A stretch of DNA of 64,000 nucleotides from Alphaproteobacteria bacterium (GTDB lineage Bacteria > Pseudomonadota > Alphaproteobacteria > Micropepsales > Micropepsaceae): the NCBI GenBank assembly GCA_016792565.1, contig JAEUMK010000002.1:62001-126000 (forward strand). Reading direction: 5' to 3'. The position numbers and the translations under genes are program-made. This document shows, piece by piece, positions 1 through 64,000 of this stretch; positions within the stretch are counted from its first letter, which is position 1; every line of letters begins with the position of its first letter. The notes under the pieces were generated by a model, which did not search any database, was not told the DNA's origin, and was given only the letters and a program-made list of their open reading frames with translations.

Positions 1-2
1 TT

Positions 3-395
3 GTTAGTCAGCCCGGCCGGCTCGTGGCAAAGGCCTTCATCGAAGAGCGCGTACAACGCGCCTTCGCCCGGGAAAGCTGCGAACACTGGATGGCCGTTCT
101 GGCCGAGGCCCGCATTCCAGCTGCCCCCGTCAACGACGTGGCGCAGGCCTTCGCCGAGCCCCAGACGGCGGCGCGGAACATGAAGGTCACCGTCGCGCTT
201 CCCAGCGGCGCAACCATCAAGGAACCAGGCAACCCGGTGAAGATGTCCTCAAGCCGCGGCGACGTCTTCGCGACGCCGCCCACGGTAGGACAGCATACGG
301 ATTCGGTCTTGAGGGACATGCTGGGCTATGCGGAAGACCGGCTGCAGGAACTGGCGGCGCGCGGGGTGATCGGCCGGCCCGCCAGCACCGCCTAG
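3..395 (+). CDS. CaiB/BaiF family III CoA-transferase, C-terminal part (5' end outside window)
   Basis: The reading frame is open from the window's left edge, so this is the tail of a longer gene; family members are usually about 380-420 residues. The visible 130 residues contain the family III C-terminal pattern: a helix with REXCEHWMAVL-type sequence, then IPAAPVNDVAQAF (the conserved 'P..PV....E' segment) and a late 'GNPVKMS' turn. Members move CoA between acyl-CoA donors and carboxylic acids in the cytoplasm. It converges on the beta-oxidation operon at 490-7113, which fits a role in activating a related acid. An internal GTG at 24 is possible as a start codon but would delete the catalytic domain. 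The specific substrate cannot be told. Confidence 0.85.
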   Translation, partial: VSQPGRLVAKAFIEERVQRAFARESCEHWMAVLAEARIPAAPVNDVAQAFAEPQTAARNMKVTVALPSGATIKEPGNPVKMSSSRGDVFATPPTVGQHTDSVLRDMLGYAEDRLQELAARGVIGRPASTA

Positions 396-489
396 ACGCG
401 CCGCATCGAGAGCCTGAACACGGGCTGGTGGCGGCGCCGCTCGCTGCGACCGCAGCGGCTTGAGGATACCATCCGCCGAAGACTTGCGC

Positions 490-1461
490 TTAGAGCGCCC
501 TGAGCCACTCCAGAAGCAGCGCCGTCACCTCGCCGGGGCGTTCCTGTTGCGTCCAGTGCCCGCATCCGGGCAGGACATGCATGCCCTGCAGGCCGGGCAC
601 AGCGGCGCGCATCGCCGGAACCGGGTCGGCGCCACCGATCATGTTGAAGGCGGGGTCGCGGTCGCCCGCGATAAACAGCGCCTTCTGGCCGATCGTGCGG
701 CCCTTGAACGGAAGGAGGAAACGCCAGTCGCGCTCGTGGTTGCGATAACGGTTGATCGGCCCACGTAGGCCCGAGCGTTCGAACTCGTGGACATAGTAGT
801 CGAGATCGGTCTCGCTCAGCCATGCGGGAAATGGCTGGGGGTCTTCCAGACCCTCAAGCAGTGTCGCATCGGCAGTCTTGTTGCGCGGCCAGCTGTCCGC
901 CTTCGCGTCGCCCGAGATCGCATAGAGGAAGCAGCGCAGGAAGCGGCGCGGGTCGGCCTCCAGCTCGGCCTCAGCGACGCCGGGCTCTTGAAAGTAGGCT
1001 TGGTAGAAGAAGCGGTTCTTTCTTGTGAACAGCGTTTCGAAGACCTCGTTGAAGGGTCGATCCGGCACGCCCGTGTAGGGAACCGAGAGGGCCGCTACCG
1101 CGCCGATGCGATCGGGCCGCGTCAGCGCCGTGTTCCAGACGATCGGCGCGCCCCAATCGTGGCCGATCAGAATCACCGGTGCGTCCGGCTGCACCGCGTC
1201 GGCGGCAGCGATCACATCGGCGATCATGTGCGCCATGTCGTAGGCTTCGATCGCGTGCGGCTTTCCGGAGCCGCCATAACCCCGCACATCGATGGCGCAG
1301 GCGGTGAAGCCCGCCGCCGCAATCGGGCCAATCTGATGCCGCCACGAGTACCAGGACTCGGGAAAGCCATGGACCATGAGGACCAGAGGGCCAGTCCCGG
1401 CTGCCGCAACGCGCAGCGGCACGCCGCAGCCCTCGACCATCTTGAACTCAGGCTCGATCAT
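490..1461 (-). CDS. Alpha/beta hydrolase, epoxide hydrolase-like
   Basis: A 323-residue alpha/beta-hydrolase. The oxyanion-hole motif HGFPESWYSW lies near residue 32. The nucleophile elbow IGHDWGAP near residue 98 carries Asp rather than Ser, as in epoxide hydrolases and haloalkane dehalogenases, and the catalytic His is in GCGHWTQQERP near the C-terminus. The likely role is cytoplasmic hydrolysis of an epoxide to a diol; a dehalogenase is less likely because the HGxP motif is the epoxide-hydrolase form. It is the last gene of a five-gene leftward operon and starts 18 bp after the flavin oxidoreductase, suggesting it works on an oxidised fatty or terpenoid intermediate. Start ATG at 1461. Confidence 0.85.
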   Translation of the reverse strand: MIEPEFKMVEGCGVPLRVAAAGTGPLVLMVHGFPESWYSWRHQIGPIAAAGFTACAIDVRGYGGSGKPHAIEAYDMAHMIADVIAAADAVQPDAPVILIGHDWGAPIVWNTALTRPDRIGAVAALSVPYTGVPDRPFNEVFETLFTRKNRFFYQAYFQEPGVAEAELEADPRRFLRCFLYAISGDAKADSWPRNKTADATLLEGLEDPQPFPAWLSETDLDYYVHEFERSGLRGPINRYRNHERDWRFLLPFKGRTIGQKALFIAGDRDPAFNMIGGADPVPAMRAAVPGLQGMHVLPGCGHWTQQERPGEVTALLLEWLRAL

Positions 1462-1479
1462 TCGCTCTCCCCCGCCGCC

Positions 1480-2556
1480 TCAATCCGCAACGAAGCCCTT
1501 CCAGTTGCGCATGTAGGCGATGAAGTGATCGCTCAGACCCTCGGCGCGCAAATGGGCCTCGCTTACCGGTAGCACGGCAGGCGTGAAGTCCGGATCCGCG
1601 ATCACCTTGCGTGGGAAGTCGTGATGCAGGATCGCGCTGCGCCCGATCACGACGAAGTCGAGGCCGGCCGCCATGGCCGCGCGGGCCGCGCCGCCGCTGG
1701 TGATCTTGCCCGCCGCGCCGAGGCGCACGCCACCGCGCGGGATGCCGCTGAAGTAGGACAGTAAGGTGCGGCCCTTGAACTCGTCCTCGACCGGCTCCTT
1801 GAAGACGTCCCACAGGGACATGTCGAGGTAGTCGATCTTCGCCGCGGCTGTCAGGCGGGTCGCCAGCACCACAATTTCGGCGAGGCGCAAGCCGAAACGT
1901 TCGGGCGAGAGGCGGATGCCGAGCTGGAAGTCCGGACGGCAGCGCGCGCGGATGCCGTCCACGATGTCAACAATGAGCCGGGCGCGGTTCCCGGCCGAAC
2001 CGCCGTAGCGGTCGGTGCGCCGGTTCAGCTCGGGGCTGAGGAAGGCGCAGAGGATGTAGCCGTGCGCGCCGTGGATCTCGACGCCGTCGAAACCGGCGCG
2101 CTCGGCGCGCAGGGCAGCGGCGATGAAATCCTCGGTCAGCCGCTCGACTTCGGCCGTCGTGAGCGCCCGTGCCCCGGTCTCCGAGTCCTCCGACGGACCG
2201 ACCGGCGCATGGCCAATCAGGCCGGCCGGCGCGCGGAGGCCGGCATGATGAAGCTGAACGGAGGAGAGACTGCCCGCCTCCTTGATCGCCCCGGCGAGAC
2301 GCGCGAGGCCCGCGAGGTGCCTGTCGTCAAAAATGCCAAGCTGTCCGGGGAAGCCCTGCCCGCAAGCCTGCACATGGGCGGCGCAGGTCATGGTGAGCCC
2401 AAAGCCACCTCTTGCACGCATCGTCAGCCAGTGAAATTCCGCGTCTGACAGCGTGCCATCGGCATGGCTCTGCGTATTGGTCAGCGGAGCGAGCAGGAAG
2501 CGATTGCTCATTGCCGGCCCACGCATGAAGGCGAGCGGCGTCGCGAGATCGGTCAT
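1480..2556 (-). CDS. NADH:flavin oxidoreductase / Old Yellow Enzyme family
   Basis: A 358-residue FMN-dependent TIM barrel. The family signature HGAHGYIL...FLSP...RTDRYGGS is present near residues 175-205, with FMN phosphate-binding glycines near the C-terminus (GKITSGGAARAAM, then FVVIGRSAI). Members reduce activated C=C bonds of enones, or of 2,4-dienoyl-CoA in longer Fe-S versions. This one ends before any Fe-S or second nucleotide-binding domain, so it is the short OYE form. It lies 74 bp downstream of the multifunctional beta-oxidation gene and could reduce an unsaturated intermediate there. The substrate is not shown. Confidence 0.87.
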   Translation of the reverse strand: MTDLATPLAFMRGPAMSNRFLLAPLTNTQSHADGTLSDAEFHWLTMRARGGFGLTMTCAAHVQACGQGFPGQLGIFDDRHLAGLARLAGAIKEAGSLSSVQLHHAGLRAPAGLIGHAPVGPSEDSETGARALTTAEVERLTEDFIAAALRAERAGFDGVEIHGAHGYILCAFLSPELNRRTDRYGGSAGNRARLIVDIVDGIRARCRPDFQLGIRLSPERFGLRLAEIVVLATRLTAAAKIDYLDMSLWDVFKEPVEDEFKGRTLLSYFSGIPRGGVRLGAAGKITSGGAARAAMAAGLDFVVIGRSAILHHDFPRKVIADPDFTPAVLPVSEAHLRAEGLSDHFIAYMRNWKGFVAD

Positions 2557-2630
2557 GTCGGGGCCTTAGTCGCTGTGCTTATCGAGATGAGAGTGCGCCC
2601 GGCGCGCCACAAGCGCCGGGCGCTCTCCCT

Positions 2631-4712
2631 TCAGTTCGACACGGAGGACAGCTTCCCGCCCTCGGCCGCCAGCTTCTCAAGAAGCGGCGAGACCTTGAAG
2701 AAGTCGCCCATCTGCGCCTGATAGGCCTTCAGCCGCTCGACCACGGTCTTCAGGCCGACATGGTCGGCATAGTGCATCGGGCCGCCGCGATAGATCGGCC
2801 AGCCATAGCCGGTCACCCAGACCATATCGATGTCGGAGGCGCGGATCGCCTTCTTCTCTTCAAGGATCTTCGCGCCCTCGTTGATCATCGGATAGATCGT
2901 GCGCTCCAGGATCTCCTGGTCGGTGATCTCGCGCGGGTTGACGCCGCTCTTGGCGGCGAACTCGCGGATGATCTTCTCGGTCACCGGCGAGGGCCTGGCG
3001 TTGCGGTTTTCGTCGTAGTCGTAGAACCCGGCGCCCGTCTTCTGGCCGCGGCGGTCCATCTCGCACAGCACTTCGCGGATGGTGGAGCTGCTGGAGGCCT
3101 CCTTCGACCAGCCAATGTCGAGGCCGGCGAGGTCGCTCATCGCGAACGGACCCATGGGGAAGCCGAAGTCGTAGAGCACGCGGTCCACGTCCCATGGCAT
3201 CGCGCCCTCATTGACCAGCGCGTTCGCCTGCTGCTGGCGCTGCGAGAGCATGCGGTTGCCGACGAAGCCGGGGCAGACGCCGACCAGTACGCCGACCTTG
3301 CCGATGGTCTTGGCGAGCTTCATCGATGTCGCGATGACCTCCTTCGAGGTCTTGTCGCCGCGCACGATCTCCAGAAGCCGCATGACGTTGGCGGGCGAGA
3401 AGAAGTGCAGGCCGATCACGCTCTCCGGCCGCGCCGTCGCCGAGGCGATCTCGTTGACGTCGAGATACGAGGTGTTGGAGGCGAGGATCGCGCCTGGCTT
3501 GGCGACCTTGTCGAGCCGGGCGAAGACATCCTTCTTGATCGCCATGTTCTCGAACACCGCCTCGATGATGAGGTCGCAGTCATTCAGGCTCTCAAGCTCC
3601 AGCGAGCCGGTCAGCAGCCCCATGCGCTTCTCGACGTCGGCCTCGGTAATGCGGCCCTTCTTGGCGGTGTTCTCGTAATTCTTGCGCATCACGCCGATAC
3701 CGCGATCGAGCGCCTCCTGCTTCATCTCGACGATGGCGACCGGGATGCCGGCGTTGAGGAAGTTCATCGAGATGCCGCCGCCCATCGTGCCCGCGCCGAT
3801 GACGCCGACCTTCTTCACCGGCAGGACCGGCGTCTGGTCGGGAACGTCGGGGATTTTCGCGGCCTGACGCTCGGCGAAGAAGATGTGCCGCATCGCCGCC
3901 GATTCCGGGCTGACGATCAGTTTGCCGAACAGCGTCCGCTCCACCGCGATGCCCTCGTCGAAGGGCAGGTTCACGGCGGCCTCGATGCACTGGATGATCA
4001 GTTCCGGCGCTTTCTGGCCCCGGAAGGCGCGGGCGTTCTTCTTGCGGAAGGCGGCGAACAGTTCCGCGTTGCCGCGGTCGGCAGCGACTTTCTCGTCACG
4101 GTCGCGCACGCGCGGCGACGGCTTGCCGACCACCGATTTGGCAAAGGCGATCGCCCCCGTCTTCAGATCGCCCTCGACCACCGCGTCGAAGACGCCGGAC
4201 TTCACCGCCTCGGCGGCGGAGATCTGGTCGCCCGAGGTCATCAGGGCGAGTGCCTTCTCGGCCCCGACCAGACGCGGCAGGCGCTGCGTGCCGCCGGCGC
4301 CGGGCAGAAGGCCGAGCTTCACCTCCGGCAGGCCAGCGCGGGCGCTCGGCACCGCGACGCGGTAGTGGCAGGTCAGCGCGACCTCCAGGCCGCCGCCCAG
4401 CGCCGTACCGTGAATGGCGGCGACGACCGGTTTGGTGGCGTTCTCGATCGCCTCAAAGGTTTCGTTGAGGCCGACCGTCGGCGTGCCGCCGGGCTTGCCG
4501 AACTCCGAAATGTCGGCCCCGGCGATGAAGGTCCGCCCACCGCAGATGAGGACGATTGCCTTGGCCTCCGCATCGGCCAGCGCCTTGTGGATGCCGTCAT
4601 AAAGGCCTTGCCGCACCGGCCCGGAGAGGGCGTTCACCGGGGGCGAGTCGATGGTCAGCACGGCGATGCCGTCCTGAACCTCAAGCGTGGTCACGTTGTT
4701 GATCGCCACCAT
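2631..4712 (-). CDS. Bifunctional enoyl-CoA hydratase / 3-hydroxyacyl-CoA dehydrogenase (FadJ/FadB alpha-like)
   Basis: A 693-residue fusion. Residues 1-190 are a crotonase fold with GGRTFIAGADISEFG (oxyanion loop) and HGTALGGGLEVALTCHYRVA (catalytic Glu). From about residue 300 comes the NAD-binding domain (KKVGVIGAGTMGGG), then SNTSYLDVNEIA and GLHFFSPANVMRLLE with the catalytic His, then the C-terminal dehydrogenase domain (GYGWPIYRGGPMHYAD). It hydrates enoyl-CoA and oxidises the 3-hydroxyacyl-CoA in the cytoplasm. The frame extends upstream to 4847, but the ATG at 4712 is chosen because an AGGAG lies just upstream and the crotonase fold begins there. No thiolase is adjacent in this operon. 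Confidence 0.93.
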   Translation of the reverse strand: MVAINNVTTLEVQDGIAVLTIDSPPVNALSGPVRQGLYDGIHKALADAEAKAIVLICGGRTFIAGADISEFGKPGGTPTVGLNETFEAIENATKPVVAAIHGTALGGGLEVALTCHYRVAVPSARAGLPEVKLGLLPGAGGTQRLPRLVGAEKALALMTSGDQISAAEAVKSGVFDAVVEGDLKTGAIAFAKSVVGKPSPRVRDRDEKVAADRGNAELFAAFRKKNARAFRGQKAPELIIQCIEAAVNLPFDEGIAVERTLFGKLIVSPESAAMRHIFFAERQAAKIPDVPDQTPVLPVKKVGVIGAGTMGGGISMNFLNAGIPVAIVEMKQEALDRGIGVMRKNYENTAKKGRITEADVEKRMGLLTGSLELESLNDCDLIIEAVFENMAIKKDVFARLDKVAKPGAILASNTSYLDVNEIASATARPESVIGLHFFSPANVMRLLEIVRGDKTSKEVIATSMKLAKTIGKVGVLVGVCPGFVGNRMLSQRQQQANALVNEGAMPWDVDRVLYDFGFPMGPFAMSDLAGLDIGWSKEASSSSTIREVLCEMDRRGQKTGAGFYDYDENRNARPSPVTEKIIREFAAKSGVNPREITDQEILERTIYPMINEGAKILEEKKAIRASDIDMVWVTGYGWPIYRGGPMHYADHVGLKTVVERLKAYQAQMGDFFKVSPLLEKLAAEGGKLSSVSN

Positions 4713-4749
4713 GATGCGTCTCCTGGGGGAAAGGGGTTCGGTTGAAAAA

Positions 4750-5886
4750 CTAGAAGCCGTGCAGGCGGCCGAAGCGTTCGCGGTGATAGGCGGCATTGCC
4801 GTAGGCTGCCTCAGCGGCGCGCGCCCGCTTGAGATAGAGTCCGGCATCGTGCGCGTCGGTCATGCCGATGCCGCCGTGCATCTGCACCATCTCGTTGGAG
4901 ATCAGATGCAGCGTTTCGTTCGCCCGCGCCTTGGCGAGCGAGGCGAGTTCGCGGATGTCGTTGGTACCGGTGTCGATGGCCGACAGCGCCGCCTCGACGC
5001 AGGAGCGCGTCAGCTCAAGCTCGGTGAACATCTTCGCGGCGCGATGCTGGAGCGCCTGGAAGCTGCCCAGCGTCTGGCCGAACTGCACGCGGACCTTGAG
5101 ATAGTCGATCGTCGTCTCGAATGCCTGAAGCGCCGTGCCCAGCATTTCGGCCGCCAGCCCCGCCCGCACGCGGTCGAGCGCGGGCTCCAGGACCTCGAAG
5201 CCCTTGTCGGGCGCTCCGATCAGCGCCTCCTCGCCGACCGCCACGCCATCGAAGGCGATGACGGCCGCGCCGCGCGAATCCATCAGCTTGAGCGCCGTCC
5301 GCGTAACGCCCCTGGCGTCCGCCGGGACGAGGAAGAGGCTGATGCCCGCCGCCTCGCCGGGCTTTCCCGAACTGCGCGCAGCGACGATGAAGACGTCGGC
5401 GGCCATGCCGTCGGGGACGAAGCTCTTGGTGCCGTTCAGCGTGAAGCCCGATCCGGTGCGGCTCGCCGCCAGGGCAGTACTGAGCGGCTCGTGGCGCGGC
5501 CCTTCCTCGATCGCCAGCGTCGCCACCGCATCGCCCGAGGCGATCTTCGGCAGCCAGGCCTCTTTCTGCGCCGCGGTGCCGCCCAGCATCAGCGCGCTAG
5601 CCGCGCCCAGCGCCGAACTGACGAGCGGCGAGGCGACCAGCGTCCGCCCGGTCTCCTCCAGCACCAGGCCGAGGCTGAGATAGCCGAACTCCGACCCGCC
5701 ATAGGCTTCCGGCACCACGATCCCGGCCCAGCCCATCGCCGCCATCTCGGCGTAGAGGGCGGGGTCGTAACCGAAGGCCGCGCCCGAGTCGCGCAGCTTG
5801 CGTAGCGCCTGCACCGGCGCCTTGTCCTTCACCCATTCGCGCGCGGAATCGCGCAGGATGGTTTGCTCTTCGCTCAGCACGGCCAT
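4750..5886 (-). CDS. Acyl-CoA dehydrogenase (378 aa)
   Basis: An FAD-dependent acyl-CoA dehydrogenase. N-terminal helices begin LSEEQTILRDSAREW, the central beta domain follows, and the C-terminal domain has GQTLGSFQALQHRAAKM near residue 263 and HGGIGMTDAHDAGLYLKR near residue 345. It removes two hydrogens from acyl-CoA to give the enoyl-CoA. It follows another acyl-CoA dehydrogenase by 15 bp. Adjacent unequal pairs of this kind form alpha2-beta2 heterotetramers in actinobacterial steroid side-chain degradation, so the two may be subunits of one enzyme (inference). 37 bp separate it from the downstream hydratase/dehydrogenase. Confidence 0.9.
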   Translation of the reverse strand: MAVLSEEQTILRDSAREWVKDKAPVQALRKLRDSGAAFGYDPALYAEMAAMGWAGIVVPEAYGGSEFGYLSLGLVLEETGRTLVASPLVSSALGAASALMLGGTAAQKEAWLPKIASGDAVATLAIEEGPRHEPLSTALAASRTGSGFTLNGTKSFVPDGMAADVFIVAARSSGKPGEAAGISLFLVPADARGVTRTALKLMDSRGAAVIAFDGVAVGEEALIGAPDKGFEVLEPALDRVRAGLAAEMLGTALQAFETTIDYLKVRVQFGQTLGSFQALQHRAAKMFTELELTRSCVEAALSAIDTGTNDIRELASLAKARANETLHLISNEMVQMHGGIGMTDAHDAGLYLKRARAAEAAYGNAAYHRERFGRLHGF

Positions 5887-5901
5887 TGGCGTTTTCCCGT
5901 C

Positions 5902-7113
5902 TTATTGGTGGTCGAGCAGGCCGAGCATGCGCTTGGCGACGATGTTGTTCTGGATTTCGGTGCTGCCGCCATAAATCGTGACCGCTTTTCCGCCCAGCCA
6001 GCCCCGTACCATCCCCAACTCATAGGCATTGAACCCCTCGCCTTCCCAGCCGAGGCCCTGATGGCCCATCATCTCCATGGAGAGTTCGGCGCGATCCTGC
6101 GCGATCTTCGCGCCGACATTCTTCATGATCGAGGTCGCGGCGCTCGGTCCCGACCCGGACTTCGCTTCCGCCGCCGCCCGCGACAGCGTCAGCGCGAAGG
6201 CCCGCGCTTCCATGTGATGGGCGATCAGGCGCTGGCGGAGATCGGCGTCGGCGACGCGGCCCGCTTCGTCGCGCCCGACATATTTGTCGACCATCCGCTC
6301 AAGGTCCGGCGCGCCGAAGCGGGCCGTGCCGCCCCCCGTGCCGCCCCCCGCGCCCGACAGGCTCTGCCGCTCGAACTGCAACAGCCGTTTGGCGATCGAC
6401 CAGCCGCCGTTCAGCGGCCCGACCAGCTGATCCTTCGGCACCTTCACGTCGGTGAAAAAGGTTTCGCAGAAGGGCGAGTTGCCCGAGATGAGCTGGATCG
6501 GCCGCACCTCGACGCCGGGCGACTTCATGTCGAACACCAGGAACGAGATGCCCTCGTGCTTGCGCGTCGTGTCGGTGCGCACCAGACAGAAGATCCAGTC
6601 GGCGTACTGGCCGCCCGAAGTCCAGATCTTCTGCCCGTTCACCAGATAGTGGTCGCCCTTGTCCTCGCAGCGCGTCGCCAGCGACGCGAGATCCGACCCC
6701 GCACCCGGTTCCGAGAATCCCTGGCACCAGCGCGTCGTGCCGTTGACGATGCCCGGCATGAAGCGCTGCTTCTGGGCCTCGGTGCCGTACTCCAGCAGCG
6801 TTGGCCCGAACATCATCACGCCCATGCCGCCGATCGGGCTGAAGGCCCCGATCTTCACCATCTCCTGGGAGAGAACCCGGGCCTCGTCCTTCGAAAGCCC
6901 GCCGCCGCCATAGGCCTTGGGCCAGGTCGGAACGCCCCAGCCCTTGGCGCCCATCGCCCGCTTCCAGGCGAGGAAGTCGGGCTCGTCGGTTTCGACGTTG
7001 AGGTTCACCATGATGGCCGCGCGGCCTTTTAGCGACGCCGGAAAGTTCGTCGCCAGCCATTCCCGCGCTTCGGCGCGAAAGGCGGCAAGCTCTGGCGTAT
7101 CGGTGGCGGCCAT
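5902..7113 (-). CDS. Acyl-CoA dehydrogenase (403 aa), first gene of operon
   Basis: A 403-residue acyl-CoA dehydrogenase. The FAD/substrate region includes WCQGFSEPGAGSDLASL near residue 130 and GQKIWTSGGQYADW near 160. The C-terminal YGGSTEIQNNIVAKRMLGL is the usual adenine- and flavin-contacting end. It leads the leftward operon 7113-490 (dehydrogenase, dehydrogenase, hydratase/dehydrogenase, OYE, hydrolase). Its 5' side contains a palindrome (GGGAGG/CCTCCC, 7178-7195) and a TTGACC-TT-GGTCAA box at 7215-7228, either of which could control it. Chain-length or ring specificity cannot be assigned from sequence. Confidence 0.91.
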   Translation of the reverse strand: MAATDTPELAAFRAEAREWLATNFPASLKGRAAIMVNLNVETDEPDFLAWKRAMGAKGWGVPTWPKAYGGGGLSKDEARVLSQEMVKIGAFSPIGGMGVMMFGPTLLEYGTEAQKQRFMPGIVNGTTRWCQGFSEPGAGSDLASLATRCEDKGDHYLVNGQKIWTSGGQYADWIFCLVRTDTTRKHEGISFLVFDMKSPGVEVRPIQLISGNSPFCETFFTDVKVPKDQLVGPLNGGWSIAKRLLQFERQSLSGAGGGTGGGTARFGAPDLERMVDKYVGRDEAGRVADADLRQRLIAHHMEARAFALTLSRAAAEAKSGSGPSAATSIMKNVGAKIAQDRAELSMEMMGHQGLGWEGEGFNAYELGMVRGWLGGKAVTIYGGSTEIQNNIVAKRMLGLLDHQ

Positions 7114-7214
7114 GCGTTTCCCCTCGGATGCCCCTTCTCGGGCCTTCTTGCGGGCGACATGAGGGAATCCTTGTCGCGGGAGGTCAATCCCTCCCTAGCG
7201 TCAAGCTTGCGCGA

Positions 7215-7228
7215 TTGACCTTGGTCAA
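7215..7228. promoter_or_regulatory. FNR/FixK-type palindrome TTGACCTTGGTCAA
   Basis: Arms TTGACC and GGTCAA flank a 2-bp centre, which fits the 14-bp TTGAn6TCAA form of CRP/FNR-family boxes. It sits between the divergent acyl-CoA dehydrogenase (start 7113) and the small secreted protein (start 7277). The centre is about 56 bp upstream of the latter's start and 108 bp upstream of the former's. A clear FNR-type box also precedes ccoN at 15530. Which gene it controls is not decided by sequence. Confidence 0.5.
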
Positions 7229-7276
7229 AGCGCGCGTTCTCCTGCACTGCAAAAAGAAAATGATGGAGCCTTGTGC

Positions 7277-7615
7277 ATGACTGCCCTCAGCCGCCGGTGC
7301 CAGCGACAGTCGGGAATGAGACTGGCACTGTGCCTCTATGCGGCCCTGCTGACTGGTCTTTCCCCCGCCGGGACGGCCGCCGGAAGCGGGTTCATGGACG
7401 TGGTATGTACAATCGCCGGCGCGGTAAACGTGCCCGCAGGCCAGCCCCCGCGCCCAGACGATCGACAGATGGCAGGCCACTGCACGGGTGCGACGATGGC
7501 CGGTGCCTGCGTCCTACACAATCCTCGGCGTGCTAGATCGCGCCGCGCGGCGGGCCAGATGCGCCGCCGTCTGGCCTTTGCGATTCGCCCTGTCTGGATG
7601 CGCCGCCGCGCCTGA
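7277..7615 (+). CDS. Small secreted/anchored protein, DUF2946-like
   Basis: A 112-residue protein with a basic N-terminus (SRRCQRQSGMR) followed by a hydrophobic stretch LALCLYAALLTGL and small residues (PAGTAAG), consistent with a signal peptide or anchor. The mature part has GFM..VVCT, a proline-rich turn and HCTGATMAGAC, resembling DUF2946 proteins, in which a GFM, a VCT and an HC motif recur. The DUF2946 match is from memory and is weak past residue 80, where the protein becomes Arg-rich. The ATG at 7277 is preferred because GGAG lies 8 bases upstream; a TTG at 7271 is possible. It converges on the copper-related ccoI/ccoS genes. Function unknown. Confidence 0.5.
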   Translation: MTALSRRCQRQSGMRLALCLYAALLTGLSPAGTAAGSGFMDVVCTIAGAVNVPAGQPPRPDDRQMAGHCTGATMAGACVLHNPRRARSRRAAGQMRRRLAFAIRPVWMRRRA

Positions 7616-7617
7616 GT

Positions 7618-7773
7618 TCAGGCCGCGTCATTCTCGTTGTCGTTCTCAATGATTCGCCAGGCTGCGCCATCGAGATCCTCGTACTGGTTCGATCGCAGCG
7701 TCCACATGAAGACAACAAGCGCCCCGATGCCGAGCACCAGCGCGGCCGGGATCAGGATGACCAGTGCGTTCAT
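7618..7773 (-). CDS. ccoS: cbb3-type cytochrome oxidase assembly protein CcoS
   Basis: A 51-residue protein: one transmembrane helix (ALVILIPAALVLGIGALVVFMW) followed by RSNQYEDLDGAAWRII, the CcoS signature in which a short acidic tail follows 'W.l.s.QYeDle'. CcoS is needed for incorporation of heme b and copper into CcoN. Its ATG overlaps the ccoI stop by 4 bp (ATGA), so translation is probably coupled. It is the last gene of the cco cluster. The C-terminus is unusually Asn/Asp/Glu-rich (ENDNENDAA). Confidence 0.93.
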   Translation of the reverse strand: MNALVILIPAALVLGIGALVVFMWTLRSNQYEDLDGAAWRIIENDNENDAA

Positions 7774-9974
7774 ACGGCCTTGCCCTTCAAGAGTCGCAGC
7801 GCATTCAGCGTCACCACGAGCGAAGATCCGGACATCGCAATGGCTGCAATCAACGGCGTGACGAGGCCGGCGGCGCCGAAGGGGATGGCGAAGACGTTGT
7901 AAATGGCTGCAAAACCAAAGCCTTCCAGCACGCGGCGACGGCATTTGCGCGCCACATCAACGCATTCCAGGAGCGGCGCCAGGCGTTCCGAGCAGAAAAC
8001 GAAGTCCGACGAGGCCTGGGCCGCGTCGGCCGCCGAGGCCGGGGCGATCGAGACATGGGCGGCGGCGAGGGCGGGCGCGTCGTTGAGGCCGTCGCCGATC
8101 ATCAGCACCTTGCGCCCGGCCTTCGCGAGACCCGCGAGATAGGCGACCTTGCCGGCGGGCGTCGTGTCGGCGCGCCACTCGGCGATGCCCAGCATGGCGG
8201 CGAGCGGCTCGGCGACGGCGCGACGGTCGCCGGAGAGGAGATGCACCTCAAGCCCGCGGCTTCTCAGGCCCTCGACCAGGACCGCCACGTCGGGCCGCAG
8301 CCGGTCCTCGAAGGCGAAGCGCACCGGCGCGGCCGTCCCGCGCCGCAGCCACAGTTCCATACCGCCGTCCCCGGCCGCCGCCGCGCCGGTCCAGCTGCCG
8401 CGGCCCAGCCGCCAGGTCTCGCCGCCGATCTCGGCTTCGACGCCGAAGCCCGGCACCTCGCGCGCCGAGGCCTCGACGATGCCGGGGCCGGCGGCGGCGG
8501 TGAGCGCCCTCGCCAGCGGATGGCGGCTCGCCCGGGCGAGCCGGGCGGCGTCGGCGAGATCGCGCGCCTCGGGCGCGCCGCAGAGCGCCGGACGCCCGAA
8601 GGTGAGGGTTCCGGTCTTGTCGAGCACCGCCGTGTCGGCCTCGGCCAGCCGCTCCAGGGCGTCGCCCGACTTCACCAGGACGTCGCTGCGCAAGAGCCGT
8701 CCGACGGCGACCACCTGGGTCACCGGCACCGCGAGGCCGAGCGCGCAGGGGCAGGTGATGATCAGCGTGGCGATGGCGTTGTAGAGGCCGGCGGCGAACC
8801 CCCCGTCGCTGAAGGCCCACCAGCCCACAAGCACGAGAAACGCCAGCGTGTGGACGACGGGAACATAGAGCTGCGCCGCCTTGTCGGCGAGGCGCACGTA
8901 GCGGCTGCGGCTCTGCTCGCCCGCCTCGACGATGCGCGCGAGTTCCGCGACCAGGGAGTCCTCGACCCGCGCCAGCGCCCGCACCACCAGCCGGTCGCCG
9001 GTGTTGAGCGCGCCGGCGCCGAGCCGGCTGCCAGGCACCGCATGTATCGGCAGCGACTCGCCCGAAACCAGCGAGACATCGACCTCGGAAGAGCCGCTCT
9101 CAACCACGCTGTCGACTGGTATGCGCTCGCTCGGCATCACCAAGAGCCGGTCGCCGACGGCTACGTCGCGCACCGTGACCGGCGCGACCTCGCCCTCCGC
9201 CACGATGCGGCGGGCGCTGGTGCTCTGCATGGCAAGCAGCGAGCGTGCCGCGCCCCGCGCCCGATCGCGCAGCGAATTGTCCAGCACCCGGCCGATCAGC
9301 AGGAAGAACAGCAGCGAGACCGAGGCGTCGAAATAGACGTAATCCGCACCTGCCGCCGTCTGGTAGATGCTGAGCACCAGCGACAAGAGCACGCCGAGCG
9401 AGATCGGCACATCCATGTTGGCGCGGCCGGCACGAAGGGCCTTCCAGGCCGAACGATAGAAGGGTTGGCCGGCATAAAGCGTCGCCGGCACCGAGATGAG
9501 GCCCGAGAGGATGTGGAACAACAAGCGTGTGCCGTGGCCCATCTCGCCGCCGAGCCCCGCCCACACCGCGACCGAGAAGAGCATGACGTTGCCGGCCGCA
9601 AAACCAGCCACCGCCAGGCAACGGATGAGGAAGCGGCCTTCGCTGTCGCCGGCCGCTTCGTCGGCGCGCGTATCGAAGGGAATGGCGGCGAACCCGGCGC
9701 GGTCGAGGGCATCGACGATCGCCTCGCCGGTCAGCGTCCGATCGCGCCAGGTGACCGCCACCTTGCGCGTGCCGAGATTGACCCGCGCCGTCTCGACGCC
9801 CTCGAGCCGCTTCAGCGCGCCTTCTACGGCCCGGATGCAGCTGGCGCAGTGAATTTCGGGGACCGACAATTCGAGCCGGCGCGCCCCCTCAGGCGTTCGC
9901 GTGACGAAAGGTGCGGGGTCGGCCCGCTCGGCGGCAGGAACCGGCGCCAAGGCGCCTTTCGTCAGCGCAGCCAT
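7770..9974 (-). CDS. ccoI: P1B-type copper ATPase CcoI/FixI for cbb3 assembly
   Basis: A 734-residue heavy-metal P-type ATPase. The N-terminal HMA domain has HCASC near residue 42, followed by the membrane helices. The cation site is CPCALGLAVP, the phosphorylation motif DKTGTLT, and the hinge MIGDGLNDAPALAAA. Position between ccoH and ccoS identifies it as CcoI (FixI), which exports Cu to the periplasm for the CuB site of cbb3 oxidase. The frame runs upstream to 10037, but the ATG at 9974 is chosen because the upstream part is Arg-rich out-of-context sequence lying inside ccoH. With this start it overlaps ccoH by 13 bp. Confidence 0.95.
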   Translation of the reverse strand: MAALTKGALAPVPAAERADPAPFVTRTPEGARRLELSVPEIHCASCIRAVEGALKRLEGVETARVNLGTRKVAVTWRDRTLTGEAIVDALDRAGFAAIPFDTRADEAAGDSEGRFLIRCLAVAGFAAGNVMLFSVAVWAGLGGEMGHGTRLLFHILSGLISVPATLYAGQPFYRSAWKALRAGRANMDVPISLGVLLSLVLSIYQTAAGADYVYFDASVSLLFFLLIGRVLDNSLRDRARGAARSLLAMQSTSARRIVAEGEVAPVTVRDVAVGDRLLVMPSERIPVDSVVESGSSEVDVSLVSGESLPIHAVPGSRLGAGALNTGDRLVVRALARVEDSLVAELARIVEAGEQSRSRYVRLADKAAQLYVPVVHTLAFLVLVGWWAFSDGGFAAGLYNAIATLIITCPCALGLAVPVTQVVAVGRLLRSDVLVKSGDALERLAEADTAVLDKTGTLTFGRPALCGAPEARDLADAARLARASRHPLARALTAAAGPGIVEASAREVPGFGVEAEIGGETWRLGRGSWTGAAAAGDGGMELWLRRGTAAPVRFAFEDRLRPDVAVLVEGLRSRGLEVHLLSGDRRAVAEPLAAMLGIAEWRADTTPAGKVAYLAGLAKAGRKVLMIGDGLNDAPALAAAHVSIAPASAADAAQASSDFVFCSERLAPLLECVDVARKCRRRVLEGFGFAAIYNVFAIPFGAAGLVTPLIAAIAMSGSSLVVTLNALRLLKGKAV

Positions 9975-10444
9975 ACCCGCTTCCTCGCCTCCAGGACGAT
10001 GCGCTCGCGGTCGCGTGCGGTCAGCGCGACGTCCCACTGGCCGGCCGGGATGTCCGACGCCTCGGCCTCGTAGAGGCCGCCGCCCTTGGCGACGAGCGCC
10101 ACGGTGCGGTCGAAATGCGCGTTGACCGGATGGCGCAGCAAGGCCTCGACGGTCAGGCCCTCGGCCATGTTGCCGGCCTGGACATAGCGGGCCGAGATGC
10201 GGGCGGTCCCGGCCGCGTCGCGGGTCACGTCGACCGCCACCTCGTAGCCGTAGCTCGCCTCCAATGCCCGCTGCTCGATCGTGGCGTTGTAGTTGAGGCC
10301 CTTCACATAGGCGCCATCGACGTCAGTTCCGGAAAACGTATTGAGCGCCAGCGTGACCATCAGCGCGTTGACCCCGATGACGGTCAGAAAAAAGCCTCCG
10401 AACAGAACCATCACATGGCGGCCGGTCAGGCGTGGCGCGGTCAT
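9962..10444 (-). CDS. ccoH: CcoH/FixH, cbb3 oxidase assembly protein
   Basis: A 160-residue FixH-family protein. One N-terminal membrane helix (VMVLFGGFFLTVIGVNALMVTLA) precedes GTDVDGAYVKGLNYN, the conserved FixH motif, and a periplasmic beta domain that ends WDVALTARD. CcoH binds CcoP/CcoN during assembly and is needed for a stable complex. The ATG overlaps the ccoG stop by 4 bp (ATGA) and the 3' end overlaps ccoI by 13 bp, so ccoG-H-I-S form a tightly coupled block. Confidence 0.94.
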   Translation of the reverse strand: MTAPRLTGRHVMVLFGGFFLTVIGVNALMVTLALNTFSGTDVDGAYVKGLNYNATIEQRALEASYGYEVAVDVTRDAAGTARISARYVQAGNMAEGLTVEALLRHPVNAHFDRTVALVAKGGGLYEAEASDIPAGQWDVALTARDRERIVLEARKRVWLR

Positions 10445-11946
10445 TTTTCGGCTCCCGTCATGAATGCGGTCTCGTTGAGGGTGGAGACCCCCGTCTTCAG
10501 ATCCGTCACCGTCACCGTGCACGGCAGGGAGGGATCCGTCGCCGCTGCCTGCGGTATCGTGACCAGTACACGCACCGAGCGGATTTCGTCCGCATTGACG
10601 GAAATCAGGATGTCGCCGGCCGGCGCATCGGCCGGGCCGCCCGCTTCGCGCACCACGGCGCCCGGCAGGCCGAGCACATCCACCTTCACCTGCATGGCGG
10701 CGTCGGTGCGGTTCATCACCTTGACCGTGTAGGCGTTGCGGATGTCGCCGTTCGAAAGGCGCACGAAGACCGGATTGCGATCGCGGATGACGTTGAGATC
10801 GATCGGCGCGCGGGACAGAAGAGCGATCAGCATCGCGGTGCCGACCGCGCCCAGCACCACCGCATAGAACATCGTGCGCGTGCGCAGGAAGCGGAAGCGC
10901 GGCGCTTTTCCCGCGCGGCGGCGCGCGACGTTCTCGTGCGAATCGTAGGCGATCAGTCCGCGCGGGCGGTCGATCTTGTCCATCACCTCGTCGCAGGCGT
11001 CGATGCACAGGCCGCAATTGATGCATTCGAGCTGGTCGCCGTCACGGATATCGATGCCCATCGGGCACGCCGCCACGCACTGGTTGCAGTCGATGCAATC
11101 GCCGCGGCCGTCCCAGCTCGATCCCTTCTTGTGCGGGCCGCGCGGCTCGCCCCGGGCCTTCAGGTAGGTGACCGAGATCGACTCCGAATCGACCATCGCC
11201 GCCTGGATGCGCGGCCAGGGGCACATATAGGTGCAGACCTGCTCGCGCATGAAGCCGGCGAGCGAATAGGTGGTGAAGGTCAGGATGCCGACGAAGACAT
11301 AGCCCATGAAGGGCGCCTCGCCGGTGAAGAACTCCACCACGAATGTCGGCGCGTCGTAGAAATAGAGCACCCAGGCGCCGCCGGTCGCCACCGCGATCAG
11401 CAGCCAAACCGTATGCTTGGATACACGCTTGGCGACCTTCTTCGCCGTCCAGGGCTCCTTGGTCAGGCGGATGCGCTGGTTGCGGTCGCCCTCGATCCAG
11501 TGCTCGACCGCAATGTAGAGGTCGGTCCAGACCGTCTGCGGGCAGGCATAGCCGCACCAGACGCGGCCGAACAGCGCCGTGAACAGGAACAGCGCCAGGG
11601 CGCCGGCGATCAGCAGGCCGGCGATGAAATAGACCTCCTGGGGCCAGAGCTCGATCCAGAAGAAATAGAAGCGCGTGCGGTCGAGATCGACGAGCACCGC
11701 CTGGTCCGGCTTGCCGATGCCGCGGTCCCAGCGCAGGAAGGGAACGATGTAGTAGATCGCCAGAAGCGCCGTCATGACGGCCCACTTCACCTTCCTGAAG
11801 GTGCCGTGGACCGCCTTGGGGTAGATCGGCTCGCGCGCCTTGTAGAGCGTGCGCCGGTTTGCGCTGTTGACCGCCTGCACATCCGACCGGAGCACGCCTT
11901 CGGCGGCATGGGTGGCCGGCGCGCGGTCGGGTGCCTGAACGTTCAT
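10441..11946 (-). CDS. ccoG: CcoG/FixG, membrane ferredoxin-like protein of cbb3 assembly
   Basis: A 501-residue protein. N-terminal helices include FLRWDRGIGKPDQAVLVDL and a VWCGYACPQTVWTDLY segment typical of FixG. There are two 4Fe-4S clusters near residues 270-320 (CIDCNQCVAACPMGID and CINCGLCIDACDEVM) and a C-terminal Ig-like periplasmic domain. CcoG has been reported as a cupric reductase feeding Cu(I) to the cbb3 assembly route. It follows ccoP after 51 bp that hold a 9-bp-stem hairpin, so its expression could be set lower than that of the oxidase genes. Confidence 0.95.
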   Translation of the reverse strand: MNVQAPDRAPATHAAEGVLRSDVQAVNSANRRTLYKAREPIYPKAVHGTFRKVKWAVMTALLAIYYIVPFLRWDRGIGKPDQAVLVDLDRTRFYFFWIELWPQEVYFIAGLLIAGALALFLFTALFGRVWCGYACPQTVWTDLYIAVEHWIEGDRNQRIRLTKEPWTAKKVAKRVSKHTVWLLIAVATGGAWVLYFYDAPTFVVEFFTGEAPFMGYVFVGILTFTTYSLAGFMREQVCTYMCPWPRIQAAMVDSESISVTYLKARGEPRGPHKKGSSWDGRGDCIDCNQCVAACPMGIDIRDGDQLECINCGLCIDACDEVMDKIDRPRGLIAYDSHENVARRRAGKAPRFRFLRTRTMFYAVVLGAVGTAMLIALLSRAPIDLNVIRDRNPVFVRLSNGDIRNAYTVKVMNRTDAAMQVKVDVLGLPGAVVREAGGPADAPAGDILISVNADEIRSVRVLVTIPQAAATDPSLPCTVTVTDLKTGVSTLNETAFMTGAEK

Positions 11947-11968
11947 GTCCGTCTTCCGGTTTGAGCGG

Positions 11969-11990
11969 CGCTGCCGGTTCCCCGGCAGCG
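11969..11990 (-). terminator. Hairpin between ccoP and ccoG (possible attenuator)
   Basis: Perfect 9-bp inverted repeat CGCTGCCGG / CCGGCAGCG with loop TTCC. No T-run follows on the minus strand, so it is not a complete Rho-independent terminator. It may stabilise the ccoNOQP transcript end or reduce read-through into ccoGHIS. Confidence 0.4.
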
Positions 11991-11997
11991 GCTCGCC

Positions 11998-12867
11998 CTA
12001 CTCACCGCCTCCCAAGGAGTGGACATAGACGGCGAGCGCGTTGATGGTCGGCGCGTCGAGACGGCCTTCCCAGGTCGGCATCACGCCATTGCGCGCATTG
12101 GTGATCGTCTCGATGATCGTATCCTTGTCGCCGCCATAGAGCCAGTCGGCATCGGTCAGGTTCGGCGAACCGAATTCGCGCAATCCCTTGCCGTCCTCGC
12201 CGTGGCATGCGGCACAATTGTCGACGAAGAGCGGCGCGGCGCGCGCCACCGCCTCGGCATCGGTGCTCTTGCCCGAGAGGTTGAGCACGTACTCCGCCAG
12301 ATCCCGGATCTGGCCGGGTTCGAGCAATTCGTCCCGGCCGTAGGCCGGCATGGCCGAGAGGCGGGTTTCGGGATGTGTGGAGCGGATGCCGACCTTCAGC
12401 GTGTGGCGGATGTCGTCGAGCGTGCCGCCCCACAGCCAGATGTCGTCGTTGAGGTTGGGGTAGCCGACATTGCCGCCGCCGCCGCCGCCGTGACAGGTCG
12501 CGCAATTGTCGCCGAAGGCCGACCTGCCCCAGGCGAGCGCCGCCTGCTGCAATTCCGGATCGGCCTCGATTTCCTGCGGCGTCGCCTTGGCGAGTTTTTC
12601 GCCGAGCGCCGAACGGCCTTCCTTGAGCGACGCTATCGCGGCGTCAACGTCGAGGCGCTGCGAGTGGCCGAGAACGCCGCGCGTGTAGTCGTTGACCAGC
12701 GGCCAGGCCGGCATGACGACCCAGTAGCCGATCGACCACACGACGGTGGCGTAGAAGATATACAGCCACCAGCGCGGCAGCGGATTGTCCAGCTCGCGGA
12801 TGCCGTCCCACTCGTGACCCGTGGTTTCGACGCCCGAGACGTCGTCCTTTTCGCGATTCTTGCTCAC
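11998..12867 (-). CDS. ccoP: cbb3 oxidase subunit III CcoP (diheme cytochrome c)
   Basis: A 289-residue protein. A cytoplasmic N-terminus with HEWDGIRELDNPLPRWW leads into a membrane helix, followed by two cytochrome c domains with CATCH and CAACH heme motifs and methionine ligands in later AMPAYG and VMPTW contexts. It passes electrons to CcoO in the periplasm. The first heme motif is followed by six glycines in a row, which is unusual. The start is GTG at 12867, overlapping the ccoQ stop by 3 bp. Confidence 0.96.
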   Translation of the reverse strand: MSKNREKDDVSGVETTGHEWDGIRELDNPLPRWWLYIFYATVVWSIGYWVVMPAWPLVNDYTRGVLGHSQRLDVDAAIASLKEGRSALGEKLAKATPQEIEADPELQQAALAWGRSAFGDNCATCHGGGGGGNVGYPNLNDDIWLWGGTLDDIRHTLKVGIRSTHPETRLSAMPAYGRDELLEPGQIRDLAEYVLNLSGKSTDAEAVARAAPLFVDNCAACHGEDGKGLREFGSPNLTDADWLYGGDKDTIIETITNARNGVMPTWEGRLDAPTINALAVYVHSLGGGE

Positions 12868-13022
12868 AGCTCCGGCTCCTCATCGAGCGGCATATGGGCT
12901 GCCTTGGTGAATTTCTGGCGGTTGGAGGGCCACAACGCGTAGACCACCGCGACGCCGAACATCAGCATCAGGAAGACGAGGCCCCACGAACGGGCGAATT
13001 CGGATGCGTCCTGGTATGTCAT
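12864..13022 (-). CDS. ccoQ: cbb3 oxidase subunit IV CcoQ
   Basis: A 52-residue protein read directly from the sequence: MTYQDASEFARSWG, then one membrane helix (LVFLMLMFGVAVVYALW), then PSNRQKFTKAAHMPLDEEPEL. The 'ALWPSNRQKF' after the helix is the CcoQ pattern. CcoQ stabilises the CcoNOP complex. It lies between ccoO (6 bp gap) and ccoP (4-nt region shared by its TGA and the GTG start). Confidence 0.92.
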   Translation of the reverse strand: MTYQDASEFARSWGLVFLMLMFGVAVVYALWPSNRQKFTKAAHMPLDEEPEL

Positions 13023-13028
13023 CGCGCC

Positions 13029-13760
13029 CTACCGGATGTTGTCTTTGGAGTTGGGTTCGTAGGTCGAGAAGTCGACCAGGGTTCCCAGCATCTGAAGATA
13101 GGCCACAAGGGCATCCATCTCGGTGACCCGCTTGGGGTCGCCGTCGAAGTCGCGCACCTGGGCCTTGGGATAGCGAGCCGCCACATCAGCCGCACCGTCG
13201 GAATTCTCGTCGGCCTGGGCCATCAGGTCGGCCGCGGCATTGGCGATCATCTCGTCGGTATAGGGCACGCCGACCATGGCATTCGCCTCGAGCAGCGCCT
13301 TGATGTCGGGCACGTGAAGCTCGTTGCGCGCCAGATTGGCGTAGGGCGGCATGATCGATTCCGGCACCACCGAGCGGGGATCGATCAGGTGGTTGCGCTG
13401 CCACTCGTCCGAGTACTTGCCGCCGACCCGCGCCAGATCCGGACCGGAGCGCTTCGAGCCCCACTGGAAGGGGTGGTCGTACATGCTCTCGGCCGCCAGG
13501 CTGTAGTGGCCGTAGCGCTCCACCTCGTCGCGCAACGGCCGCACCTGCTGGCTGTGACAATTGTAGCAGCCTTCGCGGATGTAGATGTTGCGTCCCGCCA
13601 GTTCGAGCGGCGAGTAGGGGCGCATGCCCTTCACCTTCTCGATGGTGTTCTCCAGGTAGAAGAGCGGCGCGATCTCGATCAGGCCGCCGACCGAGACGGT
13701 GAGCAGGATGCAGACGATCAGCGCGATCGAGTTGCGTTCAAGGGTTCCGTGGTTCCACAT
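13029..13760 (-). CDS. ccoO: cbb3 oxidase subunit II CcoO (monoheme cytochrome c)
   Basis: A 243-residue protein with an N-terminal anchor ([25 protein letters not shown]), the conserved [13 protein letters not shown] heme c site at residues 64-74 (C65, C68, H69), and later [28 protein letters not shown] and VPESIMPPY containing the methionine ligand region. It carries electrons from CcoP to CcoN. It sits 12 bp downstream of ccoN in the usual gene order. Confidence 0.96.
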
Positions 13761-13772
13761 GAGGATGCGTCC

Positions 13773-15422
13773 TTACTCGGCTGCGGCCGGAACGAGGGGG
13801 GTGTTGCCCGCCTCGGCGCGCAGATCGCCGCGCGCCGTCCGCCAGAGGTTGTAGACCATGATCAGGGCGCCGATCAGGAACAGCGCGCCGCCCAGAGCCC
13901 GGATGATGTAGTAGGGGTGCATCGCCTCGACGGTCTCGACGAACGAGTAGCTGAGGAAGCCGAACTCGTTGTAGGCGCGCCACATCAGGCCCTGCATGAT
14001 CCCGCTGATCCACATCGAGGTGATGTAGAAGAGGATGCCGATGGTCGAGATCCAGAAGTGCCACTCCACCAGCTTCAGGCTGTAGAGCCGCTCGCGCTTC
14101 CAGAGCCACGGCACGAGGCAGTAGATGGCGCCGAAGCTGACATAGCCGACCCAGCCCAGGGCCCCCGAATGCACGTGGCCGATCGTCCAGTCGGTGTAGT
14201 GCGAGAGGGCGTTGACCGCCTTCACCGACATCACCGGGCCTTCGAACGTGCTCATGCCGTAGAAGGCGACGGACACGACCAGCATGCGCAGGACGGGGTC
14301 GGTGCGCAGCTTGTCCCAGGCGCCTGACAGCGTCATCAGACCGTTGATCATGCCGCCCCAGGAGGGCATCCACAGCATGATCGAGAAGGTCATGCCCAGC
14401 GTCTGGGCCCATTCCGGCAGCGCCGTATAGTGCAGGTGGTGCGGGCCGGCCCAGATGTAGATGAAGATCAGCGACCAGAAGTGCACGATCGACAGGCGGT
14501 AGGAATAGACCGGCCGCTCGGCGCGCTTGGGCACGAAATAGTACATGATGGCGAGGAAGCCGGCGGTCAGGAAGAAGCCGACGGCGTTGTGGCCGTACCA
14601 CCACTGGGTCAGCGCGTCCTGCACGCCCGAGAAAGCCGAGACGCTCTTCACCCCCAGGAACGACACCGGCACCGCCATGTTGTTGACGATATGCAGCAGC
14701 GCGATCGTCACGATGAAGGCGAGGTAGAACCAGTTCGCGACGTAGATGTGCGGCTCCTTCCGCTTCCACAGCGTGCCGACGAAGACCAGCAGGTAGCAGA
14801 CCCACACGATCGTCAGCCAGAGGTCGGCGTACCATTCGGGCTCGGCGTATTCGCGGCCCTGGGTGACGCCCATCAGGTAGCCGGTCGCGGCGACGACGAT
14901 GAAGAGCTGGTAGCCCCAGAAGACGAACCAGGGCAGCAGGCCGCCGAACAGGCGCGCCTTGCTGGTGCGCTGCACGACATAGAACGAGGTGGCGATCAGC
15001 ACGTTGCCGCCGAAGGCGAAGATCACCGCCGAGGTGTGCAGCGGCCGAAGACGGCCGAAATTCGTGAACGGCAGATCGGGGAAATAGAGAAGGTCGGGGA
15101 AGGCCAGCTGCAGCGCGATCACCACGCCGACCAGAAATCCCGCCAGGCCCCAGAACATCGAGGCGATCACGCCGGCCCGGACCACGTCGTTGGCGTAGGT
15201 CTCGCGATCGTCGGCGGGCGCGCCGCTGGCGTAGCGGCGCATCAGCCACACGATGCCGGCGACGAAGCCTGCGGTGAAGATCCACATGTGAGCGGCGAAG
15301 TCGCCGTCGACGGCGAATCGCGCCCCGAGAATGGTGATGATCGCGGCGCCCAGCAGCGCGACCATTGTGGCGATGACGCCGGGCGGCATCTTGCCATGTT
15401 CAATCGATCCGGATGTCGTCAC
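13773..15422 (-). CDS. ccoN: cbb3 oxidase catalytic subunit CcoN
   Basis: 549 residues from a GTG start, with about twelve membrane helices. Heme and copper ligands are visible: [26 protein letters not shown] (CuB-region His with the Tyr), [13 protein letters not shown] (two His) and [14 protein letters not shown]. It reduces O2 to water at high affinity. The frame extends to 15521, but the upstream residues are Arg/Ala-rich and overlap the promoter; the GTG at 15422 (protein beginning [11 protein letters not shown]) is preferred, about 108 bp from the FNR-type box at 15530. Confidence 0.95.
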
Positions 15423-15529
15423 GGATTTGGCCCCCGAATTTGCCGCGCAGACGGTTGATCGCCGCCGATGCGCTGGGACGGCCTTTGCCGCCCTATGGTT
15501 GCTTGTGCGCCGATCTCGCACTTGCGCAA

Positions 15530-15543
15530 TTGACGCAGATCAA
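15530..15543 (-). promoter_or_regulatory. FNR/FixK box upstream of ccoN
   Basis: TTGACGCAGATCAA on the plus strand (TTGATCTGCGTCAA towards ccoN) matches the TTGAYnnnnRTCAA form bound by FNR, FnrL and FixK proteins. Its distance of about 108 bp from the chosen ccoN start allows a class II position near -41.5 with a leader of roughly 65 bases. This would switch on the oxidase at low oxygen, the known behaviour of cco operons. The regulator gene itself is not in the window. Confidence 0.8.
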
Positions 15544-15684
15544 TCGGATTCGCGCGCCCCGCCAACGTGACATTTTGGGCGAGAATGTTGAGAATAGCTC
15601 GCAGCGCAAGTGTGGCCGCGGTGCGCAGCCAGCCTGCCCTTACGGAATGGCCCGTCCGCCGAACCGGCCGGGCCTGGGACGCCG

Positions 15685-16887
15685 TCAGAGGCCCAGCACC
15701 AGCTTGGCCATGATGTCGCGCTGGATCTCGTTCGAGCCGCCATAGATCGTCGAGGCGCGGTTGTTGAGATAGCGCGGCACCAGCGTCAGCCCGTGCGCCG
15801 GCCCGATCGGCGCGACGTTGCTGCCGGGCGTGCGCGCCTGGGGCTGGTCGGGCGCCGCGTAGAAGCCCAGCGCCTCGACCGCCAGTTCGTCGATCGCCTG
15901 CATGGCCTCGGTGCCCTGGACCTTCAGCATCGACGAGGCGGGGCCGGGGTTCTTGCCCGCCGACAGGGCGGTCATGACGCGGTGCTCCGCCATCTCGATG
16001 GCGTCGACACGGATGGCGAGTTGGGCCAGCCGGGCGCGGAAATCGGCCTCCTCCATGAGCGCCGCGCCATCACCGGCCCGTTCGGCCGTCGCCGTGCTGC
16101 GCAGCCGCTCCAGCGCCACCTTCAGGCCCGCGCCCGAGCCGCCGCCGCGTTCGAACTCCAGCAGGTACTTGGCGACCGTCCAGCCCTGATTCTCCTCGCC
16201 GATGCGGTTGGCCTTGGGCACGCGCACATTGTCGAAGAAGACCTGGTTCACCTCGTGGTCGCCCGCCATCGTGACGATCGGCTTCACGGTGATCCCCGGC
16301 GTCGTCATGTCGAGGAGGACGAACGAGATTCCGGCCTGCGGCTTGCCCTCGGTGCCGGTGCGCACCAGGCAGAACATGCGGCTCGCGAAATGGGCGTGCG
16401 TCGTCCAGATCTTGGTGCCGTTGATGACGTAGTCGTCGCCGTCCGAGACCGCGCGGCATTGCAACGAGGCGAGGTCGGAGCCCGAGCCGGGCTCGGAATA
16501 GCCCTGGCACCAATAGTCCTCGCCCGAAAGGATGCGCGGCAGGTAATAGGCCTTCTGCTCGGGCGTGCCGAACTTCATGATCACCGGGCCGACCATCTTC
16601 AAGCCCATCGGCGACAGCGACGGCGTACCGGCGCGGGCGCACTCGGCGGCGAAGATGTAACGCTGCATTTCGGTCCAGCCGGTGCCGCCATATTCGACCG
16701 GCCAGGCCGGCGCGACCCAGCCCTTGGCGTGCAGAATCTTGTGCCAGGGGATGTTGTAGTCGCGGTCGGTAAAGACGCTGGTGGTGAGCCGCCCCGCCTG
16801 ACGGAGGTTTTCGGGCAGATGCCCGGCCAGGAAGCTGCGCACCTCGTCGCGGAATGCGGCTTCTTCGGGCGTCAGGTCCAGATTCAT
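15685..16887 (-). CDS. Acyl-CoA dehydrogenase (400 aa)
   Basis: A 400-residue acyl-CoA dehydrogenase starting MNLDLTPEEAAFRDEVR, with WCQGYSEPGSGSDLASLQC near residue 130, GTKIWTTHAHFASRMFCLVR after it, and the C-terminal YGGSNEIQRDIMAKLVLGL. It is a stand-alone leftward gene. Its 5' side faces the divergent GntR regulator (17061) across 173 bp, so that regulator is a candidate controller. Its N-terminal pattern is close to that of the partial gene at 63589, suggesting related substrates. Confidence 0.9.
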   Translation of the reverse strand: MNLDLTPEEAAFRDEVRSFLAGHLPENLRQAGRLTTSVFTDRDYNIPWHKILHAKGWVAPAWPVEYGGTGWTEMQRYIFAAECARAGTPSLSPMGLKMVGPVIMKFGTPEQKAYYLPRILSGEDYWCQGYSEPGSGSDLASLQCRAVSDGDDYVINGTKIWTTHAHFASRMFCLVRTGTEGKPQAGISFVLLDMTTPGITVKPIVTMAGDHEVNQVFFDNVRVPKANRIGEENQGWTVAKYLLEFERGGGSGAGLKVALERLRSTATAERAGDGAALMEEADFRARLAQLAIRVDAIEMAEHRVMTALSAGKNPGPASSMLKVQGTEAMQAIDELAVEALGFYAAPDQPQARTPGSNVAPIGPAHGLTLVPRYLNNRASTIYGGSNEIQRDIMAKLVLGL

Positions 16888-17060
16888 GGCGGCCTCTCCG
16901 GGCGATCAATGACAAGCGGATCGAGACCTATCCCGGCGCGCCGGGTGCGCCAAGCCTTGACGCAACGGAGCGACGGCTTGACTTAGACCCCAAACCGGAT
17001 AGCCGGGCATCAGGCGTCTCCTCGCGCCGCGGAAGCGGGCGGGCGCCGAAGCGGGGGACA

Positions 17061-17717
17061 ATGGCGGCAGCGGTCGAGAAGGCGTACGAGATGATCCGCG
17101 AGGGTATCGTGCGCGGCGCCTATGCGCAGGGATCGCACATCACGGCCCAGTCGCTGGCGGCCGCCTGCGGTCTCAGCCGCACGCCGGTGCGCGAGGCGAT
17201 GCGGCGCCTGGCCGCCGAGGGCCTCATCCGCTTCATCGCCAATCGCGGCGCCTTCGTCTCGCGCTGGCGCGAGGAAGAGGTGCAGCAGATCTACGAACTG
17301 AGGCTGCTGCTGGAAGGATTCGCGGCCGAGGGGGCGGCGCGCCGCGCGAGCCCCGCCCAGCTGGCGGAGCTTGCCGCCCTCGCGGCCGATATGAGCCGCA
17401 TGGTCGAGGAGTCGGGTACCGACGCGGTCGAAGCCATTGCCGAGTACAACAGCCGCTTCCACAGGCTGATCGTGCAGGCATCCGGCAATGCCCGGTTGCA
17501 GGATCTGCTCGGCTCGATCGTCGAGGTGCCGCTCGTGATGTCGACTTTCCGGCGCTACACCCTCGCCGAGTTGCGCCGGAGCATGGGCCAGCACGCCGAA
17601 CTGGTCAGCGCGCTGGAAGCACGCGATCCGCAATGGGCGCGCAGCGTGATGTCCGCCCACATCCTGTCAGCCCGGCACACGCTGCTCGCGGCAGCCCCCA
17701 TGCCGCAACCAGAGTGA
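17061..17717 (+). CDS. GntR-family transcriptional regulator, FCD type
   Basis: A 219-residue regulator. The N-terminal winged helix contains GAYAQGSHITAQSLAAACGLSRTPVREAMRRLAAEGLI, with the FadR/GntR 'SRTPVREA' recognition helix near residue 40. The C-terminal half is an all-helical FCD effector domain with EYNSRFHRLI (metal/acid ligand His). The ATG at 17061 follows GGGGG; the frame is open further upstream. It ends 13 bp before the acyl-CoA synthetase and is probably co-transcribed with it. GntR regulators (MatR) control malonate genes in rhizobia, and the neighbour is MatB-like, so a malonate-like effector is a fair guess but not shown. Confidence 0.88.
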   Translation: MAAAVEKAYEMIREGIVRGAYAQGSHITAQSLAAACGLSRTPVREAMRRLAAEGLIRFIANRGAFVSRWREEEVQQIYELRLLLEGFAAEGAARRASPAQLAELAALAADMSRMVEESGTDAVEAIAEYNSRFHRLIVQASGNARLQDLLGSIVEVPLVMSTFRRYTLAELRRSMGQHAELVSALEARDPQWARSVMSAHILSARHTLLAAAPMPQPE

Positions 17718-17730
17718 AGGAAGCCGGATC

Positions 17731-19227
17731 ATGACCTCAGAGGCTCCGCTCACCCTCGCCGCGGCGATCGACGCGCGCTGGCCGGCCTGGACGGACCGCA
17801 CGGCGATCGAGAGCGCGGACGGGCGGACGGCGAGCTTCGGGGCGCTGCGCGCCGACGCGCTGGCGCTGGCCGGTGCGCTGCTCGACGAGGGCCTGAAGCC
17901 GGGCGACCGCATCGCCGTCGTCGCGCCGAAGAGCGAGGGGCTGCTGACGCTCTATGTCGCCTGCCTGATGTCCGGCCTCGTCTACGCGCCGTTCAACGCC
18001 GAGTACACGGCGGCGGAGTTCGCCTATCTGCTCGCCGACGTCGATCCGGCGGCCGTGGTGATCGCCCCGGCGCTCGCGGACCGCGCGGCCGCCGTCGCGG
18101 ACAAGGTGCGCCTCATCGACGCCGACAGCGGCCTCGCGGCGCTGATCGCCCGGCGCTCGGCGACGCAAGCGACCCGGCCCGCCCCGGGCGATCTCGCCGC
18201 CCTCCTCTATACCTCCGGCACGACCGGCAAGCCCAAGGGCGCGATGCTGACCCACCGCAATCTCGCCTCGAACGCGGCGACGCTGGTGGCGCACTGGGGC
18301 ATCACGGCGTCGGACGTGCTGCTGCATGCGCTGCCGATCTTTCATGCCCACGGCCTCTTCGTCGCCGCCAACACCTCGTTCCTCGCCGGCGTGCGGATGG
18401 TCTTCCTGCCGCGCTTCGAGGCGGCCGACATCGTGCGCCGCATGGCGGGCGCGACGGTCTTCATGGGCGTGCCGACCCACTACGCGCGGCTGCTGGCCGA
18501 ACCGGGACTCGGCGCGGCGTCGGCGTCGATGAGGCTCTTCGTGTCGGGCTCGGCGCCGCTGCCGGCCGACACCTGGACGGCGTTCGAGCGCGTGACGGGT
18601 CACGAGATCCTGGAACGCTACGGCATGACCGAGACCGTGATGATGACGTCCAACCCGCTCGCCGGGGCGCGGATCGCCGGATCGGCCGGAAAGCCCCTGC
18701 CCGGCATCGCGCTGCGCGTCGCCGCGCCGGATGGAACCCTGCTGCCGCAGGGCGAAACCGGCATCGTCGAGGTGAGCGGCCCCAACGTCTTCGCCGGCTA
18801 TTGGCGGGCGGCGGACAAGACCGCCGCCTCGTTCCGGCCGGACGGCTATTTCGTCACCGGCGATATCGGGCGCTTCGACGAGGCCGGCTATCTGCACCTC
18901 GCGGGCCGGGCCTCGGACCTCATCATTTCGGGCGGCTTCAACGTCTATCCGCGCGAGGTCGAGGACGTGCTGCGCGAGATCGAAGGCGTCGCCGATTGCG
19001 CCGTCGTCGGCCTGCCCCATGCCGACTGGGGCGAGGCGGTGGCCGCGGTGGTCGAGACGGCGCCGGGATTCGCGCTCGCCGAGGCGGCGGTCATCGCCCA
19101 TGCCCGCGCCGTGCTCGCGCCCTTCAAGACGCCCAAGCGCGTTCTCTTCCAGGCCCTGCCGCGCAATGCGATGGGCAAGATCGAGAAGTCGCGGCTGAGG
19201 ACGGACCTCGCGGGCCTCTTCGCCTGA
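17731..19227 (+). CDS. Acyl-CoA synthetase, malonyl-CoA synthetase (MatB)-like
   Basis: A 498-residue adenylate-forming enzyme. The P-loop LLYTSGTTGKPKGAM is near residue 155, the MatB-like segment HALPIFHAHGLFVA near 202, the A5 motif ILERYGMTET near 300, the hinge GRASDLIISGGFNVYPREVE near 395 and the catalytic Lys in NAMGKIEKSRLR near 485. It activates a carboxylic acid, possibly malonate or methylmalonate, with ATP and CoA. No malonyl-CoA decarboxylase (MatA) or carrier (MatC) is adjacent. It converges on the monooxygenase gene with a 3-bp gap. Confidence 0.85.
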   Translation: MTSEAPLTLAAAIDARWPAWTDRTAIESADGRTASFGALRADALALAGALLDEGLKPGDRIAVVAPKSEGLLTLYVACLMSGLVYAPFNAEYTAAEFAYLLADVDPAAVVIAPALADRAAAVADKVRLIDADSGLAALIARRSATQATRPAPGDLAALLYTSGTTGKPKGAMLTHRNLASNAATLVAHWGITASDVLLHALPIFHAHGLFVAANTSFLAGVRMVFLPRFEAADIVRRMAGATVFMGVPTHYARLLAEPGLGAASASMRLFVSGSAPLPADTWTAFERVTGHEILERYGMTETVMMTSNPLAGARIAGSAGKPLPGIALRVAAPDGTLLPQGETGIVEVSGPNVFAGYWRAADKTAASFRPDGYFVTGDIGRFDEAGYLHLAGRASDLIISGGFNVYPREVEDVLREIEGVADCAVVGLPHADWGEAVAAVVETAPGFALAEAAVIAHARAVLAPFKTPKRVLFQALPRNAMGKIEKSRLRTDLAGLFA

Positions 19228-19230
19228 CGC

Positions 19231-20754
19231 CTATTCGGCCGCTTCGCGCACCGGCTCGGCGGATACCGCCGTCTTCGGCGCGGCGGGACGCCTGGCGAAC
19301 TCCAGAACGCCGTCCTCGATCCGCCCGTAGCGCAGCGCCATGATGTCGCGCGCGTAGTTCTGATAGAGCTTCCAGGGCGTCTTCGAGCCCTGCTTGGGGA
19401 ATTTGGCGATGGCGCGCTGGACGTAGCCGGACGAGAAGTCGAGCCAGGGCTCCTCCTCGACCGTCGGGTCGTCGTTGCGCGGCGTGCACTGGACGTAGCC
19501 CTTGGCGTCCATGTGCTTGAGCAGCCGGCACACATAGTCGCAGGTCAGGTCGCATTTCAGCGTCCACGACGCATTGGTGTAGCCGAAGGACGAGGCGAGA
19601 TTGGGCACGCCGCTATACATCATGCCCTTGTAGGAGAGCGTCTTCGCCGGATCGACCGCCGCGCCGTCGACGCTGACCGCGAGGCCGTTCCAGACTTCGA
19701 GCCGCAGCCCCGTCGCGCTGACGACGACATCGGCGTCGAGCGTGCGGCCGGATTTCAGCTTCAGCCCGGTCTCGGTGAACGTCTCGATATGGTCGGTCGC
19801 GATCTCGGCGCGGCCGCCGGAGATCGCCTTGAACATGTCGGCGTCCGGCACCAGGCAGACGCGCTGGTCCCAGGGATTGTAGGCGGGCGTGAAGTGCGTG
19901 GCGACGTCGTAGCCGGCGGGAAGCTGCTCCTTGACCATCGCGATCATGCGCTGCTTCACCTGCTCGGGCTTCTTGCGCGACAGCCGGTAGAAGAACATGC
20001 CGAGCAGGACGTTCTTCCAGCGCGTCAGCCAATAGGCGGCCTTGGCCGGCAGGAAGCTGCGCAGCCGATTGGCGAGCTTGTCCTCGGCGGGCCGCGAGAC
20101 CATGTAGGTCGGCGAGCGCTGCAGCATCGTGACATGCGCCGCGGTCTTGGCCATTTCCGGCACCAGCGTCACCGCCGTCGCCCCGGAGCCGATCACCACG
20201 ACGCGCTTGCCCGCATAGTCGAGATCGGCGGGCCATTGCTGGGGATGGACGAGACGGCCCTTGTAGCGGTCGAGGCCGGGGAAGTCGGGCATGTAGCCGG
20301 ACTCGTAGGAGTAGTAGCCGCCGCAGAGGAAGAGGAAGCCGCAGGTGAAGCGCCGTACCTCGCCGGTGGCGGCGTCGGCGGTTTCGACCGTCCAGCGCGC
20401 CTCGGCGGTCGACCAGGCGGCGCTCTTCACGAGGTGGCGGAAGCGGATGTGGCGGTCGATGCCGCCTTCGGACGCCGTGTCGCGGATGTATTTCAGGATC
20501 GACGGCCCGTCGGCAATCGCCTTCTGCTCCTTCCAGGGGCGGAAGTTATAGCCGAGCGTGTACATGTCGGAATCGGAGCGGATGCCGGGATAGCGGAAGA
20601 GATCCCAGGTCCCGCCGATCGCCTCGCGCCCTTCCAGGATGACATAGGTCTTGCCCGGGCACTTGGCCTGGAGGTGATGCGCCGCGCCGATCCCGGACAG
20701 GCCGGCGCCGACGATCACGACATCGAAATGCTCGGCCTGAAGCTGAATAGCCAT
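19231..20754 (-). CDS. Flavin-containing monooxygenase, Baeyer-Villiger type
   Basis: A 507-residue class B flavoprotein. The FAD site is VIVGAGLSGIGAAHHLQ near residue 14, the BVMO-like fingerprint FPGLDRYKGRLVHPQQWP near 170 (FxG...H...WP), and the NADPH site VVVIGSGATAV follows directly. It would insert oxygen next to a carbonyl or oxidise a heteroatom using NADPH and O2. The frame runs upstream to 21090, but the ATG at 20754 starts the FAD fold within 10 residues. The 13-bp palindrome at 20791-20803 lies about 37 bp upstream. Substrate unknown. Confidence 0.88.
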   Translation of the reverse strand: MAIQLQAEHFDVVIVGAGLSGIGAAHHLQAKCPGKTYVILEGREAIGGTWDLFRYPGIRSDSDMYTLGYNFRPWKEQKAIADGPSILKYIRDTASEGGIDRHIRFRHLVKSAAWSTAEARWTVETADAATGEVRRFTCGFLFLCGGYYSYESGYMPDFPGLDRYKGRLVHPQQWPADLDYAGKRVVVIGSGATAVTLVPEMAKTAAHVTMLQRSPTYMVSRPAEDKLANRLRSFLPAKAAYWLTRWKNVLLGMFFYRLSRKKPEQVKQRMIAMVKEQLPAGYDVATHFTPAYNPWDQRVCLVPDADMFKAISGGRAEIATDHIETFTETGLKLKSGRTLDADVVVSATGLRLEVWNGLAVSVDGAAVDPAKTLSYKGMMYSGVPNLASSFGYTNASWTLKCDLTCDYVCRLLKHMDAKGYVQCTPRNDDPTVEEEPWLDFSSGYVQRAIAKFPKQGSKTPWKLYQNYARDIMALRYGRIEDGVLEFARRPAAPKTAVSAEPVREAAE

Positions 20755-20790
20755 GTGCGATCCTTCCCCGTCGGCGGTTCGCCCCCCGAC

Positions 20791-20803
20791 TGACAATATG
20801 TCA
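20791..20803. promoter_or_regulatory. Palindrome TGACA-ATA-TGTCA upstream of the monooxygenase
   Basis: Perfect 5-bp arms around ATA, about 37 bp before the monooxygenase ATG. It is AT-rich against a very GC-rich background. Its size and position suit an operator overlapping a promoter. No regulator gene is adjacent on this side. Confidence 0.35.
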
Positions 20804-20896
20804 TTGGCTGAACCGTGCCCCAGAACGCGGCCGGAATCCAGAGCCCGACTCAGAAGCCGCGAGGTTCCATGAGCTTCGCCGCGCCCAGGCGGCGGA

Positions 20897-22129
20897 TCAG
20901 CCACCGGTTTGCGGGTTGCGCTCGGCGATGGCGGTGCCGTCGGCGACCCGGTCGCCGGGGTGCAGAATGACCCGCTCGCCCGCTTCCAGGCCGGAGAGCA
21001 CGACCGCTTCACGGCCGGTACGCGCCCCGATGTCGACCCGGCGCTCGCGGGCCCGGCCCGAGCCGTCGACGACGTAGACCGCCCAGGCATCGCCGCGCCG
21101 GAACAGCGCGCCGAGCGGCAACAGCAATGCGTCCTGCACGCGCTCCAGCGTCACATGGGCCATCACGCGATAGCCGTGTCCGAGACCGGGGCGATCCTCG
21201 GGCGGTCCCACGAGATCGAGGACCACGAGAACCCGCTGTTCCTCGATACCGAGGGCCGAGACCTTGGTGAAGCCGGCCGGCTCGACCCGGCGCACAGTGG
21301 CCGGCAGCGCCATCGCCCCGCCCCAGCCGTCGATGATCGCGGGGAAGCCGGGCCGCACCCGCGCCGCGTCCGAGGAGAGCATTTCGACGACGACCTCGAT
21401 CCGGCGCACATCGCCCAGCTCGAGCAGCGGCGTGCCGGCCGCGACGACCTGTTCGCTCCTGTGCATGACCGTCAGGACCTCGCCATCGATCGGAGCCCGC
21501 AGGAGCAGGCAACACGACGCCGGGTCCGGGTCTCCCGGCGTTGCCGCATGAGGCCCAACGAGCCTCGCCTGTGCGATCTGGAGCTCCTGCTGGCGGACCG
21601 CGAGCGTCGCCTCCGCACTCTCCACGCGCGCTTCGGCGGTCGCCAGCGCCGTCCGCGCCTCGTCATAGCGGCTCGCCGAAATGTCGCCGCTCTGGCGCAG
21701 CTGTTCGGCGCGCGCGAAGTCGCTGCGCGCCTTGGCAAGGGCGACCGTCGCCTCGCGGAGCTGGGCCTGGGCCAGGTCGACCATTGCGGAAGCCGCTTCC
21801 ACGGCCGCCTCGGCCTCGCGGCGCGCCCGCGCATCGAGAAACGCGGGCGCCGCCGGCTCGATGACCGCGACGACGGTTTCCCCGGCCACCACCCTGTCGC
21901 CCGCCTCGCGCGGCGCCCGGCGCAGCGTGCCGCCGATCGGCGCCGACACGGTGTAGATGTCGCGGACACGGGTGCGCCCTTCCTCGCTGACGGTGACGTC
22001 AAGGGCGCCGCGTCCGAGCACCGCGAGATCCGCCGCCACCGGCTGGGGCAGGAAAGCCCAAACCGCGGCAGCGCACGCCGCAGCGGCAACGAGGGCGACC
22101 AGACCACGGCGGCGCATCTGCGGCGTCAT
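20897..22129 (-). CDS. Periplasmic adaptor (membrane fusion) protein of an ABC exporter
   Basis: A 410-residue HlyD/MacA-type adaptor. An N-terminal anchor (GLVALVAAAACAAAVWAFL) is followed by a lipoyl half-motif (VSAPIGGTLRRAPREAGDRVVAGETVVAVIEP), a long coiled-coil hairpin rich in Ala/Glu/Arg (about residues 100-195), the second lipoyl half (LLLRAPIDGEVLTVMHRSEQVV) and beta-barrel domains. It would link the inner-membrane permease to an outer-membrane channel, which is not encoded here. It starts 3 bp downstream of the permease stop, in one operon with the permease and ATPase. Confidence 0.87.
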   Translation of the reverse strand: MTPQMRRRGLVALVAAAACAAAVWAFLPQPVAADLAVLGRGALDVTVSEEGRTRVRDIYTVSAPIGGTLRRAPREAGDRVVAGETVVAVIEPAAPAFLDARARREAEAAVEAASAMVDLAQAQLREATVALAKARSDFARAEQLRQSGDISASRYDEARTALATAEARVESAEATLAVRQQELQIAQARLVGPHAATPGDPDPASCCLLLRAPIDGEVLTVMHRSEQVVAAGTPLLELGDVRRIEVVVEMLSSDAARVRPGFPAIIDGWGGAMALPATVRRVEPAGFTKVSALGIEEQRVLVVLDLVGPPEDRPGLGHGYRVMAHVTLERVQDALLLPLGALFRRGDAWAVYVVDGSGRARERRVDIGARTGREAVVLSGLEAGERVILHPGDRVADGTAIAERNPQTGG

Positions 22130-22132
22130 TCG

Positions 22133-24487
22133 CTATTCCCGTGACTTGAGGACGGCGACAAGATCGAGAGAGTCGAGCCGCCGCTTGACCAGGAACGCCG
22201 AACCGATCGCAGAAGCGGCAGCGGCGAGCGCCGACCAGGCATAGGTGGATCGCTCGATCACCAGAGGGACACGGAAAAGCTCGGTCTTGAAGCCCTCGGT
22301 CATCGCGAGGGCGAGACCATAGCCCAAGACGCATCCCAGCGGCAGCGCCGCGAGCGTCAGGAGGCCGAGTTCGGCGAGCAGAATCCAGGACACCTCGTCC
22401 TTCGTGAACCCGAGCACCCTGAGACTGACCAGCTCGCGGGCTCGCTCGGAGAGCTGAATCCGGGCGCTGTTGTAGGCGACGCCAACGGCGATGATCATCG
22501 CGAGCACGGTGAAGACGCCCGTCATCAGGAGGATGTTCTCCGCCATCGTCTTGCGCAGAGTCTGGAGCGCGACGCTCTGAAGGCCCACCGACGACACGGC
22601 GGGCATCACCTTGACTGCGCCATAGAACCCGGCGGCGGCCGATGGGTCCAGCTTGATGTTGGCGGCCGTCATCTGCAGCCCTTCGCCCATCAGACGGTTC
22701 ACGGCGGCGATCTCCATGTAGGCGCCCAGACCGACATAGTTCTGCACGATCGCCGTCACCGGCACTTCGCGCGCACGCCGTCTGCCCTCCAGGGGCTCGA
22801 CCGTTACCGTATCGCCAACTTCGGCGTCCAGAATGCCGGCCAGCATGTCCGTGAGGACGAGGCCCGTTTCAGGCAGCCTGAGTGCACGGTCATCGGAATC
22901 GACCAGCTGCGAGAGATCGGACTCCTGCGGGCGGCCCATCAGGCCGATGCGGCGCGACGCAGGCCCGAGCGACAAGCGCACGGCGACGGCTCGCACGGGC
23001 TCGGCCGCCATGACGCCGGGAAGTCGCGCGATGTCGGCGAGGGTCGCAAGCGGGCGCTCCACCGAGAAGCCGATCGTCGCATCCTGCCGGTCAGCGCGAT
23101 AGAAGGTGAGATCGATCATGCGCTCGATCGCATCCTGGGAGAACAACGCAGCGACGAGGACGGCGACCGACATCGCGATCCCGATCACCGTGAAGGCGGA
23201 CCTCGCGGGCCAGCGGACGATGTGACGAACGATCATCACGGTGCTCTGCGACAGTCGCCCGGCCCCGACCGCAGCGAACCGGCGATAGCCGGGCGGCACC
23301 GGCGCCTGCATCGCCACCGCAGCGGGCAGACGGACGACGGCACGGACGGAAAGCGACGCGCCGGCCAGCGCCGCGAACAGCGACACGAGAACCGCACCGG
23401 CGAAGACGGAGGCGTCGATGTGGAAGATCAGAAAGGGGAAGTGAAAGAAGCGGCTGTAGAGGTCGGCCAGGCCGTGGCCCAGCCAGAGGCCGAGGGCAAG
23501 GCCGGCGGCGGCGCCGGTCAAGGCGATAGCCAGGGCAAATTTGAGGTAGTGCCAGCCGACCTCGTACGCGCCGTAGCCGAGCGCCTTGAGCAGCCCGACC
23601 TGCTCGCGCTCCAGCGCCACGAGCCGCGACAGCGTCATGTTCACGAGGAACGCGGCGACGATGAGGAATATGGGCGGCAGTATCATACTCATCGCCCGCT
23701 GCTGCTGCAGCTCGGAGTCCAGAAAGGCGTGGCTCTGCTGGTCCTTGCGCTCAAAGGCGCCAAGGCCGCCATAGCCCGCCAGGATGTCGTCGAGCGCTTC
23801 GACCACTGCGGATGCCCGGGCGTTTGCCAAGAGCTTTACGGATACTTCGGAGAATGCGCCGTCCTGATCGAAGGCGGCAGCCAGGGCGCGTCGCGACATC
23901 CAGACGACGGCGAAGCGACGGTCATCGGGAACAAGCGCGCCAGGGGCGACCGCATAGATGAACTCCGGACTGAGCGCGGTCCCGACGATCTGAAGCGTGC
24001 GCCGCTTGCCGCCGATGATCGCCGCCAGGCGCGCCCCCGGCTCGAGCCCGTGGGCAACCGCGAAGGCCTCGCTGACCACGACTTCGTCCGGCCGTTCGGG
24101 ATCCGGCGTGCGGCCCTGGCGCACATAGACGCGGTTGAGCAGGGCCACGCCGTCATCGGGCAGAGAGACCAGACGCGCGGACGCCGGCTCCATCATTCCC
24201 TCGATGTCCAGAACCGCTCCATCGACGATACGGGTTTCGACGGCGGCTACGCCATCGATCGCTGCGATCTCGTCTCGCAGCCGCTCGGGCGCACGCCGGA
24301 CCGAGGCGAAGATGTCGGCGAAAGCCTGACGGTCGTAGTAGGCCGCACGCGTCTCCTCGAGCGACTGGTAGGCGCCCATCCCAAGAACGAGCGTCGCGAC
24401 GCCCGCCGCCATGACCGCAGCGATCGCGACGGCCTGCGTACGCAGACGCCACAGGTCGCGCCGCAGCTTGCGGTTGAGCATCGTCAT
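22133..24487 (-). CDS. ABC transporter permease, FtsX/MacB-like (two FtsX repeats)
   Basis: 785 residues. An N-terminal membrane helix (AVAIAAVMAAGVATLVLGMG) is followed by a large periplasmic MacB-like domain, an FtsX block of three helices around residues 260-390 (MILPPIFLIVAAFLVNMTLSRL...), a second periplasmic domain, and a final FtsX block near the C-terminus (GVFTVLAMIIAVGVAYNS, LLTLAALPLGCVLGYGLAL). The length and the two FtsX blocks differ from the four-helix MacB and match the longer two-repeat permeases. The frame continues upstream across the ATPase gene in another frame; ATG 24487, 4 bp after the ATPase stop, is used (24481 also possible). Confidence 0.87.
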   Translation of the reverse strand: MTMLNRKLRRDLWRLRTQAVAIAAVMAAGVATLVLGMGAYQSLEETRAAYYDRQAFADIFASVRRAPERLRDEIAAIDGVAAVETRIVDGAVLDIEGMMEPASARLVSLPDDGVALLNRVYVRQGRTPDPERPDEVVVSEAFAVAHGLEPGARLAAIIGGKRRTLQIVGTALSPEFIYAVAPGALVPDDRRFAVVWMSRRALAAAFDQDGAFSEVSVKLLANARASAVVEALDDILAGYGGLGAFERKDQQSHAFLDSELQQQRAMSMILPPIFLIVAAFLVNMTLSRLVALEREQVGLLKALGYGAYEVGWHYLKFALAIALTGAAAGLALGLWLGHGLADLYSRFFHFPFLIFHIDASVFAGAVLVSLFAALAGASLSVRAVVRLPAAVAMQAPVPPGYRRFAAVGAGRLSQSTVMIVRHIVRWPARSAFTVIGIAMSVAVLVAALFSQDAIERMIDLTFYRADRQDATIGFSVERPLATLADIARLPGVMAAEPVRAVAVRLSLGPASRRIGLMGRPQESDLSQLVDSDDRALRLPETGLVLTDMLAGILDAEVGDTVTVEPLEGRRRAREVPVTAIVQNYVGLGAYMEIAAVNRLMGEGLQMTAANIKLDPSAAAGFYGAVKVMPAVSSVGLQSVALQTLRKTMAENILLMTGVFTVLAMIIAVGVAYNSARIQLSERARELVSLRVLGFTKDEVSWILLAELGLLTLAALPLGCVLGYGLALAMTEGFKTELFRVPLVIERSTYAWSALAAAASAIGSAFLVKRRLDSLDLVAVLKSRE

Positions 24488-24491
24488 CGAG

Positions 24492-25205
24492 TCACCAGCG
24501 CATACTCGAGGCCGGCTGGCGGACATCGTTGGCGACGATGCGAGACACATGGCCGTCCGCGAAGTAGATGACTCGATCCGCCATCGCGCCGATCGCCGCA
24601 TTGTGGGTGATAACCAGCGTCGTAGCACCGATCTCCACATTGACCTTGGCGAGCGCTTCGAGGACGCGGATGCCAGTCGCCGAATCGAGCGCGCCGGTCG
24701 GTTCGTCGCAGAGAAGGATTTCGGGCCGCTTGGCGATCGCCCGGGCGATCGCGACACGCTGCTGCTCGCCCCCCGACAACTGAGCGGGGAAGTGGTCATG
24801 ACGCGCGGCGGGCAGGCCGGCGAGCTCCAATGCCGCGCTGGGCGACATCGGATTGCGCGCGATCTCGGTGATGAGCGCGACGTTCTCCCACGCCGTGAGG
24901 CTGGGAACCAGATTGTAGAACTGAAAGACGAAGCCGACATGATCCCGCCGGAAGCGGGTCATGCTCGTCTCGTCGAGCGCCGTCAAATTGTGGTCCTTGA
25001 AGATGACACGTCCCGAGGTCGGCTTGTCGAGACCGCCGACGATGTTGACGAGGGTCGACTTGCCGGAGCCCGATGGTCCCAGCAGGACCAGAAACTCGCC
25101 CGCGCCGATCGAGAGGTCGACGCCGCGCAGCGCGTGCACCTCAACGTCACCGGACCGGTAGATCTTGGTCAGGCCCTCGATGCTGATGACCGTCTCGCGC
25201 TGCAT
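24492..25205 (-). CDS. ABC transporter ATP-binding protein, LolD/MacB type
   Basis: A 237-residue ATPase with Walker [10 protein letters not shown] near residue 43, Q-loop [14 protein letters not shown], signature [14 protein letters not shown] near 146, Walker [13 protein letters not shown] near 166 and switch His in VITHNAAI. The subfamily powers mechanotransmission-type exporters and lipoprotein release. The ATG at 25205 gives the normal start ([16 protein letters not shown]); the frame extends only 14 residues further. A degenerate FNR-like site (25277-25290) lies 72 bp upstream. Confidence 0.92.
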
Positions 25206-25276
25206 GGCTCTCAGGCACCCCCAGTCAATGCATCGAGTTTGACGCAAGATCGTGGCAGATGCACGCAGGAGCCATG

Positions 25277-25290
25277 CTGACGAAAGTCAA
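25277..25290 (-). promoter_or_regulatory. Degenerate FNR-type site upstream of the ABC exporter
   Basis: Reads TTGACTTTCGTCAG on the minus strand, one base away from TTGACn4GTCAA. Its position 72 bp before the ATPase ATG would suit an activator, but a one-base deviation in a short palindrome is weak evidence. Confidence 0.25.
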
Positions 25291-25349
25291 CCTGCCGCGC
25301 AGGCGCATGAGCGGATGTGGCGGCGGCGATTTCGAGCGAGGTGCCCCAT

Positions 25350-25748
25350 TCATCGTCGCCGGGGCAGCTGAACCCAGGGAAAGGCGGCGAAGGCGAGCTG
25401 GCCGGCGAGCCCGAGCAGCGGCCCCGGAGCGCCAAAGGCCTGAAGGTATTGCTTCGGCGTGAGGCCAAATCCGAAAACGCCCAGCGAGAACTCGGCCCCC
25501 ATCACGAGGAGGAAAGCGAGGCCGCCCACGGCAAGACGCGGCGACGGTTCGGCAGCGACTGCAAAGCGCGCCATGACGGCACGGCAGACCCACCAGGACA
25601 CGGACAGTATGACGGGCAGTTCCAGGAGCGTCGCGCTCAGTCGGCCGATCGACGGCTCCAACACAAGGACGCGCAGCGTGCCGAGGACCATGCCGACAAC
25701 AAAGACGGCGAGGAAATAGGCGGTGGCTGGGAGCAAGATGGATCGCAC
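25350..25748 (-). CDS. Small integral membrane protein of unknown function
   Basis: A 132-residue protein with four predicted membrane helices: LLPATAYFLAVFVVGMVLGTLRV, LSATLLELPVILSVSWWVCRAVM, LAVGGLAFLLVMGAEFSLGVF and the Gly/Ala/Leu-rich segment near the C-terminus (GPLLGLAGQLAFAAF). The charged residues E and R within the helices (LRVLVLEPSIGR, VCRAVMAR) are notable. I do not recognise a characterised family. The start codon is GTG at 25748 without a strong ribosome site, so a nearby start is possible. It lies between the PRPP-synthetase-like gene (70 bp upstream) and the ABC exporter on the same strand. Confidence 0.7.
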   Translation of the reverse strand: MRSILLPATAYFLAVFVVGMVLGTLRVLVLEPSIGRLSATLLELPVILSVSWWVCRAVMARFAVAAEPSPRLAVGGLAFLLVMGAEFSLGVFGFGLTPKQYLQAFGAPGPLLGLAGQLAFAAFPWVQLPRRR

Positions 25749-25818
25749 TGCGATGCCAAGTTACATGGGGCGCGCCGCCCGTTCCATAGCGATGTCGCGC
25801 CCCCATACGGCGCCCATC

Positions 25819-26718
25819 TCACGACTGGAAACCGGCCAGCAAGCGAGCGACAGCGATCGCCATTTCCGGGCGGATGTCGATGCCGTTCGAAATGTGCGCC
25901 ACCGCATTGCAGGTCACCACCGCCGCCGCGCCGGCGCGCAAGAGATCGCCATGAGCATCACCGCCAAAGAGCGCATGCACGCCGACACAGAACGGGGCCT
26001 TGGTGCCAGATGCGCGAAGCGCGCCGACTGCCATGACCATGGTCCGGGCGGTCGATATGATGTCATCGACCAGGACAGGCGTGCGGGCCGGATCCACATC
26101 CTGGCGCTCGATGCGGATTTCGACCTCACGGTCACCGCGCCGCGTCTTGCTGAGCACGGCGAAAGGACATGCCGCAATCGACGCGATGCGCGAAACCCAT
26201 TGCTCGCTTTCGACGTCCGGCCCGATCACCACGGGGTCCGGCACATTCTGCCGTATCCAGGCGGCGATCGCTTCGCCAGCCGACGCGGCAAGCGCCGGTA
26301 TGGAGAAGACGTCGTCCAGCCGGGCGATGCGATGAAGGTGCGGGTCCAGAGTGACGAGACCATCGAGAAAGGTCGACAGCAGTCGCGCTACGTGAACGGC
26401 GCTCAGGCTTTCGCCGTGCCGGAATCGCGCATCCTGTCGCATATACGGAAGATAGGGCGTTGCGAGAAAAACCCGACGCGCGCCAAGGTCGCGCGCGGTC
26501 GATGCAACGAGATAGAGCGCCAGCATCTTGGAATCCGGCCGATCGAGACTGCCCGCAATGACCACATCTGCAGCGCGAACCTCCGTCGCGATGCGCAGAT
26601 AGGACTCGCCATCGGGAAACGAACGCAGTTCGAGTTCGCCGCGCGCGGCGCCCAAGGCGGAGGCAAGCACATCCGCCAGCCCGGTCTCGTCGTGAAAGGG
26701 CAGGATGACGACCGCCAT
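25819..26718 (-). CDS. Ribose-phosphate pyrophosphokinase-like enzyme
   Basis: A 299-residue PRPP synthetase homologue. The N-terminal half has GELELRSFPDGESYLRI and the ATP-site motif PYLPYMRQDARF near residue 95. The metal-binding segment LVTLDPHLHRI is near 126, the catalytic flexible-loop Lys/Arg in LSKTRRGDREVEI near 195, and the PRPP loop PVLVDDIISTARTM near 219. All catalytic elements are present, so activity is likely. It is shorter and more diverged than housekeeping Prs (about 315). It follows the phosphorylase gene by 1 bp. The ATG at 26718 is preferred over upstream codons inside the phosphorylase. Confidence 0.85.
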   Translation of the reverse strand: MAVVILPFHDETGLADVLASALGAARGELELRSFPDGESYLRIATEVRAADVVIAGSLDRPDSKMLALYLVASTARDLGARRVFLATPYLPYMRQDARFRHGESLSAVHVARLLSTFLDGLVTLDPHLHRIARLDDVFSIPALAASAGEAIAAWIRQNVPDPVVIGPDVESEQWVSRIASIAACPFAVLSKTRRGDREVEIRIERQDVDPARTPVLVDDIISTARTMVMAVGALRASGTKAPFCVGVHALFGGDAHGDLLRAGAAAVVTCNAVAHISNGIDIRPEMAIAVARLLAGFQS

Positions 26719-26719
26719 G

Positions 26720-28243
26720 TCAGGCCTCGATCGTAAGGGCCATGCCGCCCTCTTCGGCGAACTCGGCCGCATAATCCAGCGCGCCCCGGGATTCCGCATG
26801 AAGGGTCAATAGCGGCTGGCCCCGCTCGATGGCGCTGCCCAGCGCAACGTGAAGCTCGACGCCGGCGGCCGGCGCCTTCGGCGCGCCGGAGAGCTTTGCG
26901 ATCCGCGCCAGCCGGCGATTGTCGATGGCGGCGAGCCGGCCGCCGGCGGACGCTTCGAAAACACGCTGAAAGGCGGCGCGGGGCGGCGTCCTGAGGCCGC
27001 CTTGCGCGGCGCAGATGGCCTGGAACTTGGTCCAGGCCCGGCCGCTGTCGAGCAGCTGGGCGGCGAGGTCCGATCCGGCGCCGCGCCGCGCGCGGCCGCC
27101 CATTTCGAGCACCGCTGCCGCCAGCGCGATCGACCGCGCGCGCAGGTCCGGCGGCGCCCCGGAATCGCACTGGAGGACCTGGAGCAAATCCCGGGCTTCC
27201 AGCGCAGGGCCGATACCGCGTCCGACCGGCGCCGTCCCGTCCGTCTGCAGGACTTCAACGGAGAGCCCGACCTCGGCGCCAACCTCGGTCATCAGCCGGG
27301 ACAGGCGGGCCGCCTGCGCGGCGCTCCTCACCTTGGCTGTCGGACCGACGGGCATGTCAATCACCACATGGGTCGAGCCGGCAGCCGCCTTCTTGGAAAG
27401 CACCGACGCCGCAAGCTGGCCATCGCTGTCGAAGTCGAGCAGCCGCTCGATGCGAATGAGAATGTCGTCCACCGGGCTGATGCCGATGCCGCCGCCCCAG
27501 ACAAGGCAGCCTCCCTCCTTTTCGACCACGCGCCGCATGGCGGCGAGGTCGAGCTCGACCGGGGTCAGCACCTCCATCGTGTCGGCCGTGCCGGCGGGCG
27601 AGGTGATGGCGCGAGAGGACGTCTTAGGAATGACAAGGCCGGCGGCAGCGACGATCGCCACGACCATCGGCGTGGTCCTGTTGCCCGGAAGACCGCCGAT
27701 GCAGTGCTTGTCGACGATCGGGGCGAATGGCCATGAGAGCCGTCGTCCTTCGGACAACATCGCACGGGTCAGCGCCACGGTCTCGGCATGCGACATCCGT
27801 TCGCCGGCGCAAGCCGTCAGGAAGGCGGCCGTCTCGACCGGCGAGTAGCGACCGGCAGCAACGTCGCGCACAATTTCGCCGATGGCGCCTGCCCCAAGCA
27901 TTTCGCCATGGATTTTTCCACGAACGGCCGACAGGGAGTGAACGGGTTCGGGATGTGCGGCGTGCGCGTGTTCGCCATCAACAGGCGACAAGAGCCGCCA
28001 CGCGGCCTCCGACAGCCCCGCCTCGTTCTGGTCCAGTAGTTCCGCCGAGACGACGTTGAGCGTCGCGATGATCGACTTGCGCTGCGTCGAGAGTCTGATG
28101 CGGGCCTGCGCCTCGAATCCTTCGGCCCGACAGACGGCGCTGTCGCGCCGCAGATAGACGATCGGCTCGTTATAGGTGTCGATGCCCATGCGGCGGATTG
28201 CCAGCTCATGGCGGCCCGCCCGGTCAGGCACGCGGTTCGTCAC
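26720..28243 (-). CDS. AMP phosphorylase / thymidine phosphorylase family enzyme
   Basis: 507 residues from a GTG start, matching the roughly 500-residue archaeal-type AMP phosphorylase group rather than the roughly 440-residue DeoA. An extra N-terminal domain of about 80 residues (with STQRKSIIATLNVVS) precedes the phosphorylase core. The core has VDKHCIGGLPGNRTTPMVVAI (phosphate site) near residue 180, SRAITSPAGTADTMEVL near 210, and a C-terminal lipoyl-like domain. Known relatives convert NMP and phosphate to base and ribose 1,5-bisphosphate. The GTG overlaps the nuclease stop by 4 bp (GTGA), so the two are probably translationally coupled. Substrate (NMP or thymidine) is not settled. Confidence 0.85.
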   Translation of the reverse strand: MTNRVPDRAGRHELAIRRMGIDTYNEPIVYLRRDSAVCRAEGFEAQARIRLSTQRKSIIATLNVVSAELLDQNEAGLSEAAWRLLSPVDGEHAHAAHPEPVHSLSAVRGKIHGEMLGAGAIGEIVRDVAAGRYSPVETAAFLTACAGERMSHAETVALTRAMLSEGRRLSWPFAPIVDKHCIGGLPGNRTTPMVVAIVAAAGLVIPKTSSRAITSPAGTADTMEVLTPVELDLAAMRRVVEKEGGCLVWGGGIGISPVDDILIRIERLLDFDSDGQLAASVLSKKAAAGSTHVVIDMPVGPTAKVRSAAQAARLSRLMTEVGAEVGLSVEVLQTDGTAPVGRGIGPALEARDLLQVLQCDSGAPPDLRARSIALAAAVLEMGGRARRGAGSDLAAQLLDSGRAWTKFQAICAAQGGLRTPPRAAFQRVFEASAGGRLAAIDNRRLARIAKLSGAPKAPAAGVELHVALGSAIERGQPLLTLHAESRGALDYAAEFAEEGGMALTIEA

Positions 28244-29616
28244 GAGGCCGCTCCGGCGGAGAGATCGCAGCGCTCCATATGCTCGGGCACGTGCGCGTCC
28301 CATCCCAGCTCGCGCTTCAGGCGCGCCCTCAGCGCGTCGGCAGCCGCAGGCTCGCCATGCGTCACGAAGGTCCGTCTAGGCGGATGCGGCAGGCGGCGGA
28401 CCCAGTCGACGATCTCATCGGCATCGGCATGGGCCGAGAGACTGTCGAGACCGACGACTTCGGCGCCGATGGGAACATCATCGCCGAATATCCGGACTGA
28501 CGATGCGCCTCCCAGAATGGCCGCGCCGCGGGTGCCGCCGGCCTGGAAGCCGGCGAGAACGATCATGTTCCTTGGGTCTTCCGCAAAGGCATGCAGGTGA
28601 TGGATGATGCGCCCGCCGGTCGCCATGCCGCTGCCGGCGATGATCACCATCGGGCCAGCGCTCTTGTTGAGCCGCCGAGAATCCTCGACCGACGATATGA
28701 TCGTCGCGGCGCGGCACATGGCCTCGGTTTCGGCACGGGAGAGGCGGTGCTCCTTGTGGTGATCCTGGTAGATCTTCGTGACGTCGGTCGCCATCGGGCT
28801 GTTCAGGAAGACCGGCAGGTCTCTTGGAATCCGGCCCTCGCGCTTCAGCCGATGGATGCCCCAGAGCAGGGACTGCGCGCGGCCGACCGCGAAACTCGCG
28901 ATCATCACGATACCGCCCCGCGCCGCGGCCCTGGCAATCGAACGGCCGAGCACCTCATAGGGATCGGATGTGTCGTGCTTGCGGTTGCCGTAGGTCGACT
29001 CGATCACCAGGTAGTCCGTTTCGACAGGGTCCGCCGGCGGTCGCATGATGTCGTCGTTCGGGCGGCCGAGATCGCCGCTGAAGAGGATCGATGTCTGGCG
29101 CGACCTGACCTCGGCGAAGGCGGCGCCCAGAATGTGACCGGCAGGCCGCAAGGTCACCGTGAGGCCTGGAGCGGGGCTGAAGCGCTCACCGAAAGCGCGC
29201 GCTTCGAACCTGTCGAGGGAGCGCTCCGCCTCGGACCTCGTGTAGAGCGGCATGGCAGGCTGGTGGCGGGTATATCCCCGCCGGTTGGCGCGCGCGGCGT
29301 CCTCTTCCTGCAAGGCGCCGCTGTCGGGCAGCAATATCCGGCAGAGTTCGATCGTGCCGTCGGTGCAGTAGACCGGTCCCCGGAAGCCGTTCTTGATCAG
29401 CAGCGGTACGTAACCCGAATGGTCGAGATGCGCATGGGTCAGGACAACCGCATTGAGCGTGGCGGGATTGAACGGCAGCGTCGCCCAGTTCCGTTCGCGC
29501 AGAACCTTGTAGCCCTGAAAGAGCCCGCAATCGACGAGAATGGAGCTGCGACCGTGCGTGAGCAGATACTTGGAGCCGGTGACCGTGTCGGCTCCACCCA
29601 AAAAGGTCAACTTCAT
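28240..29616 (-). CDS. Metallo-beta-lactamase/beta-CASP ribonuclease-like protein
   Basis: A 458-residue CPSF-73/Ysh1-like nuclease. It begins MKLTFLGGADTVTGSKYLL, and metal motif 2 THAHLDHSG is near residue 62. A further metal His is in RPAGHILGAAF and a metal Asp in SGDLGRPNDD. The beta-CASP insertion is in the middle (IASFAVGRAQSLL, VFLNSPMA), then SAHADADEIVDW and VTHGEPAAADALR of the RMMBL domain. Such enzymes cut RNA; some also hydrolyse phosphodiesters. The ATG at 29616 is chosen by homology; earlier codons encode an Arg-rich lead. It heads the leftward run through the phosphorylase and PRPP-like genes. Confidence 0.9.
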   Translation of the reverse strand: MKLTFLGGADTVTGSKYLLTHGRSSILVDCGLFQGYKVLRERNWATLPFNPATLNAVVLTHAHLDHSGYVPLLIKNGFRGPVYCTDGTIELCRILLPDSGALQEEDAARANRRGYTRHQPAMPLYTRSEAERSLDRFEARAFGERFSPAPGLTVTLRPAGHILGAAFAEVRSRQTSILFSGDLGRPNDDIMRPPADPVETDYLVIESTYGNRKHDTSDPYEVLGRSIARAAARGGIVMIASFAVGRAQSLLWGIHRLKREGRIPRDLPVFLNSPMATDVTKIYQDHHKEHRLSRAETEAMCRAATIISSVEDSRRLNKSAGPMVIIAGSGMATGGRIIHHLHAFAEDPRNMIVLAGFQAGGTRGAAILGGASSVRIFGDDVPIGAEVVGLDSLSAHADADEIVDWVRRLPHPPRRTFVTHGEPAAADALRARLKRELGWDAHVPEHMERCDLSAGAAS

Positions 29617-29769
29617 GCCCGTTCCGCGTCCCCTGCCAATTGGCCGACATTGTCCGAGTGGACCTCGGCAGTCCGGCCTGCGGCGACTATGGCCGATCCA
29701 AGGCCGGGCCGTCATCCGGAGATATCAAGGGCGAGAGGCTGAAGAGGCGGCCGGAGCGCGAGGCGGCGC

Positions 29770-31065
29770 TTGCCTTCGCGGCCGAAGGGTTCATCCTCGC
29801 GCGATCGACATTGGATTTTCGCATTGCCCCTCCCGTCCCGTTCCGCGCCCCCCGGCGCCCGCCCCGCGTCCGAACTCGGCTGGTACAATCTCGCCCTCGC
29901 CGGCTCGGTGGCGGCCGGCGGCATTCAGGGCGTGCTCTTCCCCTGGCTGATCACCGTCCATCTCGACAAATCGGCGCAGTGGGTCGGCGTTGCGCAGATG
30001 ATGTCGATGCTGCCGACCTTGCTGTTCGTCCTCTGGGGAGGCGCGATCGCCGACCGGATCGAGGCGCGCGCCTATCTGATCCGTCTGCAGCTGGCGATCA
30101 ACATTCCGCACCTGGCGTTGATCGCGGTCCTCGCGGCGGGCGCGCTCGAATACTGGGTCGCAATCCTCTACGTGCTGGGGCCCGGCATCATCTCCGCCTT
30201 TCTGATGCCTGCCCGGGACGCGGCGATCGCCCGGATCGCCATGCGCGAGAACCGCGACCTGGGACGGGCCATCACCGCTGCCACAGGACTGCAGTTCGGC
30301 GGGCAGATCGTCGGGTTCGGGCTTGGCGGCCTCGCCAGCGAAATCGGCCCGATCCCGCTCCTGTGCATTCAGATCGCGCTCAATCTGATATCGATCCTGG
30401 GTCTGACACGCATCCACCCGCAGCCCCCGTTGCGCCAGCCGGAGGACCATGGCGCCATTCTCGGCGAAATCGGGGACGGCCTGGCCGCCGCGCGAAGCGA
30501 CGCCCGAATCTGGCCCACGATCCTGCTCCTTGGAACGTCCAGCATCTTCTTCATGGGCGTCTATATGGTCGGACTGCCGCTGATGATCCGCGACATCTAC
30601 CAGGGCGGCTCAGGGGCATTTGCGCTCATGAACACGGCCTTCATGGGCGGCGTCATGGCCGGCACGTTCGCCTTGTCGCGCTTCAGGCCGGTCAGGCGTC
30701 AGGGCCGCCTCATCATGATGATGTTGCTGGGCAGTTCGGCCGCGATGCTGGCCACCAGCCTTCACCCTCCGGAATGGGCCTTTTACCTGATCATCCTGTG
30801 CTGGGGCGTCAGCGGCGGCATCTCGATGAGCACCAGCCGGGCCATCGTACAGGAGGCATCCGAGCCGGCCATGCGAGCCCGGATCGTGAGCGTCTATCAA
30901 CTCGCCCAGATGGGCGGAGGACCGGTGGGCTCACTTCTCGTCGGCGCGCTCAGCGGCTGGCTTGGTCTGACGCTCGCCTTCCTGCTTCCGCTCTCGGCGA
31001 TCGCAGCGATTTGGATCTCGGTTTTTCTCTTTACGCCGCTCTGGCGGGTCGGCCGCAATGCCTGA
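29770..31065 (+). CDS. Major facilitator superfamily transporter
   Basis: Up to 431 residues with about twelve membrane helices and the MFS loop 2-3 motif GGAIADRIEARAYL. The second half has YMVGLPLMIRDIY and GTFALSRFRPVRRQGRL. It resembles proton-coupled drug or small-molecule exporters (MFS_3-like), but no substrate can be named. The true start is uncertain: the frame opens with TTG at 29770, and a later TTG at 29824 would remove the 18-residue polar lead without affecting helix 1. It is divergent from the nuclease gene. Confidence 0.85.
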   Translation: MPSRPKGSSSRDRHWIFALPLPSRSAPPGARPASELGWYNLALAGSVAAGGIQGVLFPWLITVHLDKSAQWVGVAQMMSMLPTLLFVLWGGAIADRIEARAYLIRLQLAINIPHLALIAVLAAGALEYWVAILYVLGPGIISAFLMPARDAAIARIAMRENRDLGRAITAATGLQFGGQIVGFGLGGLASEIGPIPLLCIQIALNLISILGLTRIHPQPPLRQPEDHGAILGEIGDGLAAARSDARIWPTILLLGTSSIFFMGVYMVGLPLMIRDIYQGGSGAFALMNTAFMGGVMAGTFALSRFRPVRRQGRLIMMMLLGSSAAMLATSLHPPEWAFYLIILCWGVSGGISMSTSRAIVQEASEPAMRARIVSVYQLAQMGGGPVGSLLVGALSGWLGLTLAFLLPLSAIAAIWISVFLFTPLWRVGRNA

Positions 31066-31165
31066 CTCCGCCTCTTGTCAGGACCCCCTCCCCCTGCAGT
31101 GCCTCACCTGCCCTGCGATCGAGGTAAGTCGTGATCGTGACGGAAATTCGATCTATAGTCGGTCC

Positions 31166-31522
31166 ATGAGATTCGCTCGACATCTGCAACACCTGCTCGC
31201 GATCCTGCTCTGCTCCTTCGCTACGGCTTGCGCCGTTGGAAGCGGAGACGAGCAGTCTGGCGCCATAGCGCGCGGCCAGGCCTTGGCGGAATCGCAGTGC
31301 GCGCAATGCCATGCCATCGGCCCGACGGGGCTTAGTCCCTACCCCGCCGCTCCCTTGTGGCGCGAGCTGGCGGAGACGAAGGATACCGACGAACTCGCCC
31401 AGATGTTCGGCGAGGGCAAGCTGATCCACAGGGACGGAACGCTGTCGATGCCCGAGTACATGCTGACGCCTCAGCAGATCGGCGAGCTCGTGGCCTATAT
31501 GAAGACTTTGCGCGCCAGTTGA
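31166..31522 (+). CDS. Small cytochrome c, probably membrane-anchored or lipidated
   Basis: A 118-residue protein. The signal sequence is RFARHLQHLLAILLCSFATAC, possibly ending in a lipobox-like ATAC. The heme motif is SQCAQCHAIGP near residue 47, and MPEYMLTPQQIGELVAYM supplies the methionine ligand and C-terminal helix of class I cytochromes. It would carry electrons in the periplasm. The frame extends upstream to 31058, but the ATG at 31166 opens the signal peptide. It is followed by nnrU on the same strand (40 bp). Confidence 0.87.
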   Translation: MRFARHLQHLLAILLCSFATACAVGSGDEQSGAIARGQALAESQCAQCHAIGPTGLSPYPAAPLWRELAETKDTDELAQMFGEGKLIHRDGTLSMPEYMLTPQQIGELVAYMKTLRAS

Positions 31523-31562
31523 GTCCGGCCTGCCTGATGCCGGCTGCGGGGAGGGCGTAACA

Positions 31563-32147
31563 GTGCTGTACTTGGCGATGGGGGTCCTGTTGTTCGCCGC
31601 GGCGCATGCCGTGCCGATGTTCCCCGCCTTTCGCGGACGCATGGTCGCGGCCATGGGGGAAGGGGCCGTCAAGGGGCTGGTGGCGCTGGGCGTTGCCGCA
31701 GGTTTCGCCCTGATCATTTGGGGATACGGCGCCGCTCGCGACGAAGGGACGGCCATCCTGTGGGATCCCCCGGTCTGGACCCGCCATCTGGCAACGCTGC
31801 TGATGCTGCCGGCCCTCGTCATGCTGGCAGCCGCCTACACGCCGCCAGGCCGGCTCAAGACGATGCTCAAGCATCCCATGCTCGCCAGCGTGAAGCTCTG
31901 GGCGGCGGCGCACCTGCTCGCCAATGGCACCGCCGCCGATCTCGTGCTCTTCGGCGGCCTGCTCGCCTGGGCGGTGGCCGACCGCATCTCGCTGGCCCGG
32001 CGCGAGCGGGCTGGACTGATCGCGCGCCCGGCCGCCGGTCCGGCCGTCAACGACCTCATCGCCGTCGCGGTGGGCGCAGCCCTTTGGGCGCTGCTCACCT
32101 TCTGGGGCCACGCCTATCTCTTCGGCGTCAGCCCGCTCATGGTGTAG
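31563..32147 (+). CDS. NnrU family membrane protein
   Basis: A 194-residue protein with six membrane helices and the NnrU features: an early FAAAHAVPMFP motif, a helix pair around HPMLASVKLWAAAHLLANGTAADLVLFGG and a final FWGHAYLFGVSPL. NnrU proteins are linked by gene context to nitrite/nitric oxide metabolism, and relatives (NnrU-like isomerases) act on carotenoids; the role here is not defined. The start is GTG at 31563. It converges on a DUF2892 gene across an 8-bp-stem hairpin. Confidence 0.88.
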   Translation: MLYLAMGVLLFAAAHAVPMFPAFRGRMVAAMGEGAVKGLVALGVAAGFALIIWGYGAARDEGTAILWDPPVWTRHLATLLMLPALVMLAAAYTPPGRLKTMLKHPMLASVKLWAAAHLLANGTAADLVLFGGLLAWAVADRISLARRERAGLIARPAAGPAVNDLIAVAVGAALWALLTFWGHAYLFGVSPLMV

Positions 32148-32166
32148 CGCCCGGCGCACCGGGCGC
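32147..32166. terminator. Bidirectional hairpin between nnrU and DUF2892 gene
   Basis: Perfect inverted repeat GCGCCCGG / CCGGGCGC with loop CGCA, beginning at the last base of the nnrU stop codon. No T-tract follows on either strand, but location between convergent genes suits a transcription end or mRNA stabiliser. Confidence 0.5.
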
Positions 32167-32178
32167 CTGCCTGGCGGA

Positions 32179-32379
32179 TCAGAACGCCGGGCCGGGCTTA
32201 ACGCCCAGTTTGCGGAACGCCATCGCCGCCGGGCAGAAACCGGTGAACGAGGCCTGGATCATGTTCACCCCGGCGAAGGCGGTGAGCAGCAGGAAGGCCG
32301 GGTGGACGAAATAGCCAAGCGCCAGGCCCAGCAGGACGACGAAGCCCGCAAAGACGAGGACGGCGCGATCGAGGGTCAT
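32179..32379 (-). CDS. DUF2892 inner membrane protein
   Basis: A 66-residue protein with two membrane helices separated by a short loop, then FTGFCPAAMAFRKLGVKPG, the DUF2892 C-terminal pattern with the conserved 'CP'. DUF2892 domains are fused to rhodanese in YgaP and are common in sulfide-stress operons. It lies 29 bp downstream of sqr on the same strand, so it is probably co-transcribed with it and belongs to the sulfide response. Confidence 0.88.
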   Translation of the reverse strand: MTLDRAVLVFAGFVVLLGLALGYFVHPAFLLLTAFAGVNMIQASFTGFCPAAMAFRKLGVKPGPAF

Positions 32380-32408
32380 GGGAGTTCTCCTTTGGGGTTG
32401 GGCGGCGC

Positions 32409-33701
32409 TCAGGCCGACTCGTGACGCTTGATTTCCTTGAGCTTGCGGATGCCGAGCAGATCGAGCGCGAGGCGCTCGTAGAACGGCTCGCTGGTGCCCT
32501 TGCGGATCTTGCGCAGGAAGTATTTTTCGAAGCCGATCTTCGCCAGATGGACCCAGCGCCCGCGCCGCGACCAGTTCACGTTGCGCGGCGGGATCTGGGG
32601 CTGGGCGACGAAGGCAATGCCCTCGTCGCCGAAATCGGCGAGGCAGACCGCGTTCCAGGTCGGTTCGTATTCCGGTTCGCGGCCCTTCAGCAGGTCGGCG
32701 ATGTTTTCGGCCGTCGCCGTCACCATCGATTCGATCATGAAGCCGGTCTTGGGCACGCCCACGGGGAGCGGCGTGCCGCCCATCGGCGGGATCGCCACGC
32801 AGACGCCGATGCCGAAGACGTTGGGGTATTTGGGATTGCGCTGATGCTTGTCGACGATGACGAAGCCGCGCGGGTTGACGAGACCCTCAATGCCGCGGAT
32901 CGCCGCGACGCCGCGGAAGGCGGGGAGCATCATCGAGAAGCCGAACGGCAATTGATGCGCCTTCTTGAGGCTGCCGTCGTCGTTGACCTCCTCGACATGC
33001 ATCACGCCGGCCTCGACCTTCACGACCTTGGCGTTGGTGATCCACTTGATGTGCTTGTCGCGCAGGGCCGTCTCCAGCATCGTCTTGGTGTCGCCGACGC
33101 CGTCGAGGCCGAGATGGCCGATATAGGGCTCGGGCGTCACGAAGGTCATGGGCACGCGGTCGCGCATCTTGCGACGGCGCAGGTCCGTTTCCATGATGAA
33201 GGCGAATTCGTAGGCGGGCCCGTAGCAGGACGCGCCCTGCACCGCGCCGACGACGATTGGCCCGGGATTGGCAACGAAGTCGCTCCACTTGTCCGCCGCC
33301 CTGCTCGCATGGCCGATCGTGCAGACCGACGCCGTGTGGCCCTCGGGGCCGAGGCCTTCGATTTCGTCGAAGGCGAGGTCGGGGCCGGTGGAAATGATGA
33401 GATAGTCGTAAGGGACGGTATTGCCGTCGTTCAGCTCGACCTCGTTGCGTTCGGGCGCGACGCGCTTGGCGCCGCATGAGATGAAGGCGATCTTGCGCCG
33501 CTCGAAGATCGGCCGCAGCTCGACCGTGATGTCCGAGGGCTTGCGCCACTGCACCGCAACCCAGGGGTTCGACGGCACGAACGAGTAGGATTCGGAATCC
33601 GAGATGACCGTCAGGCGGTCGTCCTTGCCCATCTTGGCCTTCATCTCGTAGGCCATGATCACGCCGCCGAGACCCGCGCCCAACACCACGATATGCGCCA
33701 T
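32409..33701 (-). CDS. sqr: Sulfide:quinone oxidoreductase
   Basis: A 430-residue FAD flavoprotein that oxidises sulfide to polysulfide/persulfide and reduces quinone at the inner membrane. The N-terminal FAD fold is HIVVLGAGLGGVIMAYE. Cysteines are at 127 (SVCTIGH), 159 (GASCYGPAYEF) and 353 (WNAVCLADFG), the same numbers as the three essential cysteines of Rhodobacter capsulatus SQR. The C-terminus is basic and amphipathic, fitting membrane attachment. The start at ATG 33701 follows GGAGG; an in-frame ATG at 33713 is less likely. It is divergent from the ArsR-family regulator. Confidence 0.92.
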   Translation of the reverse strand: MAHIVVLGAGLGGVIMAYEMKAKMGKDDRLTVISDSESYSFVPSNPWVAVQWRKPSDITVELRPIFERRKIAFISCGAKRVAPERNEVELNDGNTVPYDYLIISTGPDLAFDEIEGLGPEGHTASVCTIGHASRAADKWSDFVANPGPIVVGAVQGASCYGPAYEFAFIMETDLRRRKMRDRVPMTFVTPEPYIGHLGLDGVGDTKTMLETALRDKHIKWITNAKVVKVEAGVMHVEEVNDDGSLKKAHQLPFGFSMMLPAFRGVAAIRGIEGLVNPRGFVIVDKHQRNPKYPNVFGIGVCVAIPPMGGTPLPVGVPKTGFMIESMVTATAENIADLLKGREPEYEPTWNAVCLADFGDEGIAFVAQPQIPPRNVNWSRRGRWVHLAKIGFEKYFLRKIRKGTSEPFYERLALDLLGIRKLKEIKRHESA

Positions 33702-33770
33702 CCTGACCTCCATTTGCGGAGCCTGCCGCGCCGCTTTTGTGTCTTGTCCCCCGCAGCCAGGCCGCGGTCA

Positions 33771-33784
33771 TTGATATCCAGCAA
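33771..33784 (-). promoter_or_regulatory. Candidate FNR/FixK-like site upstream of sqr
   Basis: TTGATATCCAGCAA fits a loose TTGA-N6-KCAA pattern. It lies about 70 bp before the sqr ATG. One arm is imperfect, so this is weaker than the ccoN site. Confidence 0.3.
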
Positions 33785-33831
33785 TCGCCGCGGCGCATTC
33801 AAACCGCACTCTTGCCTCGCCCGCAAGTCTC

Positions 33832-33847
33832 AATATATACGCATATT
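33832..33847. promoter_or_regulatory. Candidate operator AATAT-N6-ATATT in the sqr/arsR intergenic region
   Basis: A perfect inverted repeat in an AT-rich island within GC-rich DNA, ending just before the AGGAG of the downstream regulator gene (start 33863). ArsR-family persulfide sensors bind AT-rich palindromes between their own gene and sqr. The position would let bound protein block the regulator operon. Binding is inferred. Confidence 0.5.
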
Positions 33848-33862
33848 AGGAGATACTGAAAT

Positions 33863-34210
33863 ATGGAAATCGACCCGAAGCGGATGAAGCGCGCGGCCGC
33901 CGACGCCAGCGGCCTGTTCGCGGTCTTGTCGAACCCCAAGCGGCTGATGATCCTCTGCCGTCTGGTCGACGGCGAGGCGAGCGTCGGCGAACTGGCCGCC
34001 TTTGCGGGCGGCACCCAGTCCGGCGTCTCGCAGCATCTCGCCATGCTGCGAAACCAGGGGGTCGTCGCCACCCGCCGGGACGCCCAGACCATCTACTACC
34101 GCCTGGCCAGCGAGCCGGCGCGGGGCATCATGGAGGCGGCCTACGCCTCATTCTGCGGGCCCGCCAAGGGGCGCGGCCGCGCCTGCAAACCGTCAGGAGC
34201 CAGGACATGA
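33863..34210 (+). CDS. ArsR-family regulator, SqrR/BigR-like persulfide sensor
   Basis: A 115-residue winged-helix protein. The core is VLSNPKRLMILCRLVDGEASVGELAAFA, and the recognition helix is in TQSGVSQHLAMLRNQGVV. C32 and C98 are 66 residues apart, the same spacing as the redox cysteines of SqrR (C41/C107) and BigR (C42/C108). A third cysteine, C108, lies in the basic tail. In those proteins a persulfide-driven tetrasulfide link between the cysteines releases DNA. It is divergent from sqr and overlaps the rhodanese gene by 4 bp (ATGA). Confidence 0.88.
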   Translation: MEIDPKRMKRAAADASGLFAVLSNPKRLMILCRLVDGEASVGELAAFAGGTQSGVSQHLAMLRNQGVVATRRDAQTIYYRLASEPARGIMEAAYASFCGPAKGRGRACKPSGART

Positions 34211-34524
34211 GCAAGGTCAGCCATATCGCGCCCCACGAACTGGCGGCGGCCCTGAAGGAAGGGCGCTGCGTCCTCGTCGATGTGCGCGAGCCGGACGAGC
34301 ACCGTTCGGCCCGGATTCCGGGCGCGCAGCTCCATCCGCTGTCGGCGTTCGATCCGCGCAATCTGCCCTCAGAGCCCGGCAAGGTTCTGGTGATCGCCTG
34401 CGCGGCGGGCGGGCGCTCGCTGCGGGCGGCGACGGCGTGCGCGCAGAGCGGACTGCCAGCCACCAACCTCACCGGCGGCCTGGCCGCCTGGCACAAGGCC
34501 GGCCTTCCGGTCGAACGGGGATAA
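34207..34524 (+). CDS. Rhodanese-like sulfurtransferase
   Basis: A 105-residue single-domain rhodanese. It has LVDVREPDEHRSARIPGAQLHPLS, then VIACAAGGRSLRAA, where the active-site loop is C65-AAGGRS in the CxxGxRS form. It ends NLTGGLAAWHKAGLPVE. It would accept sulfane sulfur from persulfides made by SQR and pass it to a thiol. It starts within the regulator's stop (4-bp overlap) and is followed after 10 bp by the RND adaptor. Confidence 0.92.
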   Translation: MSKVSHIAPHELAAALKEGRCVLVDVREPDEHRSARIPGAQLHPLSAFDPRNLPSEPGKVLVIACAAGGRSLRAATACAQSGLPATNLTGGLAAWHKAGLPVERG

Positions 34525-34534
34525 GGGAAACGCT

Positions 34535-35473
34535 ATGACCAGGAGCATTCTCGTAGCGGCCTCGCTGGCCCTGCTGTCGCAAGGCGTTGCGGCCGCCGAC
34601 TTCACGGTCGCCATCACGCAGGTGCGCGACCCCAAGCCGGTCTTCGCGACCGTGGAAAGCCGCAATGTCGTGTCGGCCCGCGCGCGCATCGGCGGCACGG
34701 TCGCCGATCTCGTCGTCGTCGAGGGCGACACCGTGACGGCCGGCCAGGTGATCGCCTCGGTGGGCGACGACAAGCTGGCGAGCCAGATAGCCGCCCTCAA
34801 GGCCGAAGCCGACAAGGCGGAAGCCGACCTGGTACGGGCCCGCGACCTGGCTGCACGCGGCGTCATTCCCAAAGCACAACTCGACGCCGCGGAAGCGGCG
34901 GCGTCGGCGGCGCGCAGCCGCCTCAACGCGCAACGGCAGCTGATGGCGGAAGGCGATGTCCTGTCGCCGCGGGCCGGACGGGTCCTCGCCGTGCCTGTGA
35001 CCTCGGGCGCTGTCGTGATGCCGGGCGAGGAAATCGCGCGGATCGCCGATGAAACCTACGTACTGCGCCTGCGCCTGCCCGAGCGCCACGCGCGCCATCT
35101 GAAGGCCGGCGACGAGGTGGTGCTGCCCTCCGATACCGGCGCGTTGGCGGAACGCGGTACCGTCACGCTTGTCTATCCGCAGATCGTCGATGGCCGCGTC
35201 GTCGCCGATGCGGCGTTCGACGGGCTCGGCAGCTACTTCGTGGGCGAGCGGGTGCGCATTCTTGTGTCGTCCGAAGCGCGCCCGGCGCTGGTCGTGCCGG
35301 CGGCGCTGGTCCACACGCATTTCGGCGCCGACTATGTGACCCTGAGGACGGCGGATGGCCGCGCGGCGGAGGCGCCGGTGCAGCCCGGCCAGCCGATGAC
35401 GCTGCCGGACGGCACGCCGGGCATCGAGATTCTCTCCGGCCTCGCGGCCGGCGACGTGCTGGTGCAGCCGTGA
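34535..35473 (+). CDS. RND efflux periplasmic adaptor subunit
   Basis: A 312-residue HlyD-type adaptor with a signal peptide (RSILVAASLALLSQGVAAAD). The first lipoyl half includes ARIGGTVADLVVVEGDTVTAGQVIASV, a short coiled coil is rich in Ala/Glu/Lys near residues 85-135, and the second lipoyl half is VLSPRAGRVLAVPVTSGAVV. It joins an inner-membrane RND pump to an outer-membrane channel (not present here). Its TGA overlaps the GTG start of the pump gene. Membership in a sulfide-sensor operon is the notable feature. Confidence 0.88.
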   Translation: MTRSILVAASLALLSQGVAAADFTVAITQVRDPKPVFATVESRNVVSARARIGGTVADLVVVEGDTVTAGQVIASVGDDKLASQIAALKAEADKAEADLVRARDLAARGVIPKAQLDAAEAAASAARSRLNAQRQLMAEGDVLSPRAGRVLAVPVTSGAVVMPGEEIARIADETYVLRLRLPERHARHLKAGDEVVLPSDTGALAERGTVTLVYPQIVDGRVVADAAFDGLGSYFVGERVRILVSSEARPALVVPAALVHTHFGADYVTLRTADGRAAEAPVQPGQPMTLPDGTPGIEILSGLAAGDVLVQP

Positions 35474-38400
35474 AGCTCGGCCTCTCCGGCGGGCTGACGC
35501 GAGCGACGATCCGCTCGCCGCTGACCCCGCTCTTCCTGCTGGCCGCGCTCGGCGTCGGGCTGCTCGCCCTCATGGCCATTCCGCGCGAGGAAGAGCCGCA
35601 GATCAGCGTGCCGATGGTCGACATCCATGTGCGTGCCGATGGGCTGAAAGCGCAGGATGCGGTCGAACTGATCACCAAGCCGCTGGAAACCATCGTCAAG
35701 GGCATCGACGGCGTCGAGCACGTCTATAGCCAGAGCGAGGACGACGGGGTCATCGTCACGGCCCGCTTCGAGGTGGGCACCGACCCCGACGACGCCATCG
35801 TGCGCGTACACGAGAAGGTGCGCGCCAACTACGACCGGATGCCCATCGGCGTTCCCGAGCCGCTGATCGTCGGACGCGGCATCAACGACGTGCCGATCTT
35901 CGTCGTCACGCTGTCGCCCAAGCCTGAAGCCGCCGGGCGCTGGCAGGACAGCGACCTCTACCGGATCGCCGACGAGTTGCGCGCCGAACTCGCCAAGGTG
36001 CCGGACACCGGCCTGTCGTTCATCGCCGGCGGCGAGCCAGACCAGATTCAGGTGCAACCCGATCCCGCCAAGCTGTCGCTCTACGGCGTCACGCTGCAAC
36101 AGCTGGTCGCCAAGGTCTCGGAGGCCAACACCGCCTTCGCCGCCGGGCGGCTGCGCCAGGGCGGCGTCGCCATGACGGCCGCCGTCGGCCAGACCCTGAA
36201 CGGCATCCCCGACATCGGCCTTCTGGTGCTGACGACACGCGACGGGCGTCCGGTCTATGTGCAGGACGTCGCCACGATCATCCTCGGACGCAAGCCGGTG
36301 GACCAGCGAGTCTGGGCTTACACCAAGGACGAGGCGGGCGCCTGGTCGCGGGCGCCGGGTGTCAGCCTCGCCATCGCCAAGCGTGCGGGAGCGAACGCGG
36401 TCAACATCGCGCACGCGCTGGAAGCGCGGCTGGGCACCCTTGAAGGTACGCTCATACCCGGCGACGTGGCGGTCGAGATCACGCGCAACTACGGCGAGAC
36501 CGCGAACGAGAAAGCGGACGAGCTCCTCTTCCATCTCGGTCTTGCGACGATCTCGATCGTGCTGCTGATCGCCTTCGCGATCGGCTTTCGCGAGGCGGTC
36601 GTCACCTTCGTGGTGATCCCCACGACCATCCTGCTGACGCTCTTCGCCGCCAATCTGATGGGCTACACGATCAATCGCGTCAGCCTGTTCGCCCTCATCT
36701 TCTCGATCGGCATCCTGGTCGACGACGCCATCGTGGTGATCGAAAACATCGCCCGGCACTGGGCGATGCGCGACGGCCGCACGCGCACGCAGGCGGCGAT
36801 CGAGGCGGTCGCCGAGGTCGGCAATCCCACCATCGTCGCGACGCTGACGGTGATCGCGGCGCTGCTGCCGATGCTCTTCGTGTCGGGGCTGATGGGCCCC
36901 TACATGGCGCCCATTCCGGCCAACGCCTCGGCGGCGATGATCTTCTCGTTCTTCGTCGCGATGGCGATCGCGCCCTGGCTGATGCTGAAGCTTGCGCCGC
37001 GCGAGAGCGCGGGGACTGGACACGCGAGCCACCACGATGGCGGCGCGCTCGGCCGGCTCTACCGGCGGGTCGCCTCGCCGGTTCTGGCGTCGCGGCGCAG
37101 CGCCTGGATTTTCCTCCTGGCCGTGGGTGCGGCGACCATCCTCTCGCTCGGGCTCTTCGCGACGGCCTCGGTGACGGTCAAGCTGCTGCCCTTCGACAAC
37201 AAGTCCGAGCTTCAGGTCGTCGTCGATCTGCCCGAGGGGGCGAGCCTTGAGGACACCGAGCGGGTGCTGTTCGCGGCGGCGGAGCGGACGCAGTCCCTGC
37301 CCGAGATCGTCTCGATCCAGGCCTATGCCGGCACCGCCTCGCCGTTCAATTTCAACGGCCTCGTGCGCCATTCCTATCTGCGCTCGCGTCCCGAGCAGGG
37401 CGATCTCCAGGTCAATCTGCTGCCGAAATCCGACCGCGACCGCGAGAGCCACGCCGTGGCGCTCGACCTGCGCGAGCGGCTGAAAGGCCTCCCGGCGCCC
37501 GAGGGAACGGCAATCAAGGTCGTGGAGGTGCCGCCGGGGCCGCCGGTTCTCGCGACGCTGCTGGCGGAAATCTATGGACCCGACGCTGAAACCCGCCGTG
37601 CCGTCGCTGCCGAAACGCGCCAACTCTTTGAAAGCGTTCCCTATGTGGTGGACATCGACGACTCCTTCGGCACCCCCCGCCCGCGCCTGAGGATCGCCAT
37701 CGACCAGGACCAGATCGAATTTCTCGGCGTGCGGCAGAGCGACGTCTACAGCACGGTGCGCGCGCTTCTGGACGGCGTGCCGGTCGGCTACTCGCATCGC
37801 GGCGAGGGGCGCGATCCGATCGAGATCGCCATCCGCCTGCCGCGCTCGGGGCTCAGCTGGAACGAGGCCATGGCGGCGACGCCGGTGCCGGCCGACACGA
37901 TTCCGGGGACGCGCGGCGTGGTCGAGCTGGGCGACGTCGTGACGGTGAGCGTGGAGGACGGCTCCTACCCCATCTTCCGGCGCGACGGACGCTTCGCCGA
38001 GATGGTGACGGCAGAGCTCGCCGGCGCGTTCGAGGCGCCGATCTACGGCATGATGGATGTTGCCGACGCGGTGCATGCTCACGACTGGGGCAGTCTGCCC
38101 AAGCCGGAGATCCTCATCTACGGCCAGCCGGACGACGAAACGAAGGCAAGCCTCCTGTGGGACGGCGAGTGGGAGATCACCTATGTGACCTTCCGCGACA
38201 TGGGCGCGGCGTTCATGGTGGCGATCCTCGGGATCTATGTGCTCGTCGTGGCGCAGTTCGGCTCGTTCCGCCTGCCGCTGGTCATCCTGACGCCGATTCC
38301 GCTGACGTTGATCGGAATCATGATCGGGCACTGGCTGCTGGGCGCCGCCTTCACCGCGACATCGATGATCGGCTTCATCGCGCTCGCCGGCATCATCGTG

Positions 38401-38706
38401 CGCAACTCGATCCTGCTGGTCGACTTCATCCGGCATAGCGGGCACGAGGGGGCGTCGCTGCGCGACATCCTGCTGGAGGCCGGTGCGGTGCGGTTCAAGC
38501 CGATCCTGCTCACCGCCATCGCGGCAATGATCGGGGCGGCGACGATCCTGCTCGACCCGATCTTCCAGGGTCTTGCGATTTCGCTGCTCTTCGGCCTGGC
38601 GTCGTCGACCCTGCTGACCGTGCTGGTCATTCCGGCCATCTACGTGGCGCTGCGCGGGGAGCGCAACGTTGCGGCGGCGCAGACGCCGGACGCCCCCGCC
38701 ATCTAG
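35470..38706 (+). CDS. RND family efflux pump, inner-membrane permease
   Basis: 1078 residues. TM1 is near residues 17-33 (PLFLLAALGVGLLALMAIP), then a large periplasmic porter domain, TM2-TM6 around 350-510 with FSIGILVDDAIVVIENIARHW carrying the TM4 Asp pair of the proton relay, a second porter domain, and a C-terminal helix block ending near 1060. It is close to AcrB-type hydrophobe pumps of the simple adaptor-plus-pump kind. The start is GTG at 35470 and overlaps the adaptor stop. It ends 121 bp before a LysR gene. Confidence 0.93.
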   Translation: MKLGLSGGLTRATIRSPLTPLFLLAALGVGLLALMAIPREEEPQISVPMVDIHVRADGLKAQDAVELITKPLETIVKGIDGVEHVYSQSEDDGVIVTARFEVGTDPDDAIVRVHEKVRANYDRMPIGVPEPLIVGRGINDVPIFVVTLSPKPEAAGRWQDSDLYRIADELRAELAKVPDTGLSFIAGGEPDQIQVQPDPAKLSLYGVTLQQLVAKVSEANTAFAAGRLRQGGVAMTAAVGQTLNGIPDIGLLVLTTRDGRPVYVQDVATIILGRKPVDQRVWAYTKDEAGAWSRAPGVSLAIAKRAGANAVNIAHALEARLGTLEGTLIPGDVAVEITRNYGETANEKADELLFHLGLATISIVLLIAFAIGFREAVVTFVVIPTTILLTLFAANLMGYTINRVSLFALIFSIGILVDDAIVVIENIARHWAMRDGRTRTQAAIEAVAEVGNPTIVATLTVIAALLPMLFVSGLMGPYMAPIPANASAAMIFSFFVAMAIAPWLMLKLAPRESAGTGHASHHDGGALGRLYRRVASPVLASRRSAWIFLLAVGAATILSLGLFATASVTVKLLPFDNKSELQVVVDLPEGASLEDTERVLFAAAERTQSLPEIVSIQAYAGTASPFNFNGLVRHSYLRSRPEQGDLQVNLLPKSDRDRESHAVALDLRERLKGLPAPEGTAIKVVEVPPGPPVLATLLAEIYGPDAETRRAVAAETRQLFESVPYVVDIDDSFGTPRPRLRIAIDQDQIEFLGVRQSDVYSTVRALLDGVPVGYSHRGEGRDPIEIAIRLPRSGLSWNEAMAATPVPADTIPGTRGVVELGDVVTVSVEDGSYPIFRRDGRFAEMVTAELAGAFEAPIYGMMDVADAVHAHDWGSLPKPEILIYGQPDDETKASLLWDGEWEITYVTFRDMGAAFMVAILGIYVLVVAQFGSFRLPLVILTPIPLTLIGIMIGHWLLGAAFTATSMIGFIALAGIIVRNSILLVDFIRHSGHEGASLRDILLEAGAVRFKPILLTAIAAMIGAATILLDPIFQGLAISLLFGLASSTLLTVLVIPAIYVALRGERNVAAAQTPDAPAI

Positions 38707-38827
38707 GGAGCCTGCCGGTGACTGGCATCGCATCCAGAGCAGAGTATGCCTACCCGCTTTCGGCTCGGGAGCCAGTAGAGTATCCATCGTCCTGCCAGCT
38801 GGAACGCCAGTCCAGGTGAGGTCCATC

Positions 38828-39748
38828 GTGCATTCAGTCCACCACCTCGAAATGATCGCAGCACTGGCCAAGCATCGCCATTTCGGCCGTGCCGCAGAAT
38901 CGCTCGGGATTTCGCAGCCGGGTCTCACCAAGGGCCTGCTGTACGTGGAGCGGGAGCTGGGTGTGAAGCTGTTCGACCGCGCCTCGCCCATCCGGCCGAC
39001 GGCGTTCGGCGAGATCGTATTGGCGCGCAGCGAGGAGATCATCACGGGGTTCGCCGAAATCAGGCGCGAAATCGACCAGGCCAAACGCGAGACGACGCCC
39101 GAACTGGTCGTCAGCACCGGCGTCCACGCCGCAGAGACTTCGGGCCTTGAGGCGATGGCCGAGTTCTCGGCGGCCTTTCCGGCGATCCGGTGTTCGATCA
39201 GCGTCAAGTCCTGGGAGGAGGTCGAGGCGGATGTTCTGGCGCAACGCTGCGACCTGGGTTTCGCCTCGATCAAGTCGGCGTGCGAAAGCCCGAATCTGGA
39301 GACCGAGGAGGTCCGGAGAAGCCGCAAGGAGGTCTTCTGCCGGCCAGGCCATCCTATGGCCGGCCGCGAGACGGTCACGTTCGAGGAACTGACCAGCTAC
39401 CCCTGGGTCGCGCCCGGCACAGTCGTGGAGGACCTTCCCTTCCGCGACGGTGCCGAGGGTGCGTTCGGCAAGGTGGCCGGCGCCAAGGGCCAGGTGAAGC
39501 CGCGGTTGCAGGCCTCGACACTCGAAACCATCAAGCAAATCGTCGGGCGCAGCGATGCCATTTCGGCAGCACCTCTCGTTCTCATCAAGGATGATGTTGC
39601 GGCCGGACGGCTGCGCATTCTGACGCCCGTCGATGCCGAGCTTCACGATCGGCTCGGCTTCCTCTGGCGCAAGGGCCGTGCGCTCTCGCCCGCCGCGAAG
39701 GAGTTCATGAGGATCGTGCGCGCAATCGAGGCCAAGCTCGGGCCTTGA
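38828..39748 (+). CDS. LysR-family transcriptional regulator
   Basis: 306 residues from GTG 38828. The N-terminal winged helix has LEMIAALAKHRHFGRAAESLGISQPGLTKGLLYVERELGVKLFDR (recognition helix around residue 35), and the type 2 periplasmic-binding effector domain follows. The upstream open frame to 38669 is not family sequence. The neighbour on the same strand, 120 bp downstream, is the nitroreductase-like gene; the LysR protein could control it, but no effector can be named. Confidence 0.87.
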   Translation: MHSVHHLEMIAALAKHRHFGRAAESLGISQPGLTKGLLYVERELGVKLFDRASPIRPTAFGEIVLARSEEIITGFAEIRREIDQAKRETTPELVVSTGVHAAETSGLEAMAEFSAAFPAIRCSISVKSWEEVEADVLAQRCDLGFASIKSACESPNLETEEVRRSRKEVFCRPGHPMAGRETVTFEELTSYPWVAPGTVVEDLPFRDGAEGAFGKVAGAKGQVKPRLQASTLETIKQIVGRSDAISAAPLVLIKDDVAAGRLRILTPVDAELHDRLGFLWRKGRALSPAAKEFMRIVRAIEAKLGP

Positions 39749-39868
39749 ATTCGCTTCCCTCGCAGACGAGGATCGGGTGGCGGTGCAGCCCCGCCTGACC
39801 GGCGGCGGCGATCCGGAGACCGTGGCGCATGCTGCCCAAGGCCCCGGTGCCGCCGTGCGGAGAGCGCG

Positions 39869-40984
39869 ATGGCGACAAGACGAAGCGTTCTGATCGGCGC
39901 GCTCGGCGCCAGCGCCCTTGCAGCGGGCGGCGGCGGGCTGTGGTTCCATGTCGCCCGCGGCAGCGCCGGCGACTACGAAGCGCGGGCACGCTCGCTGAGG
40001 ACGGTCTTCGATCCCGAGAACGCCGGCGACAGGCTGTGGGCGGAGATCGTCCGCTATGCGACGCTCGCGGCGAACAGCCACAACACGCAAGCCTGGCGCT
40101 TCGGCTGGGACAACGGCGACCTGGCGATCACGCCCGATGGCGCGCGGCGGACGCCGGCGGTCGATCCGGATGATCATCACCTCTACGCCAGTCTCGGCTG
40201 CGCGTTGGAGAATATGCTGCTGGCCGGACAGGCGGCCGGACTGCGGCTGGTGCCGCGCTTCGCGGACGGCGCCATCCGCGTCGCGCTGGAGCCGGCGAAA
40301 CCCGCCACCGACTGGCTGTTCGACGCCATCCCGCATCGCCAGTCGACGCGCGGGCCGTTCGACGGCAGTACGCTGAGCGCCGAGGAGCAGCGGCTGCTGG
40401 AGGAGACGCCGCTGGGCGGCGGCGTCGAGGGCGTCGTCGTGAGGCTGTTCACCGACCGCCCTGCGATCGCGGCGGTGCGCGAATACGTCATCGAGGGCAA
40501 TACGCGGCAGATGGCCGATGCGGCGTTCGTCGCCGAGCTCAGGCAGTGGATCCGCTTCGGCTACGGCGAGGCGCTGCGTACCGGCGACGGCCTGTTCGGC
40601 GTCGCCTCCGGCAATCCCGCTCTGCCCGAGGCGCTGGGCAGCCTCATCTTCTCGTCGGTCTTCACGTTGGACGGCGAAACCGAGAAGTACCGCACGCAGA
40701 TCGACGGCTCGGCGGCCATCGCGGTCCTCTCGGCGGCAACCGACGACCCGGCCGGCTGGGTGCAGGCCGGGCGCGCCGTGCAGCGCCTGCAGCTCGCAGC
40801 GACGGCGATGGGCCTGAAGACGTCCTATATCAACCAGCCGGTCGAGGTGGCGGCGCTGCGCGGCCAGTTCGCCGCGTGGGCCGGGCTCGGCGCGCGGCGG
40901 CCCGATCTCGTGCTGCGGATCGGCCGAGGCGCGGCCCTGCCCTATTCGTTGCGCCGCCCGGTCGAGGCGGTCTACGGCGGCTGA
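39869..40984 (+). CDS. Nitroreductase-family FMN protein (Acg-like) with Tat signal
   Basis: A 371-residue protein. The N-terminus ATRRSVLIGALGASALAAGG has a twin-arginine motif followed by a hydrophobic stretch, implying folded export. The core has ANSHNTQAWRFGW near residue 69, which matches the FMN phosphate-binding start of nitroreductases ('pSshNtQpw'), and later ATAMGLKTSYINQPVE, the usual second flavin segment. The length (about 370) suits the Acg subgroup, a duplicated nitroreductase fold. Export of a flavoprotein of this type suggests a periplasmic redox or flavin-storage role. It converges on the enoyl-CoA hydratase gene. Confidence 0.8.
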   Translation: MATRRSVLIGALGASALAAGGGGLWFHVARGSAGDYEARARSLRTVFDPENAGDRLWAEIVRYATLAANSHNTQAWRFGWDNGDLAITPDGARRTPAVDPDDHHLYASLGCALENMLLAGQAAGLRLVPRFADGAIRVALEPAKPATDWLFDAIPHRQSTRGPFDGSTLSAEEQRLLEETPLGGGVEGVVVRLFTDRPAIAAVREYVIEGNTRQMADAAFVAELRQWIRFGYGEALRTGDGLFGVASGNPALPEALGSLIFSSVFTLDGETEKYRTQIDGSAAIAVLSAATDDPAGWVQAGRAVQRLQLAATAMGLKTSYINQPVEVAALRGQFAAWAGLGARRPDLVLRIGRGAALPYSLRRPVEAVYGG

Positions 40985-40995
40985 CGCTGGGGCTC

Positions 40996-41826
40996 TCAAT
41001 CCTGCCCTTTGGTGCGGTAGTCGCCGAACGCCTTGTCGCGGGCGCTGAGGCCCTCGGCGACATTCTCGCGCACCTTCGCAAAGGTCGCCCGCGAGCTTTC
41101 GGTGGTCAGCGCTAGGGCTTGGATTTCCGTGCCCGCGCGGATCGCTGCGCGCAGGCCCATGATCTCCATCGCGCGATGGACCGAGCGCTTGTTCATCTGC
41201 TGCACGTCCGGCGCGATGCGGGCGATGCGGCCGGCAATCCTGAGGACCTCGGCCTCCAGCGCGGCAGCCGGGAAGGCGCGATTGGCGAAGCCGACCCGTA
41301 CCGCCTCGATGCCGTCGATGGCGTCGCCGGTCAGCATCATCTCCATCGCCGGACGCAGGCCGCAGAGCCAAGCATGGAACTGGTTGTCGGGCGGGCTCAT
41401 CATGCGCACCGGCGGGTAGCCGATCTGCGCGTCCTCGGCGACATAGACAAGATCGCAGGCGGTGGCGAGTTCAGAGCCCCCCGCCAGACACCAGCCATGG
41501 ACCTCGGCGATCACCGGCGTCGCCAGATCCCAGATACGGAAGGCGCCCTCGACGACATGGCGGGCCCACTGGCCGGCGCCCGCGGCCGTGTGGAAGGGCA
41601 GTTCGCGCGGCGCATCGCGCGACAGATCGTAGCCCGACGAGAAGCAGGCACCCGCGCCGCGCAGGATGACGACGCGCACCTCGGGGTCGCGGTCGGCGGC
41701 CTCGAGCGCCTCGAAGAGGCGGGCGCGCAGAGCGTTCGACAGCGCGTTGCGCTTTTCGGGGCGGTTCAGCGTGAGGCGGCGGACATGGGGCGCCGGATCG
41801 TCGATCAGCAAAATGTCGTCCGTCAC
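40996..41826 (-). CDS. Enoyl-CoA hydratase/isomerase family protein
   Basis: A 276-residue crotonase. The segment LTLNRPEKRNALSNALR is typical of the fold, FSSGYDLS contributes the oxyanion loop, and HGWCLAGGSELATACDLVYVAEDAQIGYP gives the conserved Gly pair and first catalytic Glu. The second catalytic Glu of the family ('GxPE') is not obvious (IGYPP), so isomerase, hydrolase or retro-aldol activity is possible. It is the last gene of a DUF35/thiolase-like/crotonase operon and lies 3 bp after the thiolase-like gene. Confidence 0.85.
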   Translation of the reverse strand: MTDDILLIDDPAPHVRRLTLNRPEKRNALSNALRARLFEALEAADRDPEVRVVILRGAGACFSSGYDLSRDAPRELPFHTAAGAGQWARHVVEGAFRIWDLATPVIAEVHGWCLAGGSELATACDLVYVAEDAQIGYPPVRMMSPPDNQFHAWLCGLRPAMEMMLTGDAIDGIEAVRVGFANRAFPAAALEAEVLRIAGRIARIAPDVQQMNKRSVHRAMEIMGLRAAIRAGTEIQALALTTESSRATFAKVRENVAEGLSARDKAFGDYRTKGQD

Positions 41827-41829
41827 GCG

Positions 41830-42972
41830 TCAGGCCTCCAGGATGGTGACGGCCGAGAGGCCCGGCGCACCATAGACCTGAGTATAGCCGATCCGCGCCG
41901 TCTCGACCTGACGGCCGGCGGCGCGGCCGCGCAGCTGCTGGACGTTCTCGTAGACCTGGCGCAGGCCGGATGCGCCTATCGGCTCGCCACAGGCGAGGCA
42001 GCCGCCATCTGTGTTGATGGGCAGCCGCCCGCCCAGCCGCGTCTCGCCGTCGCGTAGCATCGCTTCCTGCGCGCCGTCGGCGCAGAGTCCGTTCTCGGCC
42101 ATGTGCATGATCTCGGCGCCGCTCTCGGTGTCCTGGATCTGGGCGACGTCGATGTCGTCCGGCGCGACGCCGGCCATCTCGTAGGCCGCCTTCGAGGCGA
42201 TCTGGGTCGGCGAGGGACCACGCACGATGTCGAGCGAGGGGGCGAAGACCTCGAAAGAGCCTTCCATGCGGGTGCGGACCGCAGCGCCCCGGATCCTGGG
42301 ACCGGCAAGCCCGAGGGCGCGCATCTTCCGTTCGGAGGCGAGGATCAGCGCCGCGCCGCCTTCGGCGGGCGAGCAGAACATGAACTTGGTCAGCGGATCG
42401 GAGACCATCTGGGCACTGAGGATGGTGGCGGCGTCGACCGGCTGCTTGCGCCAGGAGTGGGGCGTGCGCGCGCCGTTCTCGAAGGCCTTCTCGGCGACGC
42501 GGGCGAGCGTCATCGGGGTAATGCCGTGGAGCCCCATGTAGCGCGCGATCTTGTTGCCGAAGAACTGCGTGGTGAGCATCAGGCCAGTCTCGCCGTACCA
42601 CTCGGGCAGGCCCCAGGCGGCGGGCTCGGGATTGAAGGCGCCGCGCGGATGCTTGTCGAAGCCGACGACGATCCCGAGGTCGAACTCGCCCGACTTGATC
42701 GCCCAGTAGCCCGCCAGCAGGGCCGAGCCGCCGGTGGCGCAACCGTTGGCGACGTTGATGAACTGCACGCCGGTGAGCCCGAGGCGGGGCAGCAGCGCAT
42801 CGGCATTGCCGGCGGCCGAAGAGCCGCCGAACGCGAACTGGACGTCTTCCCAGCCGATGGCGGCATCGGCCAGCGCCTCGCGCAGCGCGAAGACGCCCTG
42901 GTCGAGCCCGGTCAGGTCGTCATGACGGCCGAAGGGATGGATGCCGGCGCCGACGATGTGGACATCTGTCAT
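41830..42972 (-). CDS. Thiolase-fold protein with altered catalytic residues (lipid-transfer/aldolase-like)
   Basis: A 380-residue SCP2-type thiolase fold. The first nucleophile position is kept (NVANGCATGGSA, C78), but other catalytic residues are not. The usual 'HDxF' is QIQDTESG (Q280), the 'GHPxGA' His is Glu in GEPIGASG (E330), and the second Cys is replaced by Tyr in TQVYGAPG (Y367). Normal Claisen chemistry is therefore doubtful. It is directly followed upstream by a DUF35 partner, the pairing found in Ltp2/ChsH2-type aldolases of steroid side-chain degradation, which also diverge from thiolases at these positions. The start is ATG 42972, preceded by TGAGG. Aldolase assignment is inference. 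Confidence 0.78.
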   Translation of the reverse strand: MTDVHIVGAGIHPFGRHDDLTGLDQGVFALREALADAAIGWEDVQFAFGGSSAAGNADALLPRLGLTGVQFINVANGCATGGSALLAGYWAIKSGEFDLGIVVGFDKHPRGAFNPEPAAWGLPEWYGETGLMLTTQFFGNKIARYMGLHGITPMTLARVAEKAFENGARTPHSWRKQPVDAATILSAQMVSDPLTKFMFCSPAEGGAALILASERKMRALGLAGPRIRGAAVRTRMEGSFEVFAPSLDIVRGPSPTQIASKAAYEMAGVAPDDIDVAQIQDTESGAEIMHMAENGLCADGAQEAMLRDGETRLGGRLPINTDGGCLACGEPIGASGLRQVYENVQQLRGRAAGRQVETARIGYTQVYGAPGLSAVTILEA

Positions 42973-42979
42973 GGGAACC

Positions 42980-43378
42980 TCAGGCGGGTTTGAAAGCATA
43001 GGTGACGGTGTCGCCGCCCTTGCCGAAGGGCTGCAGGGTCAAGGCCATGGGCTGGCCGATCCTGAGGGCCGCGAAATCGTCGGTCTCGATGCGGGTCTCG
43101 ACGATGACCTCGCCGGGCAGCTCGACATAGCCGAGCGCAAAGGGCCTGAAGCTGCGCTCGTCGTCGTCGCCGGCGTAAGGCGGGGATTTGGGGCGGAAGC
43201 GCTGGACGGTGAAGGACCACAACGTGCCGCGATCCTTCAGCTCGACGGGATCGAACTGGGCAGCCTCGGCACCGGCGGGCAACGGGAAAACGATCTTTCC
43301 GTCGCGCTTGCGGCGGCCGCCGATGAGGCGGGGGCCCGCCTCAGTCATCCGGAACAGGCCTTCGGCGATCGGCTTCAT
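42980..43378 (-). CDS. DUF35/OB-fold protein lacking zinc-ribbon cysteines
   Basis: A 132-residue DUF35-type protein: rubredoxin-like N-terminal half (RLIGGRRKRDGKIVFPLPAG), then an OB-fold half (GTLWSFTVQRFRPKSPPY, FALGYVELPGEVIVETRI, IGQPMALTLQPF). In most members the N-terminal half has C-x2-C and C-x2-C zinc ligands around 'rC..CG...FP...Cp.C'. Here all four are replaced (RRKR, then AGAEAA), so it should not bind zinc this way. It heads the crotonase/thiolase-like operon and probably forms a complex with the thiolase-fold protein 7 bp downstream. The ATG at 43378 is used; the frame extends to 43483 through promoter DNA. Confidence 0.83.
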   Translation of the reverse strand: MKPIAEGLFRMTEAGPRLIGGRRKRDGKIVFPLPAGAEAAQFDPVELKDRGTLWSFTVQRFRPKSPPYAGDDDERSFRPFALGYVELPGEVIVETRIETDDFAALRIGQPMALTLQPFGKGGDTVTYAFKPA

Positions 43379-43442
43379 GCACGCCACTCCCTTCCACCGG
43401 CGCCTCGGGGCGCTTCTGGCGCCGACGATAGCGGAGCCCAAG

Positions 43443-43464
43443 AAAAAGTCACGCCTGACTTTTT
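43443..43464. promoter_or_regulatory. Perfect palindrome AAAAAGTCA-CGCC-TGACTTTTT
   Basis: 9-bp arms with a 4-bp centre. The left half with two extra bases, AGAAAAAGTCA, recurs exactly at 59456-59466 upstream of the TonB receptor. On the minus strand it gives GTGACTTTTTC, with a possible -10 (TATCGT) 16 bp on, so it may be an operator overlapping a promoter for the DUF35 operon 65 bp away. Confidence 0.5.
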
Positions 43465-43481
43465 TGCCGACTTTTCGGCGC

Positions 43482-43575
43482 ATTCGAACGTCGATGGGCG
43501 GATTTGCGCCGCTCCGGGCGGTATTCGAACGTCGGACATGCGGGGGCCTCTTTGCCGGCCTCCATTCGAACGTCG
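43482..43575 (+). repeat. Three direct repeats ATTCGAACGTCG at 41-bp pitch
   Basis: Identical 12-mers at 43482-43493, 43523-43534 and 43564-43575. Start-to-start distance is exactly 41 bp both times, about four helical turns, so the sites face the same side of DNA. The 29-bp spacers do not match each other. The core TTCGAA is self-complementary. Most simply this is an array of binding sites for a regulator acting on one or both divergent operons. Confidence 0.75.
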
Positions 43576-43755
43576 CGCCGAGACACCTCCCCTGCCCTTG
43601 CAGCCGCCCGCCCGAGATAGGACTTTTTTCAGGTTCATCAAGATCTGCCGCGCGGCCAATCCCGCGATGACAGGGCGAGCCGGCTCGGCTATGGAAATAC
43701 CGTCAGACACGATTGTTTTTTGAGCCCGCAACAGACGGGCGACAGGGAGGTTGAG

Positions 43756-45336
<1,581 letters not shown>

Positions 45337-45352
45337 GACGCCCGCAGGCGTC
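45337..45352. terminator. Hairpin between convergent ligase and Mo-enzyme genes
   Basis: Perfect GACGCC / GGCGTC with loop CGCA directly after the ligase stop. No T-tract. The same CGCA loop occurs in the hairpin after nnrU (32155). Probably marks the shared 3' end of two convergent transcripts. Confidence 0.4.
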
Positions 45353-45361
45353 CGCCGAGGG

Positions 45362-47548
45362 TCAGACGCTCCCGATCCGCCGCAGGCGGACCGGAATGGC
45401 GCTCATACGCGGGATGCCGGACCATCGATCGAAGTCGCGGTCCACCGCAGTCAGTCGGCCGGTATTGGCGCCGGCTATGCGCGGGTCGTCGTCCTCGCCG
45501 GGGGCGGCGCCCCAGGCATGGGTCATCGCCACGCAGCCCGGCCGGACGTCGGGGGCCGGCTCGACGACGCCGCGTATGGCGGCGCGCACGCTTTCGATCT
45601 CGACGATGTCGCCCGCCCCGAGTCCCAGCGCCGCCATGTCGGCCGGGTTCATGAAGGCGGGGTTGGTGGCGAACTGGCGCTTGAGCTTGTCGTTCTCGTG
45701 CCAGCAGGAATTGAGGACGTCGCGCATCCGCCGCGAGATGACGCGGTAGGGATAGCCGTCCGCCGCGCCGTCACCGCCAGCGGCGATGGACGCGAGTTCG
45801 TCGATCATCTCCGGTGCGCCGATGTCGAGGCGGCCGGCCCAGCCGGGCGGCCTCGGCTGGACCACCACTTTGGGGCGGTCGAAGATCCTGCCGTCCTCGG
45901 CCGTGACGACTTCGTCGAAGGGCACGGGCGAGCCCTTGAGCAGCATCCGCCAGACGTCGTGCGGGGAGAGCGGCGCGCCGGGCGCAACATCGCTGGCGGC
46001 GGCGGCGGCGGCCTTCGGATCGAGGATGGCGCTGGAGGGAATGGCGAGCGTCAGGCCGAGGCGTTCGGCGAGACCGTGGAAGACCTGCCACTCCTCCAGC
46101 ATGTCGGAGCCCGGCGGCGGCGCGATAAGCGGTTCGGACCATTGCGCGTAAGGCTGCTCGTAGCCCCAGCCGGGGCCGAAATTGCCGATCATCTCGTTGA
46201 GCGCGGTGGGCGAGCAGACCTCGAGCGGCATCTTCGGCGCGACGACGAAGTGCGCCAGCTTCGCCGTCGCCGACATGTGGGGGTCGAAGGTGACGAGCAG
46301 ATCGAGCGCCTTCATCGCCTCGACCGTCCTGATCTGGTCGGGCCAGGCGAGCACCGGGTTGCCGCCGAGCACGAAGAGCGCCTTCACCTGGCCCTCGCCC
46401 GGGAGAAGGATCTCCTCCGCCAGCCCGGCCGTCGGCAATCCGGCGGCGCATTGCGCAAGACCGCGCACGCGCAGCCGCTCGCCGAGGTCCCAGGCCTTCG
46501 ACGGGCCGGGCGAGGCGGCGAGCGCCGGGAACGGATTGATGAGCACGCCGGGATTGGCGATCTCCTCGCCCGCCCGCCGCCAGAAGCCCTTCAGGGTGGT
46601 CAGCGTCTTGAGAAGATACTCCACCAGATTGCCGCGGCCCGACATGTTGACGCCGGTGCCGGCCGAGAAGGCGCCGCGCTTCGCCTCGCCGATGAGGCGG
46701 GCGGCGGCGCGGATGTCGTCGGCGTCGACGCCGGCGCGGGCGGCGGCGATGTCGGGCGTGAAGGGTTCGACCGCGGCGCGCAGCGCCTCGAAACCGTCCG
46801 CCTCGGCCTCGACGAACAGCCGGTCGCAGCGATCGGAGCGGACGATCTCGCGGGCGATGGCGGCGAGCACGGGCACGTCCTCGCCCGGCTTCACGGCGAG
46901 GTGGATGTCGGCCAGCTCGGCGCAGTCGGTGCGGCGCGGGTCGATGACGACAAGCTTCATGCCGCGCTGGCGCGCCTGGTGCAGCCGCCGCGCCGGGTTC
47001 ATGCCGAGGCCGCCGTTCATCGAGACGATCGGATTGGTGCCGACGAGCGCGAGGACGTCCCAGTGCTCCATCGCCGGCACGCCGGCCAGCCACGGGCCGT
47101 GCAGCATCAAGGATATCGCCTTGCCCGGCTGGTCGATGGTGACCGACGTGAACTTCATCGGCGAGCCCAGCGCCGTCAGGAAGGCGTTGGCGAAGGCGGA
47201 GCTGGCAAAGTTGTTGTAGCCATGCGTGCCGATATAGAGCGCGACCGAACGCGGCCCGTACTCGGCGACGAGGCGGCGGACCTTTTCGGCGATGGCGTCC
47301 ATCATGGCGGCCGAGGAGATGTCGTCGAAACCGCCATCGGCGCGGCGGCGGCGCGACGCCAGCAGGCGCGAGGGGCTGGCATGATAGGCGGCCAGCTCGC
47401 GCCCCTTGATGCAGGAGAAGCCGGCGTAAACGGGATTGTCCTTGTCGCCGTAGAGCTTGACCGGACGGCCCTCCGCCATCTCGACGACCAACGAACACTG
47501 GGCGTGGCAGGCGCGGCAGATCGTGGTGCGGCGTTCGGGTTCGCTCAT
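45362..47548 (-). CDS. Molybdopterin-dependent oxidoreductase with an N-terminal 4Fe-4S site
   Basis: A 728-residue DMSO-reductase-superfamily protein. The N-terminal cluster cysteines are C11, C14, C18 and C46 (CRACHAQC...GFSCIKG). Molybdopterin-binding segments follow (VGTNPIVSMNGGLGMNP, KLVVIDPRRTDCAELADIHLAVKPGEDVP, LFVLGGNPVLAWPDQ), and the C-terminal cofactor domain has MNPADMAALGLGAGDIVEIES. No Tat signal is seen, so it is probably cytoplasmic. Substrate is unknown; relatives include formate dehydrogenases and hydroxylases. It is the last gene of the long leftward array and overlaps the ThuA gene by 4 bp. The upstream open frame to 48019 is spurious. Confidence 0.9.
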   Translation of the reverse strand: MSEPERRTTICRACHAQCSLVVEMAEGRPVKLYGDKDNPVYAGFSCIKGRELAAYHASPSRLLASRRRRADGGFDDISSAAMMDAIAEKVRRLVAEYGPRSVALYIGTHGYNNFASSAFANAFLTALGSPMKFTSVTIDQPGKAISLMLHGPWLAGVPAMEHWDVLALVGTNPIVSMNGGLGMNPARRLHQARQRGMKLVVIDPRRTDCAELADIHLAVKPGEDVPVLAAIAREIVRSDRCDRLFVEAEADGFEALRAAVEPFTPDIAAARAGVDADDIRAAARLIGEAKRGAFSAGTGVNMSGRGNLVEYLLKTLTTLKGFWRRAGEEIANPGVLINPFPALAASPGPSKAWDLGERLRVRGLAQCAAGLPTAGLAEEILLPGEGQVKALFVLGGNPVLAWPDQIRTVEAMKALDLLVTFDPHMSATAKLAHFVVAPKMPLEVCSPTALNEMIGNFGPGWGYEQPYAQWSEPLIAPPPGSDMLEEWQVFHGLAERLGLTLAIPSSAILDPKAAAAAASDVAPGAPLSPHDVWRMLLKGSPVPFDEVVTAEDGRIFDRPKVVVQPRPPGWAGRLDIGAPEMIDELASIAAGGDGAADGYPYRVISRRMRDVLNSCWHENDKLKRQFATNPAFMNPADMAALGLGAGDIVEIESVRAAIRGVVEPAPDVRPGCVAMTHAWGAAPGEDDDPRIAGANTGRLTAVDRDFDRWSGIPRMSAIPVRLRRIGSV

Positions 47549-48354
47549 GGGGCGTGGCCTCCGGCCGTGACGAAGCGGATCGCATTTTCGACAAGGCGGC
47601 GCAGATGCGGGTTCGCATAGGCGGCGGGGCCGTCGCCCGGCTGGAGATAGACCAGCTTGCTGTTGCCGGCGCGCCTGGTCCAGCCGATGAGATCGGAGCC
47701 GGGCGGTCGGGTCCAGCCGGCATTGTCGTTCATCCGCCCGGCGACGGCGGCGGCGGCGGAATAGAAATTCCCGCACGCAAAGGAATAGTCGGCGCGCAGG
47801 AGCGGCGTCACCTCGTCCTCGAAGACGTCGTAGAGATAGAGTTCGTCGGTCAGAGCAAAACGCTTCGGCACGCCGGCGAGGACCGGATGGCCGGGCGCGG
47901 CGGCGACCGCCTCGTAGGCGACGTCGTGGCGATAGCCGCCGTCGCGCCGCGGGACGCCCTTCAGCATGCCGGGGCGATAGAGAAACGCCCCGCCCAGAAG
48001 TTCGGCATAGAGCGGCCATGCAGGCCAGCCGGCGATCGCATGGTGCAGCGCGACGATGCCCTTGCCCTGGTCGAGCAGCGCGAGCAAGCCCGCCGTGAAG
48101 CGGGCGTCGGGCGCGACGTAACCGGGGCGTTCCGGGGCCGCGAAGTCGAGGCCCGGCATGTCGTAGAGGACGAGGGCGTCATAGGGCGCCATGCCGTCCG
48201 GATTCATCAGCTGCGCGGCGGCGGGCTGTTCGACCAGCGTGCAGGCCATGCCGGGCAGCGTGTCGAACATCGCCATGAAGGGATCGCGCAGATAGGGGTG
48301 GCCCTTCGCGGCGACGAGGACGTTGAGCTTCTCGCCGTAGCGTATGACCGGCAT
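47545..48354 (-). CDS. ThuA-domain protein (class I glutamine amidotransferase-like), copy 1
   Basis: A 269-residue ThuA-like protein with a flavodoxin/amidotransferase-type fold: LNVLVAAKGHPYLRDPFMAMF, then YDALVLYDMPGLDF, GIVALHHAIAGWPAWPLYAELLGG (the conserved 'G.v.lH.a' turn) and a C-terminal 'YLQPGDGPAAYANPHLRRLVENAIRF' segment. No catalytic Cys is obvious, as in other ThuA proteins. ThuA members serve sugar-related and other oxidative pathways with unclear chemistry. A second copy lies at 61953-62714. It overlaps the Mo enzyme gene by 4 bp, and the ABM gene is 8 bp upstream. Confidence 0.87.
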   Translation of the reverse strand: MPVIRYGEKLNVLVAAKGHPYLRDPFMAMFDTLPGMACTLVEQPAAAQLMNPDGMAPYDALVLYDMPGLDFAAPERPGYVAPDARFTAGLLALLDQGKGIVALHHAIAGWPAWPLYAELLGGAFLYRPGMLKGVPRRDGGYRHDVAYEAVAAAPGHPVLAGVPKRFALTDELYLYDVFEDEVTPLLRADYSFACGNFYSAAAAVAGRMNDNAGWTRPPGSDLIGWTRRAGNSKLVYLQPGDGPAAYANPHLRRLVENAIRFVTAGGHAP

Positions 48355-48362
48355 GGCGAGCC

Positions 48363-48716
48363 TCAGTCGCGCGGCGCGGTGAGGAAGGTCGCGGTCGGCT
48401 TGCCGTCGGGGCCGTAGACGGGCTCGACGAGATCGACGCGATACTTGCGCGTGACGGCGCCGCGAATGCCGAAGCCCGAAAGATGGGCGATCATGCCGGC
48501 ATAGGCGGGGCCGGCGAGATGGGCGGCGAGTTCGTCGGCGCTGTCCCATTCCTCGAAGACGTGGATGCGGCCCGCGTCGAACGGATCGGGCGTCCAGGCG
48601 TAGTGGCGGCAGCCCTTCTGGGCGAGCGCCTGGTCGATAAGCGCCCTGGCGCCCGCGAGCGCCGCGGCGCGGCTAGCGGGATCGAAATCGACTTCGCCGG
48701 AAATGACGATGCGCAT
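48363..48716 (-). CDS. ABM-type dimeric alpha/beta-barrel protein
   Basis: A 117-residue protein with the antibiotic-biosynthesis-monooxygenase fold: VISGEVDFDPASRAAALAGARALIDQAL, then GCRHYAWTPDPFDAGRIHVFEEWDSADELAAHLAGPAYAGM, where the 'veeW.s.eal.aH' motif is typical. The C-terminal 25 residues (RKYRVDLVEPVYG) form the last strand. Such small proteins can be cofactor-free oxygenases or lyases/isomerases. It lies 3 bp after the NTF2-like gene and 8 bp before the ThuA gene, a pairing repeated at 61648-62714. Confidence 0.85.
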   Translation of the reverse strand: MRIVISGEVDFDPASRAAALAGARALIDQALAQKGCRHYAWTPDPFDAGRIHVFEEWDSADELAAHLAGPAYAGMIAHLSGFGIRGAVTRKYRVDLVEPVYGPDGKPTATFLTAPRD

Positions 48717-48719
48717 GGC

Positions 48720-49115
48720 CTAGTGCTCCATCAGCGGGGTGAATGAGCGGGCGGCGAAGAGCCAGCGGCCGTCCTGCCTGACATAGCGATCCTCGTAGCC
48801 GCCGACGAGACGGCGCACGGCGCCGTCGGCGGTGCGGAGAATCTCGTTGGTGTAGGAGCGCCCGGTCGCCCGGTCGCCGTCGATCCTCAGCGCGCCGAGC
48901 TGGCAGAAGAAGCCGGCGAAGGGAAAACCGGCCATCGCCTGGACCCAGGCTGCGGCGATGGCGGCCCGTCCGGAGATGGGCGTGCCCATCAGCGTCCAGA
49001 CCGCATCCTCGGCCCAGGTCGCGCTCCAGGCGTCGGCGTCGCGACGGAAGACGGCGTCGGCATAGGCCTCGAGCAGGGTTCGGATCGCCTCGCGATCGGC
49101 GGCGTCGTGCGTCAT
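48720..49115 (-). CDS. SnoaL/NTF2-like protein
   Basis: A 131-residue NTF2-like cone fold: REAIRTLLEAYADAVFRRDADAWSATWAEDAVWTL, then GRAAIAAAWVQAM, and a C-terminal GGYEDRYVRQDGRWLFAARSF. The family includes scytalone dehydratase-like enzymes, steroid isomerases and cyclases. No distinctive active-site set can be read safely, so activity is unknown. It sits between an SDR (7 bp) and the ABM gene (3 bp) in the leftward array. Confidence 0.86.
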   Translation of the reverse strand: MTHDAADREAIRTLLEAYADAVFRRDADAWSATWAEDAVWTLMGTPISGRAAIAAAWVQAMAGFPFAGFFCQLGALRIDGDRATGRSYTNEILRTADGAVRRLVGGYEDRYVRQDGRWLFAARSFTPLMEH

Positions 49116-49122
49116 CGCTTCC

Positions 49123-49914
49123 TCAGCCTTTCGCCATGGCGGCCATCACGGCGGCGCCGATCTCGTCGCGGTCGGGATTGCGCCGCAGCGTCAGCCCGCC
49201 GTTCACCTGGAGGTTCTGGCCGGTCATGAAGCACTCGTCGCGCGCCAGCCAGGCGACCGCGGCGGCGATGTCGTCGGCCGTGCCGATGCGGCCGAGCGGA
49301 TAGGATTTCGCGAAGGCGTCGAAGAGGCCCGGAGTCGCCTTGGCGGCGGCGGTCATCGGCGTGTCGGTGAGGCCGGGCGAGACGGAGTTGACGCGGATGC
49401 CGCGCCCGCCGAACTCGTTGGCGGCGCAGCGCGCGACATGATCGATGCCCGCCTTGGTCCCCATATAGGCGGCATGATCGTTCAGCATGATGGTGGCGGT
49501 CGCCGAGCTGATCTGGATCAGCGAGCCGCCACGATCCATCGCGCCGATCATCGCCTGGAGGAAGTGGAAGGGACCGATGAACTGCAGCTCGCACATGGCG
49601 CGCAGCTCTTCCTCGGTGGTCTCAAGGAACGGCTTGAGCAGACCCCAGCCGGTGGCGTTGACGCCGATGTCGATATGGCCGAGCGCCTCGTGCGCCGCGG
49701 CGGCGAGGGCGAAGACCTCGGCCCGGCTGGTGATGTCGCAGGGCAGCGCGACGCCGCCGATCTCGCCGGCGAAGCGGCCGAGTTCGTCCATGCGGCGGCC
49801 CGCGACGACGACGCGGGCGCCTTCCGCGGCGAGGCGCGCCGCGATGGTCTGGCCCATATTGCCGCGCCCGGCCGCACCGAGGACGACGGCGCCTTTTCCT
49901 GCGAGCGGGCCCAT
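49123..49914 (-). CDS. Short-chain dehydrogenase/reductase
   Basis: A 263-residue SDR. The NAD(P) site VVLGAAGRGNMGQTIAARL is slightly unusual in its glycine spacing. NVNATGWG-type NNAG position reads NATGWG, the active-site Ser is in ISSATAT, the catalytic YMGTK matches YxxxK, and RVNSVSPGLTDTPM follows. The C-terminal tail after NGGLTLRR is longer than usual. It oxidises or reduces an alcohol/ketone with NAD(P). Its ATG shares bases with the MDR gene's stop. Confidence 0.89.
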   Translation of the reverse strand: MGPLAGKGAVVLGAAGRGNMGQTIAARLAAEGARVVVAGRRMDELGRFAGEIGGVALPCDITSRAEVFALAAAAHEALGHIDIGVNATGWGLLKPFLETTEEELRAMCELQFIGPFHFLQAMIGAMDRGGSLIQISSATATIMLNDHAAYMGTKAGIDHVARCAANEFGGRGIRVNSVSPGLTDTPMTAAAKATPGLFDAFAKSYPLGRIGTADDIAAAVAWLARDECFMTGQNLQVNGGLTLRRNPDRDEIGAAVMAAMAKG

Positions 49915-50918
49915 CACGCGATCCTCAGCAATTGCTTGCCAAAATTGGCGCCGGTGAAGAGGCGCATGAGGGTGCGCGGCGCGTTCTCCAGCCCGTGCTG
50001 GACATCCTCGGCGAATTTGAGCCGGCCGGAGCGGATCCAGGCGCCGATGCGCCGGCGGGCGACCGGATACTCGCTCATATAGTCGAGCACGATGAAGCCG
50101 CTCATCGTGGCGCGCTTGAAGATCAGGTTGAAATAGTGCTCCGGTCCGGCCGGAAGCTGTCCGGTCTCGTAGCGGCTGATGCCGCCGCAGATGACGACGC
50201 GGGCATGCATGGCGATCTCGGCGAGCAGGTCGTTGAGCAGCTTGCCGCCGACATTGTCCCACAGCACGTCGATGCCGCCGGGGGCGAGCTCGCGGATACG
50301 GCCGCGCACGTTTTCCGCCTTGTAGTCGATCGCCTCGTCGAAGCCGCAGACCGTCTTGAGCCAGGCGCACTTCTCGGCCCCCCCGGCGATGCCGATGACG
50401 CGGCAGCCGGCGATCTTCCCGATCTGGCCGACCACGGAGCCGGTCGCGCCGGCCGCGCCGGTCACCACCATCGTGTCGCCGGGGAACGGCCGGCCGTGCT
50501 TGGCGAGGCCGAAATAGGCGGTCATGCCGGTGGTGCCGAGGGCGCCGAGATTGGCGGTGAGGAGATCGTCGTCGGCGAGCTTGAGCAGCTCCTTGCCCGG
50601 CAGCGTCGCATAGTCCTGCCAGCGCAGCATGCCGCTGACCTTGTCGCCGGGCTTGAAGGCGGGATCGTTCGATTCCAGCACCTCGCCGACCCCCGAGCCG
50701 CGCATCACCTCGCCGATCTCGGTGGGCGCCACGTAGCCGCCGATATTCTCCATCCAGCCCTTCTGGGCGGGATCGAAGCCCAGCGTCAGGACGCGGACCA
50801 GCACCTCGGCCTCGCCGGGCGGGCGCACCGGCGACTCCACGAACCTGAAATCGTCGTCGACGAGGCCGCGCCCGAGGGGGCGGCCGTTGATGAGCCATTG
50901 GCGGTTGTTCAGGGTCAT
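49914..50918 (-). CDS. NADP-dependent MDR oxidoreductase (leukotriene B4 dehydrogenase / curcumin reductase-like)
   Basis: A 334-residue zinc-independent medium-chain reductase. It begins NRQWLINGRPLGRG, the curcumin reductase/PTGR pattern. The substrate side has GFDPAQKGWMEN, and the nucleotide domain has VVTGAAGATGSVVGQIGKIAGCRVIGIAGG (AxGAxG-type) near residue 150. It most likely reduces an alpha,beta-unsaturated ketone or enal with NADPH. The ATG at 50918 is chosen; the frame extends 17 residues further. It lies 16 bp after the next SDR gene's stop. Confidence 0.9.
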   Translation of the reverse strand: MTLNNRQWLINGRPLGRGLVDDDFRFVESPVRPPGEAEVLVRVLTLGFDPAQKGWMENIGGYVAPTEIGEVMRGSGVGEVLESNDPAFKPGDKVSGMLRWQDYATLPGKELLKLADDDLLTANLGALGTTGMTAYFGLAKHGRPFPGDTMVVTGAAGATGSVVGQIGKIAGCRVIGIAGGAEKCAWLKTVCGFDEAIDYKAENVRGRIRELAPGGIDVLWDNVGGKLLNDLLAEIAMHARVVICGGISRYETGQLPAGPEHYFNLIFKRATMSGFIVLDYMSEYPVARRRIGAWIRSGRLKFAEDVQHGLENAPRTLMRLFTGANFGKQLLRIA

Positions 50919-50934
50919 GTCGTCCTTCGTTGTC

Positions 50935-51714
50935 TCAGAGCGGGCCGCCAGCGGCGAGCCAGCCGCCATCGGCGAGAAGTTCGGCGCCGGTGACGAAGCT
51001 GGACTCGTCGGAGGCGAGAAAGAGCGCGCAGGCCGCCATCTCGGCGGCGCTGGCCATGCGTCCGACCGGCTGCATCGTGTCGAAGAGGGCGCGCATGCCT
51101 TCAGGATCGCCGCTGGCGTCGAAGGCCGCCTGGTTCATCGGCGTGTCGATGGTGCCGGGATGGAGCGAATTGCAGCGGATGGTCCGGTAAGCCCGCGCGC
51201 AATGAACCGCGACCGACTTGGTGAGCAGCCGCACGCCGCCCTTCGAGGCGGTATAGGCGGCGGCCGAGGCAAGGCCGATATAGCCGGTGATCGAGGAGAC
51301 GTTGACGATCGAGCCCGCAGGTCCCCCGGGATTGGCCTTCATCGCGCGGACGGCGTGCTTGCAGCCGAGCATCGTGCCGGTGAGGTTGACGCCCAGCACC
51401 TTGTTCCAGACCGCGAGGTCGCAGTCCTCGATCGTCTGGGGGATGAAGATCCCGGCATTGTTGACGAGGACGTCGAGCCGTCCGTAGGCGGCAAGCGCCG
51501 CGGCGACCGCCGCCGTCCAGGCCTCCTCGCGCGCGACATCGTGGGTCACGTAGAGGCCGCCGATCGCCGCCGCGACGGCGCGCCCCTTCTCGTCCTGGAC
51601 GTCGGTGACGACGACCCGCGCGCCCTCGGCGGCGAAGAGGCGGGCGCAGGCCGCGCCGATGCCGGACGCGGCCCCGGTGACGAGGGCGACCTTGCCCGCC
51701 AGACGTCCGCTCAT
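50935..51714 (-). CDS. Short-chain dehydrogenase/reductase
   Basis: A 259-residue classical SDR: NAD site VTGAASGIGAACARLF, NNAG in VNNAGIF, SSITGYIG with the active Ser, YTASKGGV with YxxxK, and RCNSLHPGTIDTPM. It ends GAELLADGGWLAAGGPL. The sequence from NAD site to tail is close to the SDRs at 56242 and 59579, a sign of expansion by duplication. The ATG overlaps the VOC gene stop by 4 bp. Confidence 0.92.
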   Translation of the reverse strand: MSGRLAGKVALVTGAASGIGAACARLFAAEGARVVVTDVQDEKGRAVAAAIGGLYVTHDVAREEAWTAAVAAALAAYGRLDVLVNNAGIFIPQTIEDCDLAVWNKVLGVNLTGTMLGCKHAVRAMKANPGGPAGSIVNVSSITGYIGLASAAAYTASKGGVRLLTKSVAVHCARAYRTIRCNSLHPGTIDTPMNQAAFDASGDPEGMRALFDTMQPVGRMASAAEMAACALFLASDESSFVTGAELLADGGWLAAGGPL

Positions 51715-52241
51715 CCCAGCCTCCTGACCGGATTGGTCCCGTCCCAGCCGCGATGGGCCTCGCGCATGAAGGAAAAGAACGCGCGGCCGCCCGGCGCAGG
51801 CTTCAGGATCTCCACCATCGTTCCCGGACCGCCGCCGGTATCGGCATAGACGACGGCGCCGCCGCCGGGGACGCCGGCTTCCTGAACGATCGCGGCGCCT
51901 GCCGCGGCGCAGGCGGCGCGCGCCGCCGCCATGTCGTCGGTCAGGATGCAGACATGGTGCAGACCCTCGCGGCCCTCGTCGCGCCAGGCCTTGTAGATCG
52001 ACGGCGCCGCGTTGTGCTGGCGGATGATCTCGATCTGCAGGTCGCCCCAGTAGCCGAGCAGCATGGAGAAATCGATGTCGGCCGGAGCGCCGCGATAGCG
52101 CACGTCCTCGAGCCCGACATGATCGAGCGCAAAGAACGGACCGGCGCCCAGCTTCAGCCAGTGGGCGAGCGCGGCGTCCGGGTCGGCCGGCACGAAGGCA
52201 AGCTGCATGATCGGGCCGATGGCGGCGAGCGCGGCGGTCAT
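51711..52241 (-). CDS. VOC/glyoxalase-fold protein
   Basis: A 176-residue vicinal-oxygen-chelate protein with two beta-alpha-beta-beta-beta units: IMQLAFVPADPDAALAHWLKLGAGPFF, then LGYWGDLQIEIIRQ, then GLHHVCILTDDMAAARAA and a final TMVEILKPA. Metal ligands would be at H..E positions (LHHVCI and VEILK are the usual ones), with the first His position occupied by Gln (MQLAF). Relatives include methylmalonyl-CoA epimerases and ring-cleavage dioxygenases. It overlaps the Rieske gene and the SDR gene by 4 bp each. Confidence 0.85.
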   Translation of the reverse strand: MTAALAAIGPIMQLAFVPADPDAALAHWLKLGAGPFFALDHVGLEDVRYRGAPADIDFSMLLGYWGDLQIEIIRQHNAAPSIYKAWRDEGREGLHHVCILTDDMAAARAACAAAGAAIVQEAGVPGGGAVVYADTGGGPGTMVEILKPAPGGRAFFSFMREAHRGWDGTNPVRRLG

Positions 52242-53452
52242 CGGGCGGCCTCGCGCACACCGGCAGGCCCGGGCAGAGCCATGCCGCAGCCGTCGGCAAG
52301 CGCCCGGTGGACGTTCTGAAGCGCCATCTCCTGGCGGCCATAGACGACGGTCGAGCCGGGCGGCAGCGCGCACATATTCTTCCAGCCCTCGGCGGCGGTC
52401 ACGTAGTCTTCGCTCATCACGACATGGGCGGTCGCGTCGAACGCCGCCTCGACCTCGGCGCGGTGCTCGGGCGACTTGACGCCGCCGAAGGCATAGATCG
52501 CCTTGTGGGTGACGGTGCTGCCGACCTCCTCGCCGGGAAAGTGGCGGAAGACGGTGAGATAGCTCTTGCCCGGCGAGACCGAGCCGCAGAACAGGATCGT
52601 GTTGGGGTAGAGATAGTGGACGCCCGCCGGCTCGGCGCGGACCGGCCACTCGCATTCGGGCTTCGAGGCCCAGCTGTCCCAGTCCTTCTGTGCCCAGGAG
52701 ACGCGGTGGCAGCGGTCGAAGCGATCGTAGATCGTGATGTCGTTGCGGAAATAGGGCGCGAGCGTCTGCTTGTGCAGGGCGGCGAAGTGATAGCCCTCGC
52801 CATAGGTATCGAGCGCATACTTCCAGTTGGCGGCGACCGGCAGTTCGCCGCTCTTCACGCGCTCGGCGCCGTCCAGCCCCATGGCGCCGAGCACCGCGGC
52901 GAAACTGCCCAGATGGGCATCGAGGTCCATCGCCAGGCCGGGCGTCGCGATGACGAAAACGAGGCCGTGGCGCTCCTCGCAGGGGAGCGCGACGAGATGA
53001 TCGCGTCCCGCCATGCCGCCGCAGAAGCGATCCGCTTCCGGCGCGGCGATCAAGCGGCCGTCGGCGCCGTAGGTCCAGCCGTGGAACCAGCAGGTGAAGC
53101 GGTTCGCGCGCCCTTCCTCCTGACGCACCAGGCGCGCGCCGCGATGCGGACAGATGTTGAGGAATGCGCGGATCGCGCCGCCGCCGTCGCGGGCGACGAC
53201 GACGGGGACACCGGTCGCATCGAAGGTCCGGAACGCGCCCGGGGCGATCTCGCTGGAGAGGGCGGCGACGAGCGGGGTCTCGCGGAAGAGCTTCTGCCGC
53301 TCGGCGGCGTGGCGGGCGGGGTCGGTATAGACCGAGACGTCGTTCACCATCGGCGCGTCGGCCAGGTCGCTGCCGCCGTCGCGGATATAGGCGGCGAAGC
53401 GGCGCATGATGGCGAGCTGGGTCTGCCTCTGCGACTGGGAACTGACGGTCAT
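52238..53452 (-). CDS. Rieske non-heme iron oxygenase, alpha subunit
   Basis: A 404-residue ring-hydroxylating-type oxygenase. The Rieske cluster is CPHRGARLVRQ...CWFHGWTYG near residues 100-127. The mononuclear iron ligands fall in DTYGEGYHFAALHKQT (two His, with a later Asp in the C-terminal region). It would insert O2 into a hydrophobic substrate and needs a ferredoxin and a reductase, neither of which is in the window. It starts the tightly overlapped group Rieske-VOC-SDR and lies 19 bp downstream of the E1 beta gene. Confidence 0.92.
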   Translation of the reverse strand: MTVSSQSQRQTQLAIMRRFAAYIRDGGSDLADAPMVNDVSVYTDPARHAAERQKLFRETPLVAALSSEIAPGAFRTFDATGVPVVVARDGGGAIRAFLNICPHRGARLVRQEEGRANRFTCWFHGWTYGADGRLIAAPEADRFCGGMAGRDHLVALPCEERHGLVFVIATPGLAMDLDAHLGSFAAVLGAMGLDGAERVKSGELPVAANWKYALDTYGEGYHFAALHKQTLAPYFRNDITIYDRFDRCHRVSWAQKDWDSWASKPECEWPVRAEPAGVHYLYPNTILFCGSVSPGKSYLTVFRHFPGEEVGSTVTHKAIYAFGGVKSPEHRAEVEAAFDATAHVVMSEDYVTAAEGWKNMCALPPGSTVVYGRQEMALQNVHRALADGCGMALPGPAGVREAAR

Positions 53453-53471
53453 CTCGGCCTCCTTGGCGCGG

Positions 53472-54479
53472 TCAGGCAGCGAGCACCGCCCGGGCCGCCT
53501 CCATGATGCGGCGCGGGTTGGGCATGTACTCGTCCTCCAGGGCCGGAGCGAAGGGCACCGGCGTATGCGGGCACGTCACCTGCTTGACGGGGGCCCTGAG
53601 CGAACGAAAGCCCCGGTCGGCGACGAGGCCGGCGATGTCGGCGGCGAGCGAGCAGCGCGGCGGGCTTTCGTCGATCACGACGAGCCGGCCGGTCTTGCCG
53701 ACGCTGTCCAGGATCGCCTCCTCGTCCAGCGGCGAGGTGGTGCGCGGGTCGACAACCTCGACCGAGACGTTCTCCTTCGCCAGTTCGGCGGCGACCGCGA
53801 GGGCGCGCGGCACCATCGCGCCGAAAGCGACGAAGGTCAGGTCCGTGCCCTCGCGCGCGATATGGGCCTCGCCGAAGGGAATGCGATAGGCCTCGTCGGG
53901 TACCTCGCCCTCCATGCCGAACAGGAACTTCGACTCGATGAAGATCACGGGGTCGTCGTCGCGGATCGCCTGGATGAGCAGGCCCTTGGCGTCGTAGGGG
54001 TTGGACGGCATCGCGACCTTGAGGCCCGGCACCATGGTGAAGAGCGGGTGCAGCGTCTGGCTGTGCTGGGCGGCGCCGCGGAAGCCGGCGCCCGCCGCGG
54101 TGCGCAGCACCATCGGCGTCTTGGCCTTGCCGCCGAACATGTAGCGGAATTTGGCGATCTGGTTGTAGATCTGGTCGAAGCAGACGCCGACGAAATCGAC
54201 GAACATGAGCTCGGCGATGGGGCGCAGCCCGGTCAGCGCCGCGCCGGCCGCCGCGCCGACGATCGCGCTTTCGCTGATCGGCGTGTCGATCACGCGCTCG
54301 GGACCGAACTCCTTGTAGACGCCCTGCATCTGGCCGAACACCGAGCCGACGCCGCCGACCTCGCCCGAGCCACCCTGCCCGCCCGCCACGTCCTCGCCGA
54401 GGACGATGATGTTGGGGTCGCGGCGCATCTCCTGCTTGATCGCTTCGTTGATCGCCTGGAGGTAGGTCTTCTTGGACAT
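53472..54479 (-). CDS. 2-oxo acid dehydrogenase E1 component, beta subunit
   Basis: A 335-residue E1 beta. It starts TYLQAINEAIKQEMRRDPNIIVLGEDV, has GPERVIDTPISESAIVGAAAGAALTGLRPIAE (TPP pyrimidine site), AAQHSQTLHPLFTMVPGLKVAMPSN, and the C-terminal FIDE-type VVIDESPPRCS. It pairs with the alpha subunit immediately upstream (11 bp). Pairs of this kind belong to pyruvate, acetoin or branched-chain complexes. No E2 or E3 gene lies nearby, so the complex must use partners from elsewhere. Confidence 0.9.
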   Translation of the reverse strand: MSKKTYLQAINEAIKQEMRRDPNIIVLGEDVAGGQGGSGEVGGVGSVFGQMQGVYKEFGPERVIDTPISESAIVGAAAGAALTGLRPIAELMFVDFVGVCFDQIYNQIAKFRYMFGGKAKTPMVLRTAAGAGFRGAAQHSQTLHPLFTMVPGLKVAMPSNPYDAKGLLIQAIRDDDPVIFIESKFLFGMEGEVPDEAYRIPFGEAHIAREGTDLTFVAFGAMVPRALAVAAELAKENVSVEVVDPRTTSPLDEEAILDSVGKTGRLVVIDESPPRCSLAADIAGLVADRGFRSLRAPVKQVTCPHTPVPFAPALEDEYMPNPRRIMEAARAVLAA

Positions 54480-54490
54480 GGGTTCTGCCT

Positions 54491-55462
54491 TCAGGCGTAC
54501 TTGACGTAGACGTCGCGGGTGAGGTCCTTCGCCGGATCGGGCGAGGGTGCGGCCATGCCGGAAGCGACGGCCGACTCGACCTCGTCCCCGACCTCGCGGT
54601 CGATCGCGTCGAGATCGGCCTCGTCGAGCAGCCCGGCCTCGAGCACCCGCCGCCGGAACTTCGGAATCGGGTCGTGGCTGCGCGCCTCGGCCAGTTCCTC
54701 CGGCGTGCGGTAGGCCTGCGGGTCGCCGATGAAGTGGCCGAGAAAGCGCTTGCACTGGAGCTCGAGCGCATAAGGTCCGTTGCCGGCCCGGGCATGGTCG
54801 AGCGCCCGCTTCATCGCCGCCTGCACGGCGAAGAAGTCCATGCCGTCCACCACCTCGCAGGGCAGGCCGAAGCCGCGCACGCGCTCGGCCATCGAAGGCG
54901 CGCCGCAGGCATAGGAGACGGCGGTGTGCTCGCCATAGCCATTGTTCTCGAAGGCGAAGATGCAGGGCACCTTGAGGACGACCGCCATGTTGAGCGCCTC
55001 GAACACCGTGCCCTGGTTCGACGCGCCGTCGCCGGTGAAGGCGACCGCGACGCGGCCGCTCTTCCTGTATTTGTGCGTCAGCGCGGCGCCGACGGCGATC
55101 GGCGGCGCGCCGCCGACGATGGCGTTGGCGCCGAGCATGCCCTTGGAGAGATCGGCGATGTGCATCGAGCCGCCCTTGCCGCCGCAAAGTCCGTCGCGCT
55201 TGCCCATGATCTCGTGCATCATGCCGCGCACATCGACGCCCTTGGCGATGCAGTGGCCGTGGCCGCGATGGGTGGAGCCGATGTGGTCCTCGTCGGTGAG
55301 GTCGAAGCAGACGCCCACGCCCGACGCCTCCTGACCGAGATAGACATGGGCGAAGCCGGGAATGTTGCCGGCGGCGAATTCCTTCGTGACCCGCTCCTCG
55401 AAGATGCGGATGGTGACCATCCGCCGATAGGCGCGCTTGAGATCGTCCCGGCTGAGTTGCAT
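54491..55462 (-). CDS. 2-oxo acid dehydrogenase E1 component, alpha subunit
   Basis: A 323-residue TPP-binding subunit with IGSTHRGHGHCIAKGVDV, GKRDGLCGGKGGSMHIAD and the diphosphate motif FTGDGASNQGTVFEALNMA. It is close to the acetoin/pyruvate dehydrogenase alpha family. A decarboxylating step on a 2-oxo acid or acetoin-like intermediate would be its reaction. It starts 15 bp after the SDR upstream gene. The acetoin or pyruvate role cannot be separated by sequence alone. Confidence 0.9.
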   Translation of the reverse strand: MQLSRDDLKRAYRRMVTIRIFEERVTKEFAAGNIPGFAHVYLGQEASGVGVCFDLTDEDHIGSTHRGHGHCIAKGVDVRGMMHEIMGKRDGLCGGKGGSMHIADLSKGMLGANAIVGGAPPIAVGAALTHKYRKSGRVAVAFTGDGASNQGTVFEALNMAVVLKVPCIFAFENNGYGEHTAVSYACGAPSMAERVRGFGLPCEVVDGMDFFAVQAAMKRALDHARAGNGPYALELQCKRFLGHFIGDPQAYRTPEELAEARSHDPIPKFRRRVLEAGLLDEADLDAIDREVGDEVESAVASGMAAPSPDPAKDLTRDVYVKYA

Positions 55463-55477
55463 GCGTGGTCTCCTGTT

Positions 55478-56245
55478 TCAGTCCGCGCCGCGGCCGCCGT
55501 CGACCGTCAGCTCGGCGCCCGTGACATAGGCCGCTTCGTCGCTGAGCAGATAGGCGATGGCGTCGGCCATGTATTCGGGCAGCCCGATCATGCGCAGCGG
55601 CGTGTCGGCGGCGAAAGCGTCCGCGAGGTCCTGGCTGTCGCCGAACTGCGAGGTGATCATCGGCGTCCAGATGACGCCGGGATGCAACGAGTTCACGCGC
55701 ACCTGAGGGGTCATCCGCGCACCCTCTAGGGCCGCCGCCTTGGTGAAGCCGGCGATGGCGCCCTTGGTCGCGCAATAGGCGCTGGCGCCGGCAAAGCCGA
55801 CCTGGCCCATCAGCGAGGAGACGTTGACGACGGCGCCGGGCAGGCCGGTTCGGGCGATCGCCGCGAAGGCGGCGCGGACGCCGAGAAAGGTGCCCTCGAC
55901 ATTGGTGCGGTAGATGCGGTCGAAATCGTCCTCGGTGGTCTCGTCCAGCGGCTTCACGAAGAACAGCCCTGCGTTGTTGACGAGCCCGAAGAGACCGCCG
56001 AAGCGGCGCTCCGCCAGATCGACGATCCGGGCCCAGTCGTCCTCGCGGGCGATGTCGTGCGGGGCGAAGTGGCAGACGCCGCCCGCCGCCTCGGCCGCCG
56101 CTACGGTCTCGGCCCCGCCTGCAGCGTCGCGCCCGGTAGCGATCACGCGGGCCCCTTCGGCGGCGAGCAGGATCGCGGTGGCGCGGCCGATTCCCTTGGT
56201 CGCGCCGGTGACGATGACGGTGCGGTCGTCGAAGCGGCGGGTCAT
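55478..56245 (-). CDS. Short-chain dehydrogenase/reductase
   Basis: A 255-residue classical SDR: VTGATKGIGRATAILL, NNAGLFF, VSSLMGQVG with the active Ser, YCATKGAI (YxxxK) and RVNSLHPGVIWTPM. It starts at ATG 56245, whose ATGA overlaps the stop of the next SDR gene. The four extra codons upstream (MDRP) are less likely. It lies 15 bp before the E1 alpha gene in the leftward array. Confidence 0.91.
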   Translation of the reverse strand: MTRRFDDRTVIVTGATKGIGRATAILLAAEGARVIATGRDAAGGAETVAAAEAAGGVCHFAPHDIAREDDWARIVDLAERRFGGLFGLVNNAGLFFVKPLDETTEDDFDRIYRTNVEGTFLGVRAAFAAIARTGLPGAVVNVSSLMGQVGFAGASAYCATKGAIAGFTKAAALEGARMTPQVRVNSLHPGVIWTPMITSQFGDSQDLADAFAADTPLRMIGLPEYMADAIAYLLSDEAAYVTGAELTVDGGRGAD

Positions 56246-56991
56246 TGGGCGATCCACCCGCCATCTACGACGAGCTCGGCGCCGGTCATGAATCGCGAGC
56301 GCGGCGAGGCGAGGAAGAGGGCGGCGGCGGCGATCTCGTCCGGCGTCCCGAAGCGGCCGAGCGGGATCGACGGCGCAAGGAGGCGCTCGTCATAGGCGGC
56401 GGTCATCGCTGTGCGGATCATGCCGGGATGGAGCGAGTTGACGCGGATCTTCTCCGGCCCCAGTTCCAGCGCCGCCGCCTTGGCGAGCAGCCGCACTCCG
56501 CCCTTGGCGGCCGCGTAGTGGGCGTGGCCGGCGACGCCGACCTTGCCGACGATCGAACTCATCAGGACGATCGAGCCGCCTTCGCCATGACGGCGCAGGG
56601 CCGCGGCGGCGTGCTTCACGCCGAGAAAGCAGCCCTTGAGATTGATGCGGTTGAGGGCGCGAAAGTCCTCCAGCGCCAAGCCGGCGATGGCGGCCGGCTT
56701 CGAGATGCCGGCATTGGCGACGAGAATGTCGAGGCGGCCGAAGGCATCCTGGACCTCCTCCATTGTGCGGGTCCAGTCGGCGTCGCTGCCCTGGTCGGCG
56801 GCCAGGAAGCGGGCTCGCCCCCCCAACGCGCGGATCGCCGCAGCAGCGGCTTCGCCGTCGCCCGGGGTGCGTCCCGTCAGCAGCACGGCGGCGCCGGCCG
56901 CCGCGAGCGACACGGCGACGGCGCGGCCGATGCCCCTCGTCGCGCCGGTGACGATCGCCGCCTTTCCGCTGAGTTCGCCTGATCCGGCCAA
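56242..56991 (-). CDS. Short-chain dehydrogenase/reductase
   Basis: A 249-residue classical SDR starting at TTG 56991; GGAGAGG lies seven bases upstream, so the rare start is supported. Motifs: VTGATRGIGRAVAVSL, VANAGIS at the NNAG position, MSSIVGKVG, YAAAKGGV (YxxxK) and RVNSLHPGMIRTAM. It ends GAELVVDGGWIAQ. It follows the TonB receptor terminator, so it is probably the first gene of the downstream operon. Confidence 0.9.
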   Translation of the reverse strand: MAGSGELSGKAAIVTGATRGIGRAVAVSLAAAGAAVLLTGRTPGDGEAAAAAIRALGGRARFLAADQGSDADWTRTMEEVQDAFGRLDILVANAGISKPAAIAGLALEDFRALNRINLKGCFLGVKHAAAALRRHGEGGSIVLMSSIVGKVGVAGHAHYAAAKGGVRLLAKAAALELGPEKIRVNSLHPGMIRTAMTAAYDERLLAPSIPLGRFGTPDEIAAAALFLASPRSRFMTGAELVVDGGWIAQ

Positions 56992-57014
56992 TGGGGTGCC
57001 TCTCCGGGAAAAAG

Positions 57015-57045
57015 GGACCGCGGGCGGATGCGCCGCCCGCGGTCC
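57015..57045 (-). terminator. Rho-independent terminator after the TonB receptor
   Basis: Perfect 13-bp inverted repeat GGACCGCGGGCGG / CCGCCCGCGGTCC with a 5-base loop, followed on the minus strand by CTTTTT. It begins 13 bp after the receptor's stop codon. This is the only strong terminator with a T-run in the window and separates the receptor from the SDR-to-Mo-enzyme array. Confidence 0.85.
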
Positions 57046-57057
57046 AGAGCACCGCTC

Positions 57058-59352
57058 CTAGAACGAGTAGCCGATCTCGACGCCGAAGGTCCGCGGCGCG
57101 CGGATTCCGCCGAACGCGAAGAGGCCGGCGACAGGCAGCGCGGCGCTGAGGCCCCGTTCGTCGAGCAGGTTGCGTCCGAAGGCCGCCAGCTTCAGCGTGT
57201 TGGTCTCGCTGATGTCGATGTTCCAGGTGATGGACGCATCGACCTGGTTCTGCGCCTCGACCCGGCCGCGCGGATCGTTGACCGGCGGCACGAAGTTGGG
57301 GCCGACATACTGGCCCGTCCCGAAGGCCGGGGTGATCGTCGTGTCGTACTCCGAGATGTACTGGTAGGACGCGGAGAGATTGACGTCGCCGTTGGAGGTG
57401 TCGATCCGGTAGTCGAAGGCGATCGCCGCCGTGACGTCCGGCGTCCGGCGCAGATTGAGCGTCGAGAAGTCGCCGGGGACGAGACCGCCGGGGCTGTTCA
57501 CCAGCTTGTCGTAGGTGTCGTACTCGGCGTCGAGCAGGCCGAGCGAGGCCTCGATCGTAAAGGCGTCGGTGACCCGGGCCGTGATGTCCAGCTCGAAGCC
57601 GCGAATGGTCGCTTCGGCGGCGTTGCCGACCACCGTCTCCTGGAACGGCGCGACCGGCAGCGGGACGACGATGTCCTCCTGCTTGTCGGAGTAGTTGGTC
57701 TGGAACAGCGCCAGATTGACAATCAGCTTGTTGTCGAGCCACGCCGTCTTGGCGCCGATCTCGTAGGAATCGACGAATTCGGGCTCGTAGGGCGTCTGCA
57801 CCGATGAGACCGATGCGGCGCGGCCGTTGAAGCCGCCTGAGCGGAAGCCGCGCGAGTAGGACGCATAGACCATGATGTCGTCGCTCGCCTGCCAGTCGAT
57901 CGAGGCCTTGGGCGTGAACTCGGCCCAGGAATCGCTTGCGGAAACGACCGTTCCGTTGGCCAGCGTGCTGACGATTTGCTTCTCGTCGTTGGTGTAGCGT
58001 CCGCCCAGCGACAACCGCCAGCCGGGCGCGAAACGCCAGTCGACATCGAGGAAGGCTGCCGTCGAGGTCGATTCGTGGTCGACGAAGACGCGGGTCTGGG
58101 CGGGGATGAAGCCCAGATTGGTGATCTGGTCGAGATCGTAGGCGCTGCGGAAATAGTAGACGCCGGCGACGAAGTCGACGCTGTCGCTGAGATCGCCGGC
58201 GAGGCGCAGCTCCTGGCTGAACTGGTCGTAGTTCTGGACGCGCAGCGTATCGAAGAAGTTGATCGAGCTGGCGTCGAAGTCCTGGCGGACCGATTCCTCC
58301 GACTTCCGGTAGCCGGTCACCGAGGTCAGCGTCAGGCCGTTGAAGCGGTAGTTGGCTTCGGCCGTCAGCGCCGTCTCGTCGTATTCGACCGGGCCCGCCA
58401 CGTTCGAGAACGAGGTGTAGAGGTCGTCGCCGGTGTTGCGGTTGCACTCCTCGTCGGGGATGCCGAAGATGCGGATCGGGCCGCCGGGCGTGGGCACCTG
58501 CAGGCAGATGAGGTCCGTATCCTGCGACAGCGAACCCTGCGCCGTCTGGCTGCGCTGGCGCTGGTGTTCGATCGTCGCGGTGACGTCGAAGGCCTCGCTG
58601 TCCTGGTAGCGAAAGGTCGCGCCATAGCTTTCGATACGCGAATGCGGTTCGTCGGTGCCGCGCGTGACATTGTCGAAGTAACCGTCCAACTCCTTGCGCA
58701 GATAGAAGAACTTCGACGACACGTTGCCGGCCTCAGGCAGATTCAGCACGGCACGGTATTCCTGGCGGCCGTAGTCGCCGATGGTCACGCCAAGCTTGCC
58801 GCCGAACTCGCCGGTGGGAGTCGAGCGGCGGATATTGATGACGCCGCCCGTGGTGTTGCGACCGAACAGCGTGCCCTGGGGGCCGCGGAGGACTTCGATG
58901 GCTTCGAAATCGAAGAAATCGAGCAATTGCCCGGTGTTAGTGCCGATGTACACGCCGTCCACGAGCACACCCACGGCGGGGTCAAAGGACTTTTCGATGT
59001 CCTCGAAGCTGATTCCGCGAATCGAGATGGCGGCCGCCGAGGGACCGGCGTTGACCGGATCGATCACCAGGTTGGGCGTCATGCCCTCAAGATCCTGGAT
59101 GTCCGGCGCGGCCGCCGCCTCCAGCGTCTTGGGCGAGACGGCGGTGACCGAGAGCGGCGTCGACTGGACCGTCTCCTTGCGCCGCCGGGCGGTGACGACG
59201 ACCTCTTCCTCGCCCGTCGCCGCAGCGGCTTCGGGCGCGGGCGCGGCGGCCGGGTCCTGGGCGGCGGCGGGCGCTCCCAGTCCGGCCAGAACATAAAGGC
59301 CTAGCGCCGCCATGACAGGACGCGCGCGGAGCACTCGCTCGATGCGATTCAT
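57058..59352 (-). CDS. TonB-dependent outer-membrane receptor
   Basis: A 764-residue receptor. The signal peptide is RVLRARPVMAALGLYVLAGLGAPAAAQ, and the TonB box region EEEVVVTARRRKETVQSTPLSVTAVS is followed by the plug domain (GGVINIRR, VGVLVDGVYIGTNTG, VLRGPQGTLFGRNTTGG). A 22-strand barrel ends in aromatic GYSF. Ala/Pro-rich residues 28-48 link the signal to the TonB box. It resembles receptors of sphingomonads and relatives for hydrophobic or sugar substrates rather than typical siderophore receptors, though substrate is not shown. Start ATG 59352 has GGGAGGAAAGC upstream. Confidence 0.93.
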   Translation of the reverse strand: MNRIERVLRARPVMAALGLYVLAGLGAPAAAQDPAAAPAPEAAAATGEEEVVVTARRRKETVQSTPLSVTAVSPKTLEAAAAPDIQDLEGMTPNLVIDPVNAGPSAAAISIRGISFEDIEKSFDPAVGVLVDGVYIGTNTGQLLDFFDFEAIEVLRGPQGTLFGRNTTGGVINIRRSTPTGEFGGKLGVTIGDYGRQEYRAVLNLPEAGNVSSKFFYLRKELDGYFDNVTRGTDEPHSRIESYGATFRYQDSEAFDVTATIEHQRQRSQTAQGSLSQDTDLICLQVPTPGGPIRIFGIPDEECNRNTGDDLYTSFSNVAGPVEYDETALTAEANYRFNGLTLTSVTGYRKSEESVRQDFDASSINFFDTLRVQNYDQFSQELRLAGDLSDSVDFVAGVYYFRSAYDLDQITNLGFIPAQTRVFVDHESTSTAAFLDVDWRFAPGWRLSLGGRYTNDEKQIVSTLANGTVVSASDSWAEFTPKASIDWQASDDIMVYASYSRGFRSGGFNGRAASVSSVQTPYEPEFVDSYEIGAKTAWLDNKLIVNLALFQTNYSDKQEDIVVPLPVAPFQETVVGNAAEATIRGFELDITARVTDAFTIEASLGLLDAEYDTYDKLVNSPGGLVPGDFSTLNLRRTPDVTAAIAFDYRIDTSNGDVNLSASYQYISEYDTTITPAFGTGQYVGPNFVPPVNDPRGRVEAQNQVDASITWNIDISETNTLKLAAFGRNLLDERGLSAALPVAGLFAFGGIRAPRTFGVEIGYSF

Positions 59353-59455
59353 AGCTTTCCTCCCCTGTCGCTCGGGCTGGGGGGCTTGAGCGTCTGCTGC
59401 GCTCGTTGACCTGGCCGCACCCTCCGGCGAACGTCGCAACTCTTGGGGCCTCTCC

Positions 59456-59485
59456 AGAAAAAGTCAAGCGTGCTTGTTATAAGCA
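59456..59485. promoter_or_regulatory. Control region of TonB receptor and divergent SDR/P450
   Basis: AGAAAAAGTCA (59456-59466) repeats exactly the half-site seen at 43441-43451. It runs into the palindrome CAAGC-GT-GCTTG (59465-59476) and an overlapping one, TGCTT-N5-AAGCA (59471-59485). On the minus strand the first part gives CTTGACTTTTTC, a possible -35 for the receptor. A shared regulator of this promoter and the one at 43.4 kb is suggested. Confidence 0.45.
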
Positions 59486-59578
59486 GGATGATCTGTTTAT
59501 TGTGATCGACAAGGCCGGCGCTCAGTCCGGCCAGCGGAAACACCAGGAAGGGAGCGCGCGGACGCCGCGCGGCAAGGC

Positions 59579-60346
59579 ATGCGACTGTCAGGCAAGGTGG
59601 CGCTCATTTCGGGCGGGGCGAGCGGTATCGGCGCGGCCACGGCGCGGCTTTTCGCGGCCGAAGGCGCCAGCGTGGTCATCGGCGACATCCAGGCGGCCAA
59701 GGGCGAGGCGCTCGCCCGCTCGATCGGCGAGGCGGCCGCCTATGTGGCGCTGGACGTGACCAGCGACGCCGCCTGGGCGGACGCCGTCGCCGCAGCGGTC
59801 CGCCGCTTCGGCCGGCTGACGACGGTCGTCAACTCGGCCGGGATCTCGGTGCCCGGCTCGATCGAGGACGAGACGCTGGAGGGCTTCCGCCGCACCCAGG
59901 CGATCAATCTCGACGGCACGTTCCTGGGCTGCAAGCACGCCGTCGCGGCGCTGAAGGGCGGGCGCGGCGGGGCGATCGTCAATGTCGGCTCGACGCTGGG
60001 CCAGAAGGCCGGCGCGATCTTCACCGCCTATTGCGCCTCGAAGGGCGGGGTGAAGATGCTGACCCAGGCCGTTGCGCTGCACTGCGCCGAGCAGGGCTAC
60101 GACATCCGCGTCAACGGCATCCTGCCCGGCGCCATCCATACCGAGATGGTCGAGGGCTATGTCGCGGCGGGCGAGGCGCAGGGCGCATCGCGCGAGCAGG
60201 TGCTGGCCGGCTTCGCCTCCGCCCATCCCATGAAGCGCCTGGGCCGCCCCGAAGAGCCGGCCGGGGCCATCGCCTTCCTGGCGAGCGACGCCGCCAGTTT
60301 CACCACAGGCGCCATGCTGCCGGTCGACGGCGGCATGCTGTCGTGA
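59579..60346 (+). CDS. Short-chain dehydrogenase/reductase
   Basis: A 255-residue classical SDR: ISGGASGIGAATARLF as the NAD site, VNSAGIS at the NNAG position, VNVGSTLGQKAG with the active Ser, YCASKGGV (YxxxK) and RVNGILPGAIHTEM. It ends GAMLPVDGGMLS. It is 11 bp upstream of the P450 gene and probably co-transcribed with it; together they could oxidise a C-H bond to an alcohol and then to a ketone. The control region with palindromes lies about 95 bp upstream. Confidence 0.92.
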   Translation: MRLSGKVALISGGASGIGAATARLFAAEGASVVIGDIQAAKGEALARSIGEAAAYVALDVTSDAAWADAVAAAVRRFGRLTTVVNSAGISVPGSIEDETLEGFRRTQAINLDGTFLGCKHAVAALKGGRGGAIVNVGSTLGQKAGAIFTAYCASKGGVKMLTQAVALHCAEQGYDIRVNGILPGAIHTEMVEGYVAAGEAQGASREQVLAGFASAHPMKRLGRPEEPAGAIAFLASDAASFTTGAMLPVDGGMLS

Positions 60347-60357
60347 AGGAGAGCCCC

Positions 60358-61635
60358 ATGTCCGAGACCGCCAAGCCCGACATCGCGACCTGCCCGCTGC
60401 ACCAGATCAACGCCTTCGACCCGGCGATCCTGCAGAACCCCTATCCCTATTTCGCGCGGCTGCGCGCCGAGGCGCCGGTCTGGCGCGACCCCAATACCGG
60501 CATCGTCTCGATCTCGACCTATGACCGGATCGTCGAGGCGAACACGCAGCCCGCCGTCTTCTCGAACGATTTCTCGGCGCAGCTGCGATCGGGTTCGACC
60601 CAGGCGATGGACCCCGACGAGGCGGCGATCCTGTCGAAGGGGTTTCCGGTCACCAACACGCTGCTGACCGCCGACCCGCCGGTCCACACCCGCTACCGCA
60701 AGCTGGTCAGCAAGGCCTTCACCTTCAAGCGGGTGGAGGGCATGGCCGACTACATCGCCGCGGTCGCCCACCGGCTGATCGACGGCTTCGCGGACCGCGG
60801 CGCGTGCGAGTTCAAGTCGACCTTCGCCAACCACCTGCCGATGACGGTGATCGCCGACGCGCTGGGCGTGCCGCGCGCCGACATGGACCGCTTCCACGAG
60901 TGGTCCGACGCCTTCGTCGCCCAGCTGGGCGGCATCTCGGACAAGGCGACGCGGCTGGATGCGGCGGCCAAGGTGGTCGCCTTCCAGCACTATTTCGTCG
61001 AGAAGATCGAGGAAAAGCGGGCACGCCCCACCGACGACATCATCTCGGACCTCGTCCACGCCAATCTGGCCGAAGAGGGCGACAACCGGCACATGGACTA
61101 TGCCGAGCTGCTGTCGATCATGCAGCAGCTCCTGGTCGCGGGGAACGAAACGACGGCGCACTCGCTGACCGCCGGGATGTTCTTCCTGATCTCCAACCCG
61201 GCGCAGATGGCGAAGGTGAAGGCCGACCGCAACCTGATACCGGGCTTCGTGGAGGAGACACTGCGCTACCTGTCGCCGACCAACAATATGTGGCGGGTGG
61301 CGACGCGCGAGACCAGCATCGGCGGCGTCGAGATCCGCAAGGGCGACATGGTGCTGCTGCGCTACGGCAGCGGCAACCGCGACGATGCGCATTTCCCGCA
61401 GGCCGAGGCGTTCGACGTGACGCGCGAGAACGCGCGCACCCATCTCGCCTTCGGGGCGGGCATCCACACCTGCATCGCCGCGCCGCTGGCCCGCAAGGAA
61501 ATGAACGTCGCCTTCCCGATCCTGCTGGAGCGCCTGAAGAACATCCGCCTGAAGCCCGGCACGACGATCAGCTACAGCCCCAACATCCTGCTGCGCGGCG
61601 TGCTGGAGCTGCATGTCGAGTACGACAAGGGCTGA
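60358..61635 (+). CDS. Cytochrome P450
   Basis: A 425-residue soluble class I P450. The I-helix motif is LLVAGNETTAHS near residue 265 (Glu rather than the more common Asp before TT), ExxR is in EETLRYLSP near 300, and the heme-binding loop is FGAGIHTCIAAPLAR near 375, where the usual 'CxG' is CIA. The start is ATG 60358 with GAAGGAG upstream; the frame is open to 60031. It needs a ferredoxin and reductase, which are not in the window. The nearest types hydroxylate terpenoids, steroids or fatty-chain substrates. It is paired with the SDR at 59579. Confidence 0.92.
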   Translation: MSETAKPDIATCPLHQINAFDPAILQNPYPYFARLRAEAPVWRDPNTGIVSISTYDRIVEANTQPAVFSNDFSAQLRSGSTQAMDPDEAAILSKGFPVTNTLLTADPPVHTRYRKLVSKAFTFKRVEGMADYIAAVAHRLIDGFADRGACEFKSTFANHLPMTVIADALGVPRADMDRFHEWSDAFVAQLGGISDKATRLDAAAKVVAFQHYFVEKIEEKRARPTDDIISDLVHANLAEEGDNRHMDYAELLSIMQQLLVAGNETTAHSLTAGMFFLISNPAQMAKVKADRNLIPGFVEETLRYLSPTNNMWRVATRETSIGGVEIRKGDMVLLRYGSGNRDDAHFPQAEAFDVTRENARTHLAFGAGIHTCIAAPLARKEMNVAFPILLERLKNIRLKPGTTISYSPNILLRGVLELHVEYDKG

Positions 61636-61650
61636 GGGCGGACGCCCTCA
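61633..61650. terminator. Bidirectional hairpin formed by the two convergent stop codons
   Basis: TGAGGGC / GCCCTCA with loop GGAC. The left arm begins with the P450's TGA and the right arm ends with the complement of the opposing gene's TGA. No T-tract follows. It probably acts as a shared transcript end. Confidence 0.4.
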
Positions 61651-61956
61651 GCGCATGTAGGGCGCAGCCGAGGCGAAGACGATGGTCTCGCTGAGGACCG
61701 TCTCGTCGAGCACCGCCTTGATGGCGGCGAAGCGCGGATGGGCGATGAAGGCCTGAAGCCCGGCGTCGAAATGATCGAAGCCGTCCAGCCGCCAGACGTC
61801 GATCACGGTGTTCAGCCGGCCGGTGCGCTGCACGAGCGCGGCGAAGAGCACCCAGCCCTCGCTCTCCAGGATCGGCACCGCCTCGGCCATTACGGCGTTG
61901 AAGCGGGCGAGACCCGAGGCCTTCACCTCGAGCGTCACGTGCAGGTAGACGCTCAT
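61648..61956 (-). CDS. Small dimeric alpha/beta-barrel protein (NIPSNAP/ABM-like)
   Basis: A 102-residue protein beginning VYLHVTLEVKASGLARFNAVMAEAVPILESEGWVLFAALVQRTGRLNTVIDVW. The strand-helix-strand plan and the 'vidvWrld' strand match NIPSNAP/ABM dimeric ferredoxin-like folds. No catalytic residue is clear. It overlaps the ThuA gene (61953) by 4 bp, giving a ThuA plus small-barrel pair like that at 47545-48716. It converges on the P450 across a hairpin. Confidence 0.75.
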   Translation of the reverse strand: MSVYLHVTLEVKASGLARFNAVMAEAVPILESEGWVLFAALVQRTGRLNTVIDVWRLDGFDHFDAGLQAFIAHPRFAAIKAVLDETVLSETIVFASAAPYMR

Positions 61957-62714
61957 CGACGGGGAGCGCCTTCCTTCGCCCAGGCAAGGCCGCGGCGCAG
62001 CAGGTCATAGAAGACCGGCAGCGCCCACGAGCCCTTCTCGGGCACCGGGTAGAAGTCGATCATCGGCTGCATGTCGTAGTGGCCGCGGCAATGGCCGAGG
62101 GTCAGGTAGAGCACCGCCCCGGCGCCGCGCGGGTTGAGGTAGAAGACCGGGTGCTTCGCCTCGGGCCATTGGTCCTCGACGAAGCCCTTGGCCTCGCCGC
62201 CATAGCTGGTTTCGAGCAGGACGTGCGGCGCGCCATAGACCTCGGACAGATAGAGCTCGTCGTCGGCGTCGAAGGCCTCGACGCCCGCGACCAGCGGATG
62301 AGCCGGATCGGCCACCGTCACGCGATAGGGCGCGATCGGCGGATGGGCGATGAACATCGAGCCCAGCGTCTCCATGAAGTGCGGCGCCCAGCGCGGGCTG
62401 TCGACCCGCCCGTCGGCGAGGAAACGCAGGATCGCGTTAGTGCCGTGCAGCGCATACCAGCGCCCGCCGCGCTCGACGAAGGCACGCAGCGCCTCCTGCT
62501 GGGCGAGGCTGGGCGTCACGTCGCAGGTGTAGCTGACGAGGAAGTCCGCCTTGGCGATCGCCTCGAGATTGGCATAGTCCTCGAACACCCGGACGCGCAC
62601 GCGCTCGTCCTCGGCGAGAAGCTTGAGAAGCTCGAGGCGGGCGAAGTCGATGTCGTGGAAGCGCCCGCCCGCGACGAGGACGCAGTCGATGCGCGTCTTG
62701 CCTTGCGCTGTCAT
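61953..62714 (-). CDS. ThuA-domain protein, copy 2
   Basis: A 253-residue ThuA-like protein: RIDCVLVAGGRFHDIDFARLELLKLLAEDE, ADFLVSYTCDVTPSLAQQEALRAFVERGGRWYALHGTNA (the 'G.w.alH.t' turn) and VLYLTLGHCRGHYDMQP near the C-terminus. It is only distantly similar to the copy at 47545. It overlaps the small barrel gene by 4 bp and lies 9 bp downstream of the SDR. Role unknown, as for most ThuA proteins; context suggests a late oxidative or hydrolytic step. Confidence 0.87.
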   Translation of the reverse strand: MTAQGKTRIDCVLVAGGRFHDIDFARLELLKLLAEDERVRVRVFEDYANLEAIAKADFLVSYTCDVTPSLAQQEALRAFVERGGRWYALHGTNAILRFLADGRVDSPRWAPHFMETLGSMFIAHPPIAPYRVTVADPAHPLVAGVEAFDADDELYLSEVYGAPHVLLETSYGGEAKGFVEDQWPEAKHPVFYLNPRGAGAVLYLTLGHCRGHYDMQPMIDFYPVPEKGSWALPVFYDLLRRGLAWAKEGAPRR

Positions 62715-62723
62715 GGCGCGGGC

Positions 62724-63485
62724 CTAGTACTGCACGCGCTTGGTGATGCCGCCATCGATGACGATGTTGGCGCCGGTCATGAAGCGGCAGGCCGGCGAGG
62801 CGACGAAGGCGATGGCGCGGGCGACCTCGGCGGCGTCGCCGAGGCGGCCGACCGGGGTGTTCTTCACCGTCTGGTCGTAGACCGCCGCCATGTGCGTCTT
62901 GATCATGTCCCACGAACCGCCGGGCACGAAGACGGGACCGGGCGAGACGGTGTTGACGCGGATGCCCTTGGGCGCGAGCTGCTGCGACAGCGCGGCGGCG
63001 TAGTTGATGACCGCGGCCTTCATCGCGTTGTAGGCCTGCGGCCCAAAGAAATCCTCAAGCGCCGCAGTCGAGGAGATCGCGACGATCGATCCGGCGGCCG
63101 ATTTTTCGAGGAAGGGCAGCGCCGCCTGGATGCCGCGATAGGTGGCGAGCAGGTCGAGGTCGAAGGTCGCCTTCCAGGTCTGCTCGCTGGCCGGGCCGCC
63201 GCTCGCCGAGGCGAACGAGATGAAGATGTCGCAGCCGCCGAGCTCGCCGGCGGCGCGCGTCACCCAGGCGCCATAGGCGGCCGCGTCGGTCATGTCGACG
63301 CTGGCGCCGGTCGCCTTGACGCCCCTGGCCTTCAGCGCCGCCACGGTCTCGTCGACGCCGGCCTGGCCGCGGGCGCAGACCGCGACATCGACACCTTCGT
63401 CCGCGAGCGCCTCGGCCGTCGCACGGCCGATGCCCTTGCTGGCCCCGGCCAGCACCGCTTTCAATCCCTTCAGACCCAGATCCAT
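62724..63485 (-). CDS. Short-chain dehydrogenase/reductase
   Basis: A 253-residue SDR: VLAGASKGIGRATAEAL, ISSTAALEDFFGPQAYNAMKAAV with YxxxK (YNAMK), RVNTVSPGPVFVPGG, and a tail ITKRVQY. The NNAG position is ISFASAS, a diverged form also seen in dehydrogenases acting on bulky substrates. The ATG at 63485 is chosen from the fold; the frame runs on to 63740 inside the divergent gene. It heads the leftward SDR-ThuA-small-barrel unit and is divergent from the acyl-CoA dehydrogenase. Confidence 0.9.
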   Translation of the reverse strand: MDLGLKGLKAVLAGASKGIGRATAEALADEGVDVAVCARGQAGVDETVAALKARGVKATGASVDMTDAAAYGAWVTRAAGELGGCDIFISFASASGGPASEQTWKATFDLDLLATYRGIQAALPFLEKSAAGSIVAISSTAALEDFFGPQAYNAMKAAVINYAAALSQQLAPKGIRVNTVSPGPVFVPGGSWDMIKTHMAAVYDQTVKNTPVGRLGDAAEVARAIAFVASPACRFMTGANIVIDGGITKRVQY

Positions 63486-63588
63486 TGCCCTCTCCCTGCT
63501 GCCGTGTAAAAACCGGATAGCTTGTTTTTTATTGATGCGATCATACACTTGGCCGCATCGGCGTCTACAGCCGAAAGCGGGAGAGACC

Positions 63589-64000
63589 ATGCAGATCGCG
63601 CTGTCGCCGAGCGACCTCGCCTTTCGCGATGAGGTGCGCGCCTTCCTGGACGAGGCGCTGACCGACGACCTGCGGGCCGCCGCTGCCCGCCAGGCCGGCG
63701 TCTTTGCCGAAGCCGACCTCAACCGGCGCTGGCACCGCACGCTCTATCTCAAGGGCTGGGTGGCGCCGGCCTGGCCCAAGGCCCATGGCGGCGCCGGCTT
63801 CAGCCCGGTGCAGCGCTACATCTGGGAGAGCGAATGCGCCGCCGCCGGCGCGCCGGCGCTGCCGGCCATGGGGCTGCAGATGTGCGGGCCGGTGCTGATC
63901 GGCTGCGGCAGCGAGGCGCAGAAGGCGTTCTTCCTGCCGCGCATCCTCAGCGGCGAGCACTATTGGTGCCAAGGCTATTCGGAGCCGCAATCGGGGTCGG
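63589..64000 (+). CDS. Acyl-CoA dehydrogenase, N-terminal part (runs off window)
   Basis: Read directly: ATG 63589, then QIALSPSDLAFRDEVRAFLDEAL and a frame open to the right edge (137 codons). WCQGYSEPQSGS near the edge is the acyl-CoA dehydrogenase FAD motif (normally SEPG.GSD; here Gln replaces the Gly). GRAF-free N-terminal helices and 'GWVAPAWPKAHGGAGF' resemble the gene at 15685. Divergent from the SDR operon, with TTGTTT...TACACT as a possible promoter at 63524-63551. Confidence 0.9.
   Translation, partial: MQIALSPSDLAFRDEVRAFLDEALTDDLRAAAARQAGVFAEADLNRRWHRTLYLKGWVAPAWPKAHGGAGFSPVQRYIWESECAAAGAPALPAMGLQMCGPVLIGCGSEAQKAFFLPRILSGEHYWCQGYSEPQSGS

Follow-up and report, generated by a model that had tools for sequence, protein, structure and literature searches.

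A conserved trio of nuclease, NMP-phosphorylase-type and PRPP-synthase-like genes as a candidate operon for nucleotide dissimilation through ribose 1,5-bisphosphate

The analysed window, a stretch of 64,000 nucleotides from an Alphaproteobacteria bacterium (Micropepsaceae), contains three adjacent minus-strand genes, which encode, in reading order, a beta-CASP nuclease, an AMP-phosphorylase-type phosphorylase and a PRPP-synthase-like protein (PRPP-like protein). The genes and the motifs discussed below are located as follows.

28240..29616, minus strand: beta-CASP metallo-beta-lactamase ribonuclease, 458 aa (Pfam Beta-Casp, RMMBL, Lactamase_B)
29419..29436, minus strand: metal-binding motif HAHLDH, nuclease residues 61-66, placed by alignment
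26720..28243, minus strand: NMP (AMP)-phosphorylase-type phosphorylase, 507 aa, GTG start (NF003338, TIGR02645)
27599..27625, minus strand: KTSSRAITS stretch, phosphorylase residues 207-215, placed by alignment with 4ga5
25819..26718, minus strand: PRPP-synthase-like protein (NF005537/PRK07199), 299 aa, ATG start
26329..26334, minus strand: H129-R130, two and three residues past the retained H127; family-specific (99/99 members against 0/9 ordinary enzymes)
26206..26211, minus strand: E170-S171 in a PD-x-ES loop that replaces PD-x-GG, from the family alignment
26131..26148, minus strand: K191 and R193 (retained) and D196 (family-specific) in the flexible-loop region, 99/99 each

The close coupling described in the first-pass annotation was confirmed: the nuclease stop and the GTG start of the phosphorylase share GTGA (28240-28243), a 4-bp overlap, and a single base (26719) separates the phosphorylase from the PRPP-like gene. 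These tightly coupled starts are the ones that annotation had chosen; longer mechanical open reading frames (491, 527 and 326 aa) extend the trio genes upstream, and the family profile scores of the trio were computed on these longer frames. In a promoter and terminator scan of positions 25000-30000, no promoter- or terminator-like site was found at the trio gene junctions. Two sites resembled promoters and lie on the plus strand, opposite to the trio; four others resembled terminators and fall within the PRPP-like gene, with 2.3 expected for the whole stretch.

The nuclease possesses the Beta-Casp (120.7 bits, cut-off 27.7) and RMMBL (62.9 bits, cut-off 21.6) domains and the metal-binding motifs of the beta-CASP ribonucleases. 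Residues H61, H63, D65, H66, H161, D182, E206, H396 and H420, which we take to be metal-binding or catalytic, are the same in all 14 sequences of the alignment. Assignments to the RNase J family (TIGR00649, 19 bits against a cut-off of 400), aCPSF1 (251.6 against 580.2) and Cas14 (359.1 against 800) were rejected. The closest solved relative is the ribonuclease TTHA0252 (E 2.7e-72) of T. thermophilus, for which 5'-3' exo-RNase activity is reported (PMC4229858); it differs from the nuclease of the trio in that the excerpts of that article mention no phosphorylase partner for it.

The phosphorylase belongs to the putative thymidine phosphorylase family defined by NF003338 (652.9 bits, cut-off 434) and TIGR02645 (568.4 bits, cut-off 434.6), and, counting against an AMP-phosphorylase role, its score on the AMP_phos equivalog TIGR03327 (457.2 bits) lies below the cut-off of 535. 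Thymidine phosphorylase itself was rejected (NF004490, 187.8 against 269; TIGR02643, 133.5 against 570.7). Against PDB 4ga5/4ga6, which we take to be the T. kodakarensis AMP phosphorylase, the match has an E value of 1.4e-96, compared with 1.8e-32 for the best pyrimidine-nucleoside phosphorylase. The KTSSRAITS stretch is common to the phosphorylase and 4ga5, unlike the pyrimidine-nucleoside phosphorylase 1brw, and K207 and S209-S215 are invariant in 19 of 19 sequences. Both the GG-x-PGN-[KR]-T and the KTSSRAITS-x-AGTAD stretches of 4ga5 are present, and most of their positions are invariant in the 19 sequences. The archaeal-type form proposed in the first-pass annotation is borne out by an archaeal AMP-phosphorylase signature, which is not that of pyrimidine or thymidine phosphorylases.

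Co-occurrence was analysed in 299 genomes of the phylum, with shared ancestry ignored in all association statistics. The phosphorylase family is present in 35 genomes; a further genome, G255, which has a phosphorylase with an interrupted reading frame and a score below the cut-off, was left out of this count. The PRPP-like family was identified in 34 of these 35 genomes and in 0 of the 264 others (table [[34,1],[0,264]]; Fisher 5e-44, kinship of the genomes ignored). The two genes lie within 6 kb of each other in all 34 genomes that have both, with at least one pair within 200 bp in 33 of them and a distance of 4.4 kb in the remaining one; in G236, where the phosphorylase is broken across two contigs, one of its pieces was used for the distance. 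This pairing is not chance, and the trio is widespread beyond this genome, contrary to the lack of conservation that the first-pass annotation had named as evidence against itself. Among 14 further genomes without a PRPP-like neighbour at the phosphorylase locus, a PRPP-like protein over the cut-off is absent genome-wide in 8 (7 metagenome-assembled and one isolate, Crenobacter luteus), which weakens the case for strict pairing. Of the three proteins, the nuclease varies most in its presence: it occurs in 22 of the 35 phosphorylase genomes, missing (E<=1e-60) from 13, and located within 6 kb of the phosphorylase in only 15, so that RNA as the source, part of the originally suggested flow, stands on weaker ground.

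The PRPP-like protein scores above the cut-offs of NF005537 (367.1 bits, cut-off 322) and TIGR01251 (183.6 bits, cut-off 113) and below that of the NF002095 equivalog (191.8 bits, cut-off 296). Its nearest relative by sequence is the archaeal PRPP synthase 1u9y (E 6.7e-38), and its predicted model (pLDDT 94.3) superposes on 3mbi with Z 34.3 and rmsd 1.9 over 285 residues. It resembles the archaeal enzymes 1u9y, 3mbi and 4twb, which belong to class III, in predicted fold (Z 32.5-34.3) and in its retained catalytic residues; it differs from them in E170-S171, H129-R130 and D196, as well as in its NF002095 score. The family comparison comprised 99 members, 34 from the first set and 65 from a second; L097, whose PRPP-like protein is cut by a contig end (101 bits), was left out. 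The family retains F34, D36, E38, R94-Q95-D96, H127, D168, K191, R193, D218-D219 and T226, each in 98-99 of the 99 members, and we take these positions to be the catalytic residues of PRPP synthases. H129, R130, E170 and D196 are present in 99 of 99 members and in none of 9 ordinary PRPP synthases. In the loop, E170 (99/99) and S171 (96/99) occupy the place of the glycines typical of PRPP synthases, which are G-G in 9 of 9 ordinary enzymes and G-A in two archaeal ones. These added invariants beside the kept catalytic residues suggest an altered reaction, and the PRPP-like protein is probably an altered enzyme.

A plainer reading takes this protein as no more than an additional PRPP synthase and has the phosphorylase act on nucleosides or NMPs, with general nucleotide metabolism as the only link between the two. 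The retained catalytic residues, the predicted PRPP-synthase fold and the NCBI family name, ribose-phosphate diphosphokinase, are all compatible with such ordinary salvage. We consider it distinctly unlikely: an ordinary prs (25% identity to the PRPP-like protein) is already encoded elsewhere in the window's genome, E170, H129, R130 and D196 are invariant here and missing in the 9 ordinary enzymes compared, and ordinary salvage gives no reason for a near-perfect pairing with one phosphorylase family.

The single phosphorylase genome without the PRPP-like family (G249) points to ribose 1,5-bisphosphate (R15P) as the connecting metabolite. In this genome the phosphorylase is fused to a PhnN domain; the same fusion was identified on three plasmids, and both domains score above their cut-offs in 4 of 4 fused proteins. 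PhnN, R15P phosphokinase, converts R15P to PRPP (PMC9700705, in the portions consulted, and the NCBIfam name). Based on these fusions, R15P is likely an intermediate common to the trio and the fused proteins; of the earlier proposal that the phosphorylase turns NMP into base and R15P, it is the R15P product that gains support. PhnN resembles the third protein of the trio in being joined to the same phosphorylase family, and differs from it in being no PRPP-synthase homologue. It was rejected as a general partner (8 of 35 phosphorylase genomes, p 0.49), and PhnN (E<=1e-30) occurs in 7 of the 34 PRPP-like genomes, with no association (p 0.82). No PhnN over the cut-off was found in the window's genome. 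The 27 other PRPP-like genomes, being without PhnN, need a different R15P enzyme, if R15P is made. In Crenobacter, a suspected PhnN of 180 aa encoded upstream of the nuclease was rejected; it is a hypoxanthine-guanine phosphoribosyltransferase. In the open-licence literature, we found no description of the trio as a pathway or of the phosphorylase-PhnN fusion.

We therefore propose an operon for nucleotide dissimilation built around R15P, in which we infer the reactions, their directions and RNA as the feed. The nuclease would release 5'-nucleotides from RNA, the phosphorylase would convert NMP and phosphate to base and R15P, and the PRPP-like protein would then consume R15P. We give about even chances to this core flow from NMP through R15P to the PRPP-like protein, whatever its product. 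The first-pass annotation had noted a missing link between R15P and ribose 5-phosphate; the PRPP-like protein, which several invariant positions set apart from ordinary PRPP synthases, plausibly fills this gap itself. In the form we tentatively favour, the PRPP-synthase reaction would run backwards on a donor without the outer phosphate (R15P + AMP -> ribose 5-phosphate + ADP), and the energy of the glycosidic bond would therefore be kept. This reaction is slightly uphill and would need pulling. The ribose 5-phosphate would enter the pentose phosphate pathway.

The same R15P might instead be phosphorylated by the PRPP-like protein to PRPP, as by PhnN, which would give the RNA-to-PRPP recycling that the first-pass annotation had as its end point. 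PRPP is the product of the fusion partner PhnN, and the PRPP-like protein is a PRPP-synthase homologue. PRPP synthases, however, move a diphosphoryl group onto a free 1-hydroxyl, which R15P does not have, and the fusions occur in a different setting, beside nadC and, in some loci, transporters. This version of the core flow appears unlikely.

A comparable R15P node is described in the archaeal NMP shunt, or pentose bisphosphate pathway, of T. kodakarensis, which comprises NMP phosphorylase, R15P isomerase and RuBisCO (PMC9700705, in the portions consulted). The likeness lies in an NMP phosphorylase of the same family and in R15P standing between nucleotides and central carbon. In the trio, the PRPP-synthase-like protein would occupy the place after R15P. 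No PF00016 match was found in the window's genome, and a RuBisCO route was rejected there, RuBisCO being missing. The only PF01008 (IF-2B-family) match of that genome is MtnA (TIGR00512, 402.6 bits, cut-off 279) rather than R15P isomerase, scoring 157.0 on TIGR00511 against a cut-off of 314.1.

The neighbourhoods of 80 loci, the best 80 of 584 relatives and hence biased towards phosphorylases close to that of the window, were compared by similarity clusters; counts for phosphoketolase, acetate kinase, P-type ATPases and GAPDH are cluster sizes with one representative each identified, by Pfam for the first two. Among the 80 loci, 21 have phosphoketolase and 9 have acetate kinase in the flanking sequence retrieved, in gene orders that vary from locus to locus. 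Phosphoketolase is also present in 11 of the 35 phosphorylase genomes against 36 of the 264 others (p 0.012). Both enzymes are absent from the window's genome, which counts against the proposal. In relatives that have them, ribose 5-phosphate could yield ATP when oxygen is short. Such neighbours require pentose phosphate rather than PRPP, which speaks against PRPP as the product, and they may point to ribose 5-phosphate as the end point. The full proposal, an R15P:AMP phosphotransferase as a new activity in the PRPP-synthase family, is advanced as a tentative possibility; its partners would be an NMP phosphorylase and, for many lineages, phosphoketolase and acetate kinase, in a low-oxygen fermentation of RNA or nucleotides through which a cell would draw ATP from its own RNA.

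P-type metal ATPases were found in 33 of the same 80 loci, and on one Sphingobium and one Caulobacter plasmid the trio lies amid copper or metal-efflux genes. Since many loci adjoin metal ATPases or sit in copper islands, another role is possible: the trio could be a stress or metal-island RNA-processing cassette, in which the nuclease regulates RNA and the other two proteins tune nucleotide pools with no through-pathway. We regard this as very unlikely, given that the nuclease is dispensable while the phosphorylase and the PRPP-like protein are still paired, and that phosphoketolase and acetate kinase recur near the loci.

A link to oxygen is suggested by B. diazoefficiens, in which three adjacent genes of the same names, bll3117-bll3116-bll3115, form a predicted operon (PMC9104804). 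The order derived from this operon is phosphorylase, PRPP-like gene and nuclease, which differs from that in the window. In the consulted parts of the two sources, bll3117 and bll3115 appear in one FixK2 table with phosphoketolase-acetate kinase (bll2518-bll2517; PMC9104804), the genes of the trio are all listed among proteins and transcripts changed in microoxia (PMC6515984), and neither proposes a function for the trio. The 314 bases that precede the trio in the window contain no FNR-like box, with up to 3 mismatches allowed. Among the relatives, 7 of 77 upstream regions (the 80 loci minus 3 with too short an upstream) contain such a box, against 1.3 expected from shuffles; these boxes are not counted as support, because they are few and three of the seven lie at +100 in the listed open reading frame of related strains.

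If the proposal is correct, many bacteria would dismantle nucleotides through R15P without a need for RuBisCO or PhnN, and the route would be carried by genes whose annotations read thymidine phosphorylase, PRPP synthase and MBL-fold hydrolase. The PRK07199 family would gain a function, and a reason would be suggested for the low-oxygen response of the trio in a rhizobium. Living off a cell's own RNA during oxygen loss would then become a testable idea.

The trio comprises three adjoining genes in the window:
29616..28240, minus strand, beta-CASP nuclease, first gene of the trio
28243..26720, minus strand, AMP-phosphorylase-type phosphorylase, GTG start within the nuclease stop (GTGA)
26718..25819, minus strand, PRPP-synthase-like (PRPP-like) protein, one base after the phosphorylase
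The coordinates confirm exactly the GTGA overlap and one-base spacing noted in the first-pass annotation. Downstream on the same strand (20897-25247), genes for an HlyD-type adaptor, an FtsX-type permease and an ABC exporter ATPase were observed. Among the best 80 of 584 loci of phosphorylase relatives, where neighbour counts are similarity-cluster sizes, an FtsX-type permease and a companion gene occur near the phosphorylase in 5.

Scoring against NCBIfam and Pfam profiles placed the phosphorylase over the NF003338 and TIGR02645 cut-offs (NCBIfam) and below that of the AMP phosphorylase equivalog (457.2 vs 535). Its match to PDB 4ga5, the AMP phosphorylase of T. kodakarensis, is far stronger (E 1.4e-96) than its best match among pyrimidine-nucleoside phosphorylases (1.8e-32). 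In alignment it shares with 4ga5 a KTSSRAITS-x-AGTAD stretch, most positions of which are invariant across 19 of 19 sequences. The metal-binding motifs of the nuclease are intact in all 14 sequences aligned, and among solved structures its nearest relative is TTHA0252, a Thermus RNase for which 5'-3' exo-RNase activity has been reported (PMC4229858).

Conservation was assessed in 299 genomes drawn evenly across the window's phylum (taken as Pseudomonadota, the window's genome included), using the NF003338 cut-off for the phosphorylase, NF005537 at E<=1e-60 for the PRPP-like protein and alignment A2 at E<=1e-60 for the nuclease. The phosphorylase was identified in 35/299 genomes and the PRPP-like protein in 34/299 (33 exceed the 322-bit cut-off and one scores 299.6), all of them belonging to the 35. 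At least one pair per genome lies within 200 bp in 33/34 and 4.4 kb apart in 1/34. The nuclease is present in 22/35 phosphorylase genomes vs 45/264 others (p 3.6e-8, ignoring shared ancestry); in 15/35 it lies no more than 6 kb from the phosphorylase. In the fetched flanks of the best 80 of 584 loci, several cut by contig ends, the whole trio was found in 48, phosphorylase and PRPP-like genes in 18, phosphorylase and nuclease in 7, and the phosphorylase alone in 7. For the 14 loci without a PRPP-like neighbour, NF005537 was over the cut-off elsewhere in 6 genomes and not found over it genome-wide in 8; phosphorylase and PRPP-like genes thus form a very strong (34/35 sampled phosphorylase genomes), not absolute, pairing. 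Two gene orders recur, nuclease-phosphorylase-PRPP-like, as in the window, and phosphorylase-PRPP-like-nuclease, with a longer nuclease. In Crenobacter luteus, whose genome is without the PRPP-like family over the cut-off, a hypoxanthine-guanine phosphoribosyltransferase (L099:4935-5477) lies directly upstream of nuclease and phosphorylase.

The single sampled phosphorylase genome without a PRPP-like gene (G249) carries one reading frame in which a match to PhnN, the ribose 1,5-bisphosphate (R15P) phosphokinase, immediately precedes the phosphorylase match. A protein search of plasmids yielded three records with one place covering >=80% of the fused query (Variovorax sp. SRS16, Paraburkholderia sp. 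22B1P and Pacificitalea manganoxidans), and all four fused proteins exceed both cut-offs (PhnN 168.8-183.9 bits against 156; NF003338 519.7-604.0 against 434). Phosphorylation of R15P to PRPP is the PhnN activity according to the NCBIfam family name and the part of PMC9700705 consulted, and fusion to this enzyme is good sequence-level evidence that the phosphorylase would deliver R15P. Outside the fusion, PhnN showed no association with the trio (7/34 PRPP-like genomes, p 0.82, 299-genome sample, ignoring shared ancestry), and the window's genome has no PhnN over the cut-off (best match 47.8 bits of 156). Since PhnN is missing in 27/34 PRPP-like genomes, another R15P consumer would be needed there if R15P is made, and the conserved PRPP-like neighbour is the obvious candidate. 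A nadC homologue directly precedes the fusion gene in 4/4 loci (L066:6425-9080, L168:8159-11154, L169:8106-10848, L170:8134-11100), and tripartite-tricarboxylate or TRAP transporter genes adjoin it in L168 and L170. The nadC arrangement suggests a cycle of quinolinate + PRPP to NaMN, then nicotinate + R15P, and back to PRPP, possibly a route for pyridine-carboxylate degradation.

The predicted structure of the PRPP-like protein (pLDDT 94.3) folds like a PRPP synthase (Z 34.3 vs T. volcanium 3mbi), and by sequence the M. jannaschii enzyme (133.7 bits) is nearer to it than the genome's ordinary Prs (76.5 bits, 25% identity). When 99 family members were compared with 9 ordinary PRPP synthases, the presumed catalytic residues proved to be retained; the family also has invariant H129, R130, E170 and D196, none of which is found in the ordinary enzymes. 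These family-specific residues lie at most 2-3 positions from retained ones, and we infer from this pattern an enzyme that would still be active but with its recognition of phosphate altered.

Regarding the fate of the sugar, a phosphoketolase cluster occurs in 21/80 and acetate kinase in 9/80 of the best 80 of 584 loci, in several orders, including nuclease-phosphorylase-PRPP-like-phosphoketolase and phosphorylase-acetate kinase-phosphoketolase-PRPP-like. Phosphoketolase is present in 11/35 phosphorylase genomes vs 36/264 others in the 299-genome sample (p 0.012, ignoring shared ancestry); in 4/35 the two genes lie at most 6 kb apart. Neither phosphoketolase nor acetate kinase was found in the window's genome, where the sugar would therefore enter ordinary pentose metabolism. 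In six genomes (G058, G062, G146, G298, G023, G261; one family) without a phosphorylase match over the NF003338 cut-off, matches to the beta-CASP nuclease and to phosphoketolase stand 1.4-1.8 kb apart. A type II (archaeal-type) glyceraldehyde-3-phosphate dehydrogenase was observed near the trio at L109:4465-5520; its cluster occurs in 8/80 of these loci, six representing one similar island in different genera.

In B. diazoefficiens, the FixK2 table in PMC9104804, as far as consulted, includes two genes of the predicted operon bll3117-bll3116-bll3115, namely bll3117 and bll3115, together with the phosphoketolase-acetate kinase pair bll2518-bll2517; for each of these four the fold change in fixK2 mutants is negative. 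In the consulted part of PMC6515984, a table of proteins/transcripts that change under microoxia also contains bll2518 and the whole trio. No oxygen-regulator (FNR-like) box was found in the 314 bases upstream of the window's trio, allowing up to 3 mismatches. About 10 kb from the trio lie the cbb3 oxidase genes ccoN, ccoO, ccoP and ccoG (10441-15543); an FNR-like box, TTGACGCAGATCAA, stands at 15530, immediately upstream of ccoN. A copper-type P-type ATPase is encoded at 7770-10037. Outside the trio, the neighbours seen most often are metal P-type ATPases (33/80 of the best 80 of 584 loci), and the trio occurs amid copper-resistance or metal-efflux genes on conjugative Sphingobium and Caulobacter plasmids (L171:5009-8897, L173:4967-8843), making a metal or general stress setting as visible as the oxygen one. 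The PRPP-like protein was matched by 103/72,556 plasmid records (E<=1e-30), 48 of the 103 predicted conjugative.

The earlier interpretation, RNA-to-PRPP salvage, is partly supported: the PhnN fusion makes R15P the likely node, and the RNA feed draws its support from the nuclease, the trio's least constant member. In the sharpened, R15P-centred flow, the phosphorylase would form R15P and the PRPP-like protein would probably consume it. The simplest chemistry would be a reversed PRPP synthase whose donor has one phosphate fewer, converting R15P + AMP to ribose 5-phosphate + ADP, a reaction neither shown nor proposed in the portions of the literature searched. Phosphoketolase acts on a pentose phosphate, and for this reason ribose 5-phosphate is preferred over PRPP as the end point of the pathway.
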